Shown here: positions 1 to 64,000 of the stretch, in pieces
Layout of the letters: each line of letters starts with the position of its first letter
Numbering within the stretch: position 1 is the first letter of the stretch
Notes under the pieces: model-generated
Databases searched by the model: none
The model's input: only the letters and a program-made list of their open reading frames with translations
What the model was told of the DNA's origin: nothing
Program-made: the position numbers and the translations under genes
DNA from: Kordiimonas laminariae
GTDB lineage: Bacteria; Pseudomonadota; Alphaproteobacteria; Sphingomonadales; Kordiimonadaceae
Assembly: GCF_023008165.1 (NCBI RefSeq)
Contig: NZ_JAKQZA010000003.1
Location: 434,001 to 498,000 of the forward strand
DNA: 64,000 nucleotides
Direction: 5' to 3'

Positions 1-155
1 GAACAAGCAGGTACGAAAAAAACCCATTCAGCCTGGATTGGACACCGGCAGACGCAGTTAAGCCCTCCTCTAAATCTCAAAAGCCTGCAGCAAAACGCAA
101 ACCTCCAATGTCAAAAGCTGAAGCAAGTAGAGAGATAAGGGAAATCTATAGCTAG
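1..155 (+). CDS. 3' end of a gene upstream of tniQ, probably TniB-like transposition ATPase (partial)
   Basis: The frame starting at base 3 is open from the window edge to a TAG at 153-155, eight bases before the tniQ start. It encodes about 50 residues that are charged and rich in Ser, Lys, Ala and Pro, ending in ASREIREIYS. No domain can be recognised in so short a tail. In Tn5053/Tn402-type and Tn7-like elements the gene directly before tniQ is tniB, and its C-terminus is usually a short basic tail, so tniB is the best guess from context. The other two plus frames stop earlier or lack a sensible tail. The identity is inferred; only the open frame and the tight spacing to tniQ are seen. Confidence 0.4.
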   Translation, partial: TSRYEKNPFSLDWTPADAVKPSSKSQKPAAKRKPPMSKAEASREIREIYS

Positions 156-163
156 CTAACCCC

Positions 164-1447
164 ATGCCACTATTGATTACACCAAGTATAAGACAGCATG
201 AAAGCCTGTTCGGCTATCTCACAAGGGTAGCCGAGCATAATGGATACGAGGATTTCACCTGGATACTTGGGCTGGCAAACATACGGGCGAGGAGCAACTT
301 TACTGAAAGCGATTTTGCCAAGTTGGCCATCGTTACCACAACCCCAACAATCAAACTCTTTGACAGTGCACATTGGCTATCAAAGCAAGGCATGAAGAGA
401 TATTATTTTTCTCTGTATTCTCCTAAACTTTGCCCCGAGTGCTTAAAGCATAACTCTTATCGTCACGTATCATGGGATTATAGCCTGATAACTTGCTGCC
501 CAGATCACGGTTGTTTGTTGGTTGACACCTGCCCGAACTGCAAAACATCCATTAGCTGGAAAAACTGTGGCATTACGCATTGCAAAACATGCGAACAGTC
601 TTTCACAGCACTTAACCCTAAGCCCTGTAAACCGAGAATGATTGCATTCACTAGGCAGTTGATCAGTCACATTCATATACCGACCAAGCAGATATCATAT
701 TTAGCAAAAACACCGCCGCTGTCCTTATCTGATATTATGAAACTAGTTTTGTTTCTCGGTTCACATGCATGCTTCAAGAAAACTCATGGTACCGGGTACT
801 GGCTCTGCTCGAAACTTACAAACGCCGAAATGCATCAGCTCATCTCAGTGGCACTGAATGTCCTAACTTGCTGGCCCGAAAACTTCCTCGCCCTATTGAA
901 CCAAATTGAAAACACCCGTCAAGACACAGGGCTAGAGAAGCGGTTGGGCAGCTTTTATGAAACCTGGCATAAACAATTCCGTAAACCCCAGTTTGAGTTC
1001 CTTAAGGAAGCTCTCGCATCATACGCACAAAACAATTGGCAAGCAGGCTTCCTCAGCAACAAGAATAAACGCCTATCAGAAAACCGGCTTCACTCTTCAA
1101 AATACATGACCTTGGCAGAAACAAAGAAAACTCTGAAATTGAGTTATAGGAAGATATTGGAGTTAATTGATCACGGCCAACTAACTGCCATATGCTCTGA
1201 CGCGAAAAGCAGAACATTGAGGCTGATCACCAAGGTAAGTATTCAAGGCTACCTTGAAGGTCAAAAGGATATTATTACCGCGAAAGAAATGAGATCTATT
1301 TTAGGCATTGGAGAAAGACGAGCTAACAAACTCATTAAAGGTGGTAAAATTGTTCCACTACCAAACAGACCACTAAATAGATCTAGGCGATATGTTTTTT
1401 GCCGAAAAGCAATCTCAAGATTAGCCAGAGAAATACAACTAAGCTAA
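164..1447 (+). CDS. tniQ: TniQ family transposition protein
   Basis: This is a TniQ-family protein, the target-selection or accessory factor of Tn5053/Tn402- and Tn7-like transposons. The N-terminus (LFGYLTRVAEHNGY) is the usual TniQ opening. A cysteine/histidine cluster follows: CPEC at residues 90-93, CPDH at 112-115, CPNC at 123-126 and CKTC at 140-143, which fits the zinc-binding region of the family. The C-terminal third carries two predicted winged-helix or excisionase-like DNA-binding segments (around residues 308-360 and 365-420, each with an L-x-x-R/K recognition-helix pattern). The 427-residue length is ordinary for TniQ. It follows the presumed tniB tail at eight bases, and its 3' end overlaps the convergent antitoxin gene by nine bases. 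No resolvase or terminal repeat was seen downstream, so the element edge is unresolved. Confidence 0.88.
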   Translation: MPLLITPSIRQHESLFGYLTRVAEHNGYEDFTWILGLANIRARSNFTESDFAKLAIVTTTPTIKLFDSAHWLSKQGMKRYYFSLYSPKLCPECLKHNSYRHVSWDYSLITCCPDHGCLLVDTCPNCKTSISWKNCGITHCKTCEQSFTALNPKPCKPRMIAFTRQLISHIHIPTKQISYLAKTPPLSLSDIMKLVLFLGSHACFKKTHGTGYWLCSKLTNAEMHQLISVALNVLTCWPENFLALLNQIENTRQDTGLEKRLGSFYETWHKQFRKPQFEFLKEALASYAQNNWQAGFLSNKNKRLSENRLHSSKYMTLAETKKTLKLSYRKILELIDHGQLTAICSDAKSRTLRLITKVSIQGYLEGQKDIITAKEMRSILGIGERRANKLIKGGKIVPLPNRPLNRSRRYVFCRKAISRLAREIQLS

Positions 1448-1795
1448 AAGCGTATCAGCGGGAATGCCCCACTCTTTATGCAATATACGCGCTTCGGAAA
1501 TTGACAGGGAACGACTACCATTAAGTATATCCTCAGGCTTCTTCACATCCAAGATCATAGCTAAATCATTGTGATCGAAGCCTTTTTGCTCCATAACAAA
1601 TTCAATAGCTGTAACGGGATCAACAATACCCATAGAGAAGTGTTTTTCCTCGTAGGCTTCTACCAATATGCTGAGAATCTCAAACTCGTCATTTTCTCGA
1701 TCATCTGACATTTCATCCATCAGAACGGCAATACGAACGATTGCCCTTCGATAGTCATATACATCATTAATTGGTTTAATCTGAGCCATGAACAT
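1439..1795 (-). CDS. HigA-type antitoxin / helix-turn-helix regulator (orphan)
   Basis: The 118-residue protein matches the COG5499 HigA-type antitoxin layout. It has an acidic N-terminal half (residues 1-70, with DDRENDEFEILSILVEAYEEKH) and a C-terminal helix-turn-helix (about 75-118: DHNDLAMILDVKKPEDILNG, then SISEARILHKEWGIPADTLL). Such proteins neutralise a HigB-type mRNA-cleaving toxin and repress their own operon. No toxin-sized gene lies on the minus strand upstream, where the next 50 bases lead into a LytTR gene, so it looks orphaned. An ATG at 1789 is an alternative start two codons later, and neither has a strong ribosome binding site. A palindrome sits directly upstream and may be its operator. 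It converges on tniQ, so it may be cargo at the transposon edge. Confidence 0.75.
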   Translation of the reverse strand: MFMAQIKPINDVYDYRRAIVRIAVLMDEMSDDRENDEFEILSILVEAYEEKHFSMGIVDPVTAIEFVMEQKGFDHNDLAMILDVKKPEDILNGSRSLSISEARILHKEWGIPADTLLA

Positions 1796-1799
1796 ATAT

Positions 1800-1811
1800 T
1801 ACAATATTGTA
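1800..1811. promoter_or_regulatory. palindrome upstream of higA-like gene, candidate operator
   Basis: A perfect 12-bp palindrome, TACAATATTGTA, lies 4-16 bases before the antitoxin start. HigA-type antitoxins usually bind short palindromes over their own promoter. The operator role is inferred from position and symmetry only; AT-rich palindromes of this length can arise by chance. Confidence 0.35.
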
Positions 1812-1850
1812 TTCATATTCGCCATAGCTCTGCTAAATATTAAACGTGAA

Positions 1851-2666
1851 TCACGCCTTAAGGATAGAACGATATTTCCTACTGCATGGAATATCCTGAT
1901 TGTCAGTCATTGTTAGGTTTAAACCACCTTCACCATCTGATTGTATATCTTGAATCTCATCTAAATTTACAATGTAAGACCTATGAACACGAGCAAAATT
2001 CCCACCAGTTTCATCTAAACAGGTCTCCATATCTTTGAGAGTACCTCTTACTAGATATTGGTTGGAGCTTGTTTTTATGTCTAGATAGTTCATGCCAGAT
2101 TTCATCCATAGAATATCTCTACCATACACAAAGACTGTACGGCCGTTGGTTTTCAATGTTATGCGCTGGGTTTCTTTGGCTTCTTGAGTAGCAGCAATTA
2201 GCTCTTGCTGTGCATTATAAAGTTGCAAACCCAACGTATAAAAAACAACGGAACCAGCATAGAATAAGAGGATTTTTCTATATTCATAGACCACCTCCTG
2301 AAACCAGTTAGAGCCAAAACTATAAGCATCACCAAAATAGAGGCTTCTGAATGCTATCATCAGAATTATAACGAATGCAGCTACAACTATGCTCGACGTT
2401 GTATGAATCCATAAAGCAGTTTTAATCCTGACTATATCTAAGGGAAACCGTTGATTGATATAGGAGATGATTGGTAGAGATAGTGCTAACGCTATAATCG
2501 CTGTCCCCTCCATGACAAAGATATGTAGAAAATCTGGGGTAAGGTTTTGTCGAGTTTTTTCCGTCGCAATAGACAAGACATCAACAACCATAAAAGCAAA
2601 TAAAAAACCTAGAATATAAACTGTTACTTTCCTTTGAATTATGAAGTTTTCTCCTTCGGTAACCAT
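1851..2666 (-). CDS. membrane-anchored LytTR-domain transcriptional regulator
   Basis: A 271-residue protein with about four hydrophobic membrane segments in the first 170 residues, a short linker helix (QQELIAATQEAKETQ), and a C-terminal LytTR DNA-binding domain from about residue 175. The LytTR domain shows the usual features: VYGRDILWMKSGMNYLDI, the RGTLKDMETCL helix, and FARVHRSYIVNLDEI. This arrangement (membrane sensor joined directly to LytTR, no receiver domain) is common in Bacteroidetes and Alphaproteobacteria and often controls neighbouring genes by binding direct repeats. An upstream TTG at 2696 keeps the frame open, but the ATG at 2666 has a GGAAG ribosome binding site five bases before it, so it was chosen. 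The gene is divergent from the retropepsin-like gene, which could be its target. Confidence 0.82.
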   Translation of the reverse strand: MVTEGENFIIQRKVTVYILGFLFAFMVVDVLSIATEKTRQNLTPDFLHIFVMEGTAIIALALSLPIISYINQRFPLDIVRIKTALWIHTTSSIVVAAFVIILMIAFRSLYFGDAYSFGSNWFQEVVYEYRKILLFYAGSVVFYTLGLQLYNAQQELIAATQEAKETQRITLKTNGRTVFVYGRDILWMKSGMNYLDIKTSSNQYLVRGTLKDMETCLDETGGNFARVHRSYIVNLDEIQDIQSDGEGGLNLTMTDNQDIPCSRKYRSILKA

Positions 2667-2939
2667 CGAGCTTCCATCTTTGAGCAATATTAGCAATTAT
2701 CCTATTTGCAATACGCAATGAATATATAAAACACCCCTGAAGTGCGAGAACATCTTTCCGCCAATCAGCCTTCATAAGCCGTTATTCAACACAAACTGGG
2801 TACTTATACCTCAGCCACACTGGCAATCGACACTACGGCATTGCAGTCCACAATAGCAGTTGTATCTAACCCTAAACAGCTAGCCTCATCACCAAGCACA
2901 ACAGTAATGAGAACTAGCAACACTTTAATACGCACCAAC

Positions 2940-3926
2940 ATGAGAACATATATGCTAATTGGAAAAAGGTTTCTCTCACTACTAATAATAACAGTATATT
3001 GTATAGAGGATCATTTCGCGGCCCAGGCCGACCAAATACCTGCTGAATTCGTAGACAATAGGGTGACTGTTACTCCCATGCTCCCAAACGGGCAAGTTCT
3101 GCGTTTCTATACTGATACTGGTGGGGGATGGAATATGGTCGATGTTGTCCTTGCCCACAAATATGATTGGCCATTAGAGAAAGAGTTCAGAGGAACAAGG
3201 ACTTTCAAAATAACTCCAATGCCGGAATGGCATAAAAATCGGAGTATTCCCAATGCTGGGCTGAATAATAATCTTCGCAACCGTCTAATCTTAGTTCCTA
3301 AAGCCCAGTTGACATTTTTAGGAGATAATTACGATGGGTTTCTCGGCGGTAAATGGCATGCTGAAAAAATCATTGAATGGAACTATATAAAACACACGAT
3401 GGCCTTTCATTCCTCAATCGATAGAACTAACATCGCAGACCTTAAATCTATACCTGCACCCATCTTAAAAAACGCCTTTGGCAATTATGTAACAGCATTC
3501 CCACGGATAGAGATTACTGTGGATGGAACTGTGCATTCTATGCTGTTCGATACTGGTGCTACGATAAAAGTAAGCTCGTCTACACAAGTAATGTTAGGGG
3601 CGAAAGGGTCACTTGTGGGCGCGTCATACATGATAGCGTCTATTTTCGACGAATGGCATAACAAGCATCCTGATTGGCGATATATCGAAGAAGGTGACCT
3701 CATACTGGGCAAGCCACTTCCTCTAATTGAAGTTCCAAAAATTGAGATAGCAGGCCTCGAGGTTGGGCCAGTCTGGTTTGCCCGCCGCCCTGATAAGAAT
3801 TTTGTTGAAGGGATGGGCCCCTTTATGGATCAACCAATCGACGGAGCTGTTGGCGGGTCACTTTTACAATATTTTAGGGTCATTATGGATTACCCCGATG
3901 AAAGAGCATATTTTTCGAGAAAATAA
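2940..3926 (+). CDS. retropepsin-like periplasmic aspartic protease
   Basis: A secreted or membrane-anchored protein with two aspartic-protease signatures: YTDTGGG (catalytic Asp near residue 59) and MLFDTGATIKVSS (Asp near residue 204). Two DTG motifs in one chain suggest a pepsin-like or tandem retropepsin-type arrangement in which both lobes are supplied by one polypeptide. The start is uncertain. The frame is open from 2841, but the segment beginning at 2940 gives a plausible export signal (basic MLIGKRF then a hydrophobic stretch ending around FAAQA), so 2940 was chosen; 2952 is an alternative. GAVGGSLLQYFRVIMDY near the end resembles the closing strand of bacterial retropepsin-like domains. 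The substrate is unknown. It is followed by an acyltransferase gene 47 bases downstream and may be cotranscribed. Confidence 0.68.
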   Translation: MRTYMLIGKRFLSLLIITVYCIEDHFAAQADQIPAEFVDNRVTVTPMLPNGQVLRFYTDTGGGWNMVDVVLAHKYDWPLEKEFRGTRTFKITPMPEWHKNRSIPNAGLNNNLRNRLILVPKAQLTFLGDNYDGFLGGKWHAEKIIEWNYIKHTMAFHSSIDRTNIADLKSIPAPILKNAFGNYVTAFPRIEITVDGTVHSMLFDTGATIKVSSSTQVMLGAKGSLVGASYMIASIFDEWHNKHPDWRYIEEGDLILGKPLPLIEVPKIEIAGLEVGPVWFARRPDKNFVEGMGPFMDQPIDGAVGGSLLQYFRVIMDYPDERAYFSRK

Positions 3927-3973
3927 ATCTATCGCTTTCCTTTACAGTACGTCGCATAAAAAGAAGTCAACTA

Positions 3974-5134
3974 ATGCAATTTGAGCCTCAATCCAAAATT
4001 AACGACCGTAGATATGATTTAGATTGGCTTCGTGTGATCGCCTTTGGTCTCCTTATATTTTATCACATCGGTATGCTTTATGTGAGCTGGGATTGGCATG
4101 TAAAAAGTCAGTATGCTAATTCAGACCTCGAACCGTTGATGCAGATTGTTAATCCGTGGCGATTAGCCTTGTTATTCTTTATTTCAGGTATTGCCGTTCG
4201 GTTCGCATCAGACAAGGCGGTTTCCAAGTTGAAATTTGCTAAGGTACGTTTGAAGCATTTGGGGTTGCCTATTCTGTTGGGAATGACCGTGGTTGTTGCA
4301 CCTCAAGCCTATTTGGAACTTCGCCAAGCAAATGAAGTTTCATCCGGTTTTACGACATTTTGGCCAGAATATTTGAACCTCTCGCAAGCATTTTCAATCA
4401 TCACACCAACATGGAACCATCTATGGTATATCGTGTATCTATTGGTTTATATCCTGATGGTGACACCATTATTCCCCGTATTGCGATCCGTTTCAAACGG
4501 GAGCGCTGGTAAAATAATATCTTGGGTATCCAACAACACTATCTCACTTATTTTTTTAATGCCTCTTCCGTTTGTTTTCTTCGAATTGACATTGAGTTCT
4601 CGTTTTCCAGTCACTCACGCCCTCATTGATGATTGGGCAAACCATGCACATCGCTTCACTATCTTTTTAATGGGCTATTTTGTTGCCAAGCATGCCGGTT
4701 TCTGGGCAGCGATTGTAAAATCATGGCCTTATGCACTTGCTACAGCTATCTGTATTTGTGCTGTTAGACTTTACTTGATGCTAAGTCACCCAGAAATCTA
4801 TCCATCTCTCTTTGAAATGCCATTACGCCCTTTGGCTATGTTTCTTCTCACTGTCTATGCATGGTCATCCATAGTTGCACTTTTGGGTATTAGTCAGCGT
4901 TGGTTAAATCAATCCAGCAGGACATTGTCGTACCTCACGAATGCAGTCTTCTTTTATTATATTATGCATCAGACGATCATAATAATCGCTGGCTACATGC
5001 TTACTCCTTATGGGCTTAACCCATTCATTGAATTTAGCCTTGTGCTTTTATTAACGCTGGCAGGGTGCTGCTTAGGGTATGAAATATTGCGCCGACTGCC
5101 AGTGGGAGCTTTATTTTTCGGAATTAGGCAGTGA
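3974..5134 (+). CDS. acyltransferase 3 family membrane protein
   Basis: A 386-residue integral membrane protein with about ten hydrophobic segments. The N-terminal motif RRYDLDWLRVIAFGLLIFYHIGML is the classical start of the acyltransferase-3/OpgC-like family, in which the histidine in the first membrane helix takes part in acyl transfer to sugars or other envelope glycans. RFASDKAVSKLKFAKVRLKHL and PTWNHLWYIVYL (with conserved Trp and His) also fit the family. The acceptor cannot be told from sequence; glucan succinylation and O-antigen acetylation are both known for relatives. The start has only a weak AAGAAG ribosome binding site. It lies 47 bases after the protease gene on the same strand. 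Confidence 0.85.
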   Translation: MQFEPQSKINDRRYDLDWLRVIAFGLLIFYHIGMLYVSWDWHVKSQYANSDLEPLMQIVNPWRLALLFFISGIAVRFASDKAVSKLKFAKVRLKHLGLPILLGMTVVVAPQAYLELRQANEVSSGFTTFWPEYLNLSQAFSIITPTWNHLWYIVYLLVYILMVTPLFPVLRSVSNGSAGKIISWVSNNTISLIFLMPLPFVFFELTLSSRFPVTHALIDDWANHAHRFTIFLMGYFVAKHAGFWAAIVKSWPYALATAICICAVRLYLMLSHPEIYPSLFEMPLRPLAMFLLTVYAWSSIVALLGISQRWLNQSSRTLSYLTNAVFFYYIMHQTIIIIAGYMLTPYGLNPFIEFSLVLLLTLAGCCLGYEILRRLPVGALFFGIRQ

Positions 5135-5681
5135 TTTATCCTAATCCCGAACACGAAAGCCACCCTATAACGAGACTTTTTAGTGGTTTTGGGAGTAGAA
5201 TTTATCTTTGCTTTCGCTTCGATGACCTTGGCGTTATTTCACACCAACGGGCGTTGCTGCGCCTGCGGTTGAATGTCCTGAAAGGCTGGCCTTCCTTGTG
5301 GCAAAGGGGCGATCAACTGAGTAGATACAGGTCAAGTGACTACTTACTTGACCCAGCCCCATTGAAGTGGTCCATATATGGTAAACATAGCATTTCCTTA
5401 TTTCATGTTTTGATCTAAGCAAGCTGAAAACAGATAATATCGAAACCACATTTTCCATTCACTCTACGGTGGTTTCAGCTTCATAGAATTGCCGCGTCTT
5501 ATGTATCAAAACCGATGGATTATCGAAAAATATGTGTCATGCCCTATGGAACCAAAGTTATGGATTACCCAAGAGAGGATTTTGATTTCATTTGAAGTGA
5601 TGCAAAGTCGGTAAAAATTCGCCTCAACGTACCATTATTTTAACGGAGAACGCCACCTACAGCAAAGACCAGCAATCACTA
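5135..5681. other. gene-poor interval with a possible insertion-sequence relic and a dispersed repeat
   Basis: No supported gene is seen in these 547 bases. The part around 5220-5300 is richer in G and C than its surroundings and its reading frames do not look like protein. A hairpin, GTCAAGT at 5331-5337 with ACTTGAC at 5346-5352, runs into a stretch (5350-5376) that resembles the terminal repeat style of IS3-family elements. The last 200 bases hold one copy of a dispersed repeat, annotated separately. Confidence 0.5.
5490..5590 (+). repeat. dispersed intergenic repeat, copy A
   Basis: Contains CTTATGTATCAAAA at 5498 onward, then ATGGATTATC, AATATGTGTCAT and a second ATGGATTA-C-CAAGA. The same words occur in the same order in intergenic DNA near 10.29 kb and 13.29 kb, and A and C align over about 40 bases. 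The unit TATG-TRTCA ... ATGGATTAYC appears twice inside this copy. Its function is unknown. Confidence 0.55.
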
Positions 5682-6860
5682 TTATTTGGCATGAACAACC
5701 GTACCCGTCAGAAGCACCGCGTCATTGAGGTCCGTCCATGGGTTCGAAATCCGTCTGAACGTAACTGGTAAGCCGCGTGCATAAAGAACATCAGGGCCAT
5801 CTGTTACCTGAAAATGCAAATGGGGTTCACTTGAATTACCGCTATTTCCCACCTCACCAACAATATCACCTTGAGCAACTCGTTCACCGATCTTCACACG
5901 AAGTGAGCCAGGGCGAAGGTGCGCATATTGCGAATAGCTCCCACCTTTGTGTTTTATTATCACATAATTCCCGGCGATGCCGTCAGCGCCCTGAAGCAAT
6001 AATTCTGTCTGCGCAGTTGAACTGCGTTCTTCATGTGCTTCAACGCTTTCACCCGTTTGTCGTAGTAAAGTTTCATCTTCCCGCACATCTGATTTCATTC
6101 CAACGATTACACCATCTGCTACCGCGCGAACAGGGGCGCCATATATAAAGTAGCTTGTATTCTTGCCTGTGGACCCGCTGAAGGAAGCGCCATTTTCGCC
6201 TAGCTTTACAATATCCAAAGCGAATTCACTCGCTACATTCCAACGATGGTGTCCGCGTACATCAGGCCCCACTGCGATGTACCAATCACCTTTTAGAGGG
6301 AAAATGAAATCTGAGTTGTGAGGTTTGGTTGCAACATTGAGATGATGACTCGCCGAAACTTTCGAACCATCCTCAGTGAGTGCATGAACCGTAATTTTGA
6401 CCGTATCAGGCTTACCTTGAACAGTTAGATATTGATGGATCATCAGAATAGTTTCACTCGGCACCAGTTTTTCAGAGGTCGCGAGTGACATGCCAGCTGT
6501 TTTCTGTTCTTTGGTGCGAAATTGAAAGTCGTAAAGATCAAGTGCTCCAGCTTTCTCCAGTCGAACAATTTGCTTAGCAGAGGCCCGGATCGCTGACGTT
6601 TCAATGTATCTTTCAATCAGAACACGCTCTTTTCTCAGAACACTGATTGTTACTTTATCAATCTTAAGCGTCTTATCACTGTCATTAGAAATCCAGAGAT
6701 TCTGCAACAGGATATCGTAAATTGCTCTATCCTGTGTGATCTTGTTGGCGAAGACTTTTTCATCTGGGTCAACCTGAATGCGCAGGCCTGAATGATCTTG
6801 AAATGCGTATGCATTAGCGCCGCATAAAACGAATATAGCAACTAGAAAGAAGCGTTTCAT
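5682..6860 (-). CDS. secreted M23 (LytM-type) metallopeptidase
   Basis: A 392-residue exported protein. From the ATG at 6860 it has a clean signal peptide (MKRFFLVAIFVLCGANAYA), while an upstream in-frame start at 6917 would bury this signal, so 6860 was chosen. The C-terminal half holds the LytM/M23 zinc site: H and D in GHHRWNVASEFALDI, and the HxH in SSEPHLHFQ, with the typical YAHL, VKIGERVAQGDIVGEVGNSG and NYVIIKHKGG strands. The N-terminal half (residues 25-200) is a beta-rich region without an assignable domain. M23 enzymes cleave peptide cross-links in peptidoglycan or small peptides in the periplasm. It is the last gene of a minus-strand group with a lipoprotein hydrolase and a beta-lactamase-fold protein, suggesting an envelope role. 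Confidence 0.85.
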   Translation of the reverse strand: MKRFFLVAIFVLCGANAYAFQDHSGLRIQVDPDEKVFANKITQDRAIYDILLQNLWISNDSDKTLKIDKVTISVLRKERVLIERYIETSAIRASAKQIVRLEKAGALDLYDFQFRTKEQKTAGMSLATSEKLVPSETILMIHQYLTVQGKPDTVKITVHALTEDGSKVSASHHLNVATKPHNSDFIFPLKGDWYIAVGPDVRGHHRWNVASEFALDIVKLGENGASFSGSTGKNTSYFIYGAPVRAVADGVIVGMKSDVREDETLLRQTGESVEAHEERSSTAQTELLLQGADGIAGNYVIIKHKGGSYSQYAHLRPGSLRVKIGERVAQGDIVGEVGNSGNSSEPHLHFQVTDGPDVLYARGLPVTFRRISNPWTDLNDAVLLTGTVVHAK

Positions 6861-6967
6861 AATTTCTTTATCCCAAGAGTGTGAAATGTTGTGTTGTTGC
6901 CGCTCAAGAACCCACACCGGAAATCCGTGCGGTTCCTGACTATGTTTCTGGTAATCTTATGTGATAT

Positions 6968-7900
6968 CTATTTTTCCGCCCGACTTTCCGGATCCCAAAA
7001 CTCTTCTTGGATTTGAGATTGGAGGGGCCAATGGCGCCTATCGATTCTAATATCGCGCGTTGCAATATCATAACGTTGGTCAACCAGTTTGCGAATGCCC
7101 TTGCTAAAGGTAACCAAACGTTCCCTTGGGACCTCATGGCCGAGGCCTTTAATGGCGACAGTTTCTCTATGGGAAACGTTGGTAATATGTTTTTCCATGT
7201 AAGCCACATTGCCGTAAGGAACCAACACATCAGCTGTACCATGCATAATAATGGTCGGCACGGTGATGTTGCTGAGCTGCGGCCCCATGGCTTCCAGCTG
7301 TTTTGGCAAAGCCAGCAGTTCTCTATTAATAATCTTAAGCTCTTTCGGCACGAACCATGAAATGACGGGTGCATTTCCTAATTTCTGAACAAACAGAGGG
7401 GTAGGTTCCAGTTCCGGATCAAGTGAAGACGATGCCAAAAGCAGCCCGCCTATCTTATTTCCGTGCCGAATAGCCACCATCGCTGCGATCGGGCCACCTG
7501 ACGAATGGCCAACAATGATAGGCTTTTGACCGTTTTTCTCGACTAACAAAGGTATAATCGCATCAGCTTGCGTTTCAAGAGACGCAACAAGTTTATGGGG
7601 TTTTGTTTCACCGTACCCTGGGCGATCAACGACAATATATTCGATATCGTGTGGGCTACTACGTATAAACCGGTAATAGTCATCTGCGGCACCCGGGGTT
7701 CCGTGCAAAATAATTACCCGGCGGCCAGTGCTGCCAGATGTCAAATACGATATGTTAAATGCACCCTCACTGGTCTCCGAAGTGACAACACCGCGTTTAG
7801 CATATTCATTGCCCGCAAAATAAGTTTCATTACTAGAACCACATGCGGCAACAGCCAGGAAAACTAGTAGTGTAGAAAACGTTTTCAACAATATTTGCAT
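6968..7900 (-). CDS. alpha/beta-hydrolase lipoprotein
   Basis: A 310-residue alpha/beta-hydrolase with a lipoprotein signal: a hydrophobic leader ending in LAVAAC at about residue 20, where the Cys would be lipidated. Catalytic features are visible: the HGTPG oxyanion region, nucleophile elbow GHSSGG, the acid in HGTADVLVP, and the histidine in GLGHEVP. The protein is therefore likely an active esterase, lipase or peptidase held at a membrane facing the periplasm. The start has a GGGAGA ribosome binding site. It lies 13 bases after the beta-lactamase-fold gene and about 107 bases before the M23 gene, so the three probably form one transcript. The substrate is unknown. Confidence 0.85.
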   Translation of the reverse strand: MQILLKTFSTLLVFLAVAACGSSNETYFAGNEYAKRGVVTSETSEGAFNISYLTSGSTGRRVIILHGTPGAADDYYRFIRSSPHDIEYIVVDRPGYGETKPHKLVASLETQADAIIPLLVEKNGQKPIIVGHSSGGPIAAMVAIRHGNKIGGLLLASSSLDPELEPTPLFVQKLGNAPVISWFVPKELKIINRELLALPKQLEAMGPQLSNITVPTIIMHGTADVLVPYGNVAYMEKHITNVSHRETVAIKGLGHEVPRERLVTFSKGIRKLVDQRYDIATRDIRIDRRHWPLQSQIQEEFWDPESRAEK

Positions 7901-7913
7901 TGCTCAATTCTCC

Positions 7914-9131
7914 CTACTGCTGGTTATTGGTACTAGTAAGAACCGGTTCATAATCAGGTTCTAAAAGTACACGAACAAGCGTGTTAATCTTGTCGGTGAA
8001 TTCGCGGTTAACTCCTCCATTGCTGCCATAAATGAGGACTATATTTTCATCCGGAAAATAGTGGTATTTGGCTTCAAAAGCGGGGATACTATTATTGCTC
8101 CTACTGCCTGCACCCGGATTCGATATCCACGGTGTGCCTGTCCAGGTTTCCAATATCTCAATACCGTATCCATAATCGATATCGGACTCATCGGTTGATG
8201 TAACGCCAATATGACGGGTATGTAAAAGATCGAGCAAGTCCCTGCGCAGAACCTTCCCGGCATAAAGCGCCTTATGCCAAGCATAAAGGTCATCGACCGA
8301 AGACAAGAGCCCGACACTACCTTGTAAATAAAGCGGTAATTTATCCTGAATCATAAGGCGGTCAGGCAAATTACCCCAATTTTCACCATCCTCGCCAACA
8401 TAGCTGTTAGCCAGTTGTTCAGGTTTCCAATCAGGTATCTGATAACCGGTATTTATTATGCCTGCCGGCTTGAAAAGCTGATGGTTTAGAAAGGCTTCAA
8501 AGGACTGACCAGAGCGTCGCTCAATAATAAGCGCCAACAGATTATAGCCCTCGTCAAATCCGATCTGCCTATCCCCGGGCTGAAAGGTAAAAGTTGGTAA
8601 AAAGAACGCCGGATTAAAACTGTTCTCTCTGGCAAAAACATCCTCTAAAAAGTCGCTTTCATCTACAGCTTCCAGAACATCCAGGCCCTCCTCACCAAGT
8701 AAACCCGGTGTATGTGTAAGCAAGTTATGAACAGTGATATGCTGTTTGGCTTTAGGAACATTATCAAAGAAATCAGGAAGCGTATCATCCAGCGAAAGCT
8801 TGTTTTGCTCTACCAGTTTCAGAACAGCGGTTGCTGTAAAATATTGTGTAAGCGAGTTTGTTGCGAAAACTGTGTCCATCTTATTGGGGACACTTTGTTC
8901 TCGGTTCGCAAGGCCGTACCCTTGGGCATGAAGTATTTTGCCGTTTTGGGCAATCAAAAGCGTTCCAGAAAAATCGTTGGTGACATAGTCCCCTATAAAA
9001 CGCTCTAGTTTTGTAGCAGGAACTTCGTATGCTTGATTTTCATTGGTAGGTGGAAGCGCATAAACAGGTACAGAACTTAATATAAGCCCTCCGGTCACCA
9101 TTCGGTGAATAGCAGTTTTTAAGTTAATCAT
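7914..9131 (-). CDS. class C beta-lactamase-fold protein with altered catalytic motifs
   Basis: A 405-residue exported protein of the serine beta-lactamase/class C penicillin-binding-like family (signal peptide ending near VPVYA). The family outline is intact (FSGTLLIAQNGKILHAQGYGLANR, HNLLTHTPGL, FKPAGIINTGY). The catalytic SxxK motif reads S93-L-T-Q96, so the general-base lysine is replaced by glutamine. The YxN motif position reads GFD (191-193), so the tyrosine and asparagine are missing too. The serine alone remains. The paralogue at 31.3-32.5 kb keeps SLTK and YRN. This gene is therefore probably a non-hydrolytic, binding or regulatory member. It has a GAGGA ribosome binding site and opens a three-gene minus-strand group with a hydrolase lipoprotein and an M23 peptidase. 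Confidence 0.85.
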   Translation of the reverse strand: MINLKTAIHRMVTGGLILSSVPVYALPPTNENQAYEVPATKLERFIGDYVTNDFSGTLLIAQNGKILHAQGYGLANREQSVPNKMDTVFATNSLTQYFTATAVLKLVEQNKLSLDDTLPDFFDNVPKAKQHITVHNLLTHTPGLLGEEGLDVLEAVDESDFLEDVFARENSFNPAFFLPTFTFQPGDRQIGFDEGYNLLALIIERRSGQSFEAFLNHQLFKPAGIINTGYQIPDWKPEQLANSYVGEDGENWGNLPDRLMIQDKLPLYLQGSVGLLSSVDDLYAWHKALYAGKVLRRDLLDLLHTRHIGVTSTDESDIDYGYGIEILETWTGTPWISNPGAGSRSNNSIPAFEAKYHYFPDENIVLIYGSNGGVNREFTDKINTLVRVLLEPDYEPVLTSTNNQQ

Positions 9132-9269
9132 CTCTATTCCTCGTCACTGTCTTATTTGGCCTTTCATTGATGGCCTTGTTATTTTCTTAGCGATTTCTCA
9201 CTAGTTCCTTATCTTGAATTTTTCCTTAGGCTTCTAATAACCCTTCTGATAACATAGCTCGTATATTAA

Positions 9270-9311
9270 TCATTAATTATCGTAATTCAATCATTAATGA
9301 TCGAATTGCGA
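9270..9311. promoter_or_regulatory. tandem imperfect 21-bp direct repeats, candidate operator
   Basis: Two 21-bp units start at 9270 and 9291. Both open with TCATTAAT and contain ATCG, and 16 of 21 positions match. The 21-bp period is two helical turns, so a repressor could load on one DNA face. They lie between the divergent serine-hydrolase-like gene and the DUF2975/HTH pair. The small HTH protein encoded next door is the natural candidate to bind, which is inference. Confidence 0.45.
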
Positions 9312-9359
9312 TGTTTTGATGATAAATTATTGATTGTGTGGATAAGTAAGGGCAAGCGT

Positions 9360-9899
9360 GTGGTAACGGAAAATAGAGTTCGTATTCAAAAACTGAGCCG
9401 TCGTCTCAATATTGTTGCAGCGGCATTATTGTATGGCCTTCCGGTTTTGACATTATTGTATTGGATTTCTTTCAACTACCTGCCTGAAAATCTGAATGTG
9501 TGGGCCAGTGTGCCAAATCAACCGATTTCCATACAAATAGGTTTACAAGCATTTGCAGCTGCACTAGTTCCATTGTCACCGGTGCTCTATGGGCTAATCA
9601 ATTTACGGCGCTGGTTAGGGTATTTAAAGGATGGGACTATCTTCATTGAACAAACCGCACAATGTCTTCGTAGTCTCGGCTTTGCCTTGATGTTCCTGAT
9701 CATCACCAATATTATATTCGATGTATTAATCAGTCTTATTTTAACGCAAGATAACGGCTCTCACCTAGGTCATTATATAGAATTGGATATCTATCTGTCC
9801 GATTTTTTCCCGCTTTTTCTTGGCGGTGTTATCGTACTCATTTCCCGGGTAATTCATGAGGCGGTTGATTTACAACAAGAACAGTCATTAACGATTTAG
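9360..9899 (+). CDS. DUF2975 membrane protein
   Basis: A small protein with four predicted membrane helices that matches DUF2975: RIQKLSRRLNIVAAALLYGLPVL, then LFALINLRR-type spacing around LYGLINLRRWLGYLKDGTIF, and a last helix before IHEAVDLQQEQSLTI. DUF2975 proteins are almost always encoded directly before a YozG-type HTH regulator, as here (two-base gap). The role is unknown; the pairing suggests a membrane protein that modulates the regulator. An ATG at 9297 extends the frame by 21 residues, but that extension lies inside the tandem repeat block and looks non-coding. The GTG at 9360 has an AAGGG ribosome binding site and matches the usual N-terminus. The start is uncertain. Confidence 0.75.
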   Translation: MVTENRVRIQKLSRRLNIVAAALLYGLPVLTLLYWISFNYLPENLNVWASVPNQPISIQIGLQAFAAALVPLSPVLYGLINLRRWLGYLKDGTIFIEQTAQCLRSLGFALMFLIITNIIFDVLISLILTQDNGSHLGHYIELDIYLSDFFPLFLGGVIVLISRVIHEAVDLQQEQSLTI

Positions 9900-9901
9900 A
9901 T

Positions 9902-10117
9902 ATGACCATAATTATTAATTTAGATATCATGCTAGCAAAGCGGAAGATGCAGTCAAAAGAACTAGCAAGCCGGATAGGTGTCACTGTGCAAAATCTTTCC
10001 ATTCTAAAACGGGGGAAAGCCAGAGCTGTACGCCTTGAAACACTGAATGCTATTTGCAAGGTTTTAGAGTGCCAACCAGGGGACATCCTCGAATTTCAAG
10101 ATGAAGCGCAAGATTAA
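9902..10117 (+). CDS. YozG-type small HTH (Cro/C1) regulator
   Basis: A 71-residue protein that is almost entirely one helix-turn-helix domain: MLAKRKMQSKELASRIGVTVQNLSILKRGKARAVRLETLNAICKVLECQPGDIL. This is the standard architecture of the YozG/COG3655 family. It begins two bases after the DUF2975 stop, so the pair is translationally linked. These regulators are thought to act with the membrane partner. The 21-bp repeats upstream of the pair are a plausible autoregulatory site. Confidence 0.88.
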   Translation: MTIIINLDIMLAKRKMQSKELASRIGVTVQNLSILKRGKARAVRLETLNAICKVLECQPGDILEFQDEAQD

Positions 10118-10267
10118 GAATGATAGAAGCAAAGCGCTTTTGCGTTCCATAGAGCCTGACGGGGAACAGTGAAGGGGGGTTACAGCGTGTGTGTGGATAG
10201 GACTGTGGATTAAAAATCCTGAACCAATCTTTTAGCTCATATCAATCAGCATGCCCGGTGACTTCTC

Positions 10268-10362
10268 TTTCATAAGATTACCGAACTTTATGTGTCAAAA
10301 GCCGACAAAACATGAGGAATTCTGTGGAATCCAGTCGTACCTATTGCTTCACCCAACAATAC
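10268..10362 (+). repeat. dispersed intergenic repeat, copy B
   Basis: Contains TTTATGTGTCAAAA near 10289 and GGAATTCTGTGGAA near 10317, followed by a CCA...TCACCC tail. The same order of words is found in copy C near 13.29-13.40 kb (ATTCTGTGAAACGCCA, then ATCACCC). It lies in the gene-free stretch between the HTH gene and the AhpD-like gene (10118-10423), which otherwise holds only the hairpin at 10363-10400. Confidence 0.5.
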
Positions 10363-10400
10363 CCATAGGGACATAATCGCACCGGATTATGCCCCTATGG
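10363..10400. terminator. long near-perfect hairpin between convergent genes
   Basis: Two 16-base arms (CCATAGGGACATAATC at 10363-10378 and GATTATGCCCCTATGG at 10385-10400) pair with one mismatch around a six-base loop GCACCG. It stands between the ends of the convergent HTH and AhpD-like genes, where a bidirectional terminator is expected. No U-tract follows on either strand, so it may instead be an mRNA-stabilising or repeat-derived hairpin. Confidence 0.45.
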
Positions 10401-10423
10401 AGGCTGATATCGTTAAACCAGCA

Positions 10424-10996
10424 TTAAGCTTCACGAATAACTGGTTTTACCCAGCGTTTGTGAGCAGCTTCTTTATCCAGCGGCGTACCGGCAATTGAAT
10501 TAGTGTAGTTACTAATAAGTTTAACTGCTAATGCCAAAATCACTTCAAGAGCCTGCTGCGAATTATAGCCCGCATCAAAAAATTCCTGTAGCTGCATTTG
10601 CGAGACCTTCCCCCGGTTTGCAATCAACAGCCGCGTAAATTGACTCAAGGCATTTTGTTTAGAATTGGAAAGACTTCCTCCACCTCTTAAAGCTTCAATA
10701 TCTTTCTCAGATAGCCCACTTTGTTCTGCTAAAATACTATGCCACGGGACACAGTAGTTACATTCATTCTCATAATTCGCGGTCAGATATACGACCTGCC
10801 GCTCCTGTGCATTTAAACTGGCAGTATTGAAGCCATCCCACATGAATGTGTATCCAGCCAACAATTGCGGACTGAGCGCCATAACTTTTTCAACATTGGG
10901 AATCATTCCAAAATTTGCTTCTGCTTTTTCAAGCCATTCTACTGAAGCCTCCGGCGCAGTATCTTTTTCAAGTAATGGGAAAATTTCTGTATTCAT
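10424..10996 (-). CDS. carboxymuconolactone decarboxylase / AhpD-like family protein
   Basis: A 190-residue, mostly helical protein with the AhpD-like CxxC motif in NECNYCVPWHSILAEQSGLSEKDIEAL, which includes the conserved histidine three residues after the second Cys. In this family the CxxC pair gives disulfide reductase or peroxidase-linked activity. Members with this N-terminal extension (FPLLEKDTAPE...) are usually annotated as peroxidase-related enzymes. The ATG at 10996 has an AAGGA ribosome binding site eight bases upstream, while the in-frame ATG at 11011 does not. It is the last gene of the tautomerase-SDR-AhpD set controlled by, or at least divergent from, a LysR gene. Confidence 0.85.
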   Translation of the reverse strand: MNTEIFPLLEKDTAPEASVEWLEKAEANFGMIPNVEKVMALSPQLLAGYTFMWDGFNTASLNAQERQVVYLTANYENECNYCVPWHSILAEQSGLSEKDIEALRGGGSLSNSKQNALSQFTRLLIANRGKVSQMQLQEFFDAGYNSQQALEVILALAVKLISNYTNSIAGTPLDKEAAHKRWVKPVIREA

Positions 10997-11043
10997 GATT
11001 TCATCCTTCATTCGGATTATTTACCTCAGCTGGTCAATAATCA

Positions 11044-11901
11044 TCAGGTGTTTGTCTTGCTTTCGGTGTTTAATTTGGCTTGGCGTCGCTCATAAGATTT
11101 CATCGCGTTTCCGATCAAAAAACCAAAGAGATGAACAGGCCACGAACGCGGGATAAGGCGATTTTCCCAGGCATACAATTTATTAAGCAATCCAGACACA
11201 ACGCTCATTTTACGTCCAAGATTACGTAAGCCAGTACGTGCAACAGTTTCCGGGCGTTGTGGGATCATAGGCAAGAGCGCGGCATTCAACTTTAAACCAG
11301 CAGCAAATGGTGTGGAGGTAAGCCCAGGTGACAGTGTCAGAACATCAATACCACTGCTTTTCATTTCAGCGGTAAGGGCTTCTCCCAAGGTTAGGATATA
11401 AGCTTTTGTCGCTGCATATGCGGCAAAATTTGGGATGCCCTGATAGGCAAACAAACTAGACACCAAAATGATACCAGACCGCTTGTTTCCGTGGGTATTA
11501 TTCGCCGCCATGTTTTTACCGAATAAATGAGCAAGCTCACTTGGAACATCTACATTCAGCTTCAACATCCTACCAAGGTCTGCATAATCTTTTTCTAAAA
11601 ACGGGCCCATCTCGTCGATGCCCGCGCTGGCTATTAACAGGCTCACATTGAGATCATTAACACTGTTATAAAGCGCCTGAGCAGCACCAACCTGAACAAG
11701 ATCCATCGCCACAACCCGGGTGTTGATCTGATATTCCGATACAAGCTCTTTTGATAACCGCTCAAGAGCAGCCTGATTTCTTGCCACGAGAATAAGATCA
11801 AACTTTTGTTTGGCGAGTTCACGGGCGAACTCTTCACCTATTCCTGATGATGCACCGGTAACTAACGCCCAGCCTTCATATGTTTTTTTCAAGTTTTTCA
11901 T
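11044..11901 (-). CDS. short-chain dehydrogenase/reductase (SDR)
   Basis: A 285-residue classical SDR. It has the nucleotide-binding motif TGASSGIGEEF near residues 15-25, and an LLIASAGID strand in place of NNAG. The catalytic set is in SSLFAYQGIPNFAAYAATKAY, where the Tyr and Lys are spaced YxxxK and the Ser lies 13 residues before. It probably oxidises or reduces an alcohol/ketone with NAD(P)H. A C-terminal basic tail follows a hydrophobic patch (RSWPVHLFGFLIGNAMKS). It stands between the tautomerase and the AhpD-like gene, all on the minus strand, suggesting one small catabolic or detoxification transcript. Confidence 0.88.
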   Translation of the reverse strand: MKNLKKTYEGWALVTGASSGIGEEFARELAKQKFDLILVARNQAALERLSKELVSEYQINTRVVAMDLVQVGAAQALYNSVNDLNVSLLIASAGIDEMGPFLEKDYADLGRMLKLNVDVPSELAHLFGKNMAANNTHGNKRSGIILVSSLFAYQGIPNFAAYAATKAYILTLGEALTAEMKSSGIDVLTLSPGLTSTPFAAGLKLNAALLPMIPQRPETVARTGLRNLGRKMSVVSGLLNKLYAWENRLIPRSWPVHLFGFLIGNAMKSYERRQAKLNTESKTNT

Positions 11902-11928
11902 TGGTTGTTTCCTTTGCTCAGCGCGCGA

Positions 11929-12144
11929 TCAATCAGCAATCATGGCTTTCACATCATCAAGACCAAGCGCATTGCCTCCAACACCCCACTGGCCATCCTT
12001 TACTTCTTCAATCACCACCCAAGTGGCATCGCGCAGCTTTTCGCTGGTCACCTCCAAAACAGAGTCCGTTACTTTTTCGATTAATTCTTTTGACTGAGAT
12101 TGACTGAGTTCATCTTTGAAAACTTTGACAGTTATAAGCGGCAT
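11929..12144 (-). CDS. 4-oxalocrotonate tautomerase family protein
   Basis: A 71-residue tautomerase. The chain from the ATG at 12144 begins Met-Pro-Leu-Ile-Thr-Val, giving the N-terminal proline that is the catalytic base after Met removal. The pattern VKVFKDELSQSQSKELIEKVTDSV and TWVVIEEV fits the family. An in-frame start at 12219 would hide the proline, so it was not used; AAGGA lies nine bases before 12144. It starts the transcript that continues into the SDR and AhpD-like genes, and is divergent from a LysR regulator. Confidence 0.88.
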   Translation of the reverse strand: MPLITVKVFKDELSQSQSKELIEKVTDSVLEVTSEKLRDATWVVIEEVKDGQWGVGGNALGLDDVKAMIAD

Positions 12145-12270
12145 TTTATTTTTCCTTAGCTGCTGTTCATCCGTGAAATACGTTGGCCTTCGGCTTGGGA
12201 TAAACATAATATTCGCCACTCAGGGGATAAATGACTTGAAAAGCAAAGGATTGATGCGCTTAATGCACAA

Positions 12271-13161
12271 ATGAATCAAATATCTAACATGCAATTGTTT
12301 GTAAAAGTGGTTGAGGAAGGCAGTTTCTCTGCGACAGCAAGGCTTTTAGGTGTCAGGCCATCATCGGTATCAAGACAAATATCGCATTTAGAGGATGAGC
12401 TGGGAACGCGGCTTTTTCACCGCACTACACGCAGGCAAAGCCTTACCGAGGCGGGGCAGATTTACTATCAACATGCAATGCGGATAGTGAAAGATATTGA
12501 AGAAGCAAAACAGTCGGTCAGCCAGTTAGCCGCAACACCTAAAGGGCATTTACATGTCACTGTAGAAACAGATTTTGCCGCCGCTTTTATTGCCCCGATT
12601 TTACCGGAGTTTTTCGAAAAGTATCCCGATGTCCAAATTCGGTTTTCCATGAACACGGATAATATAGACATTGTTGATAACGCCATTGATCTTGCGATAC
12701 GCTTTGGGCACCTTGACGATTCCGGATTGATTGCCCGGAAAATTGCCACAAGCTCTTCTGTGATTTGTGCTAGCCCTGAATATCTTGCCAGACACGGAAC
12801 CCCAACCCATCCAAGCCAGCTTACCGAGCACAACTGTTTATCTTTCAGAACGGCGCCGGGGAAGAATTACTGGAAATTCCAAGAAAACCAGCAAATATTG
12901 GAAATCCCAATTTCCGGTAACCTGAATGCTAATAACCTGACATTCCTGAAAGAGCTTGCTCTCACGGGGCAAGGAATCATCATGATCCCTTCCTGGATGG
13001 TGCAAGCTGCCATTAAGGATAAACAGCTAACCCCACTGCTTGGACCCTTTGCTCTGATGCCATCCTCAACCCCTATCAGTGCAGTCTTTGCAAATAATCG
13101 GCATCTGGCTCCGAAGGTCCGAGCATTTGTCGACTTTTTATCTGATAAACTGAAAAAATAG
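12271..13161 (+). CDS. LysR-family transcriptional regulator
   Basis: A 296-residue LysR regulator. The N-terminal winged helix (FVKVVEEGSFSATARLLGVRPSSVSRQISHLEDELGTRLFHRTTRR) and linker helix are typical, and the C-terminal periplasmic-binding-like effector domain begins near residue 90. It belongs to the CrgA/PA-type subgroup (PKGHLHVTVETDFAAAFIAPILPEFFEKYPDV). It is transcribed away from the tautomerase-SDR-AhpD operon with 126 bases between starts. The shared region has a TGCGCTTAATGCA sequence (T-N11-A) just before its start. Control of the divergent operon is inferred from this layout. Confidence 0.92.
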   Translation: MNQISNMQLFVKVVEEGSFSATARLLGVRPSSVSRQISHLEDELGTRLFHRTTRRQSLTEAGQIYYQHAMRIVKDIEEAKQSVSQLAATPKGHLHVTVETDFAAAFIAPILPEFFEKYPDVQIRFSMNTDNIDIVDNAIDLAIRFGHLDDSGLIARKIATSSSVICASPEYLARHGTPTHPSQLTEHNCLSFRTAPGKNYWKFQENQQILEIPISGNLNANNLTFLKELALTGQGIIMIPSWMVQAAIKDKQLTPLLGPFALMPSSTPISAVFANNRHLAPKVRAFVDFLSDKLKK

Positions 13162-13264
13162 ACTCACCAATCACTCTATAACTCTATGGTTTTCAACTAG
13201 TCCAGCAAAGTGTTTGATCCTTAAAAGCACAACACGCCACACACCACGGCATGTTTCAAAGCCG

Positions 13265-13400
13265 TCCGATTAGCGCATTTTATGTGTCAAAAATTATGGA
13301 TTATCTCAAGATATGCGGCATACTGTTGCAACTTATGTATCAACGGTTGATAAAAGATAAGGGATTCTGTGAAACGCCATCATGCGCCTTACATCACCCA
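13265..13400 (+). repeat. dispersed intergenic repeat, copy C
   Basis: Contains TTTATGTGTCAAAA, ATTATGGATTATC, CTTATGTATCAACGG and ATTCTGTGAAACGCCA in that order. It shares its first half with copy A and its last part with copy B, so the three look like decayed copies of one element of about 130 bases. The in-frame ATG at 13382 for the next gene falls inside the repeat, which is one reason to prefer the ATG at 13412. Confidence 0.55.
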
Positions 13401-13411
13401 CAAATTATGCG

Positions 13412-13960
13412 ATGAATAAAGACCAGCCAGCATTTGATGTACGAGTGCCTCTCAAACGTAGAAATATGAAACGTTTGATTATCACCCCACTGTTTGCCAG
13501 TCTCTGGATTTTATTGGGCACATACCTGCTACCGGAGGATGCTTTAAATTTATCCAGAATTGATAGCCCCACGGCATTTACAGTATGGGATTTTTTAGGG
13601 GTAATATTCATTGGCACAGGGGTGGTGACGCTCTTTAAAGCTGCTGCGTTTGCCCGCCGTTCCTTGAATACTGTAGGCGAATGGCATTTCAGGCTAGATA
13701 ATGAGTATTTGATCTGGGATGTCCCAAATCACGCGCACGGACAAGAGACGGGCTTTCGTTCTGCTCTCTCAGATATCACTGGGATTGAAGAACGATACAT
13801 TCATAAGCACGAAGCCGTGGATGAGACCGAATATTGGGCTCACTTCCATAATAAACCATCTATTCAATTGCAGCGCTATTCAGGAATATCATTACCATGG
13901 TTAATATCTGAGATTTCCAAACAAGGCGTGACGTACAACAAAACAAACATACATCAATGA
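13412..13960 (+). CDS. hypothetical two-helix membrane protein with PH-like cytosolic region
   Basis: A 182-residue protein not recognised by name. It has a basic N-terminus (LKRRNMKR), two hydrophobic helices (around ITPLFASLWILLGTYLL and DFLGVIFIGTGVVTLFKAA), and a C-terminal domain of about 100 residues with alternating beta strands (WHFRLDNEYLIWDVPN..., TGIEERYIHKHEAVDE...). Two helices followed by such strands resemble bacterial PH-like or DUF-type stress proteins. The start at 13412 was preferred over 13382 because the latter lies in a repeat. It precedes a DUF3592 gene on the same strand by about 80 bases. Confidence 0.6.
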   Translation: MNKDQPAFDVRVPLKRRNMKRLIITPLFASLWILLGTYLLPEDALNLSRIDSPTAFTVWDFLGVIFIGTGVVTLFKAAAFARRSLNTVGEWHFRLDNEYLIWDVPNHAHGQETGFRSALSDITGIEERYIHKHEAVDETEYWAHFHNKPSIQLQRYSGISLPWLISEISKQGVTYNKTNIHQ

Positions 13961-14042
13961 AACTTCCTAACTAGGGAATTCGGAGCCTTTTCCGCCCACT
14001 TACAGAGAAGCATTCAAGGCAAGCTACATGAGGTAATTTTAT

Positions 14043-14534
14043 ATGGTGGAAGTGTTACATTCTTTCTTCGAGAACCTCCTTGATGGAGATAAGCAAGCTC
14101 TTTTCATAGCTTCGAGTGCCTATATTATTTTAATGGGGGTTATGAGCCTCATTTATCAGTGGCGGGTTAAATTATGGCCAATGGCAATCGGCACCTTAGA
14201 AACAGCTGAAGTATCAGGGTGGGGGGTACCTCGCGCCGATGACGACCAAAAGTTTGCAGCAAAAGTTGAATATACCTACACGGTGGATGGAAAAGATTAT
14301 TCTGGTAAACGCCTATCGCCGTGGGCTGTTCTAGTTACATATAACCTGAAGTTTATTATTAGATGGCAGATGAACAGAATAACCAAAATTTCACCTGATA
14401 AAGTTGCGGTTTTTTATAATCCGAAATCACCAGAGAAGAGCTTCCTGATCAAACCAAACACAGCTTCAATACTTATAACTATCCTTATGAGTGGTTTACT
14501 TCCAGTCATCATATTTAAAGGCCTAGGGCTGTAA
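14043..14534 (+). CDS. DUF3592 membrane protein
   Basis: A 163-residue protein with an N-terminal membrane helix (SSAYIILMGVMSLIYQW), a small beta domain, and a C-terminal helix. It matches DUF3592: WPMAIGTLETAEV, VEYTYTVDGKDYSGKRLSPW, and VAVFYNPKSPEKSFLIKP are the hallmark strands. The function of the family is unknown; it is typically a small membrane protein of envelope or secretion contexts. No ligand site can be named. Confidence 0.8.
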   Translation: MVEVLHSFFENLLDGDKQALFIASSAYIILMGVMSLIYQWRVKLWPMAIGTLETAEVSGWGVPRADDDQKFAAKVEYTYTVDGKDYSGKRLSPWAVLVTYNLKFIIRWQMNRITKISPDKVAVFYNPKSPEKSFLIKPNTASILITILMSGLLPVIIFKGLGL

Positions 14535-14680
14535 GCACACCTGAAACGCTTGCTCGCAACCTAACTATCCAATTGCCCTCTATACCAGTCAGCGCGAAGA
14601 ATAATGATATCAGCATAAAAAACAGATTTCAGATAACTCGGGTTATAATACCAGAGATAAACAGTCTTTATGCCATTCAT

Positions 14681-17600
14681 CTACTCCAATCTTACTCGGT
14701 TATTATCTCTATTCAGGTCGATAACAGCTAGATATGGGTCCAGTACAATCTCGAATGGCTTTTCATCTAAAATCAATGTCAGCCGATTACCTGACAGCGC
14801 GATATTATGCCTGATTTCATATATTGTTTCACGATCAGCATTGTAAATACCAACAGTAATATCTTGTGTCAGATGCTCAGTCTCTCGGGTTTCTGAGCCG
14901 TTGGTAGTGATTTTTTTAGCCGCGACTGATAGTTCGAGCTTATATTTGCCTCCTTCTATCTTCAGGATATGCGCTTCATCGATTCCAATTTCACTGAAAG
15001 AAGTAGCCTTAAACCATTCATCAATCAGGTTTTGTTTTTCGAGCGGCGTAAATTTTTTTAATGCCATAATCAAGTCTAGAGAAATAGGCGGTGTATTAGG
15101 ATATCTGTGCTTCTCCAGAACTTCCTTCAATGCACCATTTACCAAGTCTCCCCCAAGAGTTTCCTTCAGTGCATGCAACGCCATAACACCCTTATACTGG
15201 GAGAGGTAATTTTGATGGTCCTGAACGCGGTATAGAGGCACCTCTGGAGAAGAAAGTCCTGACCGTCCTGAAAGATACCGATCGTGTTCCACTCCTAGCC
15301 AACCAAGCATAATATCTCTTCCCTGATGCTTCTCAAGCGAGAGTAACTCCGCATAACGAGCCACAGTTTCAAGGAATAAACCACCCCCTTCATATTTATC
15401 CGTATTCGCGGGTGCTAAACTATGTCCCCACCACTGCCGGGCAACTTCACGAGCAACCACGCGAGACACATGATCAATGAAAATCTTATCGTCCTGCAAG
15501 TTACGTATATCCAAACTGAAAATCGATTGTTCCCCGAACAGCAGCATTCCAGGTGCAGCAAAGCCTCTTATTGTGATGCCAGCAAAAGCCGGTGCTTCAA
15601 CAATCTTCAACTCTTCATAAGGATATGGTCCGAATATCTCGGAAAAATGTGCAATCGCGTTCGCTGCAGCTTCATGTATACGGCCCACATTCCTTAAAGA
15701 ATCAGGAGATGAATATACCGTTGTTTTAACGCCGCTATGTATTTGTTCTGTACCAATATACCGACCCGCAGCAACAGGCAAAATATTGCGAATAGGCTGC
15801 CGCGCGGTGAAATGATGTATTGTTCCCTTTGAAGACTTTTCCAAACCTACAAGTTTGCCAGGTGCTGCAACCGTGAAATCATCTGGTGCTGCTACTGTAA
15901 GATCAAGTGTGATCCAGTCGCCCTGCCGCTCAAGATCACTACCATCAACAGCCACAGCAGCTTCTGGTTTCACCATAGCAGGCATAGCTGGAAGGTTATG
16001 TTCTTTTCGTAAACGGGGCCTGACTATAGTCCGCTTTTTTTGATACCCAATTGTTGGCAAAACATACCGATCCAAGAAAATAAAAGCATGCGATTGGGTA
16101 ATTGTATTCACAGGCCGACTATTACTAAAACCTGACTGCCGATGGTTCACCGAGAAATTCAGTGTGGTCTTTTCATTTGGTTTTAAAGGAGTATTTAGTT
16201 CGAAAATAGCCGTGTGATGGTGAATGTTGTCATCTATAATTTTTGCATCAATGATTTCAAATTCACTTTCAGCAGATAAGGCGCCACCAACCAAAATCCG
16301 GGATATGTCGGCACTTGTTTGATTGACGAGTTCCATCTGTCCGGCGAGACGGTAAGCACGCCCTTTTGGCATCAACTCCAATTCAGCAGTAACTGCTGTA
16401 ACTGCGGGCTGAGGCACATCTTTAAAGGCCGCAAACGTACGCTCATAGGCAATCTTATTAGCAACGATACGACTTGGCGGTTGATAGGTTGCTGCGATGT
16501 TCGTTTGGTAAAAAATCCAACTACCAGAGATTAAAGCAATACAGGTTACAGCAACGGGGATAGGAGAGATGTTTTTAAAATCTGTCAACTTCACCAAAGT
16601 TAAATTCTTATAAGGCGTTCGGTTGCCTCTTGCCCATATCTTACCTGCCCCTACCAACAACAGCGCTACACATGCCAGCCAATATAATTGGTAGGCACTA
16701 AAAGCCCCAAAGCTTGTCTCATACCCACTGAATTTTGTGTAAGGAGCAGGTAGAAATTGTTCGAAGTGAAACAGGGGGTGCTCCATACCTAACGGGATGG
16801 CAAGGTCAGTGGAAAAAACGGCAAAAAACAAACATGAAAGTGACAAGCCAACATATCTATTATTACCAATAACCTGAAAAAATCCGCAAATCGCACCATT
16901 GATAGCAAGTGGAATTAGCCCGAAATAATACAGTGATGCATATACTCCAAGATCAAATTCATAAAAGCCGTTGAGCAATTGCAGCACCATACTCGCCATT
17001 ATAGCAAGTGTGATCATCGCAACAGGGATAACGCTAAGAGCAACAACTTTCGCAAACAGAAACCCTAAAGACTTAACCGGTAAAGCATGCAAAATGTAGT
17101 TGATGCCTATATTCTTTTCTCTGGAGAAAATTTCCCCGCTGAAGAAAATCAGCATCAACAACCCAAATGTTGGCAAATGATCAGGCTGGAAGCGTTTGAT
17201 AAGCGCTGCTGTTGTGGGAAGTGCCGGGCTGCTGAAAGGAAACTTGGCGATAACTGTGAGCATTTCAGCGCTCACGAAAGCAACCCAAACGGTCATCGCT
17301 ATCCAGAATACTTTACTTTTAATCAAAAGATTCGTTTCAATCTTTATTAAAGAAAGCACACTTTTGAGATCATTAACCCTGCAAGCAACCGAAGGGATTA
17401 TGCCCTTCAATTGAACATTATCTACCCCTACCTCTTTATCAGCTGATTTTTCATGAACATATGCCTTCTGCATATTAAACTTTGTAAAGGCAAGCCAGAG
17501 CAGTGCGCCGCCGCTAACTGTCCATAACAATCTGTTAATAAGAAAATTACCGCTTAACCCCACCAACAAAGTGTTTTGCTCCTGAGTGCTCCAATATTCA

Positions 17601-18283
17601 GTTTGTTGTAAAAAGGCCGAAACAGCATATGGATCGACAAGGGCAGCCAATTGCTGGATTCCCGAACTTGCTACTACTGATCCTGTTCCAGAAAGCAATG
17701 GAGAACCAATGAATGTGGATGAAAACATATACATCCCGAAAAGCATGACAGCCGCCAAATATGTCGCAATATGGCTTTTCGTCACCACACTAATAAAAAA
17801 CAAGAAGCTACTGATGAAAAACACAGTCGGCATTATCATGACCAGGAAGGGCCAGATGTAATCAAAAAGCTTAAAACTAGCGGCTGATGCTGCGGCATTT
17901 GATGTTAGAATAAAATCAAGCATCATACCAAGCGGTACAGCTAGCATCACCAATATTGAAGACAGTAAAACCCCAACAAAGCGTGAAATGATTAACTGCT
18001 TCTTCGTAATGGAAGTCGACAACACCAACTCAGACATATTGCTATCTAAATCGCGCAATACGGCGCGATTACAAAAAGCTGCAATCACAAAGGTTACAAG
18101 CCAAGAAATCAGCCCAAATTTAAAGGTGATAAGATATGGTGAATTTGTATGAACACCCCCATCACCACTACTGAAATTAAAAGTAAGAATAAGTCCAAGA
18201 AATAGAAATACGGCGAAGGTAATAACAAACGCTAATTGTTTAGTATGATACTGCCATTCAAAATTACAATATGTGCCAATCAT
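14681..18283 (-). CDS. ABC transporter permease fused to degenerate M1 peptidase domain
   Basis: A 1200-residue fusion. The first 560 residues hold two ABC-2-type permease halves (about twelve hydrophobic segments). The rest is an M1 aminopeptidase-like region. In active relatives (annotated as ABC permease/M1 family aminopeptidase) the zinc site is HExxH...E. Here the segment reads VVAREVARQWWG (near residue 946), so both histidines are arginines, while the downstream glutamate in LFLETVARYAE is kept. The GAMEN-type exopeptidase loop is also absent (GITIRGFAAPGM). The domain therefore cannot bind zinc in the usual way and is probably a binding or structural module. It follows its ATPase gene with a three-base gap. 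A tandem LTVAAPDD/FTVAAPGK sequence lies in the linker strands. Confidence 0.88.
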   Translation of the reverse strand: MIGTYCNFEWQYHTKQLAFVITFAVFLFLGLILTFNFSSGDGGVHTNSPYLITFKFGLISWLVTFVIAAFCNRAVLRDLDSNMSELVLSTSITKKQLIISRFVGVLLSSILVMLAVPLGMMLDFILTSNAAASAASFKLFDYIWPFLVMIMPTVFFISSFLFFISVVTKSHIATYLAAVMLFGMYMFSSTFIGSPLLSGTGSVVASSGIQQLAALVDPYAVSAFLQQTEYWSTQEQNTLLVGLSGNFLINRLLWTVSGGALLWLAFTKFNMQKAYVHEKSADKEVGVDNVQLKGIIPSVACRVNDLKSVLSLIKIETNLLIKSKVFWIAMTVWVAFVSAEMLTVIAKFPFSSPALPTTAALIKRFQPDHLPTFGLLMLIFFSGEIFSREKNIGINYILHALPVKSLGFLFAKVVALSVIPVAMITLAIMASMVLQLLNGFYEFDLGVYASLYYFGLIPLAINGAICGFFQVIGNNRYVGLSLSCLFFAVFSTDLAIPLGMEHPLFHFEQFLPAPYTKFSGYETSFGAFSAYQLYWLACVALLLVGAGKIWARGNRTPYKNLTLVKLTDFKNISPIPVAVTCIALISGSWIFYQTNIAATYQPPSRIVANKIAYERTFAAFKDVPQPAVTAVTAELELMPKGRAYRLAGQMELVNQTSADISRILVGGALSAESEFEIIDAKIIDDNIHHHTAIFELNTPLKPNEKTTLNFSVNHRQSGFSNSRPVNTITQSHAFIFLDRYVLPTIGYQKKRTIVRPRLRKEHNLPAMPAMVKPEAAVAVDGSDLERQGDWITLDLTVAAPDDFTVAAPGKLVGLEKSSKGTIHHFTARQPIRNILPVAAGRYIGTEQIHSGVKTTVYSSPDSLRNVGRIHEAAANAIAHFSEIFGPYPYEELKIVEAPAFAGITIRGFAAPGMLLFGEQSIFSLDIRNLQDDKIFIDHVSRVVAREVARQWWGHSLAPANTDKYEGGGLFLETVARYAELLSLEKHQGRDIMLGWLGVEHDRYLSGRSGLSSPEVPLYRVQDHQNYLSQYKGVMALHALKETLGGDLVNGALKEVLEKHRYPNTPPISLDLIMALKKFTPLEKQNLIDEWFKATSFSEIGIDEAHILKIEGGKYKLELSVAAKKITTNGSETRETEHLTQDITVGIYNADRETIYEIRHNIALSGNRLTLILDEKPFEIVLDPYLAVIDLNRDNNRVRLE

Positions 18284-18286
18284 AGC

Positions 18287-19153
18287 CTAACCCTGCTGCA
18301 ATGTATTAAAATAAACATCTTCAAGTGTTGGCGTTACACACTTGAAGCCATCTTCAGGGCAAACTTCCGACAATATCCGGGCTTGTATCTTGCCCAGGTG
18401 AAGCTGCCGCGACAGCACTTGATAATCCCGTTCAAAAGGCTCTATTTCTGCCTTTCCAATAGCCTTCATCCATACACGGCCCGTTAATCGGTTAATCAAC
18501 TCCGTCGGGTGGCCGCATTCGCGAATTTTTCCACCTGACAAGATCGCCATACGCGTACATAAATCTTCAACATCAGAAACAATGTGCGTGGAAAGCAGCA
18601 CAATAATATTTTCACTAATCTCGCTAAGAAGGTTGTGAAAACGGTTACGTTCTTCCGGGTCCAATCCTGCTGTAGGCTCATCAACAATGATAAGCTTAGG
18701 GTCCCCAAGTAGCGCTTGGGCAATACCAAATCGCTGTTTCATACCACCTGAAAAATTTGCTACCGCACGCTTGCGAGCATCGAACAGGTTTGTTTGGTGC
18801 AGAAGAGCATTAATCTGCTCATGCCTCTGCTTTTTATCAGAAATACCCTTCAACGTTGCCATATGGTCCAACAGGTCAAATGCCGAAAATTTTGGATAGA
18901 CCCCGAACTCCTGAGGCAGATATCCTAACTGTAAGCGTAATTCCCGAGGGGATTTGCTGATATCAATATTGTTAAAAGTAATATTGCCAGCATCTGCATC
19001 TTGAAGTGTTGCGATGGTTCTCATCAGAGAAGATTTACCAGCTCCGTTCGGCCCCAGTAAGCCAAACATACCTTTCCCTATCTCAAGGCTCACATTATCC
19101 AGCGCCTGTACACCATTCGAATATTTTTTTGATAGGTTATGAATTTCCAGCAT
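18287..19153 (-). CDS. ABC transporter ATP-binding protein
   Basis: A 288-residue ABC-2-type exporter ATPase. Walker A GPNGAGKSS, Q-loop in LGYLPQEFGVYPKFSA, signature FSGGMKQR, Walker B LIIVDEPTAGLDP and the switch histidine in LLSTHIVSD are all present. The C-terminal 60 residues are the extra domain common in exporters of the DrrA/NatA type. It begins after a GAGG ribosome binding site and is followed three bases later by the permease-M1 fusion, so the two form a complete exporter. The substrate is unknown. It is divergent from a LysR gene. Confidence 0.93.
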   Translation of the reverse strand: MLEIHNLSKKYSNGVQALDNVSLEIGKGMFGLLGPNGAGKSSLMRTIATLQDADAGNITFNNIDISKSPRELRLQLGYLPQEFGVYPKFSAFDLLDHMATLKGISDKKQRHEQINALLHQTNLFDARKRAVANFSGGMKQRFGIAQALLGDPKLIIVDEPTAGLDPEERNRFHNLLSEISENIIVLLSTHIVSDVEDLCTRMAILSGGKIRECGHPTELINRLTGRVWMKAIGKAEIEPFERDYQVLSRQLHLGKIQARILSEVCPEDGFKCVTPTLEDVYFNTLQQG

Positions 19154-19203
19154 AGCAAACCTCGTCTGATAATTTCAGCACTAAGATAGTGAAAATCAGG
19201 TAG

Positions 19204-19287
19204 CCCTGCCATTAAGCAGCTCTTATTGTTCAATTAACAGCGGCAGGGATTACACAGGTTTTCTATATGCGGTAGTTATAGAAAACC
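19204..19287. promoter_or_regulatory. two inverted repeats in the ABC/LysR divergent promoter region
   Basis: An 11-bp perfect inverted repeat, GGTTTTCTATA (19257-19267) and TATAGAAAACC (19277-19287), has a nine-base spacer and contains a T-N11-A LysR core. It lies 49 bases before the LysR start. A second pair, CCCTGCC (19204-19210) and GGCAGGG (19242-19248), lies next to it, nearer the ABC start. The first is a strong candidate operator for the adjacent LysR protein. Confidence 0.55.
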
Positions 19288-19335
19288 ACGGTTTAACATT
19301 GGCCTGACAATGAAGCGTAACTATAGAGAGAGGTT

Positions 19336-20256
19336 GTGATGATATCTGTTGCAGATATGGAATTTATTGTCGCTTTGGCAAAAAACACATCTCTCGCCGC
19401 TGCAGCAAGGGATTTGAACATATCCCCACCAGCAGTCAGCCAACGCCTTTCTTCTTTAGAAACAAAAATGGGTTTACGCTTAATTGAACGGTCAGGCCGC
19501 GGAGGCGTACTACTTACTTCAGATGGCGAGCTTTTAGCTGAAAGAGCGATCAATATTCTTGCTGATATAGATAGCATGACCTCAGAACTGGCTGATCGTC
19601 AGAAGAAGATTGTTGGCAGGCTAAGAGTTATGGCTCCCCTCGGGTTTGGAAGACACTATATTGCACCAGTTATTGCTGATTTCAGGCAAAAACATAGCGA
19701 TGTATCTATCGACCTAACCCTTTCCGATAATCTTGCGCAACTCCCTGATCAAAGCTGGGACATTATAATTCAGGTAGCACCTCTCGCTGATAGCGGCCTA
19801 ATTGCAATCAAGTTAGCTGAGAACGAGCGTTTTGTTTGCGCCTCCCCCGAATATCTTGAAACCCACCCTTCGGTGGAAACACCACAAGACTTGATAAATC
19901 ACGTATGTCTAACTTTGCGAGAGAATGAGGAAGATGACACATATTGGTCATTTAAATCTGCGGATGACGATATCCAGCAACAAATCAATGTAAGAGTTAA
20001 ATCTCAAATGTCTGCAAATGATGGCGAGACGCTTCAAAAATGGGCGCATCAGGGATTGGGGATCATCCAGCGTTCTGAATGGGCCGTACAGCAGGATATA
20101 CGTGACGGAAAGCTTGTAAGACTACTTGGTGATTTTCATCTACCCGCTGCACCCGTTGTCGCTCTCGTAACAAGCAGAACCAACCGGGCTACACGAGTAC
20201 AAACCTTCATTGATTTCCTTAAGGACGCCTTCGCACAGCCCAAGTGGCACAGCTAA
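19336..20256 (+). CDS. LysR-family transcriptional regulator
   Basis: A 306-residue LysR regulator with an N-terminal winged helix (FIVALAKNTSLAAAARDLNISPPAVSQRLSSLETKMGLRLIERSGRG) and a C-terminal effector domain starting near residue 90 (VGRLRVMAPLGFGRHYIAPVIADF). It belongs to the same CrgA-like branch as the LysR protein at 12.3 kb. It is transcribed away from the ABC exporter operon, with the palindrome at 19257-19287 in between, so the exporter is its likely target. The N-terminal Met-Met pair leaves the exact start open by one codon. Confidence 0.92.
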   Translation: MMISVADMEFIVALAKNTSLAAAARDLNISPPAVSQRLSSLETKMGLRLIERSGRGGVLLTSDGELLAERAINILADIDSMTSELADRQKKIVGRLRVMAPLGFGRHYIAPVIADFRQKHSDVSIDLTLSDNLAQLPDQSWDIIIQVAPLADSGLIAIKLAENERFVCASPEYLETHPSVETPQDLINHVCLTLRENEEDDTYWSFKSADDDIQQQINVRVKSQMSANDGETLQKWAHQGLGIIQRSEWAVQQDIRDGKLVRLLGDFHLPAAPVVALVTSRTNRATRVQTFIDFLKDAFAQPKWHS

Positions 20257-20415
20257 TCGCCAAACTCCCAGCACTCATTTAAATAATCCTTCCTTACTGG
20301 CTTAACCACACTGAATAAAATAGGTGGCCGTAGCCTCCAGAACATCACCTGACCGTACAGGAATCACTTTGAACACAGTCTTCGCTTCTATATTTCACAA
20401 AACCAACATTTTATA

Positions 20416-20443
20416 TTTGATAATCATTCTTACTTTCATTATT
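20416..20443. promoter_or_regulatory. AT-rich Fur-like site before the DUF4198 operon
   Basis: The stretch contains GATAATCATT and TTTCATTATTA about 40-60 bases before the DUF4198 start, resembling hexamers of a Fur box (GATAAT/ATTATC) without full symmetry. Iron control fits the ExbB/ExbD and receptor genes nearby. The match is by eye and imperfect. Confidence 0.35.
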
Positions 20444-20478
20444 AACTGATTCATTCAGTTTTAATTGAGGCTAGGCAC

Positions 20479-21276
20479 ATGAAACTTCGCAAACTTCTCT
20501 TTACTTCCATTGGGGCAGCAGCACTGCTCGCGAGCACAGCATCCGCACACACGCCCTATATTGTTCCAATCAGCTTTGATCCGGCCTTTGGCAAAATGGT
20601 TACATTGGATGCCTCATTTGCTGAGAAGTTCTTCTTGCCTGAAGCTGCTTTCACTGGAAGCGAGTTTTACATCGTCACTCCAAACGGCGAGCAGATTTCC
20701 CCAGATACACGAAGTGATCTGAAAACCCGCGTGGTGATCGAGCATTCTCTTGAAGACAAGGGTACATATAAATTCTCCACCGGTATGCGCTATGGTCGCA
20801 TCTTCCGTATGTATGAGCTAAACGGCAAACCAGGCCGTATGGAAGACCCAAGCGAACCTCTGCCCGAAGGCGCAAAAGAAACTGCACATTTTCAGGCCGT
20901 AACACGCGCAGAAACATATGTATCCAAAGGTGCGCCAACAGAAGCGGCCCTCAAACCATCAGGCAAAGGGCTTGAAATTACGCCTATCACTCATCCCAAC
21001 GATGTTTATGCAGGCGAACCAGTTGAATTAACTGTGCTGTTTGAAGGCAAGCCAGCCGTTGGCCTTGAAATCCCTGTATATGATGCAAGCGGTGCCTTCA
21101 GTGCAAAAGAGCCAGTAGCCAAGCTTAAGACTGATGCCAAAGGTAAAATCGAATTCACACCTGAAAAAACAGGGAATTATCTAGCCCGCGCTCGTCACAG
21201 AGTGAAAGCTCCGGAAGGCGCTAAAGCCCCTGTTTACAGCTATACATACACACTCACTTTCGAAGCGGCGCGTTAA
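20479..21276 (+). CDS. DUF4198 domain-containing periplasmic protein
   Basis: A 265-residue exported protein with a signal peptide ending in ASTASA-H. The mature chain begins HTPYIVPISFDPAFGKMVTLDASFAEKFF, the typical DUF4198 opening with an N-terminal histidine, and continues as beta-rich segments. The second half resembles a surface Ig-like fold (VYAGEPVELTVLFEGKPAVGLEIPVYD). DUF4198 proteins are often found with metal or heme uptake genes and a mature N-terminal His could bind metal; this is inference. It opens a run of seven same-strand genes to 25.8 kb and has a Fur-like stretch upstream. Confidence 0.82.
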   Translation: MKLRKLLFTSIGAAALLASTASAHTPYIVPISFDPAFGKMVTLDASFAEKFFLPEAAFTGSEFYIVTPNGEQISPDTRSDLKTRVVIEHSLEDKGTYKFSTGMRYGRIFRMYELNGKPGRMEDPSEPLPEGAKETAHFQAVTRAETYVSKGAPTEAALKPSGKGLEITPITHPNDVYAGEPVELTVLFEGKPAVGLEIPVYDASGAFSAKEPVAKLKTDAKGKIEFTPEKTGNYLARARHRVKAPEGAKAPVYSYTYTLTFEAAR

Positions 21277-21298
21277 TCTGGCCCGAAGGAAAAGACCC

Positions 21299-22126
21299 AT
21301 GAAAAAGATTGTTTCAACACTGGCAATTGCTGCAAGCGTTCTTGTTATTACATCCCCCGCTCTACCAGCATCTCACTTCAAAGCAGGCATGATCCGCGAC
21401 TATGACCTGAATGGCGATAACAAAGTATCCAAAGAGGAATTTGCGCAGGTGCGCCGCGCGCGCTTCGCAAACACCGATACAAATGGTGATGGCACTATCA
21501 GTCCAGCTGAATATCTCACTGAATTTGAAGTACGCTATGAAAGCATGCTGAAAGAACGCCAACTTAAAAGCACGCAGCACGCTTTCGATAACTTCCGCAA
21601 AACGGATACGAACAAAGACTATGTGCTGACGGCAGCAGAATACAAAGTGGCATCAGACGAACACTTTTATAAGCATGACCCAAACCATGATGGCCGTGTT
21701 GACCAAAAGGAATCAAACGGCAAGCATAAGGGGCTTTATAAAAAATACGACACCAACGGTGATAATATCGTTCTCATCGGTGAGCATCACGCAGTACGCG
21801 ACACCATGTTCAAGAACATGGATAAAAGTGGCAACGGCGTATTAAGCCGCATTGAATATGTTGGCGCTGCTGAAGCAGCAGCGGTTGCTGCAATCCCTGC
21901 TTCCGTAAAAGCTTCAGAAAAGCAAACAAAAATCCGCTTTAAAGCCATTGATAAAGATGAAAACGGCGCCATGAGCTGGGAAGAATTTGAAGCTTCCGGC
22001 ATTCGCATGTTTGATCGTCTTGATACCAATAAAGATGGTTTCATTGCCGATGATGACCCTGCGCCAAAACGGGAGCAGCAGGCAACTCAGAAACCGAAGA
22101 AAGCAAAAGCTTCAGCAGCTCGCTAA
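21299..22126 (+). CDS. secreted multi-EF-hand calcium-binding protein
   Basis: A 275-residue exported protein with about eight EF-hand-type loops, for example DLNGDNKVSKEE, DTNGDGTISPAE, DTNKDYVLTAAE, DPNHDGRVDQKE, DTNGDNIVLIGE, DKSGNGVLSRIE, DKDENGAMSWEE and DTNKDGFIADDD. Some loops lack the twelfth-position acid. A signal peptide (MKKIVSTLAIAASVLVITSPALPA) precedes them. It probably binds calcium in the periplasm or outside the cell. A basic tail (KKAKASAAR) ends the chain. It sits between DUF4198 and exbB with 22 and 17 base gaps, and has a GAAGGA ribosome binding site. Confidence 0.87.
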   Translation: MKKIVSTLAIAASVLVITSPALPASHFKAGMIRDYDLNGDNKVSKEEFAQVRRARFANTDTNGDGTISPAEYLTEFEVRYESMLKERQLKSTQHAFDNFRKTDTNKDYVLTAAEYKVASDEHFYKHDPNHDGRVDQKESNGKHKGLYKKYDTNGDNIVLIGEHHAVRDTMFKNMDKSGNGVLSRIEYVGAAEAAAVAAIPASVKASEKQTKIRFKAIDKDENGAMSWEEFEASGIRMFDRLDTNKDGFIADDDPAPKREQQATQKPKKAKASAAR

Positions 22127-22143
22127 CCTGATTGGAAGAACCA

Positions 22144-22842
22144 ATGGATTTGCTTTCTCTCATTCTCTCTGGCGGTGCTATCACCATACTCCTAAGCGCT
22201 ATGTCTATTATTGTGCTGACGATCACTGTGTTTAAGTTGATCGAACAATGGCGCGCAGGCCGGTGGCACAAAGAACAATCTGTGCAGGTCATTAATTTTG
22301 TTGCCGAAAAAAACATCAAAGCAGCAAAGGCAATTACCTCAGCAAGCAACCATGCTGTTGCAAAAGTTCTGAATGCTGCGCTTGAAGAAATGCATACGAG
22401 CGAACAAACCAACACACTTCCAAGACAACAGGGGGAGCGCATGGCGAATGCCGCGCTCTTCCAAATAAACGCGTACCTGCGCGGACTTGATGTAATTGCT
22501 TCCCTCGCACCGCTCATTGGCTTGCTTGGAACCGTAATCGGGATGATTGAAGCGTTTCAGGGACTACAGGGTGCCGGCATGCGTGCTGACCCTGCGGCGC
22601 TTGCGGGGGGTATCTGGGGCGCTCTTCTTACTACCGCTGCAGGGCTTGTAGTTGCTATTCCAGCATCTGCCCTTCTCAGTTTCTTTGATGGCCGGGTGCA
22701 AAAAACACAAGCTGATATCATTGATGCTTTTGAAGGTATGCTTGCCGCCTGGCAGGGTTCCAAAGCATCGGGCGTTACAGAAGAGAACAGACTGGAAGCT
22801 ATCACCCCAACACCGATTCCACAGGCTGAAGCAGTGGCATGA
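22144..22842 (+). CDS. exbB: MotA/TolQ/ExbB proton channel family protein
   Basis: A 232-residue protein with three hydrophobic segments in ExbB order: one near the N-terminus, then LDVIASLAPLIGLLGTVIGMIEAF, then AGGIWGALLTTAAGLVVAIPASALLSFF. The conserved GLLGTVxGMI and TTAAGLxVAIPA motifs are the TolQ/ExbB signature. It energises TonB-dependent transport with ExbD. The ATG at 22144 has a GGAAG site; the earlier TTG at 22132 was not used. Its end overlaps the first exbD by four bases (ATGA), so translation is coupled. Confidence 0.92.
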   Translation: MDLLSLILSGGAITILLSAMSIIVLTITVFKLIEQWRAGRWHKEQSVQVINFVAEKNIKAAKAITSASNHAVAKVLNAALEEMHTSEQTNTLPRQQGERMANAALFQINAYLRGLDVIASLAPLIGLLGTVIGMIEAFQGLQGAGMRADPAALAGGIWGALLTTAAGLVVAIPASALLSFFDGRVQKTQADIIDAFEGMLAAWQGSKASGVTEENRLEAITPTPIPQAEAVA

Positions 22843-23240
22843 TAAAGGTGATGGAAACAAAACGGAAGCGCCCTTCGCTCACACCTCTGATTGACGTGGT
22901 GTTTCTGCTTTTGATCTTTTTCATGATTGTCTCCCGTCTGAGCCTTGAGCAAATGCAGGAACTCTCCCTCCCTAGTGTAGGCAAGGCAAATACTCCTGTG
23001 TCAGATGTAAAAATTGAGCGCGTGAAAATCACGCTTCAGGCGGATGGTTTGATAAGCCACCGAAATCAAACACTCCCCCTTAGTGAATTCCAAGCTTTGA
23101 TGCAAAACGATTTCGCACAACCAATTGATGTCAACCTTGGTGAAGAAGTAACGCTCCAACAAACGCTTGAGCTGATCGAAGCGTTGGGCATAGCTGGCTT
23201 CACGGAAGTAAAGCTGCAAATGCGGGAGCAGGGCAAATGA
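22839..23240 (+). CDS. exbD: ExbD/TolR family biopolymer transport protein (first copy)
   Basis: A 133-residue single-pass protein: short cytosolic N-terminus (METKRKRPSLTPLIDVVFLLLIFFMIV), where the conserved aspartate in LIDVVFLLLIFF is the proton-carrying residue, then a periplasmic domain. It overlaps exbB by four bases and the second exbD by four bases. A 32-base block (22896-22927) coding for the membrane helix is identical to the second copy, although the rest of the two proteins differs. Confidence 0.92.
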   Translation: MIKVMETKRKRPSLTPLIDVVFLLLIFFMIVSRLSLEQMQELSLPSVGKANTPVSDVKIERVKITLQADGLISHRNQTLPLSEFQALMQNDFAQPIDVNLGEEVTLQQTLELIEALGIAGFTEVKLQMREQGK

Positions 23241-23620
23241 TTATGAAACCGCAAGTCCGCCCTGAACGAGAAAATGTTATTCCCCTCATCAATGTGGTGT
23301 TTCTGCTTTTGATCTTTTTCATGATCGCAGGCCAGATGTCTCGCTCAGAGATGCTGGATGTTATGGCGCCGTCCGTTCAGGCGGAAACTGATATCGCAGG
23401 CATGGAAGATCGCTTGCTTGTTAACGCAGACGGCAAGATCGCCCTCAGCGATAAAGAAATTCCCCTTGAAAACATCACCACCGCGCTCAAAGCCGAAGAC
23501 GGCAAAACTCTGTTGGTGAAAATTGATAAAAACTGCACCCGCGACTGTTTCCTCCCTGTGTTGCGAGCGCTCCAAAAGGCCGGACACAAAAGTGTGCAGC
23601 TTGTAACAGTCCAGACCTGA
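23237..23620 (+). CDS. exbD: ExbD/TolR family biopolymer transport protein (second copy)
   Basis: A 127-residue ExbD paralogue with an N-terminal helix PLINVVFLLLIFFMIAGQMS. The aspartate of the first copy (LIDVVF) is an asparagine here (LINVVF), so the proton-binding residue is changed. The periplasmic part has a CTRDCF pair absent in the first copy. A heteromeric ExbB-ExbD1-ExbD2 complex, as in other TonB systems with two ExbDs, is likely. The start overlaps the first copy by four bases. Confidence 0.9.
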   Translation: MIMKPQVRPERENVIPLINVVFLLLIFFMIAGQMSRSEMLDVMAPSVQAETDIAGMEDRLLVNADGKIALSDKEIPLENITTALKAEDGKTLLVKIDKNCTRDCFLPVLRALQKAGHKSVQLVTVQT

Positions 23621-23635
23621 TTTTCGAGATCTATA

Positions 23636-25099
23636 ATGAACCGTTTTAAAACTACTACTTTTCTTACAAGCCTCAGCCTGCTAGCAGCCGCATTTGCTCC
23701 TGCTATTGCAAATACGGAAGAGCACCGGGAAAATATTCTCGGCACGTCTTTTGATATGGCTGTGCACGGGGTAAGCGATAAAAAAGCTAAAGAAGCAATT
23801 GACGCTGCCCTTCAGGAAATTAACCGTCTTGAAAATATCTTCAGCCCAACCAAAGCAGATAGTGAACTCGCAGCCCTAAACGGCGGCGCGAGCACAGTTT
23901 CCGACGATATGGCAGCTGTCTTAAAAGCTTGCGAGGAATGGCGTGTTAAAACCGCAGGCAGCCTTAGCTGCAGACTTGGTGAGATCAAAGCCATCTGGAA
24001 GGACGCTACACGCAACAACAGCACACCAAACACAGAACGGTTAAAACGGCTTGCGGGCGCTTCTGGGGAAGCGACAGTCACTCTAACTGGTAATTCAATT
24101 GAAACAAATTCCTTGAAGCTGGATCCCACGTCGCTCGCGAAAGGCTACATCCTCGACAAGGCCCTAAAGGCAGCAAAAGCACAAGTGCCAGACGCAACCG
24201 GTATTAAACTGGATATAGGCGGTGATGCCTTATATTGGGGGAACGCCAGCAGTGGTACTAACTGGAATGTAGGCGTTGCCAATCCATTTGGCGCGGCAGA
24301 TAACGCAAATTATCTGACAACGCTCTCGCTATCATCCAAAGCCGTTGCATCAAGCGGACACAATACTCGCACCTATACCGTTGATGGCAAAGATTATAGC
24401 CAGATCATTGATCCGAAAACCGGCTGGCCAGTTAACGAAGCACCTGCCGCTACCGTTGTTGCCAACGATGCCATGACAGCCGACGCGTTAGCCACCGCAC
24501 TTTCTGTTATGCCTATCAAAGAAGGCCTTAAGCTCATCAACACCATGACAGATGTCGAAGCATTGATTATTGCGCCAGACGGTCGCCAGTTCCCAACAAA
24601 CGGCTGGCATAAACTACAGGCCAAAGATGCCGAAACAGAAGAGACGCTCTGGAATAACGATTTCACCTTCAATATCGATTTCGCCATTCCTGAAGTAGAT
24701 GAAGGTAATTATCGCCGTCCATACGTTGGTATCTGGGTTACAACACCTCGTAAGAAACTTGTCCGCAGCCTTATGTTGCTGGGCGAAAGCCGCCGATGGA
24801 TGGAAGAAAATTATGTTTGGTGGCGCCGTTACGGCCGTAAATTTGATTCTGTTGTAGACGGTGTAAGCCGTCCAACCCGTATGCCGGGGCGTTATAATGC
24901 CACATGGGACGGCCGTGATGATTTTGGTAACTCTATCGAAAACGGTGACTATATCCTGCATGTAGAAATGGCGCGCGAACACGGCGGCCACACCTACAAG
25001 CAGATCGCCATCAAAATTGACAAAAATGGTTTTAAGCTACAACAGCCTGCAGAAGGCGAAATTGGTGACTTAACTGTCGTTTTTGGCAAGAAAAGCTAA
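23636..25099 (+). CDS. apbE: FAD:protein FMN transferase (ApbE) fused to DUF2271
   Basis: A 487-residue exported protein (signal peptide ending near APAIA). Residues about 30-320 form an ApbE domain: ILGTSFDMAVHG, LNGGAS, LDPTSLAKGYILDKAL, LDIGGDALYWG, VASSGHNTRTY and DAMTADALATALSVM are its conserved blocks. The rest (about 340-480) is DUF2271 (FNIDFAIPEVDEGNYRRPYVGIWVTTP, then VSRPTRMPGRYNATWDGRDDFGN). ApbE transfers FMN to Thr/Ser in secreted redox proteins. Published surveys of flavinylation link such fusions to PepSY membrane proteins; here a PepSY gene follows directly. I saw no clear [S/T]GA[T/S] acceptor motif in the neighbouring proteins, so the acceptor is unknown. Confidence 0.88.
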   Translation: MNRFKTTTFLTSLSLLAAAFAPAIANTEEHRENILGTSFDMAVHGVSDKKAKEAIDAALQEINRLENIFSPTKADSELAALNGGASTVSDDMAAVLKACEEWRVKTAGSLSCRLGEIKAIWKDATRNNSTPNTERLKRLAGASGEATVTLTGNSIETNSLKLDPTSLAKGYILDKALKAAKAQVPDATGIKLDIGGDALYWGNASSGTNWNVGVANPFGAADNANYLTTLSLSSKAVASSGHNTRTYTVDGKDYSQIIDPKTGWPVNEAPAATVVANDAMTADALATALSVMPIKEGLKLINTMTDVEALIIAPDGRQFPTNGWHKLQAKDAETEETLWNNDFTFNIDFAIPEVDEGNYRRPYVGIWVTTPRKKLVRSLMLLGESRRWMEENYVWWRRYGRKFDSVVDGVSRPTRMPGRYNATWDGRDDFGNSIENGDYILHVEMAREHGGHTYKQIAIKIDKNGFKLQQPAEGEIGDLTVVFGKKS

Positions 25100-25108
25100 G
25101 GACAGGCC

Positions 25109-25819
25109 ATGCCTTCTGCTGTTAAACAAAGTGATATGAACCTACAGCGTTCCGGCGCTGCGGCAGGTGATATTGAGAACGGGTTTACTGCCAAATTCCG
25201 TTCGCCTGAGTTCAAAAAGAAGATCAAGAAGAAAAAGAATGAAATGTACCGGCAAAGCCGGATGCTGCATACATACGTATCGGCACTCGCTTTCATTCTG
25301 CTTTTGTTTTTTGCCCTTAGTGGCTTGATGCTCAACCACCCTGAATGGTTTCAGAGCGACCGCGTTAAAACCGACGACGTTCTAACACTTAGAGAAGTCG
25401 ATCTAAAAGCGGCATCCGCTACAGATAACCCTGTTCAGGCCCTATCTGATCTGGTTTCCAACCAGATCTATATTCCAGGTGAACTGAAGAACCACGAAGA
25501 TTTAGGCGACGGCTATCAGCTTGAGTATCGAGGTCTTGGCGGTAGTGCCAGTGTGTTTGTTGATTTGCTTACAGGCGAAGCTGAAGTGACCGTCCGCCGC
25601 GCGACAATTGCCGATAAAATGCATAATCTTCACAAAGGCAAATATACTGGCACGGTGTGGCCGTGGATCATTGATATCACCGCTTATCTCACCCTCGCGC
25701 TGTCTCTCTTTGGGTTTATCATTTTATTCACGGTAAAAATGCGGCTGAAGAACAGCCTGCGCGTCATCGGGGGTTCTACGGTATTCCTCGGTGCTCTGAT
25801 TTATTTCCTTGTACCTTAA
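25109..25819 (+). CDS. PepSY-associated membrane protein
   Basis: A 236-residue protein with an N-terminal membrane helix (MLHTYVSALAFILLLFFALSGLMLNHPEWF), a periplasmic PepSY-like domain, and two C-terminal helices. The first helix with His and the segment LSGLMLNHPEWF are typical of PepSY_TM proteins, some of which carry heme between helices and act as reductases. The C-terminal KGKYTGTVWPWIIDITAYLTLALSLFGFIILF also fits. It is the last gene of the plus-strand cluster, right after the ApbE fusion, and before a strong terminator. The first 45 residues are hydrophilic and possibly non-coding; ATGs at 25136 and 25244 are alternatives. Confidence 0.82.
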   Translation: MPSAVKQSDMNLQRSGAAAGDIENGFTAKFRSPEFKKKIKKKKNEMYRQSRMLHTYVSALAFILLLFFALSGLMLNHPEWFQSDRVKTDDVLTLREVDLKAASATDNPVQALSDLVSNQIYIPGELKNHEDLGDGYQLEYRGLGGSASVFVDLLTGEAEVTVRRATIADKMHNLHKGKYTGTVWPWIIDITAYLTLALSLFGFIILFTVKMRLKNSLRVIGGSTVFLGALIYFLVP

Positions 25820-25849
25820 TCTGCTTAATAAGGTATATCTCCAGAACTT

Positions 25850-25881
25850 GCCCTTCGGCTCTCCCCGAAGGGCTTTTTTTT
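25850..25881 (+). terminator. rho-independent terminator after the PepSY gene
   Basis: A nine-base stem, GCCCTTCGG (25850-25858) with CCGAAGGGC (25865-25873), followed by eight T residues. It ends the plus-strand DUF4198-to-PepSY run. The T-tract abuts the stop codon of the convergent tonB gene at 25880. Confidence 0.9.
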
Positions 25882-26806
25882 ATTGAGCTCCAAACTCTAT
25901 TGGAAGCACAAAAACACGTTCCTTCATATCTGTCATTTCATCAGGAAATACAGGAAAAGGACTAGCGCGTTTTATGGTTTTCAAAGCAGATTTATTGAGG
26001 ATACGGTAATCACTTTCTTCAAGGATTTCAGCATTCAAGAGACCACCTACTGGATCAAGTGTGAACCGCACGGTCACGATACCCATCAAACGGCGCTCAC
26101 GGGCCATACGCGGATATATTAAATTCTTTTGCACCCATACCCGTACAAGATCTTCATAGGTACGGATAACACCGCCCACCCCGCCTGACTGTGCCGCATT
26201 ACCATCCCCTTCATTCCCTTTTGCTTCCGAGTTTCTACCGCCAGCCCCACCTACACTGTTAGTAACAGCGGGTGCAGCACTTCCTTCTTCTTCACCAACC
26301 GTATTGTTTATAGCGTCTGCCGGCTGCGGTGAAGGTGTTGTTGTTTTTTGTGCTGATGCAGTTTTGGGTTCAACGATATCCGGGTCTTCTACTATTTCCT
26401 CTTCCTCCGAAGGCGTTTCTTCTGCCTCTACCGGTACTTCCGCTTGTTCTGGTTCTTTAGGCACTTCTTCCGCACGCTCAGGTTCTTGGGGGGGGGCTAT
26501 TGGCGGCTCTGGCAGCGGCTCCAAGGGTTCTGGCTGTCTTTCTTCCCGGGGTTTCTGAGCAGTTGTCTTTTTCGGTGCCGCTTGGTCTAACATCTGCTGA
26601 TGTTCTGAAATTTCCTGTGTGTTACCCGCCTGAGAAATACCGCCCGCAGCAGCCCCTTCAAAAGCAAGTTCAACAAGTACTCCTTTTTGACCAGCGGGTG
26701 GCGGCGCAGGATCACCAAAGGATGTGTTTGCATAATAAACAATCGCGCCCGCATGAACTGCAAGCGCGATTGTCGCTGATAATGACCATAGTAACCGATT
26801 GTTCAT
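25880..26806 (-). CDS. tonB: TonB family protein
   Basis: A 308-residue TonB: an N-terminal anchor (LLWSLSATIALAVHAGAIVYY), a long Pro/Glu-rich spacer (residues about 75-200), a Gly/Ser-rich linker, and a C-terminal domain (VQKNLIYPRMARERRLMGIVTVRFTLDPVGG...). The last holds the YP motif expected of TonB. The ATG at 26806 has an AGAGG ribosome binding site and gives a sensible anchor, whereas the upstream start at 26974 lies in the receptor gene. The spacer contains a run of nine identical bases (26488-26496). Together with the ExbB/ExbD genes on the facing strand it makes a complete TonB complex for the receptor encoded just upstream. Confidence 0.9.
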   Translation of the reverse strand: MNNRLLWSLSATIALAVHAGAIVYYANTSFGDPAPPPAGQKGVLVELAFEGAAAGGISQAGNTQEISEHQQMLDQAAPKKTTAQKPREERQPEPLEPLPEPPIAPPQEPERAEEVPKEPEQAEVPVEAEETPSEEEEIVEDPDIVEPKTASAQKTTTPSPQPADAINNTVGEEEGSAAPAVTNSVGGAGGRNSEAKGNEGDGNAAQSGGVGGVIRTYEDLVRVWVQKNLIYPRMARERRLMGIVTVRFTLDPVGGLLNAEILEESDYRILNKSALKTIKRASPFPVFPDEMTDMKERVFVLPIEFGAQ

Positions 26807-26832
26807 TATAGCCTCTTTTAAATGGTTTGTGC

Positions 26833-26879
26833 CGCAGCGTCCCCCAAACGCTGCGACACTACCCAAGTACATACTTGGG
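26833..26879. other. two adjacent hairpins between receptor and tonB
   Basis: CGCAGCGT/ACGCTGCG (26833-26840 and 26848-26855, seven-base loop) and CCCAAGTA/TACTTGGG (26862-26869 and 26872-26879). Both sit in the 85 bases between the receptor stop and the tonB start on the minus strand. They could lower or stabilise downstream tonB transcript; neither is followed by a U-tract. Confidence 0.5.
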
Positions 26880-26891
26880 GGGTATCTGTTT

Positions 26892-29018
26892 TTAGAACTG
26901 GTAAGAAACGGATACGCGAACGTCGCGGCCAAAGCTCCTTGTGCCTGCTCTGTGACGGCGGTAATCCTTATCAAACAGGTTGTTTACCGCGAGACGGATT
27001 TCCGCACCTTCAACCGCTTCCGGGCGGTATGTGAAGTATAGATTATGAATGTTGTAACCAGGGTTACCATCCACTTCATCTTCTGTGTGATGACGCCACA
27101 CAAACTGTGATTGGAAACCACCTTCAAGGCCAGTGTCCCCGAAGCGGGTACCGCCAGAGATAGAAAGCTGATCGGCGGGTGTTGCTGTAAGATCAATATT
27201 CCGGGAAAGGTTTTCACCGCGAATGCTTGAAAAGCTCGTACGGATATAGGTTACGCCGTTATCGTAAAGGCCTTCAAATTCCCAGCCTTTGAGACGATCT
27301 TCACCGTCATTGATATAACTCATAGGATTGATAAGCGCAGATGTGCTGCGGATGCTTACGATCTTATCTTCAATATTATTACGGAAATACACAAGCTTGG
27401 TACGCAGGATATCCCCCTTGGTGATTACATCTTCAAACGCCAGCTTTATACCACCTTCCCATGTTTGGGCTGTTTCTTCCCGGAGCTGGAGGCTTGTTGT
27501 TTTATCAGCTGTTCCCGGAGGGAATGGAGCGCCGAAGAAGAGTGAGTGAGCATAAATTTCGTCGATTGCCGGAGCACGGAAACCTTCATAGTATCCTCCA
27601 ATAACACTTGCCCAATCAGTTAGCTTTATTTCGGCTGTTACGCTTGGTGTCCAGGCTGAATAGCGGTCTGCCTGCCGGAATTGATCCGCTGTAAGGAAAT
27701 CATCCGGGTCAGCAATACGGTCTTCAAGACCAACCGTTGAACCTTCTGTTGTGTATGTCGCATAGCGGATAGCCGGTGTGAGGATCACACGGTCAGCGAA
27801 ATTGATTTCATCCTGAATGAATGCACCAAACACATCCTGTTCACCACTTGGCTGGCTGCGAATAGGGCCACCACTTTGCTCGCCGAAACGGTCTTGGGTG
27901 TAGAAATCAGCACCAAATGTCATCACATGTTTCACACTACCTGTGCTGAAACGAGATGTATTGATCGCAGAAAGTTGCCAGCTTTTATAATCGAAAATAC
28001 GCGTCTCACCCGGATCAAGCGATGTGGACACCGGGCCAGCAACAATGCTTGAATCAAGCCCAGTTTCCATATTATGGGTTTTGGAATATCCAAAGCTCAG
28101 GGTGAAATCGACCCACGGGTTATCATCATTCTGGTAAGCATATTCAAGCGCTACCGATGTATCTTCAAGCTCACGGTCGATAAGTCCCTCAGAGAAACCA
28201 CTATCCGTTGTGCCTCGGTCATTCTGGCGGAATTCAACAATCCCGCTGTCTTCACCGTATTGGTAGGAAGCGCTTAATTTATGGTAATCAGCCAATACTA
28301 TTGAGGCCTTCAATAGAAGGTTTTTTACATTAACTGCCGACCCCTCAAATGTATCACCAGATGCAAACTCAAAATCATCAGAATCACGGAATGTAACGGC
28401 ACCAAGAAGATCAATATTTTCTTCCGGACGTGCATAAAGGAAAGCGGAACCGTTCCATTCATCGTTGTTTGAATTAAAACCGGCCTTAACTTTGGCACCA
28501 AAAGTCTGGCCAGCTTTTAGGAAATCAGATGCATCTTTCGTGGTCATGTTCACCACGCCACCAATCGCGCCACTCCCGTACAATGTCGAAACCGGACCAC
28601 GGACAACATCCACCTGCTTCAAGAGCTCCGGATCGCCGAAAAAAGAACCAAGGCGGTATCCCTCAAAATATTTGGTTACACCGTCTACCCGCACAATATT
28701 CTGTTCAGGGCGAGTAACACCACGAATACTGAACTCAGCACCTTGGCGGTTGGGACCACCATTAATGTCCACACCAGGGAGATCTGCAACAAGTTCCATA
28801 ACATTGTTTGCCTGGCGGCGGCTGATATCTTCAGAACCAACGATAGAAACCGATTTAACTGTCTCAAGCTCTTTCTTCTCCGTGAAAGTTGCTGAAACCG
28901 TTACCTTTTCAAGGCGGCTTTCTTCGTCTTTTTTCTTTTTATCTTCAGTATCTTGTGCGTGGGCAGCGGCAGTGCACACAAGCACCATCGCTGAAGAGAG
29001 TAGCAGTTGTTTTTTCAT
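26892..29018 (-). CDS. TonB-dependent receptor, heme/siderophore type
   Basis: A 708-residue outer-membrane receptor. Signal peptide MKKQLLLSSAMVLVCTAAAHA, then a low-complexity DTEDKKKKDEESRLEKVTVSAT segment holding the TonB box (EKVTVSAT), the plug (SVSIVGSEDISRRQANNVMELVADLPGVDIN...) and the barrel ending in VSVSYQF. FSIRGVTRPEQNIVRVDGV and STLYGSGAIGGVVNM are plug landmarks of the heme/hemoglobin receptor-like branch; the exact substrate cannot be told. It precedes tonB on the same strand. A Fur-type 7-1-7 palindrome lies about 60-75 bases upstream, supporting iron control. Confidence 0.93.
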   Translation of the reverse strand: MKKQLLLSSAMVLVCTAAAHAQDTEDKKKKDEESRLEKVTVSATFTEKKELETVKSVSIVGSEDISRRQANNVMELVADLPGVDINGGPNRQGAEFSIRGVTRPEQNIVRVDGVTKYFEGYRLGSFFGDPELLKQVDVVRGPVSTLYGSGAIGGVVNMTTKDASDFLKAGQTFGAKVKAGFNSNNDEWNGSAFLYARPEENIDLLGAVTFRDSDDFEFASGDTFEGSAVNVKNLLLKASIVLADYHKLSASYQYGEDSGIVEFRQNDRGTTDSGFSEGLIDRELEDTSVALEYAYQNDDNPWVDFTLSFGYSKTHNMETGLDSSIVAGPVSTSLDPGETRIFDYKSWQLSAINTSRFSTGSVKHVMTFGADFYTQDRFGEQSGGPIRSQPSGEQDVFGAFIQDEINFADRVILTPAIRYATYTTEGSTVGLEDRIADPDDFLTADQFRQADRYSAWTPSVTAEIKLTDWASVIGGYYEGFRAPAIDEIYAHSLFFGAPFPPGTADKTTSLQLREETAQTWEGGIKLAFEDVITKGDILRTKLVYFRNNIEDKIVSIRSTSALINPMSYINDGEDRLKGWEFEGLYDNGVTYIRTSFSSIRGENLSRNIDLTATPADQLSISGGTRFGDTGLEGGFQSQFVWRHHTEDEVDGNPGYNIHNLYFTYRPEAVEGAEIRLAVNNLFDKDYRRHRAGTRSFGRDVRVSVSYQF

Positions 29019-29075
29019 CGTTTCCTCACATCTCTCTCGGGTTGAATGGGGAGGAGAGAGTTATTTGCAATTAAT

Positions 29076-29094
29076 AATGCGAATGATTCGCATT
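29076..29094. promoter_or_regulatory. Fur-type palindrome upstream of the receptor
   Basis: The 19-bp sequence AATGCGAATGATTCGCATT is a perfect palindrome around G29085 and has the 7-1-7 architecture of Fur sites (TGCGAAT-G-ATTCGCA). It lies 58-76 bases before the receptor start. Fur or another alphaproteobacterial iron regulator is the expected binder; identification of the protein is inferred. Confidence 0.6.
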
Positions 29095-29163
29095 TGCGAT
29101 GAAAGGGGTATGAAATAATCACAAAAGTGTCAACTGAAAAAGAAATACCCTATCGGTTACGCA

Positions 29164-30561
29164 TCAAACCCGTGGAAGTTCCATGCGAAAGCCAAGGCCG
29201 CCATCTTCAGGTAAAAAGGCATCAATTTCCCCACCATGGGCACGGATAATTTTATCAACAATACTTAACCCTAAACCGGAACCACCAGTGGCTTGCGTGC
29301 GGCTGGCATCAACCCGGTAAAGCCTATCAAACAGCATAGGCAAGGCTGCTTCCGGCACACCTGGGCCGTTATCTGTGAAGACGATAAGGACTCTTTTTTC
29401 AGATACAGAACACTCGATATCTAACCGCAATCCCTCTGCCTTTGCAGTTACCGAATTTTGTACCAAATTATCAAACACCTGGGTCATCCGTATGGGGTCA
29501 ATTTCACAAATAACCTCAGGGCAGGATAATGACCATTCGTAAGGGCTAATCACCCTGCCCGCCTGCAATTTTTCCTGTAGAAATCCTTGCAGATCAATGG
29601 CCTGTTTTCCCAGATGCAAATCAGCATTATCTAGAGCACTGAGTAAATCCAGATCATTGACTAAATTAACCAACTGCTGTGTTTGATCGAGAGCATATTT
29701 TACCGTTTTATTATCGCCTTCAATAATGCCTTCCGAGGCTAATTCCAGTCGCCCTCGCATGTTATGAAGCGGTGTCCGCAGTTCGTGAGATATCTCTGCA
29801 AGCAGTTCATTTCTTCTGTCTTTTTCTTGTTCCAATCGGTCGCGTGCCTTATTGAAAGCCGAAACCAAACTATTCACTTCATCCTTAAATCCAGAAGCTG
29901 GCATAGGGGCAGGCAACTTCTCAGAAGAAAGCTTCCGAGAGAAGCTTTCAAGCATGCGCAGCGGCGCTAGTCGAAATCTGACGAGCAGAATAATAAACAC
30001 GCCAACCAGTGCATAATAAATACCAAGCTCTCGCACATGTTTGCCCAGATTTTTTGTGATGATGGTAAAAGTGCTTGGCTCAGATTTAAACGTAGGATCC
30101 GGCACTATGAAAATAAGATATTCAGTGCCCCACTGGAATGCCGGAACCCGGTTATAAATTTGAATAATCTCTTGCTTGTTATAGAGACTGCTGAGCACCA
30201 CAGAATATCCTTGAGCATCTGGTTCTGCTCTCACCAGCTCCGTAAACACAAACTCACTATTACTAAATCCCTGAATTTCAAACCGCTGATTTGTAACAAT
30301 AATAACATTATCATCGCCACCACTCTGCTGTTCAAATTCAGTAATCAAACCTGCGATTTGTTGTTTGGTATTTTGAGGTTCCGGAAGCGATCCTAAATAG
30401 TGTTTATAATCAGGCTTGTTGACACCAGAATTTGCCTCAAGCGGTGTCAGGAATATGCCAACGGTGGTTTGATTCAAAAGCCCCGTAAAGGTTATAGTAA
30501 GCCCAAGAGCTATAATAATTGCAAAAGCAAGTTGCCATTCAAGTCTGTGATAAAATTTCAT
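29164..30561 (-). CDS. sensor histidine kinase (HAMP-HisKA-HATPase)
   Basis: A 465-residue membrane kinase. Two membrane helices (near residues 12-32 and 180-200) flank a periplasmic sensor of about 150 residues. A HAMP-like region follows, then the phosphoacceptor histidine in LLAEISHELRTPLHNMRG and the ATP-binding N, G1 and G2 boxes (FDNLVQNSVTAK, FTDNGPGVPEAAL, GGSGLGLSIVDKII). It lies 17 bases after the response regulator gene, which it presumably phosphorylates. The next gene on the strand is the receptor, so iron or envelope signals are plausible but unproven. Confidence 0.93.
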   Translation of the reverse strand: MKFYHRLEWQLAFAIIIALGLTITFTGLLNQTTVGIFLTPLEANSGVNKPDYKHYLGSLPEPQNTKQQIAGLITEFEQQSGGDDNVIIVTNQRFEIQGFSNSEFVFTELVRAEPDAQGYSVVLSSLYNKQEIIQIYNRVPAFQWGTEYLIFIVPDPTFKSEPSTFTIITKNLGKHVRELGIYYALVGVFIILLVRFRLAPLRMLESFSRKLSSEKLPAPMPASGFKDEVNSLVSAFNKARDRLEQEKDRRNELLAEISHELRTPLHNMRGRLELASEGIIEGDNKTVKYALDQTQQLVNLVNDLDLLSALDNADLHLGKQAIDLQGFLQEKLQAGRVISPYEWSLSCPEVICEIDPIRMTQVFDNLVQNSVTAKAEGLRLDIECSVSEKRVLIVFTDNGPGVPEAALPMLFDRLYRVDASRTQATGGSGLGLSIVDKIIRAHGGEIDAFLPEDGGLGFRMELPRV

Positions 30562-30578
30562 GATATCGAACCTTTGAG

Positions 30579-31298
30579 CTACTGGCGGGGCTGATCAGGT
30601 ATGAGTTTCATTTTATACCCCACACCGTAGACAGACGAAATTCCGTGCTGCTCTCGGTCAATCTGATTAAGCTTTTTCCGGGCGTTATGCAGATGCACAT
30701 CCACAGTACGGTCACTGCTCTCAGAATCGTAACCAAAAACAGCCACGAACAACTGTTCCCGTGTAAAAATCCTTTCCGGTGACTTCAGCAAAATCATCAG
30801 TAACTGATATTCAGTTTTGGTAAGAGTTAGTTCGTGACCGCAGTAAAAGATTTGTTTGTTGAGCTCATGCCACCGCCAGGGGCCTAAAGCACCTGTTTCA
30901 TCAGATACGGGTTTAAAATGCTGCCGCCTGAGGTGCGCTTTTATTCTGGCGATCAGCTCCTTATGCTCAAACGGTTTTTTAACATATTCATCAGCACCGG
31001 CCTCCAAGCCAACAACCAGATCGTCAGGGGTAATACGGGCCGTTACCATAATGATAGGAATCTGGCTTTTTCGCCTTATATGAGCGCATACCTCAACACC
31101 GTCCCGTTCTGGCATCATCCAATCGAGAATAACCAAATCTGGTTTCTGCTGCTCAAACAGCCGAATGGCGTCAGTGCCATTCCGCGCTGTAATACACCGC
31201 ATATTATGGTGCTCTAGATACAGCCGCAGGTTTTCGGCTGTATCCCAGTTATCTTCCGCCACTAAAACAAGTGGTTTATCGTCAAGTTGATCATTCAA
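30579..31298 (-). CDS. OmpR/PhoB-family response regulator
   Basis: A 239-residue regulator. The receiver has acidic EDN (residue about 15), phospho-Asp in DLVILDWMMPERDG, Thr in VTARITPDD and Lys in EYVKKPFEHKE. The C-terminal winged helix ends ...SSDRTVDVHLHNARKKLNQIDREQHGISSVYGVGYKMKL. The start codon is a TTG at 31298, and no ATG is available in frame until past the receiver fold. Its first bases overlap the stop codon of the serine hydrolase gene (TTGA), so the two are translationally coupled. Confidence 0.93.
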   Translation of the reverse strand: MNDQLDDKPLVLVAEDNWDTAENLRLYLEHHNMRCITARNGTDAIRLFEQQKPDLVILDWMMPERDGVEVCAHIRRKSQIPIIMVTARITPDDLVVGLEAGADEYVKKPFEHKELIARIKAHLRRQHFKPVSDETGALGPWRWHELNKQIFYCGHELTLTKTEYQLLMILLKSPERIFTREQLFVAVFGYDSESSDRTVDVHLHNARKKLNQIDREQHGISSVYGVGYKMKLIPDQPRQ

Positions 31299-32452
31299 TA
31301 TTCAACAACCTTGGTCACCAACTGCGAGCCCAAATACTCTGCCAAATGACGTTCTGTTCGCCAAGCAAGTTCCATCATATCTCTCGAAAAACTATTGCTC
31401 AGCATAACAATCCATGCGTCTTCATCCTTGAGCCAGAGGACATCAGCAAAAAAGAAGCGATTGCTCCCATTATGAGCCACTAAATCTCCGCCTTTGTCTG
31501 TTGTAAAAATCGCCCAACCATAACCATAATGGCTATTGCCAGATGGATCTTCCGCAATATGCCGGGTTGTTAAAAGTTCTATAGAGTTCTCTGTTAGAAT
31601 TTCTGCATTGCTAAGAGACTTGAGCCAGACATGCATATCCCCAAGTGTTGAATGAATGCCGCCATTGCCTTTTAGCAGCCAGGAAATTTCACCCATATCC
31701 TGATAACGGGCAATACCAGAGCCAAACTTTTTACCGCGTGCATATCCTTCTGCTACCAGTGTTTCTGTCCAGTCAGGCGCTAAATATCCAGTGTTAAACA
31801 TCCCAAGTGGTTTGAAGAAAGTTTGCTGGAGATAAGCCTCATATTCCATATCGGTTACAAGCTCTATAATCCGAGCTAGTGCGCTATAACCAACATTCCT
31901 ATATTCATGCTCAGATCCCGGTGCAAAACGGAGAGACTGTTTGAAAACAGTATCAAAAAACACATGGGTTTCAACCAGGTCATAATCTCCTTTATCAGGA
32001 AAACCACGAAGGCCGGAACTGTGAGTCAACAGTTGATGGATAGTTATACTGGCTTTATCTGCTGGTATATTGGGGAAATACTTTTGCAGGCGATCACTTA
32101 AAGCTAATCGTTTTTCCTCGACCAATTTCATTATCGCCGCACCAGTAAATTGCTTTGTAAGCGAACCCACATCATAAATAGTATGCACGTTGGTTTTTTG
32201 TTGGCTATCCTCCGCCATTACACCAAATTCATCGGTTAAAACAACCTGCCCTTTATGGGCAACAAGCAAGGAGCCTGAAAAGTTTTTACGTTCATATTTA
32301 TCCAAAAGCTGCCTGACATCAGTTTTCAGCTTTTCTGTATGATCAAAGGATGAAGCAGCTTGCACCGGAAAACTGAACCCAGTTGTGACTGCAAACAAAA
32401 CTACGCCAATAACACCCCCTAGAAATAAGGGTTTTGCGAAAAAATTAGACAC
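31295..32452 (-). CDS. exported serine hydrolase, beta-lactamase class C family
   Basis: A 385-residue protein with an N-terminal signal or anchor (hydrophobic to about residue 32). Catalytic motifs are intact: S97-L-T-K100 (SxxK), Y184-R-N186 (YxN) and HNGS in VAHNGSNRFFF (in place of HxG/KTG). It is probably an active esterase or D,D-peptidase-like enzyme, unlike its paralogue at 7.9-9.1 kb. It is the first gene of a serine hydrolase-response regulator-kinase transcript, overlapping the regulator by three bases. This placement suggests that the enzyme processes or responds to a cell-wall or lactone ligand of the pathway; that is inference. Confidence 0.87.
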   Translation of the reverse strand: MSNFFAKPLFLGGVIGVVLFAVTTGFSFPVQAASSFDHTEKLKTDVRQLLDKYERKNFSGSLLVAHKGQVVLTDEFGVMAEDSQQKTNVHTIYDVGSLTKQFTGAAIMKLVEEKRLALSDRLQKYFPNIPADKASITIHQLLTHSSGLRGFPDKGDYDLVETHVFFDTVFKQSLRFAPGSEHEYRNVGYSALARIIELVTDMEYEAYLQQTFFKPLGMFNTGYLAPDWTETLVAEGYARGKKFGSGIARYQDMGEISWLLKGNGGIHSTLGDMHVWLKSLSNAEILTENSIELLTTRHIAEDPSGNSHYGYGWAIFTTDKGGDLVAHNGSNRFFFADVLWLKDEDAWIVMLSNSFSRDMMELAWRTERHLAEYLGSQLVTKVVEY

Positions 32453-32581
32453 GAAAATATCCTCATTGGTAATTCACATTACCGGGGCATATAAAAAACA
32501 AAAATCATGAAATAATTAAGATTTCCCGCGCGCCACGAATGCACGGTATGGCACCAGCGTTAGTATCAATATTTTCCTGGC

Positions 32582-32598
32582 CTAAGACCATAGTCTGG
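32582..32598. promoter_or_regulatory. imperfect copy of the CTAAGACCATGGTCTTAG palindrome
   Basis: The sequence CTAAGACCATAGTCTGG matches the perfect 18-bp palindrome found at 38242-38259 over its left half and centre. It lies 35-50 bases before the NarL-type kinase start, in the region shared with the divergent serine hydrolase. It may be an autoregulatory site for the response regulator encoded by the second gene. Confidence 0.5.
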
Positions 32599-32632
32599 TT
32601 CGCGCATCTATGCGGTATGCTACTACTTGATC

Positions 32633-34066
32633 ATGATGATGAATTTTAAACGATATATTTCTCAGTTTCGTCGCCGTTTCTGGTGGCGTATCAGTATTTA
32701 TGCAGGCCTGAGCTGTTTTGTTGTTATCAGCGGAGCAATCAGCCTAATTCTTGTTTTAAATGACTATTCAGATTTTCTCGATACTACAGAAAAAGACAGT
32801 TTGGAGATGATCGCTGAAGAAATTGTCGAAGAGCACTCTACAGCCATTCAGCAATCCATCGAAAGTCCGGTATTTGAAAATTTAATTGAGAATACCACAG
32901 CAATGCTTGAGAGCCTTAAAATGTATCAGGAGCCATTTCTTGTTCCTGACACTGAAGATATCGATTATTTCTTCACACTCAACAATGTGGCGGACGTAGC
33001 TTACCGTATCACGATTTATAACACAGAAGATAAAGAGCTTATCACTATGAGCTCTGATAAAATTCCTCTTAGCCTGAAGGAAAACACCCGTTTTCATGTG
33101 GCAAATGTGAACGTGCCCATGGAAGCTCCTCACACAGGCAGGGTGAAAGTTGAAATATACGCCACATTCAACCTGTGGAAAACGCTTTCAAATAACTTTG
33201 GTTTTGCTGATGGCCCCTGGATTGTGTTCATTCTGCTTGCCACTTTTGTAGGTATCCTTAGTGGTTTTGTAAGCGGCTGGCATATGACCAAGCGGCTAGA
33301 CCGGATATCAGCAGTTACCAGAGAATGGTCCGCAGGACATCTGGGTGAACGCATTGATGATAGTCACAGTGATGAACTTGGCGACCACGTAAGGCAATTG
33401 AACCGGGTAGCAGATGATTTGAACGAGCTTGTACTTTTAAGGCAGGAACTGTCCGCCCATAATGAACGCGAACACCTCTCCAAAGAACTACATGATACTG
33501 TCAAGCAGCAGGTTTTTGCGCTAGCTCTGCAGATAAAAGCCTTATCAAAACACCCAGAAATGCCGGATGTACTGAAAGCACGAGTAGAGGAAACAGAAAA
33601 AACCGTTTCAGCTATCAACAGTGAAATCGTAAAACTCCTCTCTGAAGCCCGGCCATCTTCCCAGACCAGTACGAACTTTATTCAGGGGTTGGTAGATCTT
33701 ATCCCCAGCTACACAAAACACATATCTGTGGTTCTTTATTATGATGAAGAGGTACTGATGATGAGCCAAATGCAGGAACATCATCTTTTGCGTATCACAC
33801 AAGAAGCACTAAACAACTGTGTAAAGCACTCAAAAGCTTCCGATGTTGTAGTGCGCCTAAAAAGGGAAGATAATGTATGGTCATTAGCAATAAGGGATAA
33901 CGGCGTGGGTTTTGATACCGGCAATCCTAAAAGCGGCTTTGGCCTGAATAACATGCAGGAACGTGCCACAAGTTTTTATGGGGATATCATCATTGAAAGT
34001 ACCCCTAAAAAGGGCACATCCGTGTGCGTTACCTGGAAAGCAACAGTGCAAACGAGCAAAGCATGA
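32633..34066 (+). CDS. NarL-type sensor histidine kinase (HisKA_3)
   Basis: A 477-residue membrane kinase. Two membrane segments (near residues 20-43 and 195-215) flank a periplasmic region; a HAMP domain follows (HMTKRLDRISAVTREWSAGHLGERIDDSHSDELGDHVRQLNRVADD). The HisKA_3 phosphoacceptor is in HLSKELHDTVKQQVFALALQIKAL, and the ATPase ends with IRDNGVGFDTGNPKSGFGLNNM. Three ATGs in a row (32633, 32636, 32639) leave the start open by two codons. The stop overlaps the regulator start (ATGA). Such kinases act with LuxR/NarL regulators. Confidence 0.92.
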   Translation: MMMNFKRYISQFRRRFWWRISIYAGLSCFVVISGAISLILVLNDYSDFLDTTEKDSLEMIAEEIVEEHSTAIQQSIESPVFENLIENTTAMLESLKMYQEPFLVPDTEDIDYFFTLNNVADVAYRITIYNTEDKELITMSSDKIPLSLKENTRFHVANVNVPMEAPHTGRVKVEIYATFNLWKTLSNNFGFADGPWIVFILLATFVGILSGFVSGWHMTKRLDRISAVTREWSAGHLGERIDDSHSDELGDHVRQLNRVADDLNELVLLRQELSAHNEREHLSKELHDTVKQQVFALALQIKALSKHPEMPDVLKARVEETEKTVSAINSEIVKLLSEARPSSQTSTNFIQGLVDLIPSYTKHISVVLYYDEEVLMMSQMQEHHLLRITQEALNNCVKHSKASDVVVRLKREDNVWSLAIRDNGVGFDTGNPKSGFGLNNMQERATSFYGDIIIESTPKKGTSVCVTWKATVQTSKA

Positions 34067-34725
34067 CAGAAGAAACGGAAATCTCACTTATCATCGTTGA
34101 TGACCATGCACTTGTAAGGCGTGGTCTATCACTGCTGCTGGAAAACAGCCCGGGCATCAACATTATTGGTGAAGCTGAAAACGGCGAAGACGCTGTGAAA
34201 CTAGCCGCCGAAACCGCACCCGATGTTATACTTCTTGATCTGTTTCTGCCCGACATCTCTGGGGTAGAGGCCGCCCGCCGCATTAAAGAACTAACCCCCA
34301 GAAGCCAGATATTGATGCTTACAAGCCATGAAGGGGATGAATATCTCACCGATGCCATGCAAGCAGGTGTGCTTTCATATCTTATCAAGGAAAGCGATCC
34401 TGACGATTTAATAGCTGCGATCCATAAAGCGAACAAAGGTGAAGCAACCCTTAGCCCAAGGCTGGCACGCGCATTGATGAAACATCTGAGCCGTGCAGGC
34501 AACCATGACAATCCGCTCCATGAAAGCCTGACACAGCGTGAGCATGAAGTATTGCGCGCTATCGCAAACGGTGATTCAAACCAAACGATTGCAAGCAATT
34601 TTGGTATCAGCGAAAAAACAGTAAAATCTCATGTAACAAATATTCTCAGCAAACTTTATCTGAATGACCGTACTCAAGCGGCCGTCTATGCATGGCGGAA
34701 TGATCTGGTTTCCAATAATTCATAA
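34063..34725 (+). CDS. NarL/LuxR-family response regulator
   Basis: A 220-residue regulator with a receiver domain (IIVDDHALVRRG, phospho-Asp in DVILLDLFLPDISG, Thr-Ser in LMLTSHEGD, Lys in YLIKESD) and a LuxR-type helix-turn-helix (LTQREHEVLRAIANGDSNQTIASNFGISEKTVKSHVTNILSKL). The ATG at 34063 overlaps the kinase stop in an ATGA arrangement, so it was chosen over the earlier in-frame start at 34024. It probably binds the palindrome seen near 32.59 and 38.25 kb. Confidence 0.93.
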   Translation: MTEETEISLIIVDDHALVRRGLSLLLENSPGINIIGEAENGEDAVKLAAETAPDVILLDLFLPDISGVEAARRIKELTPRSQILMLTSHEGDEYLTDAMQAGVLSYLIKESDPDDLIAAIHKANKGEATLSPRLARALMKHLSRAGNHDNPLHESLTQREHEVLRAIANGDSNQTIASNFGISEKTVKSHVTNILSKLYLNDRTQAAVYAWRNDLVSNNS

Positions 34726-34753
34726 AAAAAGCGAGGCCAGACAGCCTCGCTTT
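34724..34753. terminator. bidirectional rho-independent terminator
   Basis: Stem GCGAGGC (34731-34737) with GCCTCGC (34744-34750), six-base loop, preceded by a run of A and followed by TTTCTC. It can end both the response regulator transcript and the convergent EF-hand/ClpP-like gene transcript. Confidence 0.8.
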
Positions 34754-34778
34754 CTCACTCGTTACAATACTCGGAACA

Positions 34779-35867
34779 TTATTTTTGCGAGGTAGCAAAC
34801 TTATATTTTTTGAATTCAGCAGAGGTCATCCAGTGCACGCCTTCAACGGGCGCTGCCTCTAATGTGAACCAGTAAAATTTCGCAGGAATCCCCATTTCAC
34901 GGTAATATTCCAGATAGGACTGATGCTGTTCATCATCTCTCGGCACATCCTTGCCTTCATAGCCAGGACCACCCCAGGAATGCACGCCAGCCATCGCACC
35001 CGGGCTTACCGATCGCTCAACACCCGCGAGAAAGAAGTCTGTGCCGCCAGAGGCAACCACACTATTTGAAGCCAGTTTAGTATTAAGGCCGAACTGGCGT
35101 ACATAAGATGCAGCCCGAAGGTTTGCTTCATCATCTACGGAACCCGGGACACGACCAAGAAGGATTGTTGTTACCTCAGGGTGCTCAATAACCAGCTCCA
35201 AAACACGTGCTGGCGTAGATGCACTGATAGTACCTGTCATCACAGCGGTACTACCCTGCACATCAAATTCGGCTATTTTATTATCTTGTTTCGCTGCCGT
35301 AATTAGCTCTTTTCTGGTAATGGAACCATCACGGTTCAAATCTTTATCCTTAAGGTCATCCCAGATTTCTGCCTCAGGCATCTCTCGCTTGGTAAGCGCG
35401 CCATTGCCGTTTTCATCCAGCGCTTCCATAATATAGGCAACTTCATCGCGGATTTCGCTATCAGATACCACAATGGCATTGGCGAGATCAAAGGCCTGAA
35501 GCTCCTGAAGGCTAACAGTCTTATCCCCATTACGGTCCACACCACGCGCTAAATCTCCTACAGCTTTTTTCAGCTCTTTCACCGTAAGTTTGCCATTACC
35601 ATTTGCATCAAGAGACGCCATCATCTCTTTCAGTTCTGCCTCTTCATCTGCTTTCAAGTTAGCTAGATATTTTTTAAAATCGGCTATGCTCAGCTGTTTC
35701 TTACCGGTTTCCTTCTGCAACCTTAGGAGCTGGTCCATTGCTTCATAAGCGCTGATAGTGCCATCACGGTCTCCATCCAGAAACTCCAGCACATCATCTG
35801 CGGCTACAGTTTGCGCAGCAAAACCAAAAGCCAGGCTTGCTAATAATAAATCTCTTACCAATTTCAT
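34779..35867 (-). CDS. secreted EF-hand protein with ClpP-like C-terminal domain
   Basis: A 362-residue exported protein with five EF-hand-type loops in residues 25-205 (DGDRDGTISAYE, DANGNGKLTVKE, DRNGDKTVSLQE, DENGNGALTKRE, DLNRDGSITRKE). A C-terminal domain follows that resembles periplasmic ClpP/crotonase-like proteins: LGRVPGSVDDEANLRAASYVRQFGLNTKL, ASGGTDFFLAGVERSVSPGAMAGVHSWGG. In ClpP-like relatives a serine stands in the SAC-type motif before the LAG turn; here the motif is ASGGTDFFLAG, so the catalytic residue is uncertain. The signal peptide ends near AAQTVAA. Calcium-gated activity would be a reasonable guess. The fusion is unusual. Confidence 0.7.
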   Translation of the reverse strand: MKLVRDLLLASLAFGFAAQTVAADDVLEFLDGDRDGTISAYEAMDQLLRLQKETGKKQLSIADFKKYLANLKADEEAELKEMMASLDANGNGKLTVKELKKAVGDLARGVDRNGDKTVSLQELQAFDLANAIVVSDSEIRDEVAYIMEALDENGNGALTKREMPEAEIWDDLKDKDLNRDGSITRKELITAAKQDNKIAEFDVQGSTAVMTGTISASTPARVLELVIEHPEVTTILLGRVPGSVDDEANLRAASYVRQFGLNTKLASNSVVASGGTDFFLAGVERSVSPGAMAGVHSWGGPGYEGKDVPRDDEQHQSYLEYYREMGIPAKFYWFTLEAAPVEGVHWMTSAEFKKYKFATSQK

Positions 35868-35888
35868 GAGTATGCTCCCTGTTACCTT

Positions 35889-37478
35889 TTAGAATTGCAC
35901 CGTAAGGCTAGCCAGATCTGCCAGCGCGATATCTTCAATAAATAAGCTATTGCCGCCACCCAGATCAAAGCTCACACCGCCCGATTGCTCGGTCGCAGCA
36001 TTTTGAAGTGATGCAATATCTGTGAAATCAGTCTCCGTGAAACGGAGATCAAGGCTATCTTCCGTGGTGTTGAAATCAGTAATTCGGTCCGCACCGCTGT
36101 TTTCACGGAAAACAAACGTATCGCTGCCATCACCGCCAGTGAGAGTATCGTTTCCTGTGCCACCGTTCAGTCGGTCAGTGCCTTCACCACCACTAAGCAC
36201 ATCATCACCAGCGCCGCCAAAAAGGGTATCATCACCCGCTGCACCTGTTAGCTCATCAGCACCAGTGCTACCATATAGAATATCATCGCTTGCGCCGCCG
36301 TTCAGCGTGTCGTTGCCAGCCCCGCCCCCCAGTGTATCGGAACCTTCACCACCGGAAAACGTATCAGCTCCCGTGTCAGAAGCACCGGCATATATAGCGT
36401 CACTCCCTGCGCCGCCAGCAACCGTATCGGCACCGCCACCGGCACGAATAAAATTATCTGCGTCATTCCCGGTGATTTCATCATCACCTCCGGAAGCAAG
36501 CACACGTTCAATCACTGTTTCAGGGGTCAGGTAAACTGTCTCGTTATCTGTACCGACAACGTTACCTGTTGCATCATCCGTATAGGTGATGGTGGTACCA
36601 ACATTCACCCAAGTGCCTGGGGTCAGGTCTAATTTCAAATCACTATTGCCACCAGTAAATGAAAGCGTATCTGTACCACCCAAATCATAGATGGTTTGGT
36701 AATGACGTTCAGACAGATCGAACGTGTAAGTATCATTACCAGCTGCTGCTGTTTCGTTTTTGCCGTAAAGTGCCTGCAAGGCTAGAATATCCAGATACAT
36801 AAATGTGGTTGGCCACAAATCTGCATCATCAGCATTAGCCACTTTGGCAGAAATACTGCCATCCCCTACTTGTGAAGCAACTGAATATTCATGCCCTAGA
36901 AATTCAGCAGGAAGTGGTGTTGCACCGCGATCAGGTGCTTCTTCAGGATGTTCAATACCAAGCGCATGTAGCAGTTCATGCAGCACATTTACCTCATAAC
37001 CCGGGTCTGATGCCGGAATACCGCCATTAATGATAAATACGTTGCCTGAAAGTGGCCCGGAACCGGGGAAAAGAGCGATGCCTGCAGCATCATTCCCGTT
37101 TATGTCTGCGCTACCAAGGCGGATGGTACCAGCCTCATCACCACCATCAGGAACCTCTGTAAACCGAAGGTTAGAAAATTGTTCAATCTGCTTCAACGCA
37201 TCCCGAGCAACTTCAGCCAAACGTTCAGGCAGTGGGCCATAGTTCCTAAGGCCAAGGTCTGATAGTTCTGCAAGGTCTCCGGTTGCTGTACTTAAATCCA
37301 GCGTACTGGTCTCTGTAACCAGACTAAAAGTCAGTGTCGTAAGGCCGGAACCATCTTCATCTGCCGCATAGCGAATATTGGAAAGCAAACCATCAATTCG
37401 GTTGTCGCCAGTAGGGCTGAAAGATGATGTAGCACGCACATCTGTTACTGTTCTGTTGTTATCAACGGATGGCCCCAT
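35889..37478 (-). CDS. RTX metalloprotease, M10 serralysin-like
   Basis: A 529-residue protein. The zinc motif HELLHALGIEH is the HExxHxxGxxH of metzincins, and PTTFMYLDILALQALYG supplies the Met-turn and the following helix seen in M10 peptidases. From about residue 330 to 480 it has glycine-aspartate repeats of the RTX type (GGAGDD, GGxGxD), which bind calcium outside the cell. There is no N-terminal signal, as expected for type I secretion through a C-terminal signal. Active release would need an ABC exporter, adaptor and TolC-type channel; a dedicated set is not next to it. It has an AAGGA ribosome binding site. The family is serralysin-like. Confidence 0.87.
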   Translation of the reverse strand: MGPSVDNNRTVTDVRATSSFSPTGDNRIDGLLSNIRYAADEDGSGLTTLTFSLVTETSTLDLSTATGDLAELSDLGLRNYGPLPERLAEVARDALKQIEQFSNLRFTEVPDGGDEAGTIRLGSADINGNDAAGIALFPGSGPLSGNVFIINGGIPASDPGYEVNVLHELLHALGIEHPEEAPDRGATPLPAEFLGHEYSVASQVGDGSISAKVANADDADLWPTTFMYLDILALQALYGKNETAAAGNDTYTFDLSERHYQTIYDLGGTDTLSFTGGNSDLKLDLTPGTWVNVGTTITYTDDATGNVVGTDNETVYLTPETVIERVLASGGDDEITGNDADNFIRAGGGADTVAGGAGSDAIYAGASDTGADTFSGGEGSDTLGGGAGNDTLNGGASDDILYGSTGADELTGAAGDDTLFGGAGDDVLSGGEGTDRLNGGTGNDTLTGGDGSDTFVFRENSGADRITDFNTTEDSLDLRFTETDFTDIASLQNAATEQSGGVSFDLGGGNSLFIEDIALADLASLTVQF

Positions 37479-37499
37479 TTTATTATCCTTTCACTGCCT

Positions 37500-37527
37500 A
37501 AAAGAAAAAGGGCAGCCTAAGCTGCCC
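37500..37527 (-). terminator. rho-independent terminator of the barrel gene
   Basis: On the minus strand: GGGCAGC, four-base loop, GCTGCCC, then a run of T (seven-base stem at 37510-37527). It lies just after the stop of the small outer-membrane protein and before the RTX gene, so the RTX gene either reads through or has its own promoter. Confidence 0.75.
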
Positions 37528-37537
37528 CCATGCGAGA

Positions 37538-38080
37538 TTAGAATTTAAAGAGAACGCCGCCTAAGCCTTGGAATTCTTTATCTTCTGAATACATACCGGA
37601 AAAACGGATACTTACTTTTTCGCTCACGGCATATTCGTAACCACCACCGAAACGGAAAGAATCTACTTTTGTGCTGCCAATATTTACATCAGCTACATCT
37701 GCGCCAACGCGAATATTATCGTAACCAACAAGTGCATAAAGAAGCCCTCTATCACTTACAGTATAGCCAAGGTGCAGATCACCACCGATATGACGGCCAA
37801 CTTCTGCTTCAACGTTTGTACCGTTGACATTCAAACCGCGGTCTACTGAAGAACCACCAAAACGGCCTTCAATACCAAATACAAAACCACTGTCTGTTTG
37901 CTTACGAAGGCCAAGAACGCCGCCATAATAAAGGCCAGAGTTACCGTTAACGCCGCCGAAATTATTGAAACCTGCTTCAACACCGATATAGCCGCCGTCG
38001 AAAAGTTTATCGTCTGCTTGTGCTGCACCAGATACTGCAACCACCGCTGCTACTGCTGCCGTCTTAATGATTTTTTTCAT
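37538..38080 (-). CDS. small outer-membrane beta-barrel protein
   Basis: A 180-residue exported protein with a signal peptide (MKKIIKTAAVAAVVAVSGAAQA). The mature chain is full of alternating aromatic and small residues and ends in GVLFKF, the terminal Phe typical of barrel insertion. It resembles the OmpA/OmpW-like small barrel or porin-family group (YIGVEAGFNNFGG, RFGGGYEYAV, VSIRFSGMYSEDKEF). The ATG at 38080 was preferred over 38089 because of an AGGGA site at proper spacing. It is followed by a terminator, and its upstream region has the perfect CTAAGACC-type palindrome 160-180 bases away. Confidence 0.8.
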   Translation of the reverse strand: MKKIIKTAAVAAVVAVSGAAQADDKLFDGGYIGVEAGFNNFGGVNGNSGLYYGGVLGLRKQTDSGFVFGIEGRFGGSSVDRGLNVNGTNVEAEVGRHIGGDLHLGYTVSDRGLLYALVGYDNIRVGADVADVNIGSTKVDSFRFGGGYEYAVSEKVSIRFSGMYSEDKEFQGLGGVLFKF

Positions 38081-38241
38081 TGTTTTCATCCCTGTAAAAT
38101 CATGTGTCTTTTTCAGTGATCTGTCCTCAAAGCGTGCTCTGAGTGGGGAGAATCACTTACAGGTTCATTTTGTACAGAGATTACCAAAGCGGCACATCGG
38201 ATCAGGGTTTCACTGCATATAAGCCAATGGTCGCCTTCGCT

Positions 38242-38259
38242 CTAAGACCATGGTCTTAG
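38242..38259. promoter_or_regulatory. perfect 18-bp palindrome, candidate NarL-type regulator site
   Basis: The sequence CTAAGACCATGGTCTTAG is its own reverse complement. It lies between the divergent barrel gene (start 38080) and the peroxidase gene (start 38385). A close relative is found in front of the NarL-type kinase at 32582-32598. The nearest candidate to bind is the LuxR-type regulator at 34063-34725, which is inference. Confidence 0.6.
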
Positions 38260-38384
38260 AAGGGAAGCTAATGGCTTGTTTTCTATCACTTTGAATTATT
38301 GATATCGGTTTTATCTGTTTTTAATACACTGATAAATCGCCATACTGAGTAAATGAATAGCGTTTACAGCAAGGAGAAAAACAT

Positions 38385-39359
38385 ATGTGGATCAAAAAAA
38401 GCATCGTTTTTATTTTGCTGTTTACAGGTATTTCAAGCCAATTAAACGCAGCGGAAGATCTTCGTTCCCTTGCCCGCCGTTTATTTGGCCCCTTGCCAGC
38501 AACCATGCCGGGCAGCCAAAACGATACCCTAGAAAGAATAGCACTTGGCCGAGCGCTCTATTTCGAAACAGCACTATCAGCCAACCGTACTCAATCCTGT
38601 GAAAGTTGCCACACCCTTAAACACGGCGGTCCTGGCACTGATAATCTACCAACTTCCTTTGGCGCTCTCGGGGAATTTGGCAGAAGAAACAGCCCAACCG
38701 TATGGAACGCTGGGTTTCAATCCTCTCAATTCTGGGACGGGAGGGCCCGTAACCTGAAAGACCAAGCTAAAAGCCCACTTCTCAATCCACTTGAAATGGC
38801 TCTTTCATCGGAAGAAGAGGCGGTAGAGCGTTTATCAGAACTTGGGTACGGTCCTCAATTTGCGGAAGCCTATCCCAATAGCGATACGGCTCTGACCTTT
38901 GAGAATATTCTTGAATCTCTCGCAGCTTTTCAGCGCACCCTTATCACAACCGACAGGTTTGATGCCTTTATGAAAGGTGACGATACAGCCATGACAGATA
39001 CGGAAAAACAGGGTTTGCGTACCTTTATCAAAATTGGCTGCAGTCGGTGCCACACAGGGCCCCTTATGGGCGGAAAATTATTTGCGAAGATGGGATTAAG
39101 AAACCCATACCCCAATAAGGAAGATAAAGGCCGTGCCGAGATCACCGGTAAAAAGTTCCATGAATTTGTATTCAAAGTGCCTACGCTCAGAAACGTAAGC
39201 CAAACCGCCCCTTATTTTCATGACGGCGCAGTTGCTTCCCTTGATAGGGCAGTGAAAGATACAGCATGGCATCAGGTGGGATTAAAAATCAGTGATCAGC
39301 AAACTGCAGAGGTTGTTGCTTTCCTGAAAACACTCGATAACCAGACAGAGTTTAAGTGA
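38385..39359 (+). CDS. di-heme cytochrome c peroxidase / MauG family protein
   Basis: A 324-residue exported protein with two c-type heme motifs, CESCH at residues 72-76 and CSRCH in the second half (around 219-223), the layout of bacterial cytochrome c peroxidases and MauG-like enzymes. Further family blocks are visible: LGRALYFETALSANRTQSC, GRRNSPTVWNAGFQSSQFWDGRA, NPLEMA, and VPTLRNVSQTAPYFHDGA. The signal peptide ends near ISSQLNA. It reduces peroxide in the periplasm or modifies a partner protein. It has an AGGAG ribosome binding site, and the palindrome lies about 130 bases upstream. Confidence 0.9.
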   Translation: MWIKKSIVFILLFTGISSQLNAAEDLRSLARRLFGPLPATMPGSQNDTLERIALGRALYFETALSANRTQSCESCHTLKHGGPGTDNLPTSFGALGEFGRRNSPTVWNAGFQSSQFWDGRARNLKDQAKSPLLNPLEMALSSEEEAVERLSELGYGPQFAEAYPNSDTALTFENILESLAAFQRTLITTDRFDAFMKGDDTAMTDTEKQGLRTFIKIGCSRCHTGPLMGGKLFAKMGLRNPYPNKEDKGRAEITGKKFHEFVFKVPTLRNVSQTAPYFHDGAVASLDRAVKDTAWHQVGLKISDQQTAEVVAFLKTLDNQTEFK

Positions 39360-39370
39360 AACCCGAAGCG

Positions 39371-39865
39371 CTAGCTATCATGGTTTTGACTAACAACAAC
39401 CAACTTATTCAGGATTTCAATAAGCGTCTGCTTTTCCTCAGCGGAAATAACTTCTTCAAGCTTTTCACTAAAGTTCTCGAACACTGTAATAAGCTCATTA
39501 CAAAGCGCTGAACCTTTTTCCGTGATATAAAGTGCTTTACTGCGCTGATCCTTATCCATGGCTTTGGTGTAAATAAGGCCCTTTTTAACCAGCGTGCTGA
39601 TAGCACGTGTAACCAAAGCCCGATCAAAGCCCATCGTATCTGCGATTTGAGAAGGGATAATACCCTGCCGGGTCGCAACCAGCATAATCACCCGTACTTC
39701 CGTTTTGGAAACAGAGGCAATGGCCTTCACATTTGGCAGGCTTTCATAGTTGATAGCCCGGTGCATCCAAAGCTGAGTCCTTACGACACAATAGGGAATA
39801 TACGCTTCAAAATCGAATGAAGAGTCAAAATCCACATATTTTTGTTCCTTTTTTTCTTCCGCCAA
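39371..39865 (-). CDS. MarR-family transcriptional regulator
   Basis: A 164-residue MarR regulator. Winged helix: VSKTEVRVIMLVATRQGIIPSQIADTMGFDRALVTRAISTLVKKGLIYTKAMDKDQRSKALYITEKG. It starts at a TTG (39865) with a GAAGG site, since no ATG is available. It is divergent from the receptor-hydrolase-peptidase operon at 40.1-44.4 kb with a perfect 17-bp palindrome between. As a MarR protein it would repress both until an effector, likely the transported compound, binds. Confidence 0.92.
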   Translation of the reverse strand: MAEEKKEQKYVDFDSSFDFEAYIPYCVVRTQLWMHRAINYESLPNVKAIASVSKTEVRVIMLVATRQGIIPSQIADTMGFDRALVTRAISTLVKKGLIYTKAMDKDQRSKALYITEKGSALCNELITVFENFSEKLEEVISAEEKQTLIEILNKLVVVSQNHDS

Positions 39866-40035
39866 AACCTTCTCCAGACTATCTTTAAATTATCTCGTTC
39901 CACCCAGAAACAATGAAGCCCAATCCCTTTAATTTCATAGCGTTGCAGATTTTCACGCAACGCAAATCAACTTCTGGAAACTTTTACAAACGATACATCC
40001 ATCCATCACAGCCAACAAGGAAAATGATTGATCTT

Positions 40036-40063
40036 GTCAATTAGTAATTGACTTTATCAATTA
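40036..40063. promoter_or_regulatory. MarR-type operator
   Basis: GTCAATTAGTAATTGAC (40036-40052) is a perfect 17-bp palindrome, and a further TATCAATTA half site follows 20 bases later (40055-40063). This is the typical shape of MarR binding sites and lies between the MarR gene and the receptor gene it faces. Confidence 0.7.
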
Positions 40064-40142
40064 CATCATCACTCGTATGCTACGATCGACCCAAACGAAA
40101 TGCAGGAGAGATGATTAAACCGGGAAGTCCAGGGAGGAAGCA

Positions 40143-42350
40143 GTGTTTAAAATTAAAGGTAGGAATTTCTCTGCATCAAAGAAACAGCTCTTGAGCGGCA
40201 TATGTTTATCAACATTAGCGATGTACCCTCAGCCGCTGTATGCTCAAGATCAAGATGATACCGCCACATCTGATTCAGGTCTTGTTATCGAAAATATTGT
40301 GATTTCCGCGCGGAAACGTCAGGAAAGCCTGCAGGAAGTACCACTCTCGGTGCAGGCAATCACCGGCGACAAGCTTGAGAACGAACGTATTGATAACGTT
40401 GAAAACCTGATCGGCAGAGTGCCCAACTTATCATTAAGCTCAAACCTGCTTTCTCCTGGCAACGATTTCCTGAATATCGTTATCCGGGGTGTTGGCTCCC
40501 AAAGTGCCGGCGCACCTGCTGTGGGCACCTTTGTTGACGGCGCTTTTGTGCCAGCCCTTTCTTTTGATATTGGCTTTCTTGATGTGGAGCGGGTTGAGGT
40601 ACTCCGAGGACCGCAAAGCACATTGTTCGGGCGTAACACGCAAGGTGGTGCGCTTAATATCGTGCTCAAACGCCCAGATGAAGAAACCACAGGTAAGGTC
40701 GCTTTCACGGTAGATGAATTTGAAACGGTACGTGCTCAGGGCGCTATCTCTGGTCAGATCAGCGAAAACTGGTTTGGTAGTGCGGCTATTGATGTGTCCC
40801 GCACAGACGGTTACCTGGAAAACCCGGTGCTCGCGAACCAGAATGGTGCCAACGGCAACGGTAGATCAGTTTCTGCGAACGATGGCAGCAAATTCTCGGG
40901 CCGGGGGGCGCTACGCTACAAGCCCAATTCAAGGCTTGATGTAAATCTTGCTGTGGATGGTTCATACAGAAAAGGCCTTGATGGTCACCCTGGCGTGCCG
41001 CGCGGTACCGAAGAGTTTATTGTGCGCAGTGATTTTCAGATCGATGCTGAATATGAAAATTATGGTGGCGCATTAAATATTGATTATGGGTTCGAAAATG
41101 TGGATCTCACGCTTATTTCCGCATACCGCCATGTATCCAGTGAGCTGCCTTTCGATTTCGACGGGTCTCCGGAACGCGGCCCCAATTTTCAAGATCTTCA
41201 AAGTTCACAAGAAATCCTCTCTCAGGAAATTCGCCTTTCTGGTACCTTTGATGATCAGGTGAACTGGATCGTCGGTGGATATGCTTTTTCTGAAAATTCA
41301 GAAACACGCCGCCGTATTCAGTTCCAGGACCTTATCTTTGGCTCCCTGCTTGTTGACGCGCAAGATCAAAAGCTGGACCGCAAGGGCTTTGCCTTGTTCG
41401 CCGATGCGGTATGGGAAATCACTAATCGGTTGGAACTGCAAGCGGGTATTCGCTATGCCGATGAAAGCGTAGATTCTGAAATCACTCTCGATTTTACGGC
41501 CCCCCTTATTGGCCTGGCTGTGGATGAAGTAGGCACTGGTACCGTAAGCGATAGCAATTTCTCCCCTGCTGCGTCGCTTCGCTATAATATCAGTGACGAT
41601 TTATCAGCATACGTTCGGTATGCTCGTGGCTTCCGTGCTGGCGGTTTTCCCGCAGCACCTGCCACCGCAGTTACTAATTTTTCTTTCCAGTCAGAAACGT
41701 CAGACAACTATGAATTTGGCTTAAAGGGCAAACTTGCAAATGGGCTTGTGAACTTTGATCTGTCTCTGTTCCAAATTGATATTACAGACCAACAGGTAAC
41801 CACGTTGGTATTCATCAATAATGATCCAAACCTTCCGGTAGCTTCTGTGGATAACGCAGGCCGCAGCCGCTCTCGCGGGTTTGAGGCCAATATCACAGCA
41901 CGCCCAACGTCCAATTTTGAATTCGGGATAAGCGCCGGGTATGTAAACGCTGAATTCCGTGAATATATCGATACGGTTGGTGCGGACCGTTCTGGCGAAA
42001 AACTACCTTTTGTCCCTGAATGGACCCTGCAAGCTTACGGTACCTATACCATCCCACTCGGGACTTGGGGTGAACTCGATCTATCCGCAAAATACCGCTA
42101 TGTGGATGATATTCTTTCAGGCAGCGGAGTAGACATTGATCTCCAGTTCCCTGTGGAATCTTATGACGTGATCGACCTAAGCGCCGCAATCGTGGCTGAT
42201 GATTGGCGGTTTGAACTGTTTGTTGATAACGTTACCAACGACTTTATTGAAACCCGCGTCTTCAACGCATTCTTCTTCGAGGAACCAAGACCATTTTCAG
42301 TTGTCTTACCACCTCGCAGAGCTGGTTTCAGAGTAAGTTATCAGTTTTAG
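40143..42350 (+). CDS. TonB-dependent receptor of the MarR-controlled operon
   Basis: A 735-residue outer-membrane receptor. The N-terminus has a signal region, a TonB box (IENIVISARKRQESLQEVPLSVQAITG), the plug with IVIRGVGSQSAGAPAVGTFVDGAFV and VLRGPQSTLFGRNTQGGALNIV, and a barrel ending in RAGFRVSYQF. The pattern is that of the sphingomonad/Kordiimonas-type receptors for small organics. It begins at a GTG (40143) with GGAGGA five bases upstream. The two hydrolases that follow suggest that the cargo is an amide, ester or peptide that is cut after uptake. Confidence 0.92.
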   Translation: MFKIKGRNFSASKKQLLSGICLSTLAMYPQPLYAQDQDDTATSDSGLVIENIVISARKRQESLQEVPLSVQAITGDKLENERIDNVENLIGRVPNLSLSSNLLSPGNDFLNIVIRGVGSQSAGAPAVGTFVDGAFVPALSFDIGFLDVERVEVLRGPQSTLFGRNTQGGALNIVLKRPDEETTGKVAFTVDEFETVRAQGAISGQISENWFGSAAIDVSRTDGYLENPVLANQNGANGNGRSVSANDGSKFSGRGALRYKPNSRLDVNLAVDGSYRKGLDGHPGVPRGTEEFIVRSDFQIDAEYENYGGALNIDYGFENVDLTLISAYRHVSSELPFDFDGSPERGPNFQDLQSSQEILSQEIRLSGTFDDQVNWIVGGYAFSENSETRRRIQFQDLIFGSLLVDAQDQKLDRKGFALFADAVWEITNRLELQAGIRYADESVDSEITLDFTAPLIGLAVDEVGTGTVSDSNFSPAASLRYNISDDLSAYVRYARGFRAGGFPAAPATAVTNFSFQSETSDNYEFGLKGKLANGLVNFDLSLFQIDITDQQVTTLVFINNDPNLPVASVDNAGRSRSRGFEANITARPTSNFEFGISAGYVNAEFREYIDTVGADRSGEKLPFVPEWTLQAYGTYTIPLGTWGELDLSAKYRYVDDILSGSGVDIDLQFPVESYDVIDLSAAIVADDWRFELFVDNVTNDFIETRVFNAFFFEEPRPFSVVLPPRRAGFRVSYQF

Positions 42351-42378
42351 TCGTTGGTAACGGTAAGGGAGTGGAGTG

Positions 42379-43245
42379 ATGTATATTCAGGTCAACGGTG
42401 TGAAACTGTTTGTAGAAACTGTTGGGGCAAAACTTGGTTTCCGTGGTGATGAAACTATAGAACGCCCAACAATTCTGCTACTGCATGGTGGCCCCGGATT
42501 AGATCACTCTGTCTTCCGCCCTGCTTTCAAACCCCTTTCTGAGCATGCTCAACTGGTGATGTATGATCACAGAGGTTCCGGGCGAAGCGAAGATGGCCCA
42601 AAATCAAACTGGCATATGGACCAGTGGGCCGATGATGTGGCTGGCGTTATTGAAACGCTTGGCCTTCAGAAACCCATTGTACTCGGTACGTCCTTTGGCG
42701 GTTTTGTAGCTCAACGTTTCGCCGCAAAATATCCAGACCTATTGAGTGGGTTGGTTTTGATGGCTACCACCTACAAACCACAAATTGAAGCTACACTTGA
42801 GCAAATCCTGCTTGCAGGCGGCATGCACGCCTCAGCAGCAGCCAGCGATTTTTTCACGGACGCCGAACGCCCCGGCGTGGTTGAAAAATACTTTGAAACC
42901 TGCCTGCAATATTATGCCTATAAAGGCATAGACGCTGAAGCGATGGCTCGTATCCCTCCCAGACCTGAAGTGATGATGCATTTCTTCCGAAAGAGTGGTG
43001 AGATGTACCGATGTGATTTCTCAGAAGACTTAAAGAAAATCAATGTACCCACCCTGCTCCTTCACGGCGAAAAGGATGTAATTTTCCCACCAACACTTGC
43101 GGAAGAAACACTTAACCTGTTGGCAGCAGAGCGAAAACACCTGGCGCTATTTAAAGAAGGTGGCCATCTGCTTGAGCAAGATGTCCCCGATGATCTTGTT
43201 CAGACAATCACTAGATTTTTCGAGCTTAAGCAGCCTTCAGGTTAA
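42379..43245 (+). CDS. alpha/beta-hydrolase, proline iminopeptidase-like
   Basis: A 288-residue cytosolic alpha/beta-hydrolase. HGGPGLDHSVFRPAF is the signature of proline iminopeptidase-type enzymes, the nucleophile is in GTSFGGFVAQRF, the acid in HGEKDVIFPP, and the histidine in EGGHLLEQD. Members release N-terminal residues such as proline from small peptides or cleave lactones and amides. The ATG at 42379 was chosen; a GTG at 42376 is one codon earlier. It follows the receptor by about 30 bases in the same transcript. Confidence 0.85.
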   Translation: MYIQVNGVKLFVETVGAKLGFRGDETIERPTILLLHGGPGLDHSVFRPAFKPLSEHAQLVMYDHRGSGRSEDGPKSNWHMDQWADDVAGVIETLGLQKPIVLGTSFGGFVAQRFAAKYPDLLSGLVLMATTYKPQIEATLEQILLAGGMHASAAASDFFTDAERPGVVEKYFETCLQYYAYKGIDAEAMARIPPRPEVMMHFFRKSGEMYRCDFSEDLKKINVPTLLLHGEKDVIFPPTLAEETLNLLAAERKHLALFKEGGHLLEQDVPDDLVQTITRFFELKQPSG

Positions 43246-43306
43246 AGCTCCAACTTCTTTCTATTTCGTTTTCTTGATTTCAGGATGTTTCTGAAAGGCT
43301 TTTGTT

Positions 43307-44419
43307 ATGGCTTATCCACATGAACAGTATTTTTCGCAGGACTATTTTTCAGCCCGTAAAAAGTTCTTAAAGGCCGCTTCACAGCAAAATCTTCAAATCA
43401 AAAGCTTCCTCCATCCAGAAAGTGCAAAATCAGATCGTGATTTTGCAATAGATGTCGCAATCGCTGGCGATTTAAATGCTTCCAGATTGCTGGTTATAAA
43501 CTCAGGCACACACGGCCTTGAAGGACTTGCAGGTTCGGGCATTCAAACGGGCATTATAGATCAGCTTGAAAGCTATAATATCAGCGATATTGCCCTTTGC
43601 TTTATTCATGCCCTTAACCCTTGGGGGATGGTTCACGCTCGACGCCAAAATGAAGATAATATCGACCTGAACCGCAACTTTATCGACTTTACAGCAACAT
43701 CACCCGGCAATCTTTATTACGACCTGCTGCACGATAAGGTATGCATCACCAACCTGTTTATAGACAATACCGAAAATCCTACTGTACCGAAGCGCATCAC
43801 CCGCTTCATTGATGCCCATGGCCTGCAGGCCTATCACGTTGCGCTATTTCAAGGGCAATACACCCATGCAAACGGTATTGGCTTTGGCGGCTGGAAACCA
43901 AGCTGGTCACGCCGGATGTTTTATCAGACTTTGGAGGAGTTTCGGAGAACTGCGGAACTGGTAACGGCTATAGATATCCACACTGGCCTTGGTGAATACG
44001 GTGAAGATATTATTATTAACAACAGCCCGCAAAATTCCACCGCTCTTCACCTTGCCCAACAGATATATGGAGAGAAACTGGTTTCAATTTCTGAAGAAGG
44101 CGCACTTCCTTACAAAACAAAGGGCGATACCTTTTACGCGTTCGAACAAGCATTCCCGAATGCACTCAATATCCCTGTAGCACTGGAGTTTGGCACATCC
44201 TCAGTAGATGACCTTATGCGCCTGCAAATTGAAGATAACTGGCTTATTCATCACGGGGACCTTCGCTCAGCCACAGGCAGAAGAATAAAAGACGAACTAA
44301 AACATTTCTTCTATCCAAATGACCCTAAGTGGCGACAAAACATCTTCAGTAAAGCCAAGCAGCATATTGATGCTACCATATCTTTTATAAAGGGTTTTGG
44401 GCCTCGTTCTTCTATTTAG
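43307..44419 (+). CDS. DUF2817, M14-like metallocarboxypeptidase
   Basis: A 370-residue protein that fits DUF2817 of the M14 metallocarboxypeptidase superfamily. Zinc ligands are likely in SGTHGLEGLAGS (HxxE) and AIDIHTGLGEYGED (His); RRQNEDNIDLNRNF contains the conserved Asn-Arg of substrate binding. There is no signal peptide, so it is cytosolic. It may trim amino acids or acyl groups from the product of the receptor pathway. Its 3' end overlaps the convergent lacI-type gene by eight bases. Confidence 0.82.
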   Translation: MAYPHEQYFSQDYFSARKKFLKAASQQNLQIKSFLHPESAKSDRDFAIDVAIAGDLNASRLLVINSGTHGLEGLAGSGIQTGIIDQLESYNISDIALCFIHALNPWGMVHARRQNEDNIDLNRNFIDFTATSPGNLYYDLLHDKVCITNLFIDNTENPTVPKRITRFIDAHGLQAYHVALFQGQYTHANGIGFGGWKPSWSRRMFYQTLEEFRRTAELVTAIDIHTGLGEYGEDIIINNSPQNSTALHLAQQIYGEKLVSISEEGALPYKTKGDTFYAFEQAFPNALNIPVALEFGTSSVDDLMRLQIEDNWLIHHGDLRSATGRRIKDELKHFFYPNDPKWRQNIFSKAKQHIDATISFIKGFGPRSSI

Positions 44420-45434
44420 AACCTATTACTGGCGCATTTGTTGTTGAACGCCGCATAACAAATTCAGATTCGAGAATTTGCGGCTCGTAAAACTCTTCAT
44501 CATCTGAATTTCTGAGATCAAGAATACGCTCCACCGCAAGTTCAGCCATTTTCTCTACGGGCTGATGAATAGTAGTGAGGCTTGGAGATATAAGTGTCGC
44601 AATTGCAAGATCATCAAACCCAACGATTGATAGATCTTCCGGCACTCTGATACCGAACTTATTGGCTATGGTAATAACACTCGCGGCCATTTCATCATTT
44701 GATGCGAAGATAGCAGTAGGCCTATCAGGGTTGCTTAAAATACCGATGGCACAGTTAAGGCCGCTTTCAAATGTATAATTCCCAACCCGTGTCCATTCTG
44801 GGTTAATGGTTAAACTATGTTTTTTCATACTATCTGTGAAAGCCTGATGCCGCTCAATAGCATCAGCGTGGTCAGGATCACCTTTGATAAATCCAATCTT
44901 GCTGTGCCCCAGAGAAATCAGATAATTCACAAGAATAGAGGCTGCCTTATAGTTATCGATACCAATTGAGGCCGTACCTTCATAATCTTCACTAGGTGAA
45001 ATACGAACCACAGGGATATTACGTTTAGCCAGCGCATCCAGCACTTGCGGATTGTCACACACAGGTGGCGCCAGGATAACGCCCTGCAGGCTCAAAGTAT
45101 CAAGAAAACGGTCTATCCCCTCTTTATTATCCTGATTAAACAGTTCCACCACCAAATGGTATCCAGCACGCTGGCAAGCCTTCATTGCGCCGCGCTGCAT
45201 ATCAGACAGATACCCACCACTTGGATCATCAAACAAAAGGCCTATCAGAAAAGATTTTTCACCACCCAGCGACCGCGCATAAAGATTGGGCTTATAGTTG
45301 AGCGCAGCCACTGCCTGAAGCACAGCATCCTTCTTTTCTGCTTTGACGTATTTTTCATCGTTCAAAACACGGGAAACCGTTGAAACTGATACACCAGCTT
45401 TACGCGCTACATCTGTGATGGTGATTTTTGACAA
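44412..45434 (-). CDS. LacI-family transcriptional regulator
   Basis: A 340-residue LacI-type repressor. Helix-turn-helix ITDVARKAGVSVSTVSRVLNDEKYVKAEKKDAVLQAVAALNYKPNLYARSL, then a periplasmic-binding-like sugar domain. The start is a TTG at 45434 with GGAAAG upstream, since no ATG is near. It is divergent from an MFS sugar symporter and lies before a receptor and a GH3 enzyme; matching TGAAA-NNNN-TTTCA sites occur in front of both transcripts. It presumably derepresses on binding a beta-glucoside. Confidence 0.93.
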   Translation of the reverse strand: MSKITITDVARKAGVSVSTVSRVLNDEKYVKAEKKDAVLQAVAALNYKPNLYARSLGGEKSFLIGLLFDDPSGGYLSDMQRGAMKACQRAGYHLVVELFNQDNKEGIDRFLDTLSLQGVILAPPVCDNPQVLDALAKRNIPVVRISPSEDYEGTASIGIDNYKAASILVNYLISLGHSKIGFIKGDPDHADAIERHQAFTDSMKKHSLTINPEWTRVGNYTFESGLNCAIGILSNPDRPTAIFASNDEMAASVITIANKFGIRVPEDLSIVGFDDLAIATLISPSLTTIHQPVEKMAELAVERILDLRNSDDEEFYEPQILESEFVMRRSTTNAPVIGSK

Positions 45435-45469
45435 TATACTTTCCAGCCAAACTATGGATCAAAACTCTA

Positions 45470-45483
45470 TGAAAACGCTTTCA
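45470..45483. promoter_or_regulatory. LacI-type operator in front of lacI and the MFS symporter
   Basis: TGAAAACGCTTTCA, a near-perfect inverted repeat with the central CG typical of LacI-family sites. It lies between the divergent lacI-type gene and MFS gene. The copy at 46992 differs by one base. Confidence 0.7.
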
Positions 45484-45543
45484 TTTATGCTTAGCTTAGA
45501 GGTGTAGTTTAGAGGAAAGTCAATAAAAATCAGTATTTTCTAC

Positions 45544-46884
45544 TTGGGAAAAATTTTGCAGAACTCAAATAAACTCCCCTGGAAAACGCGGCTTGGATAT
45601 GGCCTCGGTGACTATTCCCTTAATATCTTTTGGCAAGGCACAGCCTTGTTTTTATTTTACTTTTTAACGGAAATCAGTGGTTTCAGCCCTTATGATGCAG
45701 GGCTTCTTATCAGCCTCAGTATTCTGTGGGATTTAATCACTGACCCTCTAACCGGATATTTTGCCGAACGCCTTAAAACTGATAACCCCTATCTGAAAAT
45801 CATCAAATATACGGCCCTACCGCTTTGCCTGAGCTTTACATTCCTCTTCAGTGCTCCACAGCTACTAGATTCAGAATATAATAGCTTTATAACATGCCTC
45901 CTTGTGCTGCTCTTATTCAGGACACTATATACGCTCATCTCAATTCCTTACTCTTCACTAACCATCCAGCTAACAAGCGATACGCTCGAACGAAATAAAC
46001 TTGCGGGAATTCGAATGTATTTTGGCTTTCTTGGGGGCATGAGCGTTATTGTTATTCTAACTGCTGCACAAGATTTAGGGGTAAACGCTAAAAGCTTTTC
46101 CAGCGCAGTTGGCATATGCTCAGCCATTGCATTTCTGGGATTTCTCTTGTTTTATCATACTACAAAGCAAGCGATTAAGGTTACTGCCCCTATAAGCTCC
46201 CGGCAGACGATTCCACTGAAACAAACATTTACTGCATTTCGAAAAAACCGAGCTGCACTCATCCTGATTTCTATGATTGCAGGCGTTACCTTTGGTCTGA
46301 GCTTTATAATGGCAACTATTATTCACTATTTTGAATATGCTCTGGAGATGCCTCAATATGCTGGGTACGCACAAGCAGGATTTATTGGCATTGCGCTGAT
46401 CGCTATCCCGCTTTGGTCCTGGGCTAACAACTACTTGGGTAAGAAATATACGTGGGTACTTGGTACTTTTATCACTTGTCTGGGGTTGTTCACACTAGCT
46501 TCTATGCCATCCTCACCCGTACTTGCTGTCACGGCCTATACAGTTACCGGATTTGGTAGCAGCCTCTACGGCATTTCAATCTGGACTATGATTCCGGATA
46601 CAGTGGAATTCGGAGAGCACCAAACAGGTGTACGACTCGAATCGAGTATTATCGGCATTGTCTCAGCATTCCAAAAACTCACGATAGCTGCTGCATCCTT
46701 TGCGTTAGGTATCTTGATGGAATGGGCATCACCTTCTGTAGAATCCGCTCTAAACCTTGAGAAAATCGCACTTATTGTCGCTATCATTCCTGCAGCTACA
46801 ATCATTCTATCAGCCATTATGGCGCAATTTTACCCCGCTTATGAAACTGAGCATCAAAAAATAACACAACAACTCACAACCTAA
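45544..46884 (+). CDS. MFS sugar:cation symporter, GPH family
   Basis: A 446-residue transporter with about twelve hydrophobic helices. It matches the glycoside-pentoside-hexuronide:cation symporter family (KLPWKTRLGYGLGDYSLNIFWQGTALFLFYF, the usual opening, and TDPLTGYFAERLKT between helices 2 and 3). It starts at a TTG (45544) because no in-frame ATG is near. It probably imports the disaccharide or glucoside released by the GH3 enzyme. It is divergent from the LacI gene and shares its operator. Confidence 0.85.
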   Translation: MGKILQNSNKLPWKTRLGYGLGDYSLNIFWQGTALFLFYFLTEISGFSPYDAGLLISLSILWDLITDPLTGYFAERLKTDNPYLKIIKYTALPLCLSFTFLFSAPQLLDSEYNSFITCLLVLLLFRTLYTLISIPYSSLTIQLTSDTLERNKLAGIRMYFGFLGGMSVIVILTAAQDLGVNAKSFSSAVGICSAIAFLGFLLFYHTTKQAIKVTAPISSRQTIPLKQTFTAFRKNRAALILISMIAGVTFGLSFIMATIIHYFEYALEMPQYAGYAQAGFIGIALIAIPLWSWANNYLGKKYTWVLGTFITCLGLFTLASMPSSPVLAVTAYTVTGFGSSLYGISIWTMIPDTVEFGEHQTGVRLESSIIGIVSAFQKLTIAAASFALGILMEWASPSVESALNLEKIALIVAIIPAATIILSAIMAQFYPAYETEHQKITQQLTT

Positions 46885-46921
46885 TTTCCACACTCAAAAC
46901 TGATGCATTTTTGCACATTGT

Positions 46922-46943
46922 TTTCTGAAAATATTTTCAGAAA
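46922..46943. promoter_or_regulatory. perfect 22-bp palindrome downstream of the MFS gene
   Basis: All 22 bases are symmetrical about 46932/46933. The inner 14 bases (46926-46939) read TGAAA-ATAT-TTTCA, the same arms as the LacI-type operators but without the central CG. It lies 66 bases from the operator at 46992, in front of the receptor gene. Confidence 0.5.
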
Positions 46944-46991
46944 TACTTATATGTAATATTTTATATATAAATTTCAATTACTTAATATTTA

Positions 46992-47005
46992 TGAAATCGC
47001 TTTCA
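46992..47005. promoter_or_regulatory. LacI-type operator in front of the receptor gene
   Basis: TGAAATCGCTTTCA, one base different from the site at 45470. It lies 100-113 bases before the receptor start, so the receptor is probably in the LacI regulon. Confidence 0.7.
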
Positions 47006-47104
47006 GATAATATTTGACAAGTCTCACCTCACTACCTACCGTTTAGACACTTCGCCATCGTATGCCTGAAACAGATATGCGGATGCGAGGAACGGGAGGA
47101 AATT

Positions 47105-49711
47105 ATGAAAACAACAAACCTACTGGCTGCAGCAGCGATTGCTACAGCTGGCATCGCGACCCCGTCCCACGGGGTGCAACAGGCTTCAACTGACGCCCCA
47201 GAGGAACTCGAAGAGATCATCATTACCGTTGATCGTAGAGCTCAGTCCCTTCAGGATGTAGCCAGCTTGGCACAAGCGTTCAGCCAGGAAGACCTGAAAA
47301 AACTAGGGATCGGGTCAGAACTAAGAAACCTGACCGTTGCCATTCCGGGAGTTAACATCTCCAACCAGGAAGGTAACATCGAAATCTTTATCCGTGGTGT
47401 TGGTACATCCAACAACACTGAGCTTGGTGATCCATCCGCCGCAACACACATCAACGGTGTATATATCCCTCGACCACGTGGGCTTGGCGCTATGTTCTAT
47501 GATCTGGAACGCGTTGAAGTGAACAAAGGCCCGCAGGGTACAACACGCGGCCGTAACGCCGTAGCGGGCTCGATCAACCTTATCACAAAACGCCCGGTTC
47601 TGGGTGAAGTGGAAGGCTATATCGAAGGTGCGCTCGGCAATTTCGATTCTCGCGAATTCCAGGGCGCCATCAACCTACCGGTTGGTGATACTTTCGCAGT
47701 AAGAGCATCTGCATTCACCGAGTATCACGATTCATACTTCAACAATGCAGGCCTTGATCAGAACCTGACACCAGCTGGTGTTGAAGATGAGGTTGCTTTC
47801 CGTCTCTCTGGTCTTTGGGAACCAAATGATCGTCTATCTGTATTCCTGATGGCTGATTACGGTAAAGAAGGTGGTACAGGCTACCCTGGCGCAAATCTAT
47901 TCACAGCTTTCCAGGCTGGATTTGATTTCGATGATCTGGATGCTCGCGACACAGTTAACCGCGGCTGGCAAGGCGAACTTGACAGTCAAAACTACGGTTT
48001 TCAGGCACAGATCTCATACGAATTTGATGGTGTAACCGTTACTTATTCTGGCAGCCGCCGTATCGTTGACTTTGAGCAAATCAACGCACAAACAGATGGT
48101 ATCGCCTTCCCAGGCCGCGATCTAGCAGCTGTTGATTACGATAACTTCGGTAACGTTTTCTGGGATACAAATTCCAAATCAAGCGTACATGAACTGTTCT
48201 TCTCTTCTAACGATGAAGATTCTCGCCTGCAATTCTCTGGCGGTCTTTTCTACTTCAACGAAGATCAGGATACTGGCTTCTTCTCAACAGCTGACAACGG
48301 CTTCTGTTGTTTCTCTGGCGTAGAGTTTACAACAGTAACAGACAGTAACTCTAAAGCTGCTTTTGCAGATGTTACATACGCCCTCACTGATAACTTCCGC
48401 ATCAAGGGTGGCCTACGCTACACTGATGAAGAGAAATCACGTGTTGGTGTTGGCGGTAACTATGCTCTTATCGCTGGTGGTGATGGCTTCGCTTGTTGCT
48501 TTAGTGCACGTTTCTCAACACCTGGTTTTGTACCAGCATTCCTTGATCGCCCGTCGCTTGCACCACCTACCAACGGTAACCCTGTTGATCAGGCGCAGTT
48601 CCTTCTGGATGGCGTAACAAACTTTGGCTTCCGCGATACCCTTGATGATCAGCTTCAGGCAATCATCAACGCTGGCGGCAACAATGCAGGTGCATGTCTA
48701 GACAGCCCAGTGAACGATGAACGTATTGATAACGGGTTCGTTGTATGTGGACCAGATAATACATTCAGCTTCCTTACTGTAACCACTCCTGGCCGTCAGG
48801 AAGGTACATTTGAGGCTGATTTCCTCGATTGGCGAGTTGGCTTCGAATATGACTATGGTGAAGATGGCCTTCTATACGGTTCCGTAACTACAGCTCATAA
48901 ATCTGGTGGTTTTAATGATAGCCTTCCAGGCCCTGATGGCGGCGTTCTAAACGGCATTACTTTCGACAACGAGAAAGTAACATCGTTCGAACTTGGTACG
49001 AAGAATGTGTTTGACCTGAACGGTCACCGCGCAATCTTGAATGCTTCCGCTTTCTACTATCTTTATGATGATCTAGTGCTTCCTACGCAGGTATCACTCG
49101 GCGGTGAAGGTTCAAACGTTGGCCTTTCACAGCAGAATGTGAACATCTCTGACAGTACAGTTCTTGGTATCGAAGTAGAATCAGCGATTGAACTGGGTAA
49201 CGGCTTCAACTTTGGTGCAAATCTTCTGTATCTGGATACAGAGATTAAAGACGGTGTTGTTTCTGATTTCCGTGCACAAGATTTTGGCAACTTCGCTAAT
49301 ACACCAGAAGCTGATCTATCAGGTAATCGTCTTGCGCTTGCATCCAAGTTCACAGCAATTCTTCGCCTCGGGCAAACAATTGATCTTGGCGCTGACAGCT
49401 TCGACTGGCTCGTTCTGGCAAACTACCGCTCTAGCTATCACCTAACTCCGTTTAACCAGCAGGACATTCAGTTCCGCGACGGTACAGTGGGTGATGCAGC
49501 GAGCCTTGGTTTTGCTGACGAACAAGATGGCTATGTTCAGGTTAACGTAAACGCTGGTTACAGCTTTGAAAACGGCGTTCGTGTTGAGGGTTATATCACT
49601 AACCTCTTCAATATCGATGCTTCTACAAAGTCTATCCAGGGTCCGAACCTGAACCTTAGGTTCCTTAACCTTCCAAGAACTGCGGGCGTACGCATCCGCA
49701 CTTCTTTCTAA
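47105..49711 (+). CDS. TonB-dependent receptor of the beta-glucoside locus
   Basis: An 868-residue outer-membrane receptor with a signal peptide (MKTTNLLAAAAIATAGIATPSHG), TonB box (ELEEIIITVDRRAQSLQDV), plug (IFIRGVGTSNNTELGDPSAATHINGVYIPRPRG) and barrel ending in TAGVRIRTSF. Unusually for this class it has cysteine pairs in predicted outer loops (GFCCFSG, FACCFSAR) and single cysteines in ACLDSP and VVCGPDN, which may form disulfides. It has a GGGAGGA ribosome binding site. It lies downstream of a LacI operator and before a GH3 gene, so the likely cargo is a beta-glucan oligosaccharide. Confidence 0.92.
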   Translation: MKTTNLLAAAAIATAGIATPSHGVQQASTDAPEELEEIIITVDRRAQSLQDVASLAQAFSQEDLKKLGIGSELRNLTVAIPGVNISNQEGNIEIFIRGVGTSNNTELGDPSAATHINGVYIPRPRGLGAMFYDLERVEVNKGPQGTTRGRNAVAGSINLITKRPVLGEVEGYIEGALGNFDSREFQGAINLPVGDTFAVRASAFTEYHDSYFNNAGLDQNLTPAGVEDEVAFRLSGLWEPNDRLSVFLMADYGKEGGTGYPGANLFTAFQAGFDFDDLDARDTVNRGWQGELDSQNYGFQAQISYEFDGVTVTYSGSRRIVDFEQINAQTDGIAFPGRDLAAVDYDNFGNVFWDTNSKSSVHELFFSSNDEDSRLQFSGGLFYFNEDQDTGFFSTADNGFCCFSGVEFTTVTDSNSKAAFADVTYALTDNFRIKGGLRYTDEEKSRVGVGGNYALIAGGDGFACCFSARFSTPGFVPAFLDRPSLAPPTNGNPVDQAQFLLDGVTNFGFRDTLDDQLQAIINAGGNNAGACLDSPVNDERIDNGFVVCGPDNTFSFLTVTTPGRQEGTFEADFLDWRVGFEYDYGEDGLLYGSVTTAHKSGGFNDSLPGPDGGVLNGITFDNEKVTSFELGTKNVFDLNGHRAILNASAFYYLYDDLVLPTQVSLGGEGSNVGLSQQNVNISDSTVLGIEVESAIELGNGFNFGANLLYLDTEIKDGVVSDFRAQDFGNFANTPEADLSGNRLALASKFTAILRLGQTIDLGADSFDWLVLANYRSSYHLTPFNQQDIQFRDGTVGDAASLGFADEQDGYVQVNVNAGYSFENGVRVEGYITNLFNIDASTKSIQGPNLNLRFLNLPRTAGVRIRTSF

Positions 49712-49794
49712 AAACTCAGAGACGTGGGCCACTGTATCGAGCGGGGCCGGCCCACCCCCTTAACATCCTCCTCTCACGGATTTAAGGGTTTCCT

Positions 49795-49824
49795 AGGGAG
49801 AGATTTTTATCTCTCCCTTTTTTT
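49795..49824 (+). terminator. rho-independent terminator after the receptor gene
   Basis: Stem GGGAGAGAT with ATCTCTCCC around a four-T loop, followed by seven T residues. It separates the receptor from the GH3 gene, so the latter should have its own promoter in 49825-49880. Confidence 0.85.
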
Positions 49825-49880
49825 ATCCGCTTAACAACGCCTATCTCAGTGATAGAGTTACATTTTCAGGGATTAAAAGC

Positions 49881-52451
49881 ATGTTGCAAACACACACACT
49901 CTTTAAAGCAGCATCCATCTTGGCACTCAGCGTAGCAGCTTCGGCACATTTGGGTACAGCAGATGCCACAGCTGATCAAATGCAAGAAATACACCCTGAA
50001 GCCTGGCCTAAACTCACTTCGCCAATCAAACATGATCAAGCACTTGAAGACCGTATCAGTGTAATCATGGCGAAAATGTCTATTGAAGATAAAGTAGGCC
50101 AAACCATTCAGGGTGAACTTAGGCACCTAACCCCTGAAGACGTAAGAAAATACAGGCTCGGTTCAGTACTAAATGGCGGCGGCTCTCAACCATATGGAAA
50201 GAAGATTGCCACACCAGAAGACTGGCTACGCCTTGCAGATGAATTCTACGATGCGTCTATGGACACATCAGAAGGCGGCATTGCCATTCCTATTTTGTGG
50301 GGAACAGATGCAGTGCACGGCCATAATAATGTTAAAGGCGCTACTATTTTCCCGCACAATATTGGGTTGGGAGCAGCGCGGAACCCAAATCTTATTCGTC
50401 AGATTGGCCATGCTACAGCACGTGAAGTGCGTGTAACAGGGCAAGAATGGTCCTTCGCGCCCACCCTTGCGGTCGTGCGGGATGATCGGTGGGGTCGCAC
50501 CTATGAAAGCTACTCCGAGCACCCCCAAATTGTTGCAGACTATGCGAAAGCCATGGTGGAAGGCATTCAGGGTGCGGCCAACACTGATACATTCCTGACC
50601 GGCGATCATGTGATCGCATCTGCTAAGCATTTCCTTGGAGATGGCGGCACTGATGGCGGCAAAGACCAGGGCGATAATATAGACAGTGAAGAAACCCTCC
50701 GGGATATCCATGCTGCCGGTTATGTAACAGCACTTGATGCTGGCGTTCAGACTGTAATGGCATCCTTCAGCGGCTGGAACGGCAGGAAAATGCATGGCAG
50801 GAAAATGCTGCTCACTGATGTACTGAAGGGCCAGATGGATTTTGACGGTTTCATTGTTGGGGATTGGAACGGCCACGGACAAGTACAGGGCTGTACTAAC
50901 GAAAACTGCCCTGAGACCTATAACGCTGGCCTTGATATGGTGATGGTGCCGGAAGACTGGAAAGCGCTTTATCATAACACCGTTTCACAAGTGAAAGATG
51001 GTACTATTCCGCTGGAGCGCCTTGATGATGCAGTACGCCGTATCCTCAGAGTAAAAATTCGTGCCGGCCTTTTTGATGGTGGCAAGCCTTCAAGCCGGGC
51101 ACTCGCCGCAAAAACCGAGGTTCTTGGGCATAGAGACCACCGCGCTTTAGCGCGACAAGCAGTAAGAGAAAGCCTTGTTCTTCTTAAAAATAACGATGGT
51201 CTTCTACCTATCAAGCCAAACAGTACAATTCTTGTAACTGGCGACGGTGCAGATAATATCGGTAAACAATCTGGCGGCTGGACCCTTTCCTGGCAGGGTA
51301 ACGATAACCAGAACAGCGATTTCCCGGGCGGCACATCCATCTGGGACGGCATTAAAGAGGCAGCTGACAATAACGGTAGTAAAGCTACCTTAAGCGCCGA
51401 CGGTTCTTATGCCGAAAAGCCTGACGTGGCTATCGTAGTATTTGGCGAAAATCCTTATGCCGAATTTCAGGGCGACCGGGATTATCTGGCATATGGTTCC
51501 AGTAAAAACAACGAGGTTGAACTGCTCAGGAAATATCAGGCCGCGGGTATTAAAACTGTTGCCGTGTTCCTGAGCGGTCGACCTCTTTATACAACGCCTG
51601 AGCTGAATGCCTCAGATGCCTTCGTAGCTGCATGGCTACCGGGCTCACAAGGCGCTGGAGTTGGTGATGTTATTCTTTCAGGCCAAGACGGAAATCCTTC
51701 CAATGATTTCAAGGGAAAACTAAGCTTCTCCTGGCCTGAAAGAGCTGATCAAGGCCCCCTGAACGTGGGTGATGAACACTATGCGCCGCTCTTTGCCTAT
51801 GGATACGGTCTCTCATACACAGACAGCAAAAACCTCCCTGTCCTTGAAGAATTTGCAGTGCCGGAAACGGCTAACAGCGATTACTTCTTCAATGATGGCG
51901 TCGTGTCCCCGTATAAGCTTTTTGTAACCGCAGAACCAGCGTGGAGCCTGGAGATTGCGAACAATGGTGGTGAGCTTAAAGTTGCGGAACAGATCGCCGT
52001 AGAATTGGTAGACCGCAATGTGCAGGAAGATGCACGCCGTATCAGCTTCTCAGGCCAAGCCCAAGCCGCAGCAATGCTCAAAATCTTTGATACGCTTGAC
52101 CTAAGCCGCGAAACAAACGGCGATATGCAGCTTGGCATGACTATTCGGGTAGACAGCAAACCAGAGGGCCCGGTTTATCTGGGCATGGGCTGCGGCAACG
52201 AATGTTTTGGCGGCGTTGATATCGCAGAGCGCCTATCAAACTTCACTACTGGAGAATGGGTCAACGTCAACGTACCTCTCAAATGTTTCCGCGCTGCAGG
52301 TGCTGATATGGAAAAGCTGGAAACACTATGGCGTGTTGGTACCGATAAACCCTTTGCTTTCACTATCAACAAAGTAGGGCTTGTACCGCCACAAGCTGAT
52401 CTCAGTTGCCCACCTATAATCAAAAAAATAGACGGGATAAAACAAGACTAA
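49881..52451 (+). CDS. glycoside hydrolase family 3 beta-glucosidase / exo-glucanase
   Basis: An 856-residue exported GH3 enzyme (signal peptide ending near ALSVAASA). The N-terminal barrel has the catalytic nucleophile in GFIVGDWNGHGQVQ (Asp of the SDW-type motif) and the substrate-binding KHFLGDGGTDGGKDQG. The second domain has SGGWTLSWQG and FVAAWLPGSQGAGVGDVILSGQ. The C-terminal region (from about residue 670) is a carbohydrate-binding-like jelly roll as in marine ExoP-type exo-1,3/1,4-beta-glucanases. Its neighbours (LacI, symporter, receptor) support beta-glucan or cello-oligosaccharide use. Confidence 0.92.
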   Translation: MLQTHTLFKAASILALSVAASAHLGTADATADQMQEIHPEAWPKLTSPIKHDQALEDRISVIMAKMSIEDKVGQTIQGELRHLTPEDVRKYRLGSVLNGGGSQPYGKKIATPEDWLRLADEFYDASMDTSEGGIAIPILWGTDAVHGHNNVKGATIFPHNIGLGAARNPNLIRQIGHATAREVRVTGQEWSFAPTLAVVRDDRWGRTYESYSEHPQIVADYAKAMVEGIQGAANTDTFLTGDHVIASAKHFLGDGGTDGGKDQGDNIDSEETLRDIHAAGYVTALDAGVQTVMASFSGWNGRKMHGRKMLLTDVLKGQMDFDGFIVGDWNGHGQVQGCTNENCPETYNAGLDMVMVPEDWKALYHNTVSQVKDGTIPLERLDDAVRRILRVKIRAGLFDGGKPSSRALAAKTEVLGHRDHRALARQAVRESLVLLKNNDGLLPIKPNSTILVTGDGADNIGKQSGGWTLSWQGNDNQNSDFPGGTSIWDGIKEAADNNGSKATLSADGSYAEKPDVAIVVFGENPYAEFQGDRDYLAYGSSKNNEVELLRKYQAAGIKTVAVFLSGRPLYTTPELNASDAFVAAWLPGSQGAGVGDVILSGQDGNPSNDFKGKLSFSWPERADQGPLNVGDEHYAPLFAYGYGLSYTDSKNLPVLEEFAVPETANSDYFFNDGVVSPYKLFVTAEPAWSLEIANNGGELKVAEQIAVELVDRNVQEDARRISFSGQAQAAAMLKIFDTLDLSRETNGDMQLGMTIRVDSKPEGPVYLGMGCGNECFGGVDIAERLSNFTTGEWVNVNVPLKCFRAAGADMEKLETLWRVGTDKPFAFTINKVGLVPPQADLSCPPIIKKIDGIKQD

Positions 52452-52547
52452 AGCACCATAACGGTCAGTTGGTTGGGCTGGTTTGCCGGAATTCTCATAG
52501 TGTGCGATACTCTATCGGTGTCGCACACAGGAATTAAAGGCCACCAG

Positions 52548-53075
52548 ATGAAACACCGTTCAGCTGCTCAACGTATTTTCGTGATAACGATGATATTGCT
52601 TTCCGTGCCACTTGTAGCCATGCAGTTCACAACTGAAGTAAACTGGAGTGCGGGTGATTTTCTGGTAGCCGCCATTCTCATTGCTGGTGCTCTCTGCACC
52701 TATGAATTTATGACCTTGAAATCCAGGCAATATTACTACCGTATTGCCGCAGGTTTATCAGCTCTCAGTTTTTTGCTTTTGGTTTGGGTAAACCTTGCTG
52801 TTGGGATTATTGGCAATGAAGCCAATCCAGCCAATCTGGTATATTTTGGTATATCTATCGCTGCAGTGGTTGGTGCCTTGATCAGCCGTTTCAAACCCAC
52901 AGGGATGAGCTACACACTTATTGCCACCGCTCTCTTACAAGCAGCGATAGCTCTTACAGTATATCTGGCAGGCTTGGGGCAGATATTCATGTTATCAGCC
53001 GGGTTCATAGCTATTTGGCTGGTAGCCGCATGGTTTTTCAGAAAAGCGGCTACACAAACACCATCATTCTCTTAA
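52548..53075 (+). CDS. hypothetical membrane protein
   Basis: A 175-residue protein with about five hydrophobic helices and little hydrophilic sequence. It begins with an amphipathic basic segment (MKHRSAAQRIFVITMILLSVPLVAMQF). The ATG at 52548 was chosen over an in-frame start at 52473 because the extra N-terminus is not membrane-like. No family can be named. It follows the GH3 gene on the same strand by about 95 bases and ends four bases before the convergent GlxA-type regulator. Confidence 0.6.
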   Translation: MKHRSAAQRIFVITMILLSVPLVAMQFTTEVNWSAGDFLVAAILIAGALCTYEFMTLKSRQYYYRIAAGLSALSFLLLVWVNLAVGIIGNEANPANLVYFGISIAAVVGALISRFKPTGMSYTLIATALLQAAIALTVYLAGLGQIFMLSAGFIAIWLVAAWFFRKAATQTPSFS

Positions 53076-53078
53076 TAC

Positions 53079-54026
53079 TCACGTCCCCGTAGAGATGGCA
53101 AAACGTGCCCGGTAATCTCTCGGCGTTAATCCCATTACCTTATGGAATATCCGGCGAAATGCGCCCGGGTCCTGGTAACCCACCTGCCACGCGATCTGAT
53201 CTACACTTTGGCTCGTAAGTTCCATCAATTCTCTCGCTTTCCCGATTCTGAGGTGCTGCAAATACTCAGATGGACTAAAACCTGTGGCCTGCTGAAAACG
53301 GCGTATAAAGGTGCGACTAGACAAGCCGGAAAACTCTGTCATTTCCTTCACTGTAATTGCCTCCACAAACCCAGACTGGAGCCACTGCTGTACTTTCAGA
53401 ACTGCACTATCACCATGAGACAGAGAAGGCGAAAAAACACTATAAAAACGTTGTTCTCTTTCACCGGGATCAACCAGTAAAAATTTCGCCGTTTTGAGCA
53501 TAATGGCTGGCCCTAAAAACCTATCTACCAGCTTAAGCCCCAAATCAATCCATGCCATAACGCCGCCAGCGGTGATAAGGTCGCCATCATCCACAAGCAT
53601 ACGCTCAACATTCAGTTCAACATCAGGGTAGCTGCTTTCAAATTGGCTCGCCAGATCCCAATGGGTGGTAGCCGTACGTCCATCAAGCAAACCTGCTTCA
53701 GCAAGCAGGAACGCACCAGCACATACCGAACACATTAAAACGCCGTCGCCATATAATTTCTGAAGATCAGCTCTAAATATACCGGCGGTACTGAGAATAT
53801 CTCCATGCAAACTTGGCGGCAGGATAAGGGCAGACAAAGGGGCACACTTTTGGGCACACAGTTCGGTCAAAACCTCTATTTTCAGGGGTCTGTGCCCAAA
53901 AGTGTGCCCAGCCTCCCTGTGAAGTCTCTCAGCCGTTTCAAACAGATCCAAAAGCCCATAAACCGCCGCATTTTGCGCCCCGGGATATTTAAAAATACCA
54001 ATATGAATATCAGGTGATGTTACCAT
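53079..54026 (-). CDS. GlxA-type AraC regulator with DJ-1/PfpI domain
   Basis: A 315-residue regulator. Residues 1-180 form a DJ-1/PfpI amidase-like domain with the cysteine elbow MCSVCAGAFLLAEAG, and the rest is an AraC helix-turn-helix (VKEMTEFSGLSSRTFIRRFQQATGFSPSEYLQHLRIGKARELMELT...DQIAWQVGYQDPGAFRRIFHKVMGLTPRDYRARF). It is divergent from an isochorismatase-fold hydrolase and a GST, its likely targets. A perfect 19-bp inverted repeat (53840-53858 and 53891-53909) is embedded in the coding sequence, coding for AGHTFGH on one side and CAQKCAP on the other. Confidence 0.9.
   Translation of the reverse strand: MVTSPDIHIGIFKYPGAQNAAVYGLLDLFETAERLHREAGHTFGHRPLKIEVLTELCAQKCAPLSALILPPSLHGDILSTAGIFRADLQKLYGDGVLMCSVCAGAFLLAEAGLLDGRTATTHWDLASQFESSYPDVELNVERMLVDDGDLITAGGVMAWIDLGLKLVDRFLGPAIMLKTAKFLLVDPGEREQRFYSVFSPSLSHGDSAVLKVQQWLQSGFVEAITVKEMTEFSGLSSRTFIRRFQQATGFSPSEYLQHLRIGKARELMELTSQSVDQIAWQVGYQDPGAFRRIFHKVMGLTPRDYRARFAISTGT
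53840..53909. repeat. perfect 19-bp inverted repeat inside a gene
   Basis: GGGCACACTTTTGGGCACA at 53840-53858 and its exact complement TGTGCCCAAAAGTGTGCCC at 53891-53909, with a 32-base spacer. Each arm also contains two GGGCACA units. It lies in the coding sequence of the GlxA-type regulator near its N-terminal part. Confidence 0.9.
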
Positions 54027-54120
54027 ATGGCAGATTTAGCATGAAATATGTCACATATGCCAATCCTCAAACCATCCCAAGCTTCTTATTTTAGCTTTCA
54101 AGCAATAAGGAGACCCTGAA

Positions 54121-54666
54121 ATGAGCAATCAAGCCCTCATCATTATCGATCTGCAAAATGATTATTATCCCGGCGGAAAATGGGAACTACACGGTATTGA
54201 ACAAGCTTCTGAAAACGCTGTAAAAATCCTTTCTAACGCTCGGGAAAAGAACCTCCCTGTTTTCCATGTGCATCATGAATTTCTGATGGAAAACCCGCCT
54301 TTCTTTGCTCCTGGAAGCGAAGGTGCCAACATCCATGAAACGCTGAAGCCAATAGAAGGAGAAGCAACAGTTCTCAAGCATCAGGTAAATGCTTTCCGCG
54401 ACACCAATCTTAAAGAACTTCTTGATGAAAAAGGTGTTGAAAAAATAACCATTATCGGTGCCATGAGCCACATGTGCATTGATGCCGCCACGCGTGCAGC
54501 CGCAGATTACGGTTATCAGGTTACAGTGGTTGAAGATGCCTGCGCCTCCCGCGATTTGGAGTTTGAAAACAAGACGGTGAAAGCAGTAGATGTTCACGCA
54601 GCCTATATGTCAGCGCTCGGTTTTGCATACGCGAATGTGATCTCCACCAAAACTTATTTAGGTTAA
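54121..54666 (+). CDS. isochorismatase-fold cysteine hydrolase
   Basis: A 181-residue cysteine hydrolase. The catalytic triad is visible: Asp in LIIIDLQNDYYPGG, Lys in VLKHQVNAF, and Cys in GAMSHMCIDAATRAAADYG. The HHEF and DACASRDLEFEN segments also match. Such enzymes act on nicotinamide, isochorismate or small amides; no specific substrate can be told. It has an AAGGAG ribosome binding site and is divergent from the GlxA-type regulator. The GST gene follows by 23 bases in the same transcript. Confidence 0.9.
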   Translation: MSNQALIIIDLQNDYYPGGKWELHGIEQASENAVKILSNAREKNLPVFHVHHEFLMENPPFFAPGSEGANIHETLKPIEGEATVLKHQVNAFRDTNLKELLDEKGVEKITIIGAMSHMCIDAATRAAADYGYQVTVVEDACASRDLEFENKTVKAVDVHAAYMSALGFAYANVISTKTYLG

Positions 54667-54689
54667 TGAGTTAGAGGAAAGGAAATCCC

Positions 54690-55337
54690 ATGCCTGCAAC
54701 ACTTTACCATGCGCCTCTCGCCTGCTCACTAGCTGCTCGTTTCGCAGCCGCTGAAGGTGGCGTACCGCTTGATATTGAATACCTGAACTTGCGCACCAAA
54801 GAGCTGGAAAAAGGTGGTTCATTTCTTGATGTAAACCCACTTGGGCAGGTTTCTGTGCTCAAGCCAGAGGATCAGCCATTCATCACTGAAACTGCAGCTA
54901 CAATTTTGTGGATCCAGTCTCAATCAGAAAATACCTCTTTTCGTATAGACCCGTCCCATCCTGACTATTTCCAGATGATACGCTGGCTTGGTTTCTGCGC
55001 CACAGAGCTGCACAAACAAATCTTCCGTATCGTTTTTTACGGCGAAGCAACGGATGATGTGAAAGACCGAATTCGGGATTTAGCGCCTCAGCGATTTGAA
55101 TTTCTTGATAGGCATCTAACGGACAGACCATATTTGCTCGGCGACCATTTCACAGCAGCAGATGCATATCTTACATGGTTTTTCGTTTTATCGGACCGCG
55201 CTCAACTTGACGCTTCAGGCTATAAAAACCTAAGCGCATACAGTGAGCGTACATTAAGCCGTCCGCTTATTGCAGAGCTTATCATAAGCGATACTGCAAA
55301 AGACGAAGCAATGAATCAGCAAATTCTACCCAAATAG
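54690..55337 (+). CDS. glutathione S-transferase family protein
   Basis: A 215-residue GST-like protein with an N-terminal thioredoxin-fold region (LYHAPLACSLAARFAAAEGGVPLDIEYLNLRTKE...VNPLGQVSVLKPEDQPFITETAAT) and a C-terminal helical domain (LTDRPYLLGDHFTAADAYLTWFF). The segment NPLGQVSVL and the acidic ITETAAT bear the glutathione site. It probably detoxifies an electrophile together with the cysteine hydrolase. It has a GAGG-type ribosome binding site. Confidence 0.9.
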   Translation: MPATLYHAPLACSLAARFAAAEGGVPLDIEYLNLRTKELEKGGSFLDVNPLGQVSVLKPEDQPFITETAATILWIQSQSENTSFRIDPSHPDYFQMIRWLGFCATELHKQIFRIVFYGEATDDVKDRIRDLAPQRFEFLDRHLTDRPYLLGDHFTAADAYLTWFFVLSDRAQLDASGYKNLSAYSERTLSRPLIAELIISDTAKDEAMNQQILPK

Positions 55338-55341
55338 CCAA

Positions 55342-55375
55342 AAGCAATAACATCTACTTTATGGTGTTATTGCTT
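55342..55375 (+). terminator. hairpin after the GST gene
   Basis: Perfect 11-base arms, AAGCAATAACA (55342-55352) and TGTTATTGCTT (55365-55375). Only a weak T-rich stretch follows, so it is a probable, not certain, terminator. It is the boundary between the GST transcript and the AT-rich promoter region of the secretion locus. Confidence 0.6.
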
Positions 55376-55595
55376 ATCTCTTTGATATTTTAGTTAAAAC
55401 AAATTTAAATCAATTGCTTCAATAACTTATATAAATTCTTCCAAAAAAATTCCCACATTTTCGCCACAATTTAGACAAGCACTAAATAATCAATTAGTTG
55501 TGATCACATCCTTATTGACAACTTATTGTTTTATTCGACTAAATCTATCCAAAGTTTAGCCAGTAATAAGTCAAATTCAATCGTGGGGGTTGAGT
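55376..55595 (+). promoter_or_regulatory. AT-rich upstream region of the peptide-secretion locus
   Basis: About 220 bases without a gene, strongly AT-rich. A TTGACA at 55515-55520 with a TAAAT/CTAAAT-like stretch about 18 bases later is the best promoter candidate. No clear operator repeat was seen. Confidence 0.35.
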
Positions 55596-56837
55596 GTGTT
55601 TCGTAGTGAAGCTCTAAATGCACAAAAACAGAAGGTACACGGAGATGTGTTTCTAACGCAGCCCATACCTATCACCACGATTACACTTCTGATTGCTGCT
55701 ATCGTTACAGTGTTAATGATTTTATTGTTTACAGGCTCATATGCACGAAGCGAAAGAGTTGCTGGTTATCTCGTCCCTTCAAAAGGCCTCGTTAAAATAC
55801 AGGCCAGCCAATTTGGTGTTCTCCAAAATCTCTATGTGAAAGAAGGCAACCTAGTTGAAGAAGGGCAAGCCCTTGTAGATATTTTAATTGCCCCTAATGC
55901 TGCGGATGGAAGTAGTTTTATTGATCGAGGCCTCGCGGCTGTTCAGCATCAATACACCTTAATTGATACCCAAATCACACTTGAAGAAAACCAGCTGGAA
56001 TCTGAACTGGCAAAACTGTCATCAGATCAAAAAGAGCTTACGCTCCGCATTCAATCTTTAAACCAGCAATTAGGTATCCAAAGAAAAATCACAGCGTCCG
56101 CTGAAGCAGCCTACAAGGATGTTCAGGAAATTCTCGGCAAAGGATACATCAGCAAGGTTGAATCTGAACGCCGCCATCAAACATGGTTGGCACAACAAGC
56201 ACAGGAACAGTTACGGGAGCAAGAACTTGTTGAGGCGAATGCCCGCAATGAGCAGCTACAAATCCGTTTAAATCAGGTTTCCACAGAAAGCCAACAACGT
56301 ATTACCCGTCTGGCAAATCAAAAATCTGAACTCGATAGCCGTAAAGCGGAATTGGAAGGCAGACAAGCCTATACCATCACCTCCCCTGTAAAAGGGAAAG
56401 TTGTAAGCCTCTCCATTAGGAACGCAGGCAGATCTGTACAGGGTGGCCAACCTCTTCTGGCGATATTACCGGAAGGCAGCACCCTTGAAGCTGAATTGTT
56501 CGTGCCCAGCCGCGCAGCAGGCTTTGTAAAAGAAGGGCAGGAAGTTCAGTTACTCTATGATGCCTTCCCCTACCAACGCTTTGGTAGCCATGCGGCAACA
56601 TTAAAAAGTGTCACGGAAACAATCCTTTCCCCAACGGAAACACTCGCTCCCTTTGAGATTCAAGAACCTGTGTACCGGGTGGTTGCCAATCTGAAATCTG
56701 ATCAAATTGTGACAGGTGAACAGTCAATCAATTTACAGGGCGGCATGACCTTACAGGCAAATATCATTCTGGAACGCCGAAGTTTTATGGAATGGCTTCT
56801 GGAACCTTTGAAATCAATAGGAGCCTCAAACGATTAA
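55596..56837 (+). CDS. HlyD-family secretion adaptor of the peptide locus
   Basis: A 413-residue membrane fusion protein: one N-terminal membrane helix (ITLLIAAIVTVLMILLFTGSY), a lipoyl-like segment (GVLQNLYVKEGNLVEEGQALV), a long coiled coil (residues about 115-260), a second lipoyl half (AYTITSPVKGKVVSLSIRNAG) and a beta-barrel domain. It resembles the CvaA/bacteriocin-export branch. The start is a GTG at 55596 with GGGGG six bases upstream; the preceding TTG has the site touching it. It would join the inner-membrane C39 exporter to an outer-membrane channel, which is not encoded in this window. Confidence 0.85.
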   Translation: MFRSEALNAQKQKVHGDVFLTQPIPITTITLLIAAIVTVLMILLFTGSYARSERVAGYLVPSKGLVKIQASQFGVLQNLYVKEGNLVEEGQALVDILIAPNAADGSSFIDRGLAAVQHQYTLIDTQITLEENQLESELAKLSSDQKELTLRIQSLNQQLGIQRKITASAEAAYKDVQEILGKGYISKVESERRHQTWLAQQAQEQLREQELVEANARNEQLQIRLNQVSTESQQRITRLANQKSELDSRKAELEGRQAYTITSPVKGKVVSLSIRNAGRSVQGGQPLLAILPEGSTLEAELFVPSRAAGFVKEGQEVQLLYDAFPYQRFGSHAATLKSVTETILSPTETLAPFEIQEPVYRVVANLKSDQIVTGEQSINLQGGMTLQANIILERRSFMEWLLEPLKSIGASND

Positions 56838-56926
56838 AGAATTTGGTTTCTCTGAAACCAGATAGAGGCATCAGCCTCACATAACAAAGGCAATAATGCC
56901 AATTATCAACTTGTGGAGTAACAAAC

Positions 56927-57121
56927 ATGAATAAATTTGAAGAACTAAACCTGATTGAACTTGATCTTGTAAATGGTGCAGGCAATGGCCTTTTTGCCTC
57001 TGAAGAAGATGCTATTGCATGTGAAGGCGATGAAATTACAAGTGTGGCTGACTTTGGCCCGCAAGGTAATACCATTTTCTTTGGCTCTTCTGGCAGTACA
57101 GGCTCCAGAATTCCTCGCTAA
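56927..57121 (+). CDS. putative leader-bearing secreted peptide 1 (Gly-Ala type)
   Basis: A 64-residue precursor. The N-terminal part NKFEELNLIELDLVNGA follows the double-glycine leader pattern (acidic, with L-x-x-x-E-L-x-x-V before a small pair) but ends in Gly-Ala rather than Gly-Gly. The predicted mature part, about 46 residues from GNGLF, is acidic then Ser/Gly-rich and has one cysteine. The gene has a GGAG ribosome binding site and lies between the adaptor and the C39 exporter, so secretion by this exporter is likely. Function is inferred from leader and place only. Confidence 0.7.
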   Translation: MNKFEELNLIELDLVNGAGNGLFASEEDAIACEGDEITSVADFGPQGNTIFFGSSGSTGSRIPR

Positions 57122-57146
57122 TATCTCAAATACTTCAGGCTAAAAT

Positions 57147-59366
57147 ATGCAGTCCACACTCAATCTTTCCGGCAAATCACGCCTTCCGCTTATTCGGCAG
57201 AATGAAGCGGCTGAGTGTGGGCTTGCATCTTTAGCTATGGTGGCGGGGTATTATGGTTTCAAAACCGACCTCGCCACTTTACGCCGCAGATACGCGGCCG
57301 GGCTTCAAGGTATGACCCTGAGACATATTATTGAAGTGGCAACCAAAATGGAATTTGCCACGCGCCCAATTAAAGTACCCCTAGAGATGATTGATCAGGT
57401 AAAATTACCTGCCGTTCTTCATTGGGATATGAGCCATTTTGTGGTGCTTAAATCTGTTGGCAAAAACAAAATGGTGGTTCATGATCCTGCTCTTGGTGAA
57501 CGAACCTATACCACTGAAGAATTTTCTGATCACTTTACAGGGGTTGCGCTTGAACTCACACCGTCAGAAACATTCGAAAAACGGGAAGAAAAAACCACAC
57601 TTCGCCTGACAGATTTATGGGGCCGTATGTTTGGCCTCAAACGAAACCTCGTTCAGGTTTTCATTCTGTCTGTTGTATTGCAGCTTTTTGTACTCGCAAG
57701 CCCTTTTTATCTGCAAATTGCTGTGGACGAAGTGCTTACCAAATTTGATACAGACCTTCTTTTTGTACTCGCATTAGGGTTCGCTGGCTTCACCCTTATC
57801 AATGTACTTACACAAACTCTGCGAGGGTATGTGCTGCTCTATTTCGGTAGCATGATGAGTTACCAGATGGTTGGAAATCTTTTCCGACACCTTCTTAAAT
57901 TGCCCATTGATTTCTTCGAGAAGCGCCATATTGGCGATATTGTCTCACGTTTTGGTTCCATGGAACCGATTAAGGCCATGCTCACAGAAGGGCTAATTGC
58001 CAGCCTGATTGACGGTATGATGGCTCTTACCACACTTGTGCTGATGTTTATCTACAGCCCTACGCTGGCTGCAATCGCACTTACTGCATGGGCGCTTTAT
58101 CTGGTCCTTCGGATGATGTTTTACCGCCCTTTCCGGCAAGCGCAGGAAGATGCCATCATCGCACGAGCAAAAGAACAAACAACCTTTATGGAAACTGTTC
58201 GCGGCATGACCAGTTTGAAACTGTTTGGCGGTGAAAGCGAACGTACAGGCATGTGGCAGAACCGCTATGCCGAAGTGATCAATACCAATGCCAAAAATTC
58301 AAAGCTCGGCATCTGGTTTCAGAGCGCAAATTCAGGCATCTTCGGCATTGAACATATCATTCTTATTTATGTGGCAGTGCAGATGGTATTAAGCGCTGAT
58401 TTTAGCGTGGGAATGATTTTTGCCTTTATGGCGTACAAACGGAACTTCACCGATAAAGCAACAGCGCTTGTTGAAAAGGCCATAGAATACCGCATGCTCA
58501 GCCTGCATCTTGAGCGTATCGCAGATATCGCCCATGCGGAACAGGAAGAACAGCCTCTGGATATACCGCAAACCGTTGAACAACCACCGCTTACGGGTGA
58601 AATCATCCTCCAGAATATTCGTTACAGATACGCTGACAACACACCGGACGTTCTTAAAAACGTGAACCTGCACATTAAAACTGGAGAATCTGTTGCGATC
58701 GCAGGCCCAAGTGGATGCGGAAAAACAACGCTGCTCAAGATTATGACCGGGCTTTTTAAACCAAATGAAGGCCAGGTGCTGCTCGGGGATACATCTCTTT
58801 CAGATTATGGACTTACCAAATACCGCAAACATATTGGTGTGGTTATGCAGGAAGATGATCTTTTTGCAGGTTCCATCTCCGAGAACATCGCCTTTTTCGA
58901 CCCGGAAACCGATATGGAACGCGTGATAGCAGCTGCGAAAGCCGCCCAGATTCATAATGAAATCATGGCAATGCCTATGAACTATGAAAGCCTTGTAGGG
59001 GATATGGGTTCGGCCCTCAGCGGCGGCCAAAAACAGCGTATTATGCTGGCCCGCGCGCTCTACAGACAACCCAAGATCCTGTTTATGGATGAAGGTACTG
59101 CACATCTGGATGTGGCAACCGAGCACATGGTGAACCAATCAATCGCGAACCTCGGTATCACTCGCATCATTATCGCCCACAGGCCAGAAACCATCCGCTC
59201 CGCTAACCGTGTGCTGGAGATGAAAGGCGGTGAGCTTGCGGAACAAATCAACACACAACAGAATTTAGAGAGCTTCAATGCTGTCAGTGAACATTTGCAA
59301 ACTACTGATAGCATGAAGGCAGGCATGAATGGTTCATCTCTGCAAACTGAAGGAGCGAATGGATGA
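57147..59366 (+). CDS. C39-peptidase ABC exporter (bacteriocin-type)
   Basis: A 739-residue exporter. The N-terminal C39 peptidase has Gln18, catalytic Cys24 in NEAAECGLASLAMV, His97 in HWDMSHFVV and Asp113 in VHDPA, so it should cut double-glycine leaders. Six membrane helices follow (about 165-450). The ATPase has Walker A GPSGCGKTT, Q-loop VMQEDDLFAG, signature LSGGQKQR and Walker B ILFMDEGTAHLD. The Gly in DEGT is slightly unusual. It is a CvaB-type transporter, found here with four leader-bearing peptides and an HlyD adaptor. Confidence 0.94.
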   Translation: MQSTLNLSGKSRLPLIRQNEAAECGLASLAMVAGYYGFKTDLATLRRRYAAGLQGMTLRHIIEVATKMEFATRPIKVPLEMIDQVKLPAVLHWDMSHFVVLKSVGKNKMVVHDPALGERTYTTEEFSDHFTGVALELTPSETFEKREEKTTLRLTDLWGRMFGLKRNLVQVFILSVVLQLFVLASPFYLQIAVDEVLTKFDTDLLFVLALGFAGFTLINVLTQTLRGYVLLYFGSMMSYQMVGNLFRHLLKLPIDFFEKRHIGDIVSRFGSMEPIKAMLTEGLIASLIDGMMALTTLVLMFIYSPTLAAIALTAWALYLVLRMMFYRPFRQAQEDAIIARAKEQTTFMETVRGMTSLKLFGGESERTGMWQNRYAEVINTNAKNSKLGIWFQSANSGIFGIEHIILIYVAVQMVLSADFSVGMIFAFMAYKRNFTDKATALVEKAIEYRMLSLHLERIADIAHAEQEEQPLDIPQTVEQPPLTGEIILQNIRYRYADNTPDVLKNVNLHIKTGESVAIAGPSGCGKTTLLKIMTGLFKPNEGQVLLGDTSLSDYGLTKYRKHIGVVMQEDDLFAGSISENIAFFDPETDMERVIAAAKAAQIHNEIMAMPMNYESLVGDMGSALSGGQKQRIMLARALYRQPKILFMDEGTAHLDVATEHMVNQSIANLGITRIIIAHRPETIRSANRVLEMKGGELAEQINTQQNLESFNAVSEHLQTTDSMKAGMNGSSLQTEGANG

Positions 59367-59422
59367 CCGCTAAACCATTCCATTCGCCCCAATCCATAAC
59401 ATGAAGAAATGGAGGCAGTCAT

Positions 59423-59563
59423 ATGACTGATAATATTGATAATTACAATGAAAATCAGATTGAAGAAATCAACTCTGAAGATACTACAAGTGTAAGTGGT
59501 GGTTTAAGCTGGGAAGAAATTTGGAAGAATGTAGAAGAGACATTCAACGAATTGATAGCCTAA
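59423..59563 (+). CDS. double-glycine leader peptide precursor 2
   Basis: A 46-residue precursor with an acidic leader (Asp/Glu/Asn-rich) ending VSGG at residues 24-27, a textbook C39 cleavage site. The 19-residue mature part, LSWEEIWKNVEETFNELIA, would form an amphipathic helix with two tryptophans, like an unmodified membrane-active or signalling peptide. It has an ideal GGAGG ribosome binding site, seven bases before the ATG, and lies 56 bases after the exporter. It is too short for usual ORF calling. Confidence 0.82.
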   Translation: MTDNIDNYNENQIEEINSEDTTSVSGGLSWEEIWKNVEETFNELIA

Positions 59564-59625
59564 CAGTTCCTTGGAACTTTGGCACTGTAAGTCGAAATTT
59601 AACCCAATAAAACGGAGATAGTAAT

Positions 59626-59814
59626 ATGAGCATTACTACAGATAATCGCAATGACACCCAGATTCAGGAATTAACCATTGATGAAATCAATGAAGTTTCT
59701 GCTGGCTTAGGCATTAGATGCATTCGGGGGCTTTTAGAGGCTGTTGGCGCTATCGCGCTTATTGATGAATTTGCTGAAGGTTTCAAAGAAGGTTGGAACT
59801 CACCCTACGGATAA
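59626..59814 (+). CDS. double-glycine-type leader peptide precursor 3
   Basis: A 62-residue precursor. The leader (about 27 residues) has the pattern ELTIDEINEVSAG, which ends in Ala-Gly. The 35-residue mature part has a small-residue helix (GLLEAVGAIALI), one cysteine, and ends EGFKEGWNSPYG. A GGAGA site precedes the ATG. The FKEG motif recurs in two small membrane proteins downstream. It fits a class II bacteriocin-like peptide. Confidence 0.82.
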   Translation: MSITTDNRNDTQIQELTIDEINEVSAGLGIRCIRGLLEAVGAIALIDEFAEGFKEGWNSPYG

Positions 59815-59858
59815 ATACAACAATCATTTTAGTGTTAAATTCAAATGGAGATAAAGAC

Positions 59859-60008
59859 ATGATTAGAGAACTGAGTGATACAGAAGTAGCATTAGTAACT
59901 GGCGGCGGCATAATTCACGATGCTGGCAAATGGGTCGGCAGAGTTGCTAGGCACGCATATTATGATCTTGAAGAAAAAGCCCGCGCACTTGGCTTCTTTC
60001 TAGATTAA
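59859..60008 (+). CDS. double-glycine leader peptide precursor 4
   Basis: A 49-residue precursor. MIRELSDTEVALVTGG is the typical leader (RELxDxEVxxVxGG), with cleavage after Gly16. The mature part has 33 residues, positively charged in the middle (KWVGRVARHAYY) and amphipathic. The ATG at 59859 has a GGAGA site; an in-frame TTG at 59793 gives a longer form that lacks a sensible leader, so it was not used. It stands last of the four peptides. Confidence 0.85.
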   Translation: MIRELSDTEVALVTGGGIIHDAGKWVGRVARHAYYDLEEKARALGFFLD

Positions 60009-60071
60009 TCAATAATGTTAGGCGGTGTAATTCTATGCCGCCCAACCTTCTTACCATACAAGGGCAATTTT

Positions 60072-60740
60072 ATGAATAAGACGATTAATTCAAGTCCAAA
60101 TATTACATATTTTTCACTAAGCCAGTCGATCATAACTCTTTTTATTTCAGTTATGATTTCTTTCTTATGTGTTTTTGCAGCATTTATAATTTGGCCCGAT
60201 TTTCTTGAAACTAATGATGCATACTCTGGTGCACTGATTTTTTCTATTTTGATTATTACAGTTTCTTTGCTTCATTATAAAAAATTCAAAAGCGATACCC
60301 TCAAAGTAATGGGCATAACGAAAAAGCTTCCATATAGAGATATATTTACATATTCCTTAATCATTGTTATTTGCGCAGAAATTTTTTCCCAAATTTTTAT
60401 AAGTGATTTTGCCGTTAAATCTAATGAATCCATAGCTAAAACAGAACTATGGGAAGCAATAATATTTTCAGTGGTTTTAGCACCTATCGCGGAAGAATTT
60501 ATATTCCGGCAATTATTGTTTGTGCCTATGATTTCTAAAATTGGCGTGGTGCTGGCAACTATTTTAACTTCTTTAATATGGGCAAGTATTCATTATGACT
60601 ATCCAGTCATGGCGCAATTTAGCATTTTCGGGGCGGGTTTAGCTTATTCTTACTTGCGGGTAAAATACAAAAGCATTCTTGCACCTCTTATAGCCCATGC
60701 GGTTCATAATGGAATACAGATTTATCTGATATTCAGTTAA
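60072..60740 (+). CDS. CPBP-family membrane protease, possible immunity protein
   Basis: A 222-residue integral membrane protein with about six helices. It has the CPBP (Abi/CAAX) motifs: E141-E142-F-x-x-R146 in APIAEEFIFRQLL, H174 in LIWASIHYDY, and HAVHNG (H209, H212) near the end. CPBP proteins next to bacteriocin genes (as in plantaricin loci) are known or proposed to give immunity. The ATG at 60072 has an AAGGG ribosome binding site. It follows peptide 4 by 63 bases, before three tiny membrane proteins. Confidence 0.82.
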   Translation: MNKTINSSPNITYFSLSQSIITLFISVMISFLCVFAAFIIWPDFLETNDAYSGALIFSILIITVSLLHYKKFKSDTLKVMGITKKLPYRDIFTYSLIIVICAEIFSQIFISDFAVKSNESIAKTELWEAIIFSVVLAPIAEEFIFRQLLFVPMISKIGVVLATILTSLIWASIHYDYPVMAQFSIFGAGLAYSYLRVKYKSILAPLIAHAVHNGIQIYLIFS

Positions 60741-60966
60741 CCTATTCGCTAATGCAATTTCTCTCTTTCTTTTTTGCATGATGATCTGAATGCAAACCTT
60801 GCAAAGGCTTCAAGCGCCATTATAAAAATAACGATAACCAGAAGAGTAATACTTCGCGACCGCAGTTTTTAATCGTATTAACTGTGGTGCCAATTTGCAG
60901 TTATGTTTTTGGCAAAGATTTAGTACTCAAGCATAATTAAGTCTGACGCACTAAAGAGAACAGAAA

Positions 60967-61092
60967 ATGCTCCAAATGAACGCATACTTTAAAACCGGAT
61001 TACGCTTAGGCTTCAAGGAAGGGGTCTCTTTTGGTGTCTATATCGGGCTGGCTATCCTTGGACTCCTTTTAATTAAGAAATATTTTCTGTAA
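60967..61092 (+). CDS. small membrane protein 1 of the peptide locus
   Basis: A 41-residue protein with one hydrophobic helix (GVYIGLAILGLLLI) framed by a basic segment (LRLGFKEG) and a KKYFL tail. No leader or Gly-Gly site. A GAGAA stretch precedes the ATG. The segment GFKEG recurs in peptide 3 and the next small protein. It may be an immunity or accessory protein; its coding status rests on the reading frame and context. Confidence 0.5.
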   Translation: MLQMNAYFKTGLRLGFKEGVSFGVYIGLAILGLLLIKKYFL

Positions 61093-61198
61093 TTCATCTA
61101 TATGGAGATATAGCGAGTATTTCTTTGATGAAACGGACACACCTTTCAAATTAAGCAGCCCATATCTATCGAACACGACACTACAAAGGGTTAAGAAA

Positions 61199-61336
61199 GT
61201 GGCATTAAAAAATGATTTGATTGCCGATTTTAAAGAAGGTTTTCTGACCACAACTGTGAAACCTTGGCAGGTAACTGTTTTTATCGTCCTCGGGCTGACC
61301 TTAACCACTGCTTATATCTTACTGACCACTCAATAA
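61199..61336 (+). CDS. small membrane protein 2 of the peptide locus
   Basis: A 45-residue protein, GTG start (61199) with AAAGGG eight bases upstream. DFKEGFLTTTVKPWQ precedes a hydrophobic helix (VTVFIVLGLTLTTAYILL). The frame continues upstream without a stop but without a good start. The FKEG motif matches the previous gene and peptide 3. Function unknown; likely membrane-inserted. Confidence 0.5.
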   Translation: MALKNDLIADFKEGFLTTTVKPWQVTVFIVLGLTLTTAYILLTTQ

Positions 61337-61357
61337 GCTTTTCCGTCGGGCAATGTA

Positions 61358-61483
61358 ATGCAAAAAACTGAAATTAAACCGCACCACCTGATCGTTGCCA
61401 GTGCACTGGGGTTCATACTTTTACTTAGTTTTTCAGTAGGGTATGAATATGGCCACCATATAGGCCAAAGCCTGTTCCAATAA
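61358..61483 (+). CDS. small membrane protein 3 of the peptide locus
   Basis: A 41-residue protein with a single hydrophobic helix (LIVASALGFILLLSFSVGYEYG) and two histidine pairs (PHHLI and GHHIG). It lacks the FKEG motif but has a related GYEYG. It follows the previous small gene by 21 bases. Whether it is truly translated cannot be decided from sequence; context and length match the other two. Confidence 0.42.
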   Translation: MQKTEIKPHHLIVASALGFILLLSFSVGYEYGHHIGQSLFQ

Positions 61484-61576
61484 CTGCACCGCCATAAATA
61501 AAACAGCTATTCTGCTTGCATTCCTTCCGCCCCTGTTTTCATATTCCTTTTGGGAACAGGGAAGCTGGAGGGCTAT

Positions 61577-61882
61577 ATGCAATCACCTGAGGTGAAAGAA
61601 GAAACCACATCAAAAGATATCAGTGAACGATCAAACGATTACTGGAAAGCCAATATCGCCTTACTCCTTAAACTATTAGCGGTTTGGTTTGTTGTGTCCT
61701 TCGGTGCTGGCATTCTATTCGTTGATGAACTTAACACCATTGAACTCTTTGGAGTGAAGCTCGGGTTCTGGTTCGCACAGCAAGGTTCCATCTATGTCTT
61801 TGTAGCCCTGATATTTGTCTATACCTCCGCCATGCGGAAGCTTGACCGCAAATACGGCGTTGATGATGAGGGAGATGCCTGA
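61577..61882 (+). CDS. DUF4212 small subunit of sodium/substrate symporter
   Basis: A 101-residue protein with two hydrophobic helices that matches DUF4212 ([35 protein letters not shown] and [38 protein letters not shown]). DUF4212 proteins pair with a sodium:solute symporter subunit. The ATG at 61577 has GGAGGG before it; a TTG at 61550 in frame is too early. The stop overlaps the next start by one base (TGATG). Confidence 0.9.
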
Positions 61883-63657
61883 TGGATGCTTCAACCCTCA
61901 CCTATATTTTCGTAGGCATCAGTTTTGCGCTTTATATCGGTATTGCCATCTGGTCCCGTGTTGGTTCCACAAAAGAGTTTTATGTGGCAGGCGGCGGTGT
62001 GCACCCTGTTGTGAACGGTATGGCCACCGCAGCTGACTGGATGAGCGCGGCCTCCTTTATCTCCATGGCGGGGCTTATTGCCTTCCTTGGGTATGATGGC
62101 TCCGTTTACCTGATGGGCTGGACAGGCGGCTATGTGCTGCTCGCACTCCTTCTTGCGCCTTATCTCAGAAAGTTCGGCAAATTCACCGTGCCTGATTTCA
62201 TTGGTGATCGGTACTATAGTGATGCTGCCCGTCTTGTGGCTGTTATCTGCCTTATCTTTATCAGCTTCACCTATGTAGCAGGGCAGATGCGCGGGGTAGG
62301 CATCGTGTTCTCTCGCTTCCTTGAAGTAGATATTGATCTCGGCGTGATCATCGGCATGGCTATTGTTTTCATGTATGCGGTACTCGGCGGCATGAAAGGT
62401 ATTACCTACACACAGGTAGCGCAGTACTGTGTGCTTATTTTCGCCTATACTGTTCCTGCCATTTTTATTTCCATGCTTATTACAGGCAACCCTGTGCCTC
62501 AGTTCGGGCTCGGTTCCGAAGTCACAGATGGTTCAGGCTTAACAGTGCTCGGAAAGCTGGATAGTGTGCTAACAGATTTAGGCTTCACCGCCTACACGGA
62601 AGGCACCAAATCCACTACCGATATCTTCGCAATTACCGCAGCCCTGATGGTGGGTACCGCAGGCCTGCCGCATGTGATCGTCCGTTTCTTCACGGTCCCC
62701 AAAGTGTCTGATGCTCGTAAATCAGCGGGGTGGGCGCTGGTATTTATTGCGATTCTCTATACCACTGCACCTGCCGTTGGTGCTTTCGCCCGCATCAATT
62801 TCATTAACGAAGTAAATGAAACAGCTTACGCGGAAACACCTCAGTGGTTCAAAAACTGGGAAGACCTTGGCCTTGTTGGTTGGACCGATAAAAACGGTGA
62901 CGGCAATATTCAATACCGCGCAGGCGCACCATTTGACGGCAAACCCACTTTTGATGGCGAAAAACGAGGCCCGAACGGTGAACGTGTTATAACCAATTCT
63001 GTTACCACAAGCGCTAACGAAGTATATGTTGACCGCGATATCATGGTGCTCGCAAATCCTGAAATTGCCAAACTACCAGACTGGGTGATCGCACTTGTAG
63101 CCGCTGGCAGTTTAGCTGCTGCCCTTTCCACCGCGGCAGGCCTTCTTCTAGTGATTTCTTCTGCTGTCAGCCATGACCTGATGAAGAAAACCTTCAAGCC
63201 TGAAATTACTGACAAGGAAGAACTTCTTTATGCTCGCATTGCCGCAGCCTGTGCCATCGGGGTGGCAGGGTATTTGGGCATCAACCCACCTGGGTTTGTC
63301 GCGCAAGTGGTGGCCTTCGCTTTTGGCCTTGCGGCTGCAAGCCTGTTTCCTGCAATCCTCATGGGTATTTTCTCACGCCGGATGAACAAGGAAGGCGCGA
63401 TTGCTGGCATGTTGGTGGGGCTTCTTTTCACCTTTGCTTATATCGTTTATTTCAAGTTCATCGCGCCAGAGGCAAACACAGCGGCAAACTGGTGGTTTGG
63501 TATATCACCTGAAGGTATTGGTTCTCTGGGTATGGTACTGAACTTCCTGGTAGCAACCGCCGTTTCAAAAGCCAGCAGTGCACCACCCGCTGAGGTGCAA
63601 GAGCTTGTGGATACTATTCGTATTCCTTCAGGCGCTGGTGCTGGGCACAAGCACTAA
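61882..63657 (+). CDS. sodium:solute symporter, ActP/VC_2705-type
   Basis: A 591-residue transporter with about thirteen hydrophobic helices of the SSS family. Motifs: [58 protein letters not shown], typical of acetate/monocarboxylate ActP-like or VC_2705 symporters. A large loop between helices contains [12 protein letters not shown], an EF-hand-like calcium site. It acts with the DUF4212 subunit. Substrate is probably a small organic acid or amino acid. Confidence 0.9.
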
Positions 63658-63668
63658 AAAAACAGAAA

Positions 63669-63700
63669 GGCGCATGGATAAGCAGTCATGCGCCTTTTTT
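63669..63700 (+). terminator. rho-independent terminator after the symporter
   Basis: Stem GGCGCATG (63669-63676) with CATGCGCC (63687-63694), ten-base loop, then six T residues. It abuts the stop codon of the convergent rsgA gene. Confidence 0.85.
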
Positions 63701-64000
63701 CTATGAACGTTGCTGTCCTTTTTTAGCTTTCACATGACGCCGCACCATTTTACTGAATTGACGGTCTCTGTGTCGCTGCTCTGATAAGGACGAAGTATTT
63801 CTCGCTTCTTCAAGAATAAGCTTCTGGTAATTTTTCAGGCGTCGAGGGTCAAGCTCTCCTGCTTCAAGGGCAGCTCTTACAGCACAGCCGGGCTCTTCCA
63901 CATGCGCGCAGTTCCTGAATTTACAGTGCTGGGCGATAGCTTCAATATCATCAAAAACTTCCGCAAGGGATGTACTTAGGTGCGCAACTTTCACCTCTCG
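63701..64000 (-). CDS. rsgA: RsgA (YjeQ) ribosome biogenesis GTPase, C-terminal part
   Basis: The C-terminal part (about 99 residues) of the 30S-maturation GTPase RsgA; the start lies beyond the window. The zinc motif is visible: C-x4-C-x-H-x5-C in HCKFRNCAHVEEPGC. The sequence REVKVAHLSTSLAEVFDDIEA in front and EAGELDPRRLKNYQKL after it match the family. It is one of the few housekeeping genes here. The terminal basic tail (RRHVKAKKGQQ) is usual for the family. Confidence 0.92.
   Translation of the reverse strand, partial: REVKVAHLSTSLAEVFDDIEAIAQHCKFRNCAHVEEPGCAVRAALEAGELDPRRLKNYQKLILEEARNTSSLSEQRHRDRQFSKMVRRHVKAKKGQQRS

Follow-up and report, generated by a model that had tools for sequence, protein, structure and literature searches.

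Locus content

The window is a 64,000-nucleotide stretch of the Kordiimonas laminariae genome, and the locus lies at its positions 55596–61483. It encodes a HlyD-family adaptor, a C39-peptidase ABC exporter, four leader peptides (p1 to p4), a CPBP intramembrane protease and three tiny hydrophobic proteins (m1 to m3) (Table 1). All the genes that an earlier, sequence-only reading had placed there are present at its coordinates. The p1 gene lies between the adaptor and the exporter. By eye, a GGAG-type ribosome site is visible upstream of each of p1 to p4. Promoter and terminator scans gave counts close to those of shuffled sequence.

Table 1. Features of the locus, in window coordinates.
Feature	Position	Strand	Remarks
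HlyD-family adaptor (membrane fusion protein)	55596..56837	+	HlyD_3 8.7e-17 (Pfam); alternative start TTG 55590
Non-coding 5' module of p1	56864..56926	+	Two small hairpins by eye, GAGGC-ATCA-GCCTC and GGCA-ATAA-TGCC
p1, 64-aa leader peptide, VNGA	56927..57121	+	Acidic core, mature start GNGLFASEEDAIAC
C39-peptidase ABC exporter	57147..59366	+	Cys24-His97-Asp113; 3' tail past 59222 lies within the exchanged segment
Exchanged segment	59223..60975	.	Content differs from L041; flanks align; 36.7% G+C
p2, 46-aa leader peptide, VSGG	59423..59563	+	Core 19 aa, amphipathic, acidic
p3, 62-aa leader peptide, VSAG	59626..59814	+	Core 35 aa
p4, 49-aa leader peptide, VTGG	59859..60008	+	Core 33 aa, amphipathic
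CPBP (Rce1-like) intramembrane protease	60072..60740	+	PF02517 1.8e-17; residues EEFIFR, H, HAVHN; proposed immunity protein
m1, 41-aa hydrophobic ORF	60967..61092	+	Hydrophobicity by eye; only the first three codons lie within the exchanged segment
m2, 45-aa hydrophobic ORF	61199..61336	+	Hydrophobicity by eye
m3, 41-aa hydrophobic ORF	61358..61483	+	Hydrophobicity by eye

The exporter matches the Pfam families Peptidase_C39 (1.1e-35), ABC_membrane (8.3e-34) and ABC_tran (1.4e-34). Its Cys24, His97 and Asp113 are invariant in nine of nine aligned exporters, the window's included. With the Pfam match of the adaptor, these results bear out the proposed pairing of a HlyD adaptor with an intact C39 exporter. 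The exporter is the sole Peptidase_C39 match in its genome. The NHLP bacteriocin exporter family TIGR03796 is its best NCBIfam match, at 504.4 bits against a curated cut-off of 853.3. OEP/TolC-family matches over cut-off were obtained for five genes elsewhere in the genome, all outside the window.

Neighbouring genes between 49.9 and 64.0 kb were scanned; they are GH3, AraC/PfpI regulator, isochorismatase, GST, DUF4212 and sodium:solute symporter genes. No modifying enzyme was found among them beside the precursors, as had been claimed, and no peptide-kinase regulatory system. Two neighbouring ORFs (52473–53075 and 63701–63994) are without a Pfam match. The reading as an export locus for double-glycine peptides of class II type, apparently unmodified, is supported.

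Related exporters with leader peptides were found in, for example, Bradyrhizobium and Rhodospirillales. The Bradyrhizobium exporters at L084, L087 and L089–L095 have VAAG-ending leader peptides about 1.4–1.5 kb upstream of C39, with polar cores that resemble one another and are unlike bacteriocins. At L195 (1643–4035), four Ser/Gly-rich leader peptides, two of them nearly identical, lie by the 3' end of C39 at a contig edge. One further locus, L043, has a broken C39 frame.

Leader peptides

A 13-residue leader motif was derived from p1 to p4 themselves; its independent test is provided by the loci of relatives. Within the window, 4 of 771 ORFs of 25–150 aa match it, all of them p1 to p4, and 20 dinucleotide shuffles gave a mean of 0.25. 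Of 95 related exporter loci, 51 contain the motif and 44 do not; the 73 matches, spread over 1.44 Mb, compare with 2–4 per shuffle (five shuffles). These 95 loci are the set that remained after removal of 30 short stubs and five duplicate loci. In the genus, 15 exporter-free loci totalling 202 kb yielded one match. The claim of four double-glycine-type leaders beside the exporter stands, as the motif picks out exactly p1 to p4 and recurs at the exporters of relatives.

A leader profile of 20 rows was run over 29 family genomes. Of the 13 genomes that have a C39 match, 11 gave leader matches at E<0.1, compared with none of the 16 that lack one (Fisher p 2e-6), a count that is partly circular because 7 of the 11 genomes supplied profile rows and the E<0.1 line was chosen after the list had been viewed. 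The independent positives are four genomes (G009, G017, G022 and G025) versus zero. At E up to 10, a match is also present in 3 of the 16 genomes without C39. Additional orphan genes for leader peptides were located in the window genome and its sister at L192 5923–6153 (contig C22 of the window genome), L193 6045–6242 and L194 5848–6066, with no exporter in the parts read.

An HMM search of the peptides, as the sequence-only reading had proposed, gave no Pfam or NCBIfam match over cut-off for any of p1 to p4. Below cut-off, p4 matches the lactococcin G-alpha/enterocin 1071A class IIb family (E 0.04, 14.0 bits against a cut-off of 37), p1 matches a lantibiotic family within its leader (E 0.098) and p3 matches AcrIIA4 (E 0.012–0.029). 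Weak matches of p1 and p4 to two Pfam families are chance-like, and p2 has no weak match at E up to 10.

The cores of p1 to p4 are 46, 19, 35 and 33 residues in length and carry charges of -5, -4, -2 and 0, acidic to neutral. Calculated masses of the unmodified cores are 4665.9, 2350.6, 3766.3 and 3775.2 Da (average masses, disulfides not counted). Amphipathicity places p2 at 0.4% and p4 at 1.0% of shuffles; p3, at 9.1%, is not significant. Gly, Ala, Val and Ile make up 37, 21, 43 and 39% of the cores, with at most one GxxxG in each. Typical class II bacteriocins are cationic, and these short, acidic to neutral cores are unlike them.

Comparison with relatives

The locus was aligned with its counterpart L041 in a sister genome, G013. 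Aligned identity is 96.6% over 48968–59222, where 48968 is the start of the stretch fetched for the alignment, and 94.1% over 60976–64000. Positions 59223–60975 do not align to L041. L041 has additional peptide copies that interrupt the first of these alignments over ~0.7 kb. At the protein level, HlyD is 99.5%, C39 97.6%, m1 77%, m2 89% and m3 85% identical. The counterpart interval in L041 holds the C39 end, a DUF2059 protein, a different leader peptide, a 63-aa hydrophobic ORF and a TraB/GumN protein.

DUF2059 relatives 37–45% identical are encoded at L035, L036 and L044, and TraB relatives 59–63% identical at L036 and L054. Because such relatives occur in other loci, the L041 content looks ancestral and the window's block looks derived. 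The block has a G+C content of 36.7%, compared with 46.6% and 47.9% in the flanks, and falls in the lowest 0.7% of equal-sized windows. Its composition and content suggest that p2 to p4 and the CPBP gene form a bacteriocin-immunity cassette, apparently acquired by a resident exporter of the class II microcin type. Between these near relatives a peptide-plus-CPBP block has been exchanged while the exporter stayed in place.

The sequence-only reading had taken a lack of conservation of the small genes beside the exporter in relatives to count against it. In L041 the exporter, flanks and p1 are conserved, but p2 to p4 and the CPBP gene are replaced. The objection applies in part, as searches of the other 28 family genomes gave no convincing homologue for either p3 or p4.

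Downstream of the locus lies a DUF4212-symporter gene pair, which was inspected in all other genomes of the genus except G009 and G012, 15 of 17 in total. Upstream of the pair, no HlyD, C39, p1 or m1 to m3 was found at E<0.01 in these 15 genomes, with one stretch (L135) spanning only 2.3 kb. In another genus, at L036, an exporter is located ~7 kb upstream of the pair.

CPBP protease and proposed immunity

A profile of five CPBP proteins found CPBP genes in 8 of the 95 exporter loci, one of which (L048) also supplied a protein to the profile, and in none of the 15 control loci. CPBP is not a standard part of such loci, as 87 of 95 lack it by this profile. A tblastn search with the window CPBP had given no match at E<1e-5 in the 95 loci, and absence of CPBP from relatives was rejected as a conclusion, the search being too weak to detect the eight loci that the profile found.

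In six of the eight cases the CPBP gene closely follows a leader peptide gene on its own strand; in four of the six the leader has the strict motif and lies within ~0.35 kb. The strict-motif pairs are at L038 (1586–2560), L048, L113 (5913–7073) and L124 (6595–7680), and L108 and L111, both on the reverse strand, follow a looser pattern. These pairs are from other Proteobacteria, L048 being from a family genome; L105 and L117 are unpaired. The L038 CPBP is without EExxxR. The 29 family genomes contain 136 CPBP matches, of which only two are <5 kb from a leader match at E<0.1 (by eye), and L048, with a leader E of 0.18, is a third case of proximity.

The window genome encodes an orphan pair elsewhere (L160 6002–6772, contig C24), in which a 68-aa leader peptide is followed after 48 bp by a 171-aa CPBP protein (PF02517 2.9e-9). 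No exporter is present within the 13 kb read, and the only C39 of the genome is elsewhere. The pair was located by convergence of a p3 search (E 0.5, weak alone) and a CPBP search (E 3.4e-4). Its leader is a row of the leader profile, so its profile E-value is not independent. The pair has a G+C content of 36.8% versus 46.0%. In its CPBP the H and HxxxN residues are retained, but EExxxR is missing its second Glu and its Arg.

The earlier reading had placed immunity among the CPBP protein and the three tiny ORFs alike. Position and recurrence now favour CPBP as the proposed immunity protein, because it lies inside the swapped block and leader-CPBP pairs recur, while m1 to m3 stay put when the cargo changes. 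Such recurrent pairs suggest CPBP proteins as immunity factors in Gram-negative loci.

Immunity conferred by one or more of m1 to m3, with CPBP as a processing or unrelated protease, is an unlikely reading, although it fares best among the alternatives. Small inner-membrane proteins are the usual microcin immunity proteins (PMC9746304), and m1 to m3 were observed ahead of the symporter in just the two genomes whose locus occupies this site. A tblastn search of the 95 loci with m1 to m3 gave no match at E<1e-5 except L041, and m2 has a dN/dS of 0.55 from 8 changes between the window and L041. A weak p3-m2 similarity would fit this reading (p 0.003, the best of 40 comparisons of m1 to m3 as p3 relatives), but it fails multiple-comparison correction and the relationship was rejected. 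The three ORFs remain when p2 to p4 are replaced, and leader-CPBP pairs recur without them. The profile count of 8 in 95 loci lowers this alternative and raises the bacteriocin reading with CPBP immunity.

A different route to immunity was considered at L035, where a 38-aa leaderless ORF (11980–12096) matches the core of the preceding leader peptide at 16 of 27 positions (z 13.7). This ORF may have arisen from the bacteriocin gene and serve as a decoy or in immunity. As a general rule the idea was rejected, with one strong case only in a survey of 51 loci with cores, the window's included. The next leaderless pair, at L034, scores 46, and 6 of 4682 cross-locus pairs reach 45.

The separate peptide p1

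The four peptides had been treated as one group, which they are not: p2 to p4 swap as a block with CPBP, while p1 stays, is acidic and shares its mature start with an orphan gene. That start, GNGLFAxxEDAxxC, is common to four copies in three genomes (GNGFFA in one copy). The orphan p1-type gene, at L197 in another genus, was picked up by the leader alone. A search of 396 genomes of the order returned four strong p1 copies in three genomes, all four of them profile rows; nine other matches (E 0.004–0.05) were taken as noise. The p1 core is not amphipathic. Between the window and L041, p1 has a dN/dS of 0.28 from 13 changes, which lean synonymous.

In L041, positions 7897–8703 hold two p1-type copies and a third leader peptide, each behind a similar two-hairpin 5' module, and a remnant of the C39 start lies between peptide copies (about 8203–8322). 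The arrangement would fit cassette multiplication via tandem duplication. Rfam searches at E up to 1 gave two matches far below the gathering score, neither in the p1 5' module, and both were taken as chance. Acidic and with a conserved mature start, p1 is probably not a killer peptide.

These features of p1, namely its charge, its non-amphipathic core, its synonymous-leaning changes and a core start shared as far as an orphan of another genus, would also suit an exporter that mainly secretes signalling peptides (pheromones), with p1 as the signal and p2 to p4 as accessories. We regard that reading as rather improbable, since no receptor kinase is present among the scanned neighbours and p2 to p4 turn over as a block with the CPBP gene, like bacteriocin-immunity sets.

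Alternatives: possible modified peptides or chance ORFs

The peptides would instead be modified (RiPP) precursors if enzymes encoded elsewhere in the genome acted on them. Sister exporters 67–77% identical to the window's adjoin modification-type genes. At L045 (11033–14277) the exporter's neighbours include JmjC_2 and an ATP-grasp maturase-like gene (TIGR04187 6.9e-32, below cut-off), and at L037 (3753–7254) the exporter is beside JmjC_2, Fic and sulfotransferase genes; leader peptides are present at both. These are possible modified-peptide loci, which suggests that exporters of the window's group also carry modified peptides. The sequence-only reading had named a link of the exporter to unrelated cargo as evidence against itself, and these two sister exporters supply part of that evidence. 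For the window's own peptides the RiPP reading is doubtful, because no such enzyme gene is found among the neighbours scanned and p2 to p4 are, by eye, unlike the polar cores of the L045 and L037 type.

That the four peptide genes are chance or decayed ORFs, and the neighbouring exporter handles other cargo, is very improbable given the leader-motif statistics and, by eye, the ribosome sites and tight spacing, even though p2 to p4 offer no homologues for a selection test.

Proposed function

The locus is best explained as a class II microcin/bacteriocin-type system with an acquired cassette of p2 to p4 and CPBP, a reading to which we give a probability of about 0.7, killing and immunity being predicted. 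The peptides are most likely weapons against rival bacteria, accompanied by a membrane protein that would protect the maker. By analogy with its families, the C39 domain would cleave the precursors behind their VNGA, VSGG, VSAG or VTGG ends. Export of the four cores would then run through the pump, the adaptor and a TolC-type channel encoded elsewhere. The p2 to p4 peptides may act on membranes of competing relatives, singly or as a multi-peptide bacteriocin, and CPBP would protect the producer. The block from p2 to CPBP would have been acquired onto the resident exporter. As the lone exporter of its genome, the C39 protein may also serve orphan precursors encoded elsewhere. In this scheme p1 would be cargo of another kind, possibly a signal or a helper.

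A broader proposal is tentative. One exporter may carry two kinds of cargo, an acquired and exchangeable set of short, non-cationic amphipathic peptides with CPBP immunity and an acidic p1 family of signals or helpers, not toxins, with its own repeated hairpin module. Peptide-CPBP pairs would recur across Proteobacteria, also without an exporter and in some cases with a CPBP protein without EExxxR. If this is true, a CPBP protein that has lost EExxxR may protect without proteolysis.

Comparison with known systems

By architecture, the locus was filed as class II microcin-type, with activity and immunity as predictions. Like microcin V and H47 it combines a C39 transporter, an adaptor, GG/GA leaders and a candidate immunity gene, and its exporter is 39.4% identical to CvaB and 38.4–38.7% to MchF, the comparison being by exporter sequence. 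Known class II microcins are longer than the 19–46 residues of the window cores. Among the class II microcin parts named in PMC9746304, the C39 transporter with its triad and the membrane fusion protein are present at the locus and TolC in the genome. For the cognate immunity protein, CPBP and m1 to m3 are candidates from their position and recurrence. The leader of p1 ends in GA and those of p2 and p4 in GG, while the AG of p3 is outside the strict GG/GA definition.

Firmicute class II loci with Abi/CPBP immunity, with which Kjos et al. 2010 is reportedly associated, share a CPBP gene within a multi-peptide locus, but the window has an adaptor-type Gram-negative exporter. Pneumococcal blp cassettes are a parallel for a block acquired onto a resident exporter. 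The angicin blp3 locus is a multi-peptide locus that holds a CAAX gene (PMC8692603).

Class II-type loci had been thought little described in Alphaproteobacteria. They are not rare, and Cdz of Caulobacter crescentus is published (PMC5380434). No paper on a class II microcin in Alphaproteobacteria was found in the literature searched. Cdz (CdzABCDI) is a two-protein bacteriocin, probably unmodified, with a type I exporter and a membrane immunity protein; a CaaX protease beside cdz is dispensable (PMC5380434). By this description, the window resembles Cdz in being alphaproteobacterial and in using type I export. Cdz differs in its glycine-zipper cores and in being surface-bound and contact-dependent (PMC5380434). 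The window cores, with 21–43% G/A/V/I, do not form an extended glycine zipper.

The mcbABCI locus of Moraxella catarrhalis has the same order of HlyD, C39-ABC, leader peptide and small downstream gene, and its exporter is 45.7% identical to the window's. It differs in that it has a single peptide and that its 74-aa immunity protein shows no significant similarity, and the stretch read contains no CPBP, p1-type gene or three-peptide block. Killing and immunity have been demonstrated for mcbABCI (PMC2761928). With Moraxella mcbABCI, Caulobacter Cdz and microcin V as proven parallels, the kind of system is already known, and a Kordiimonas-type genome is added to the known users of double-glycine peptide export.
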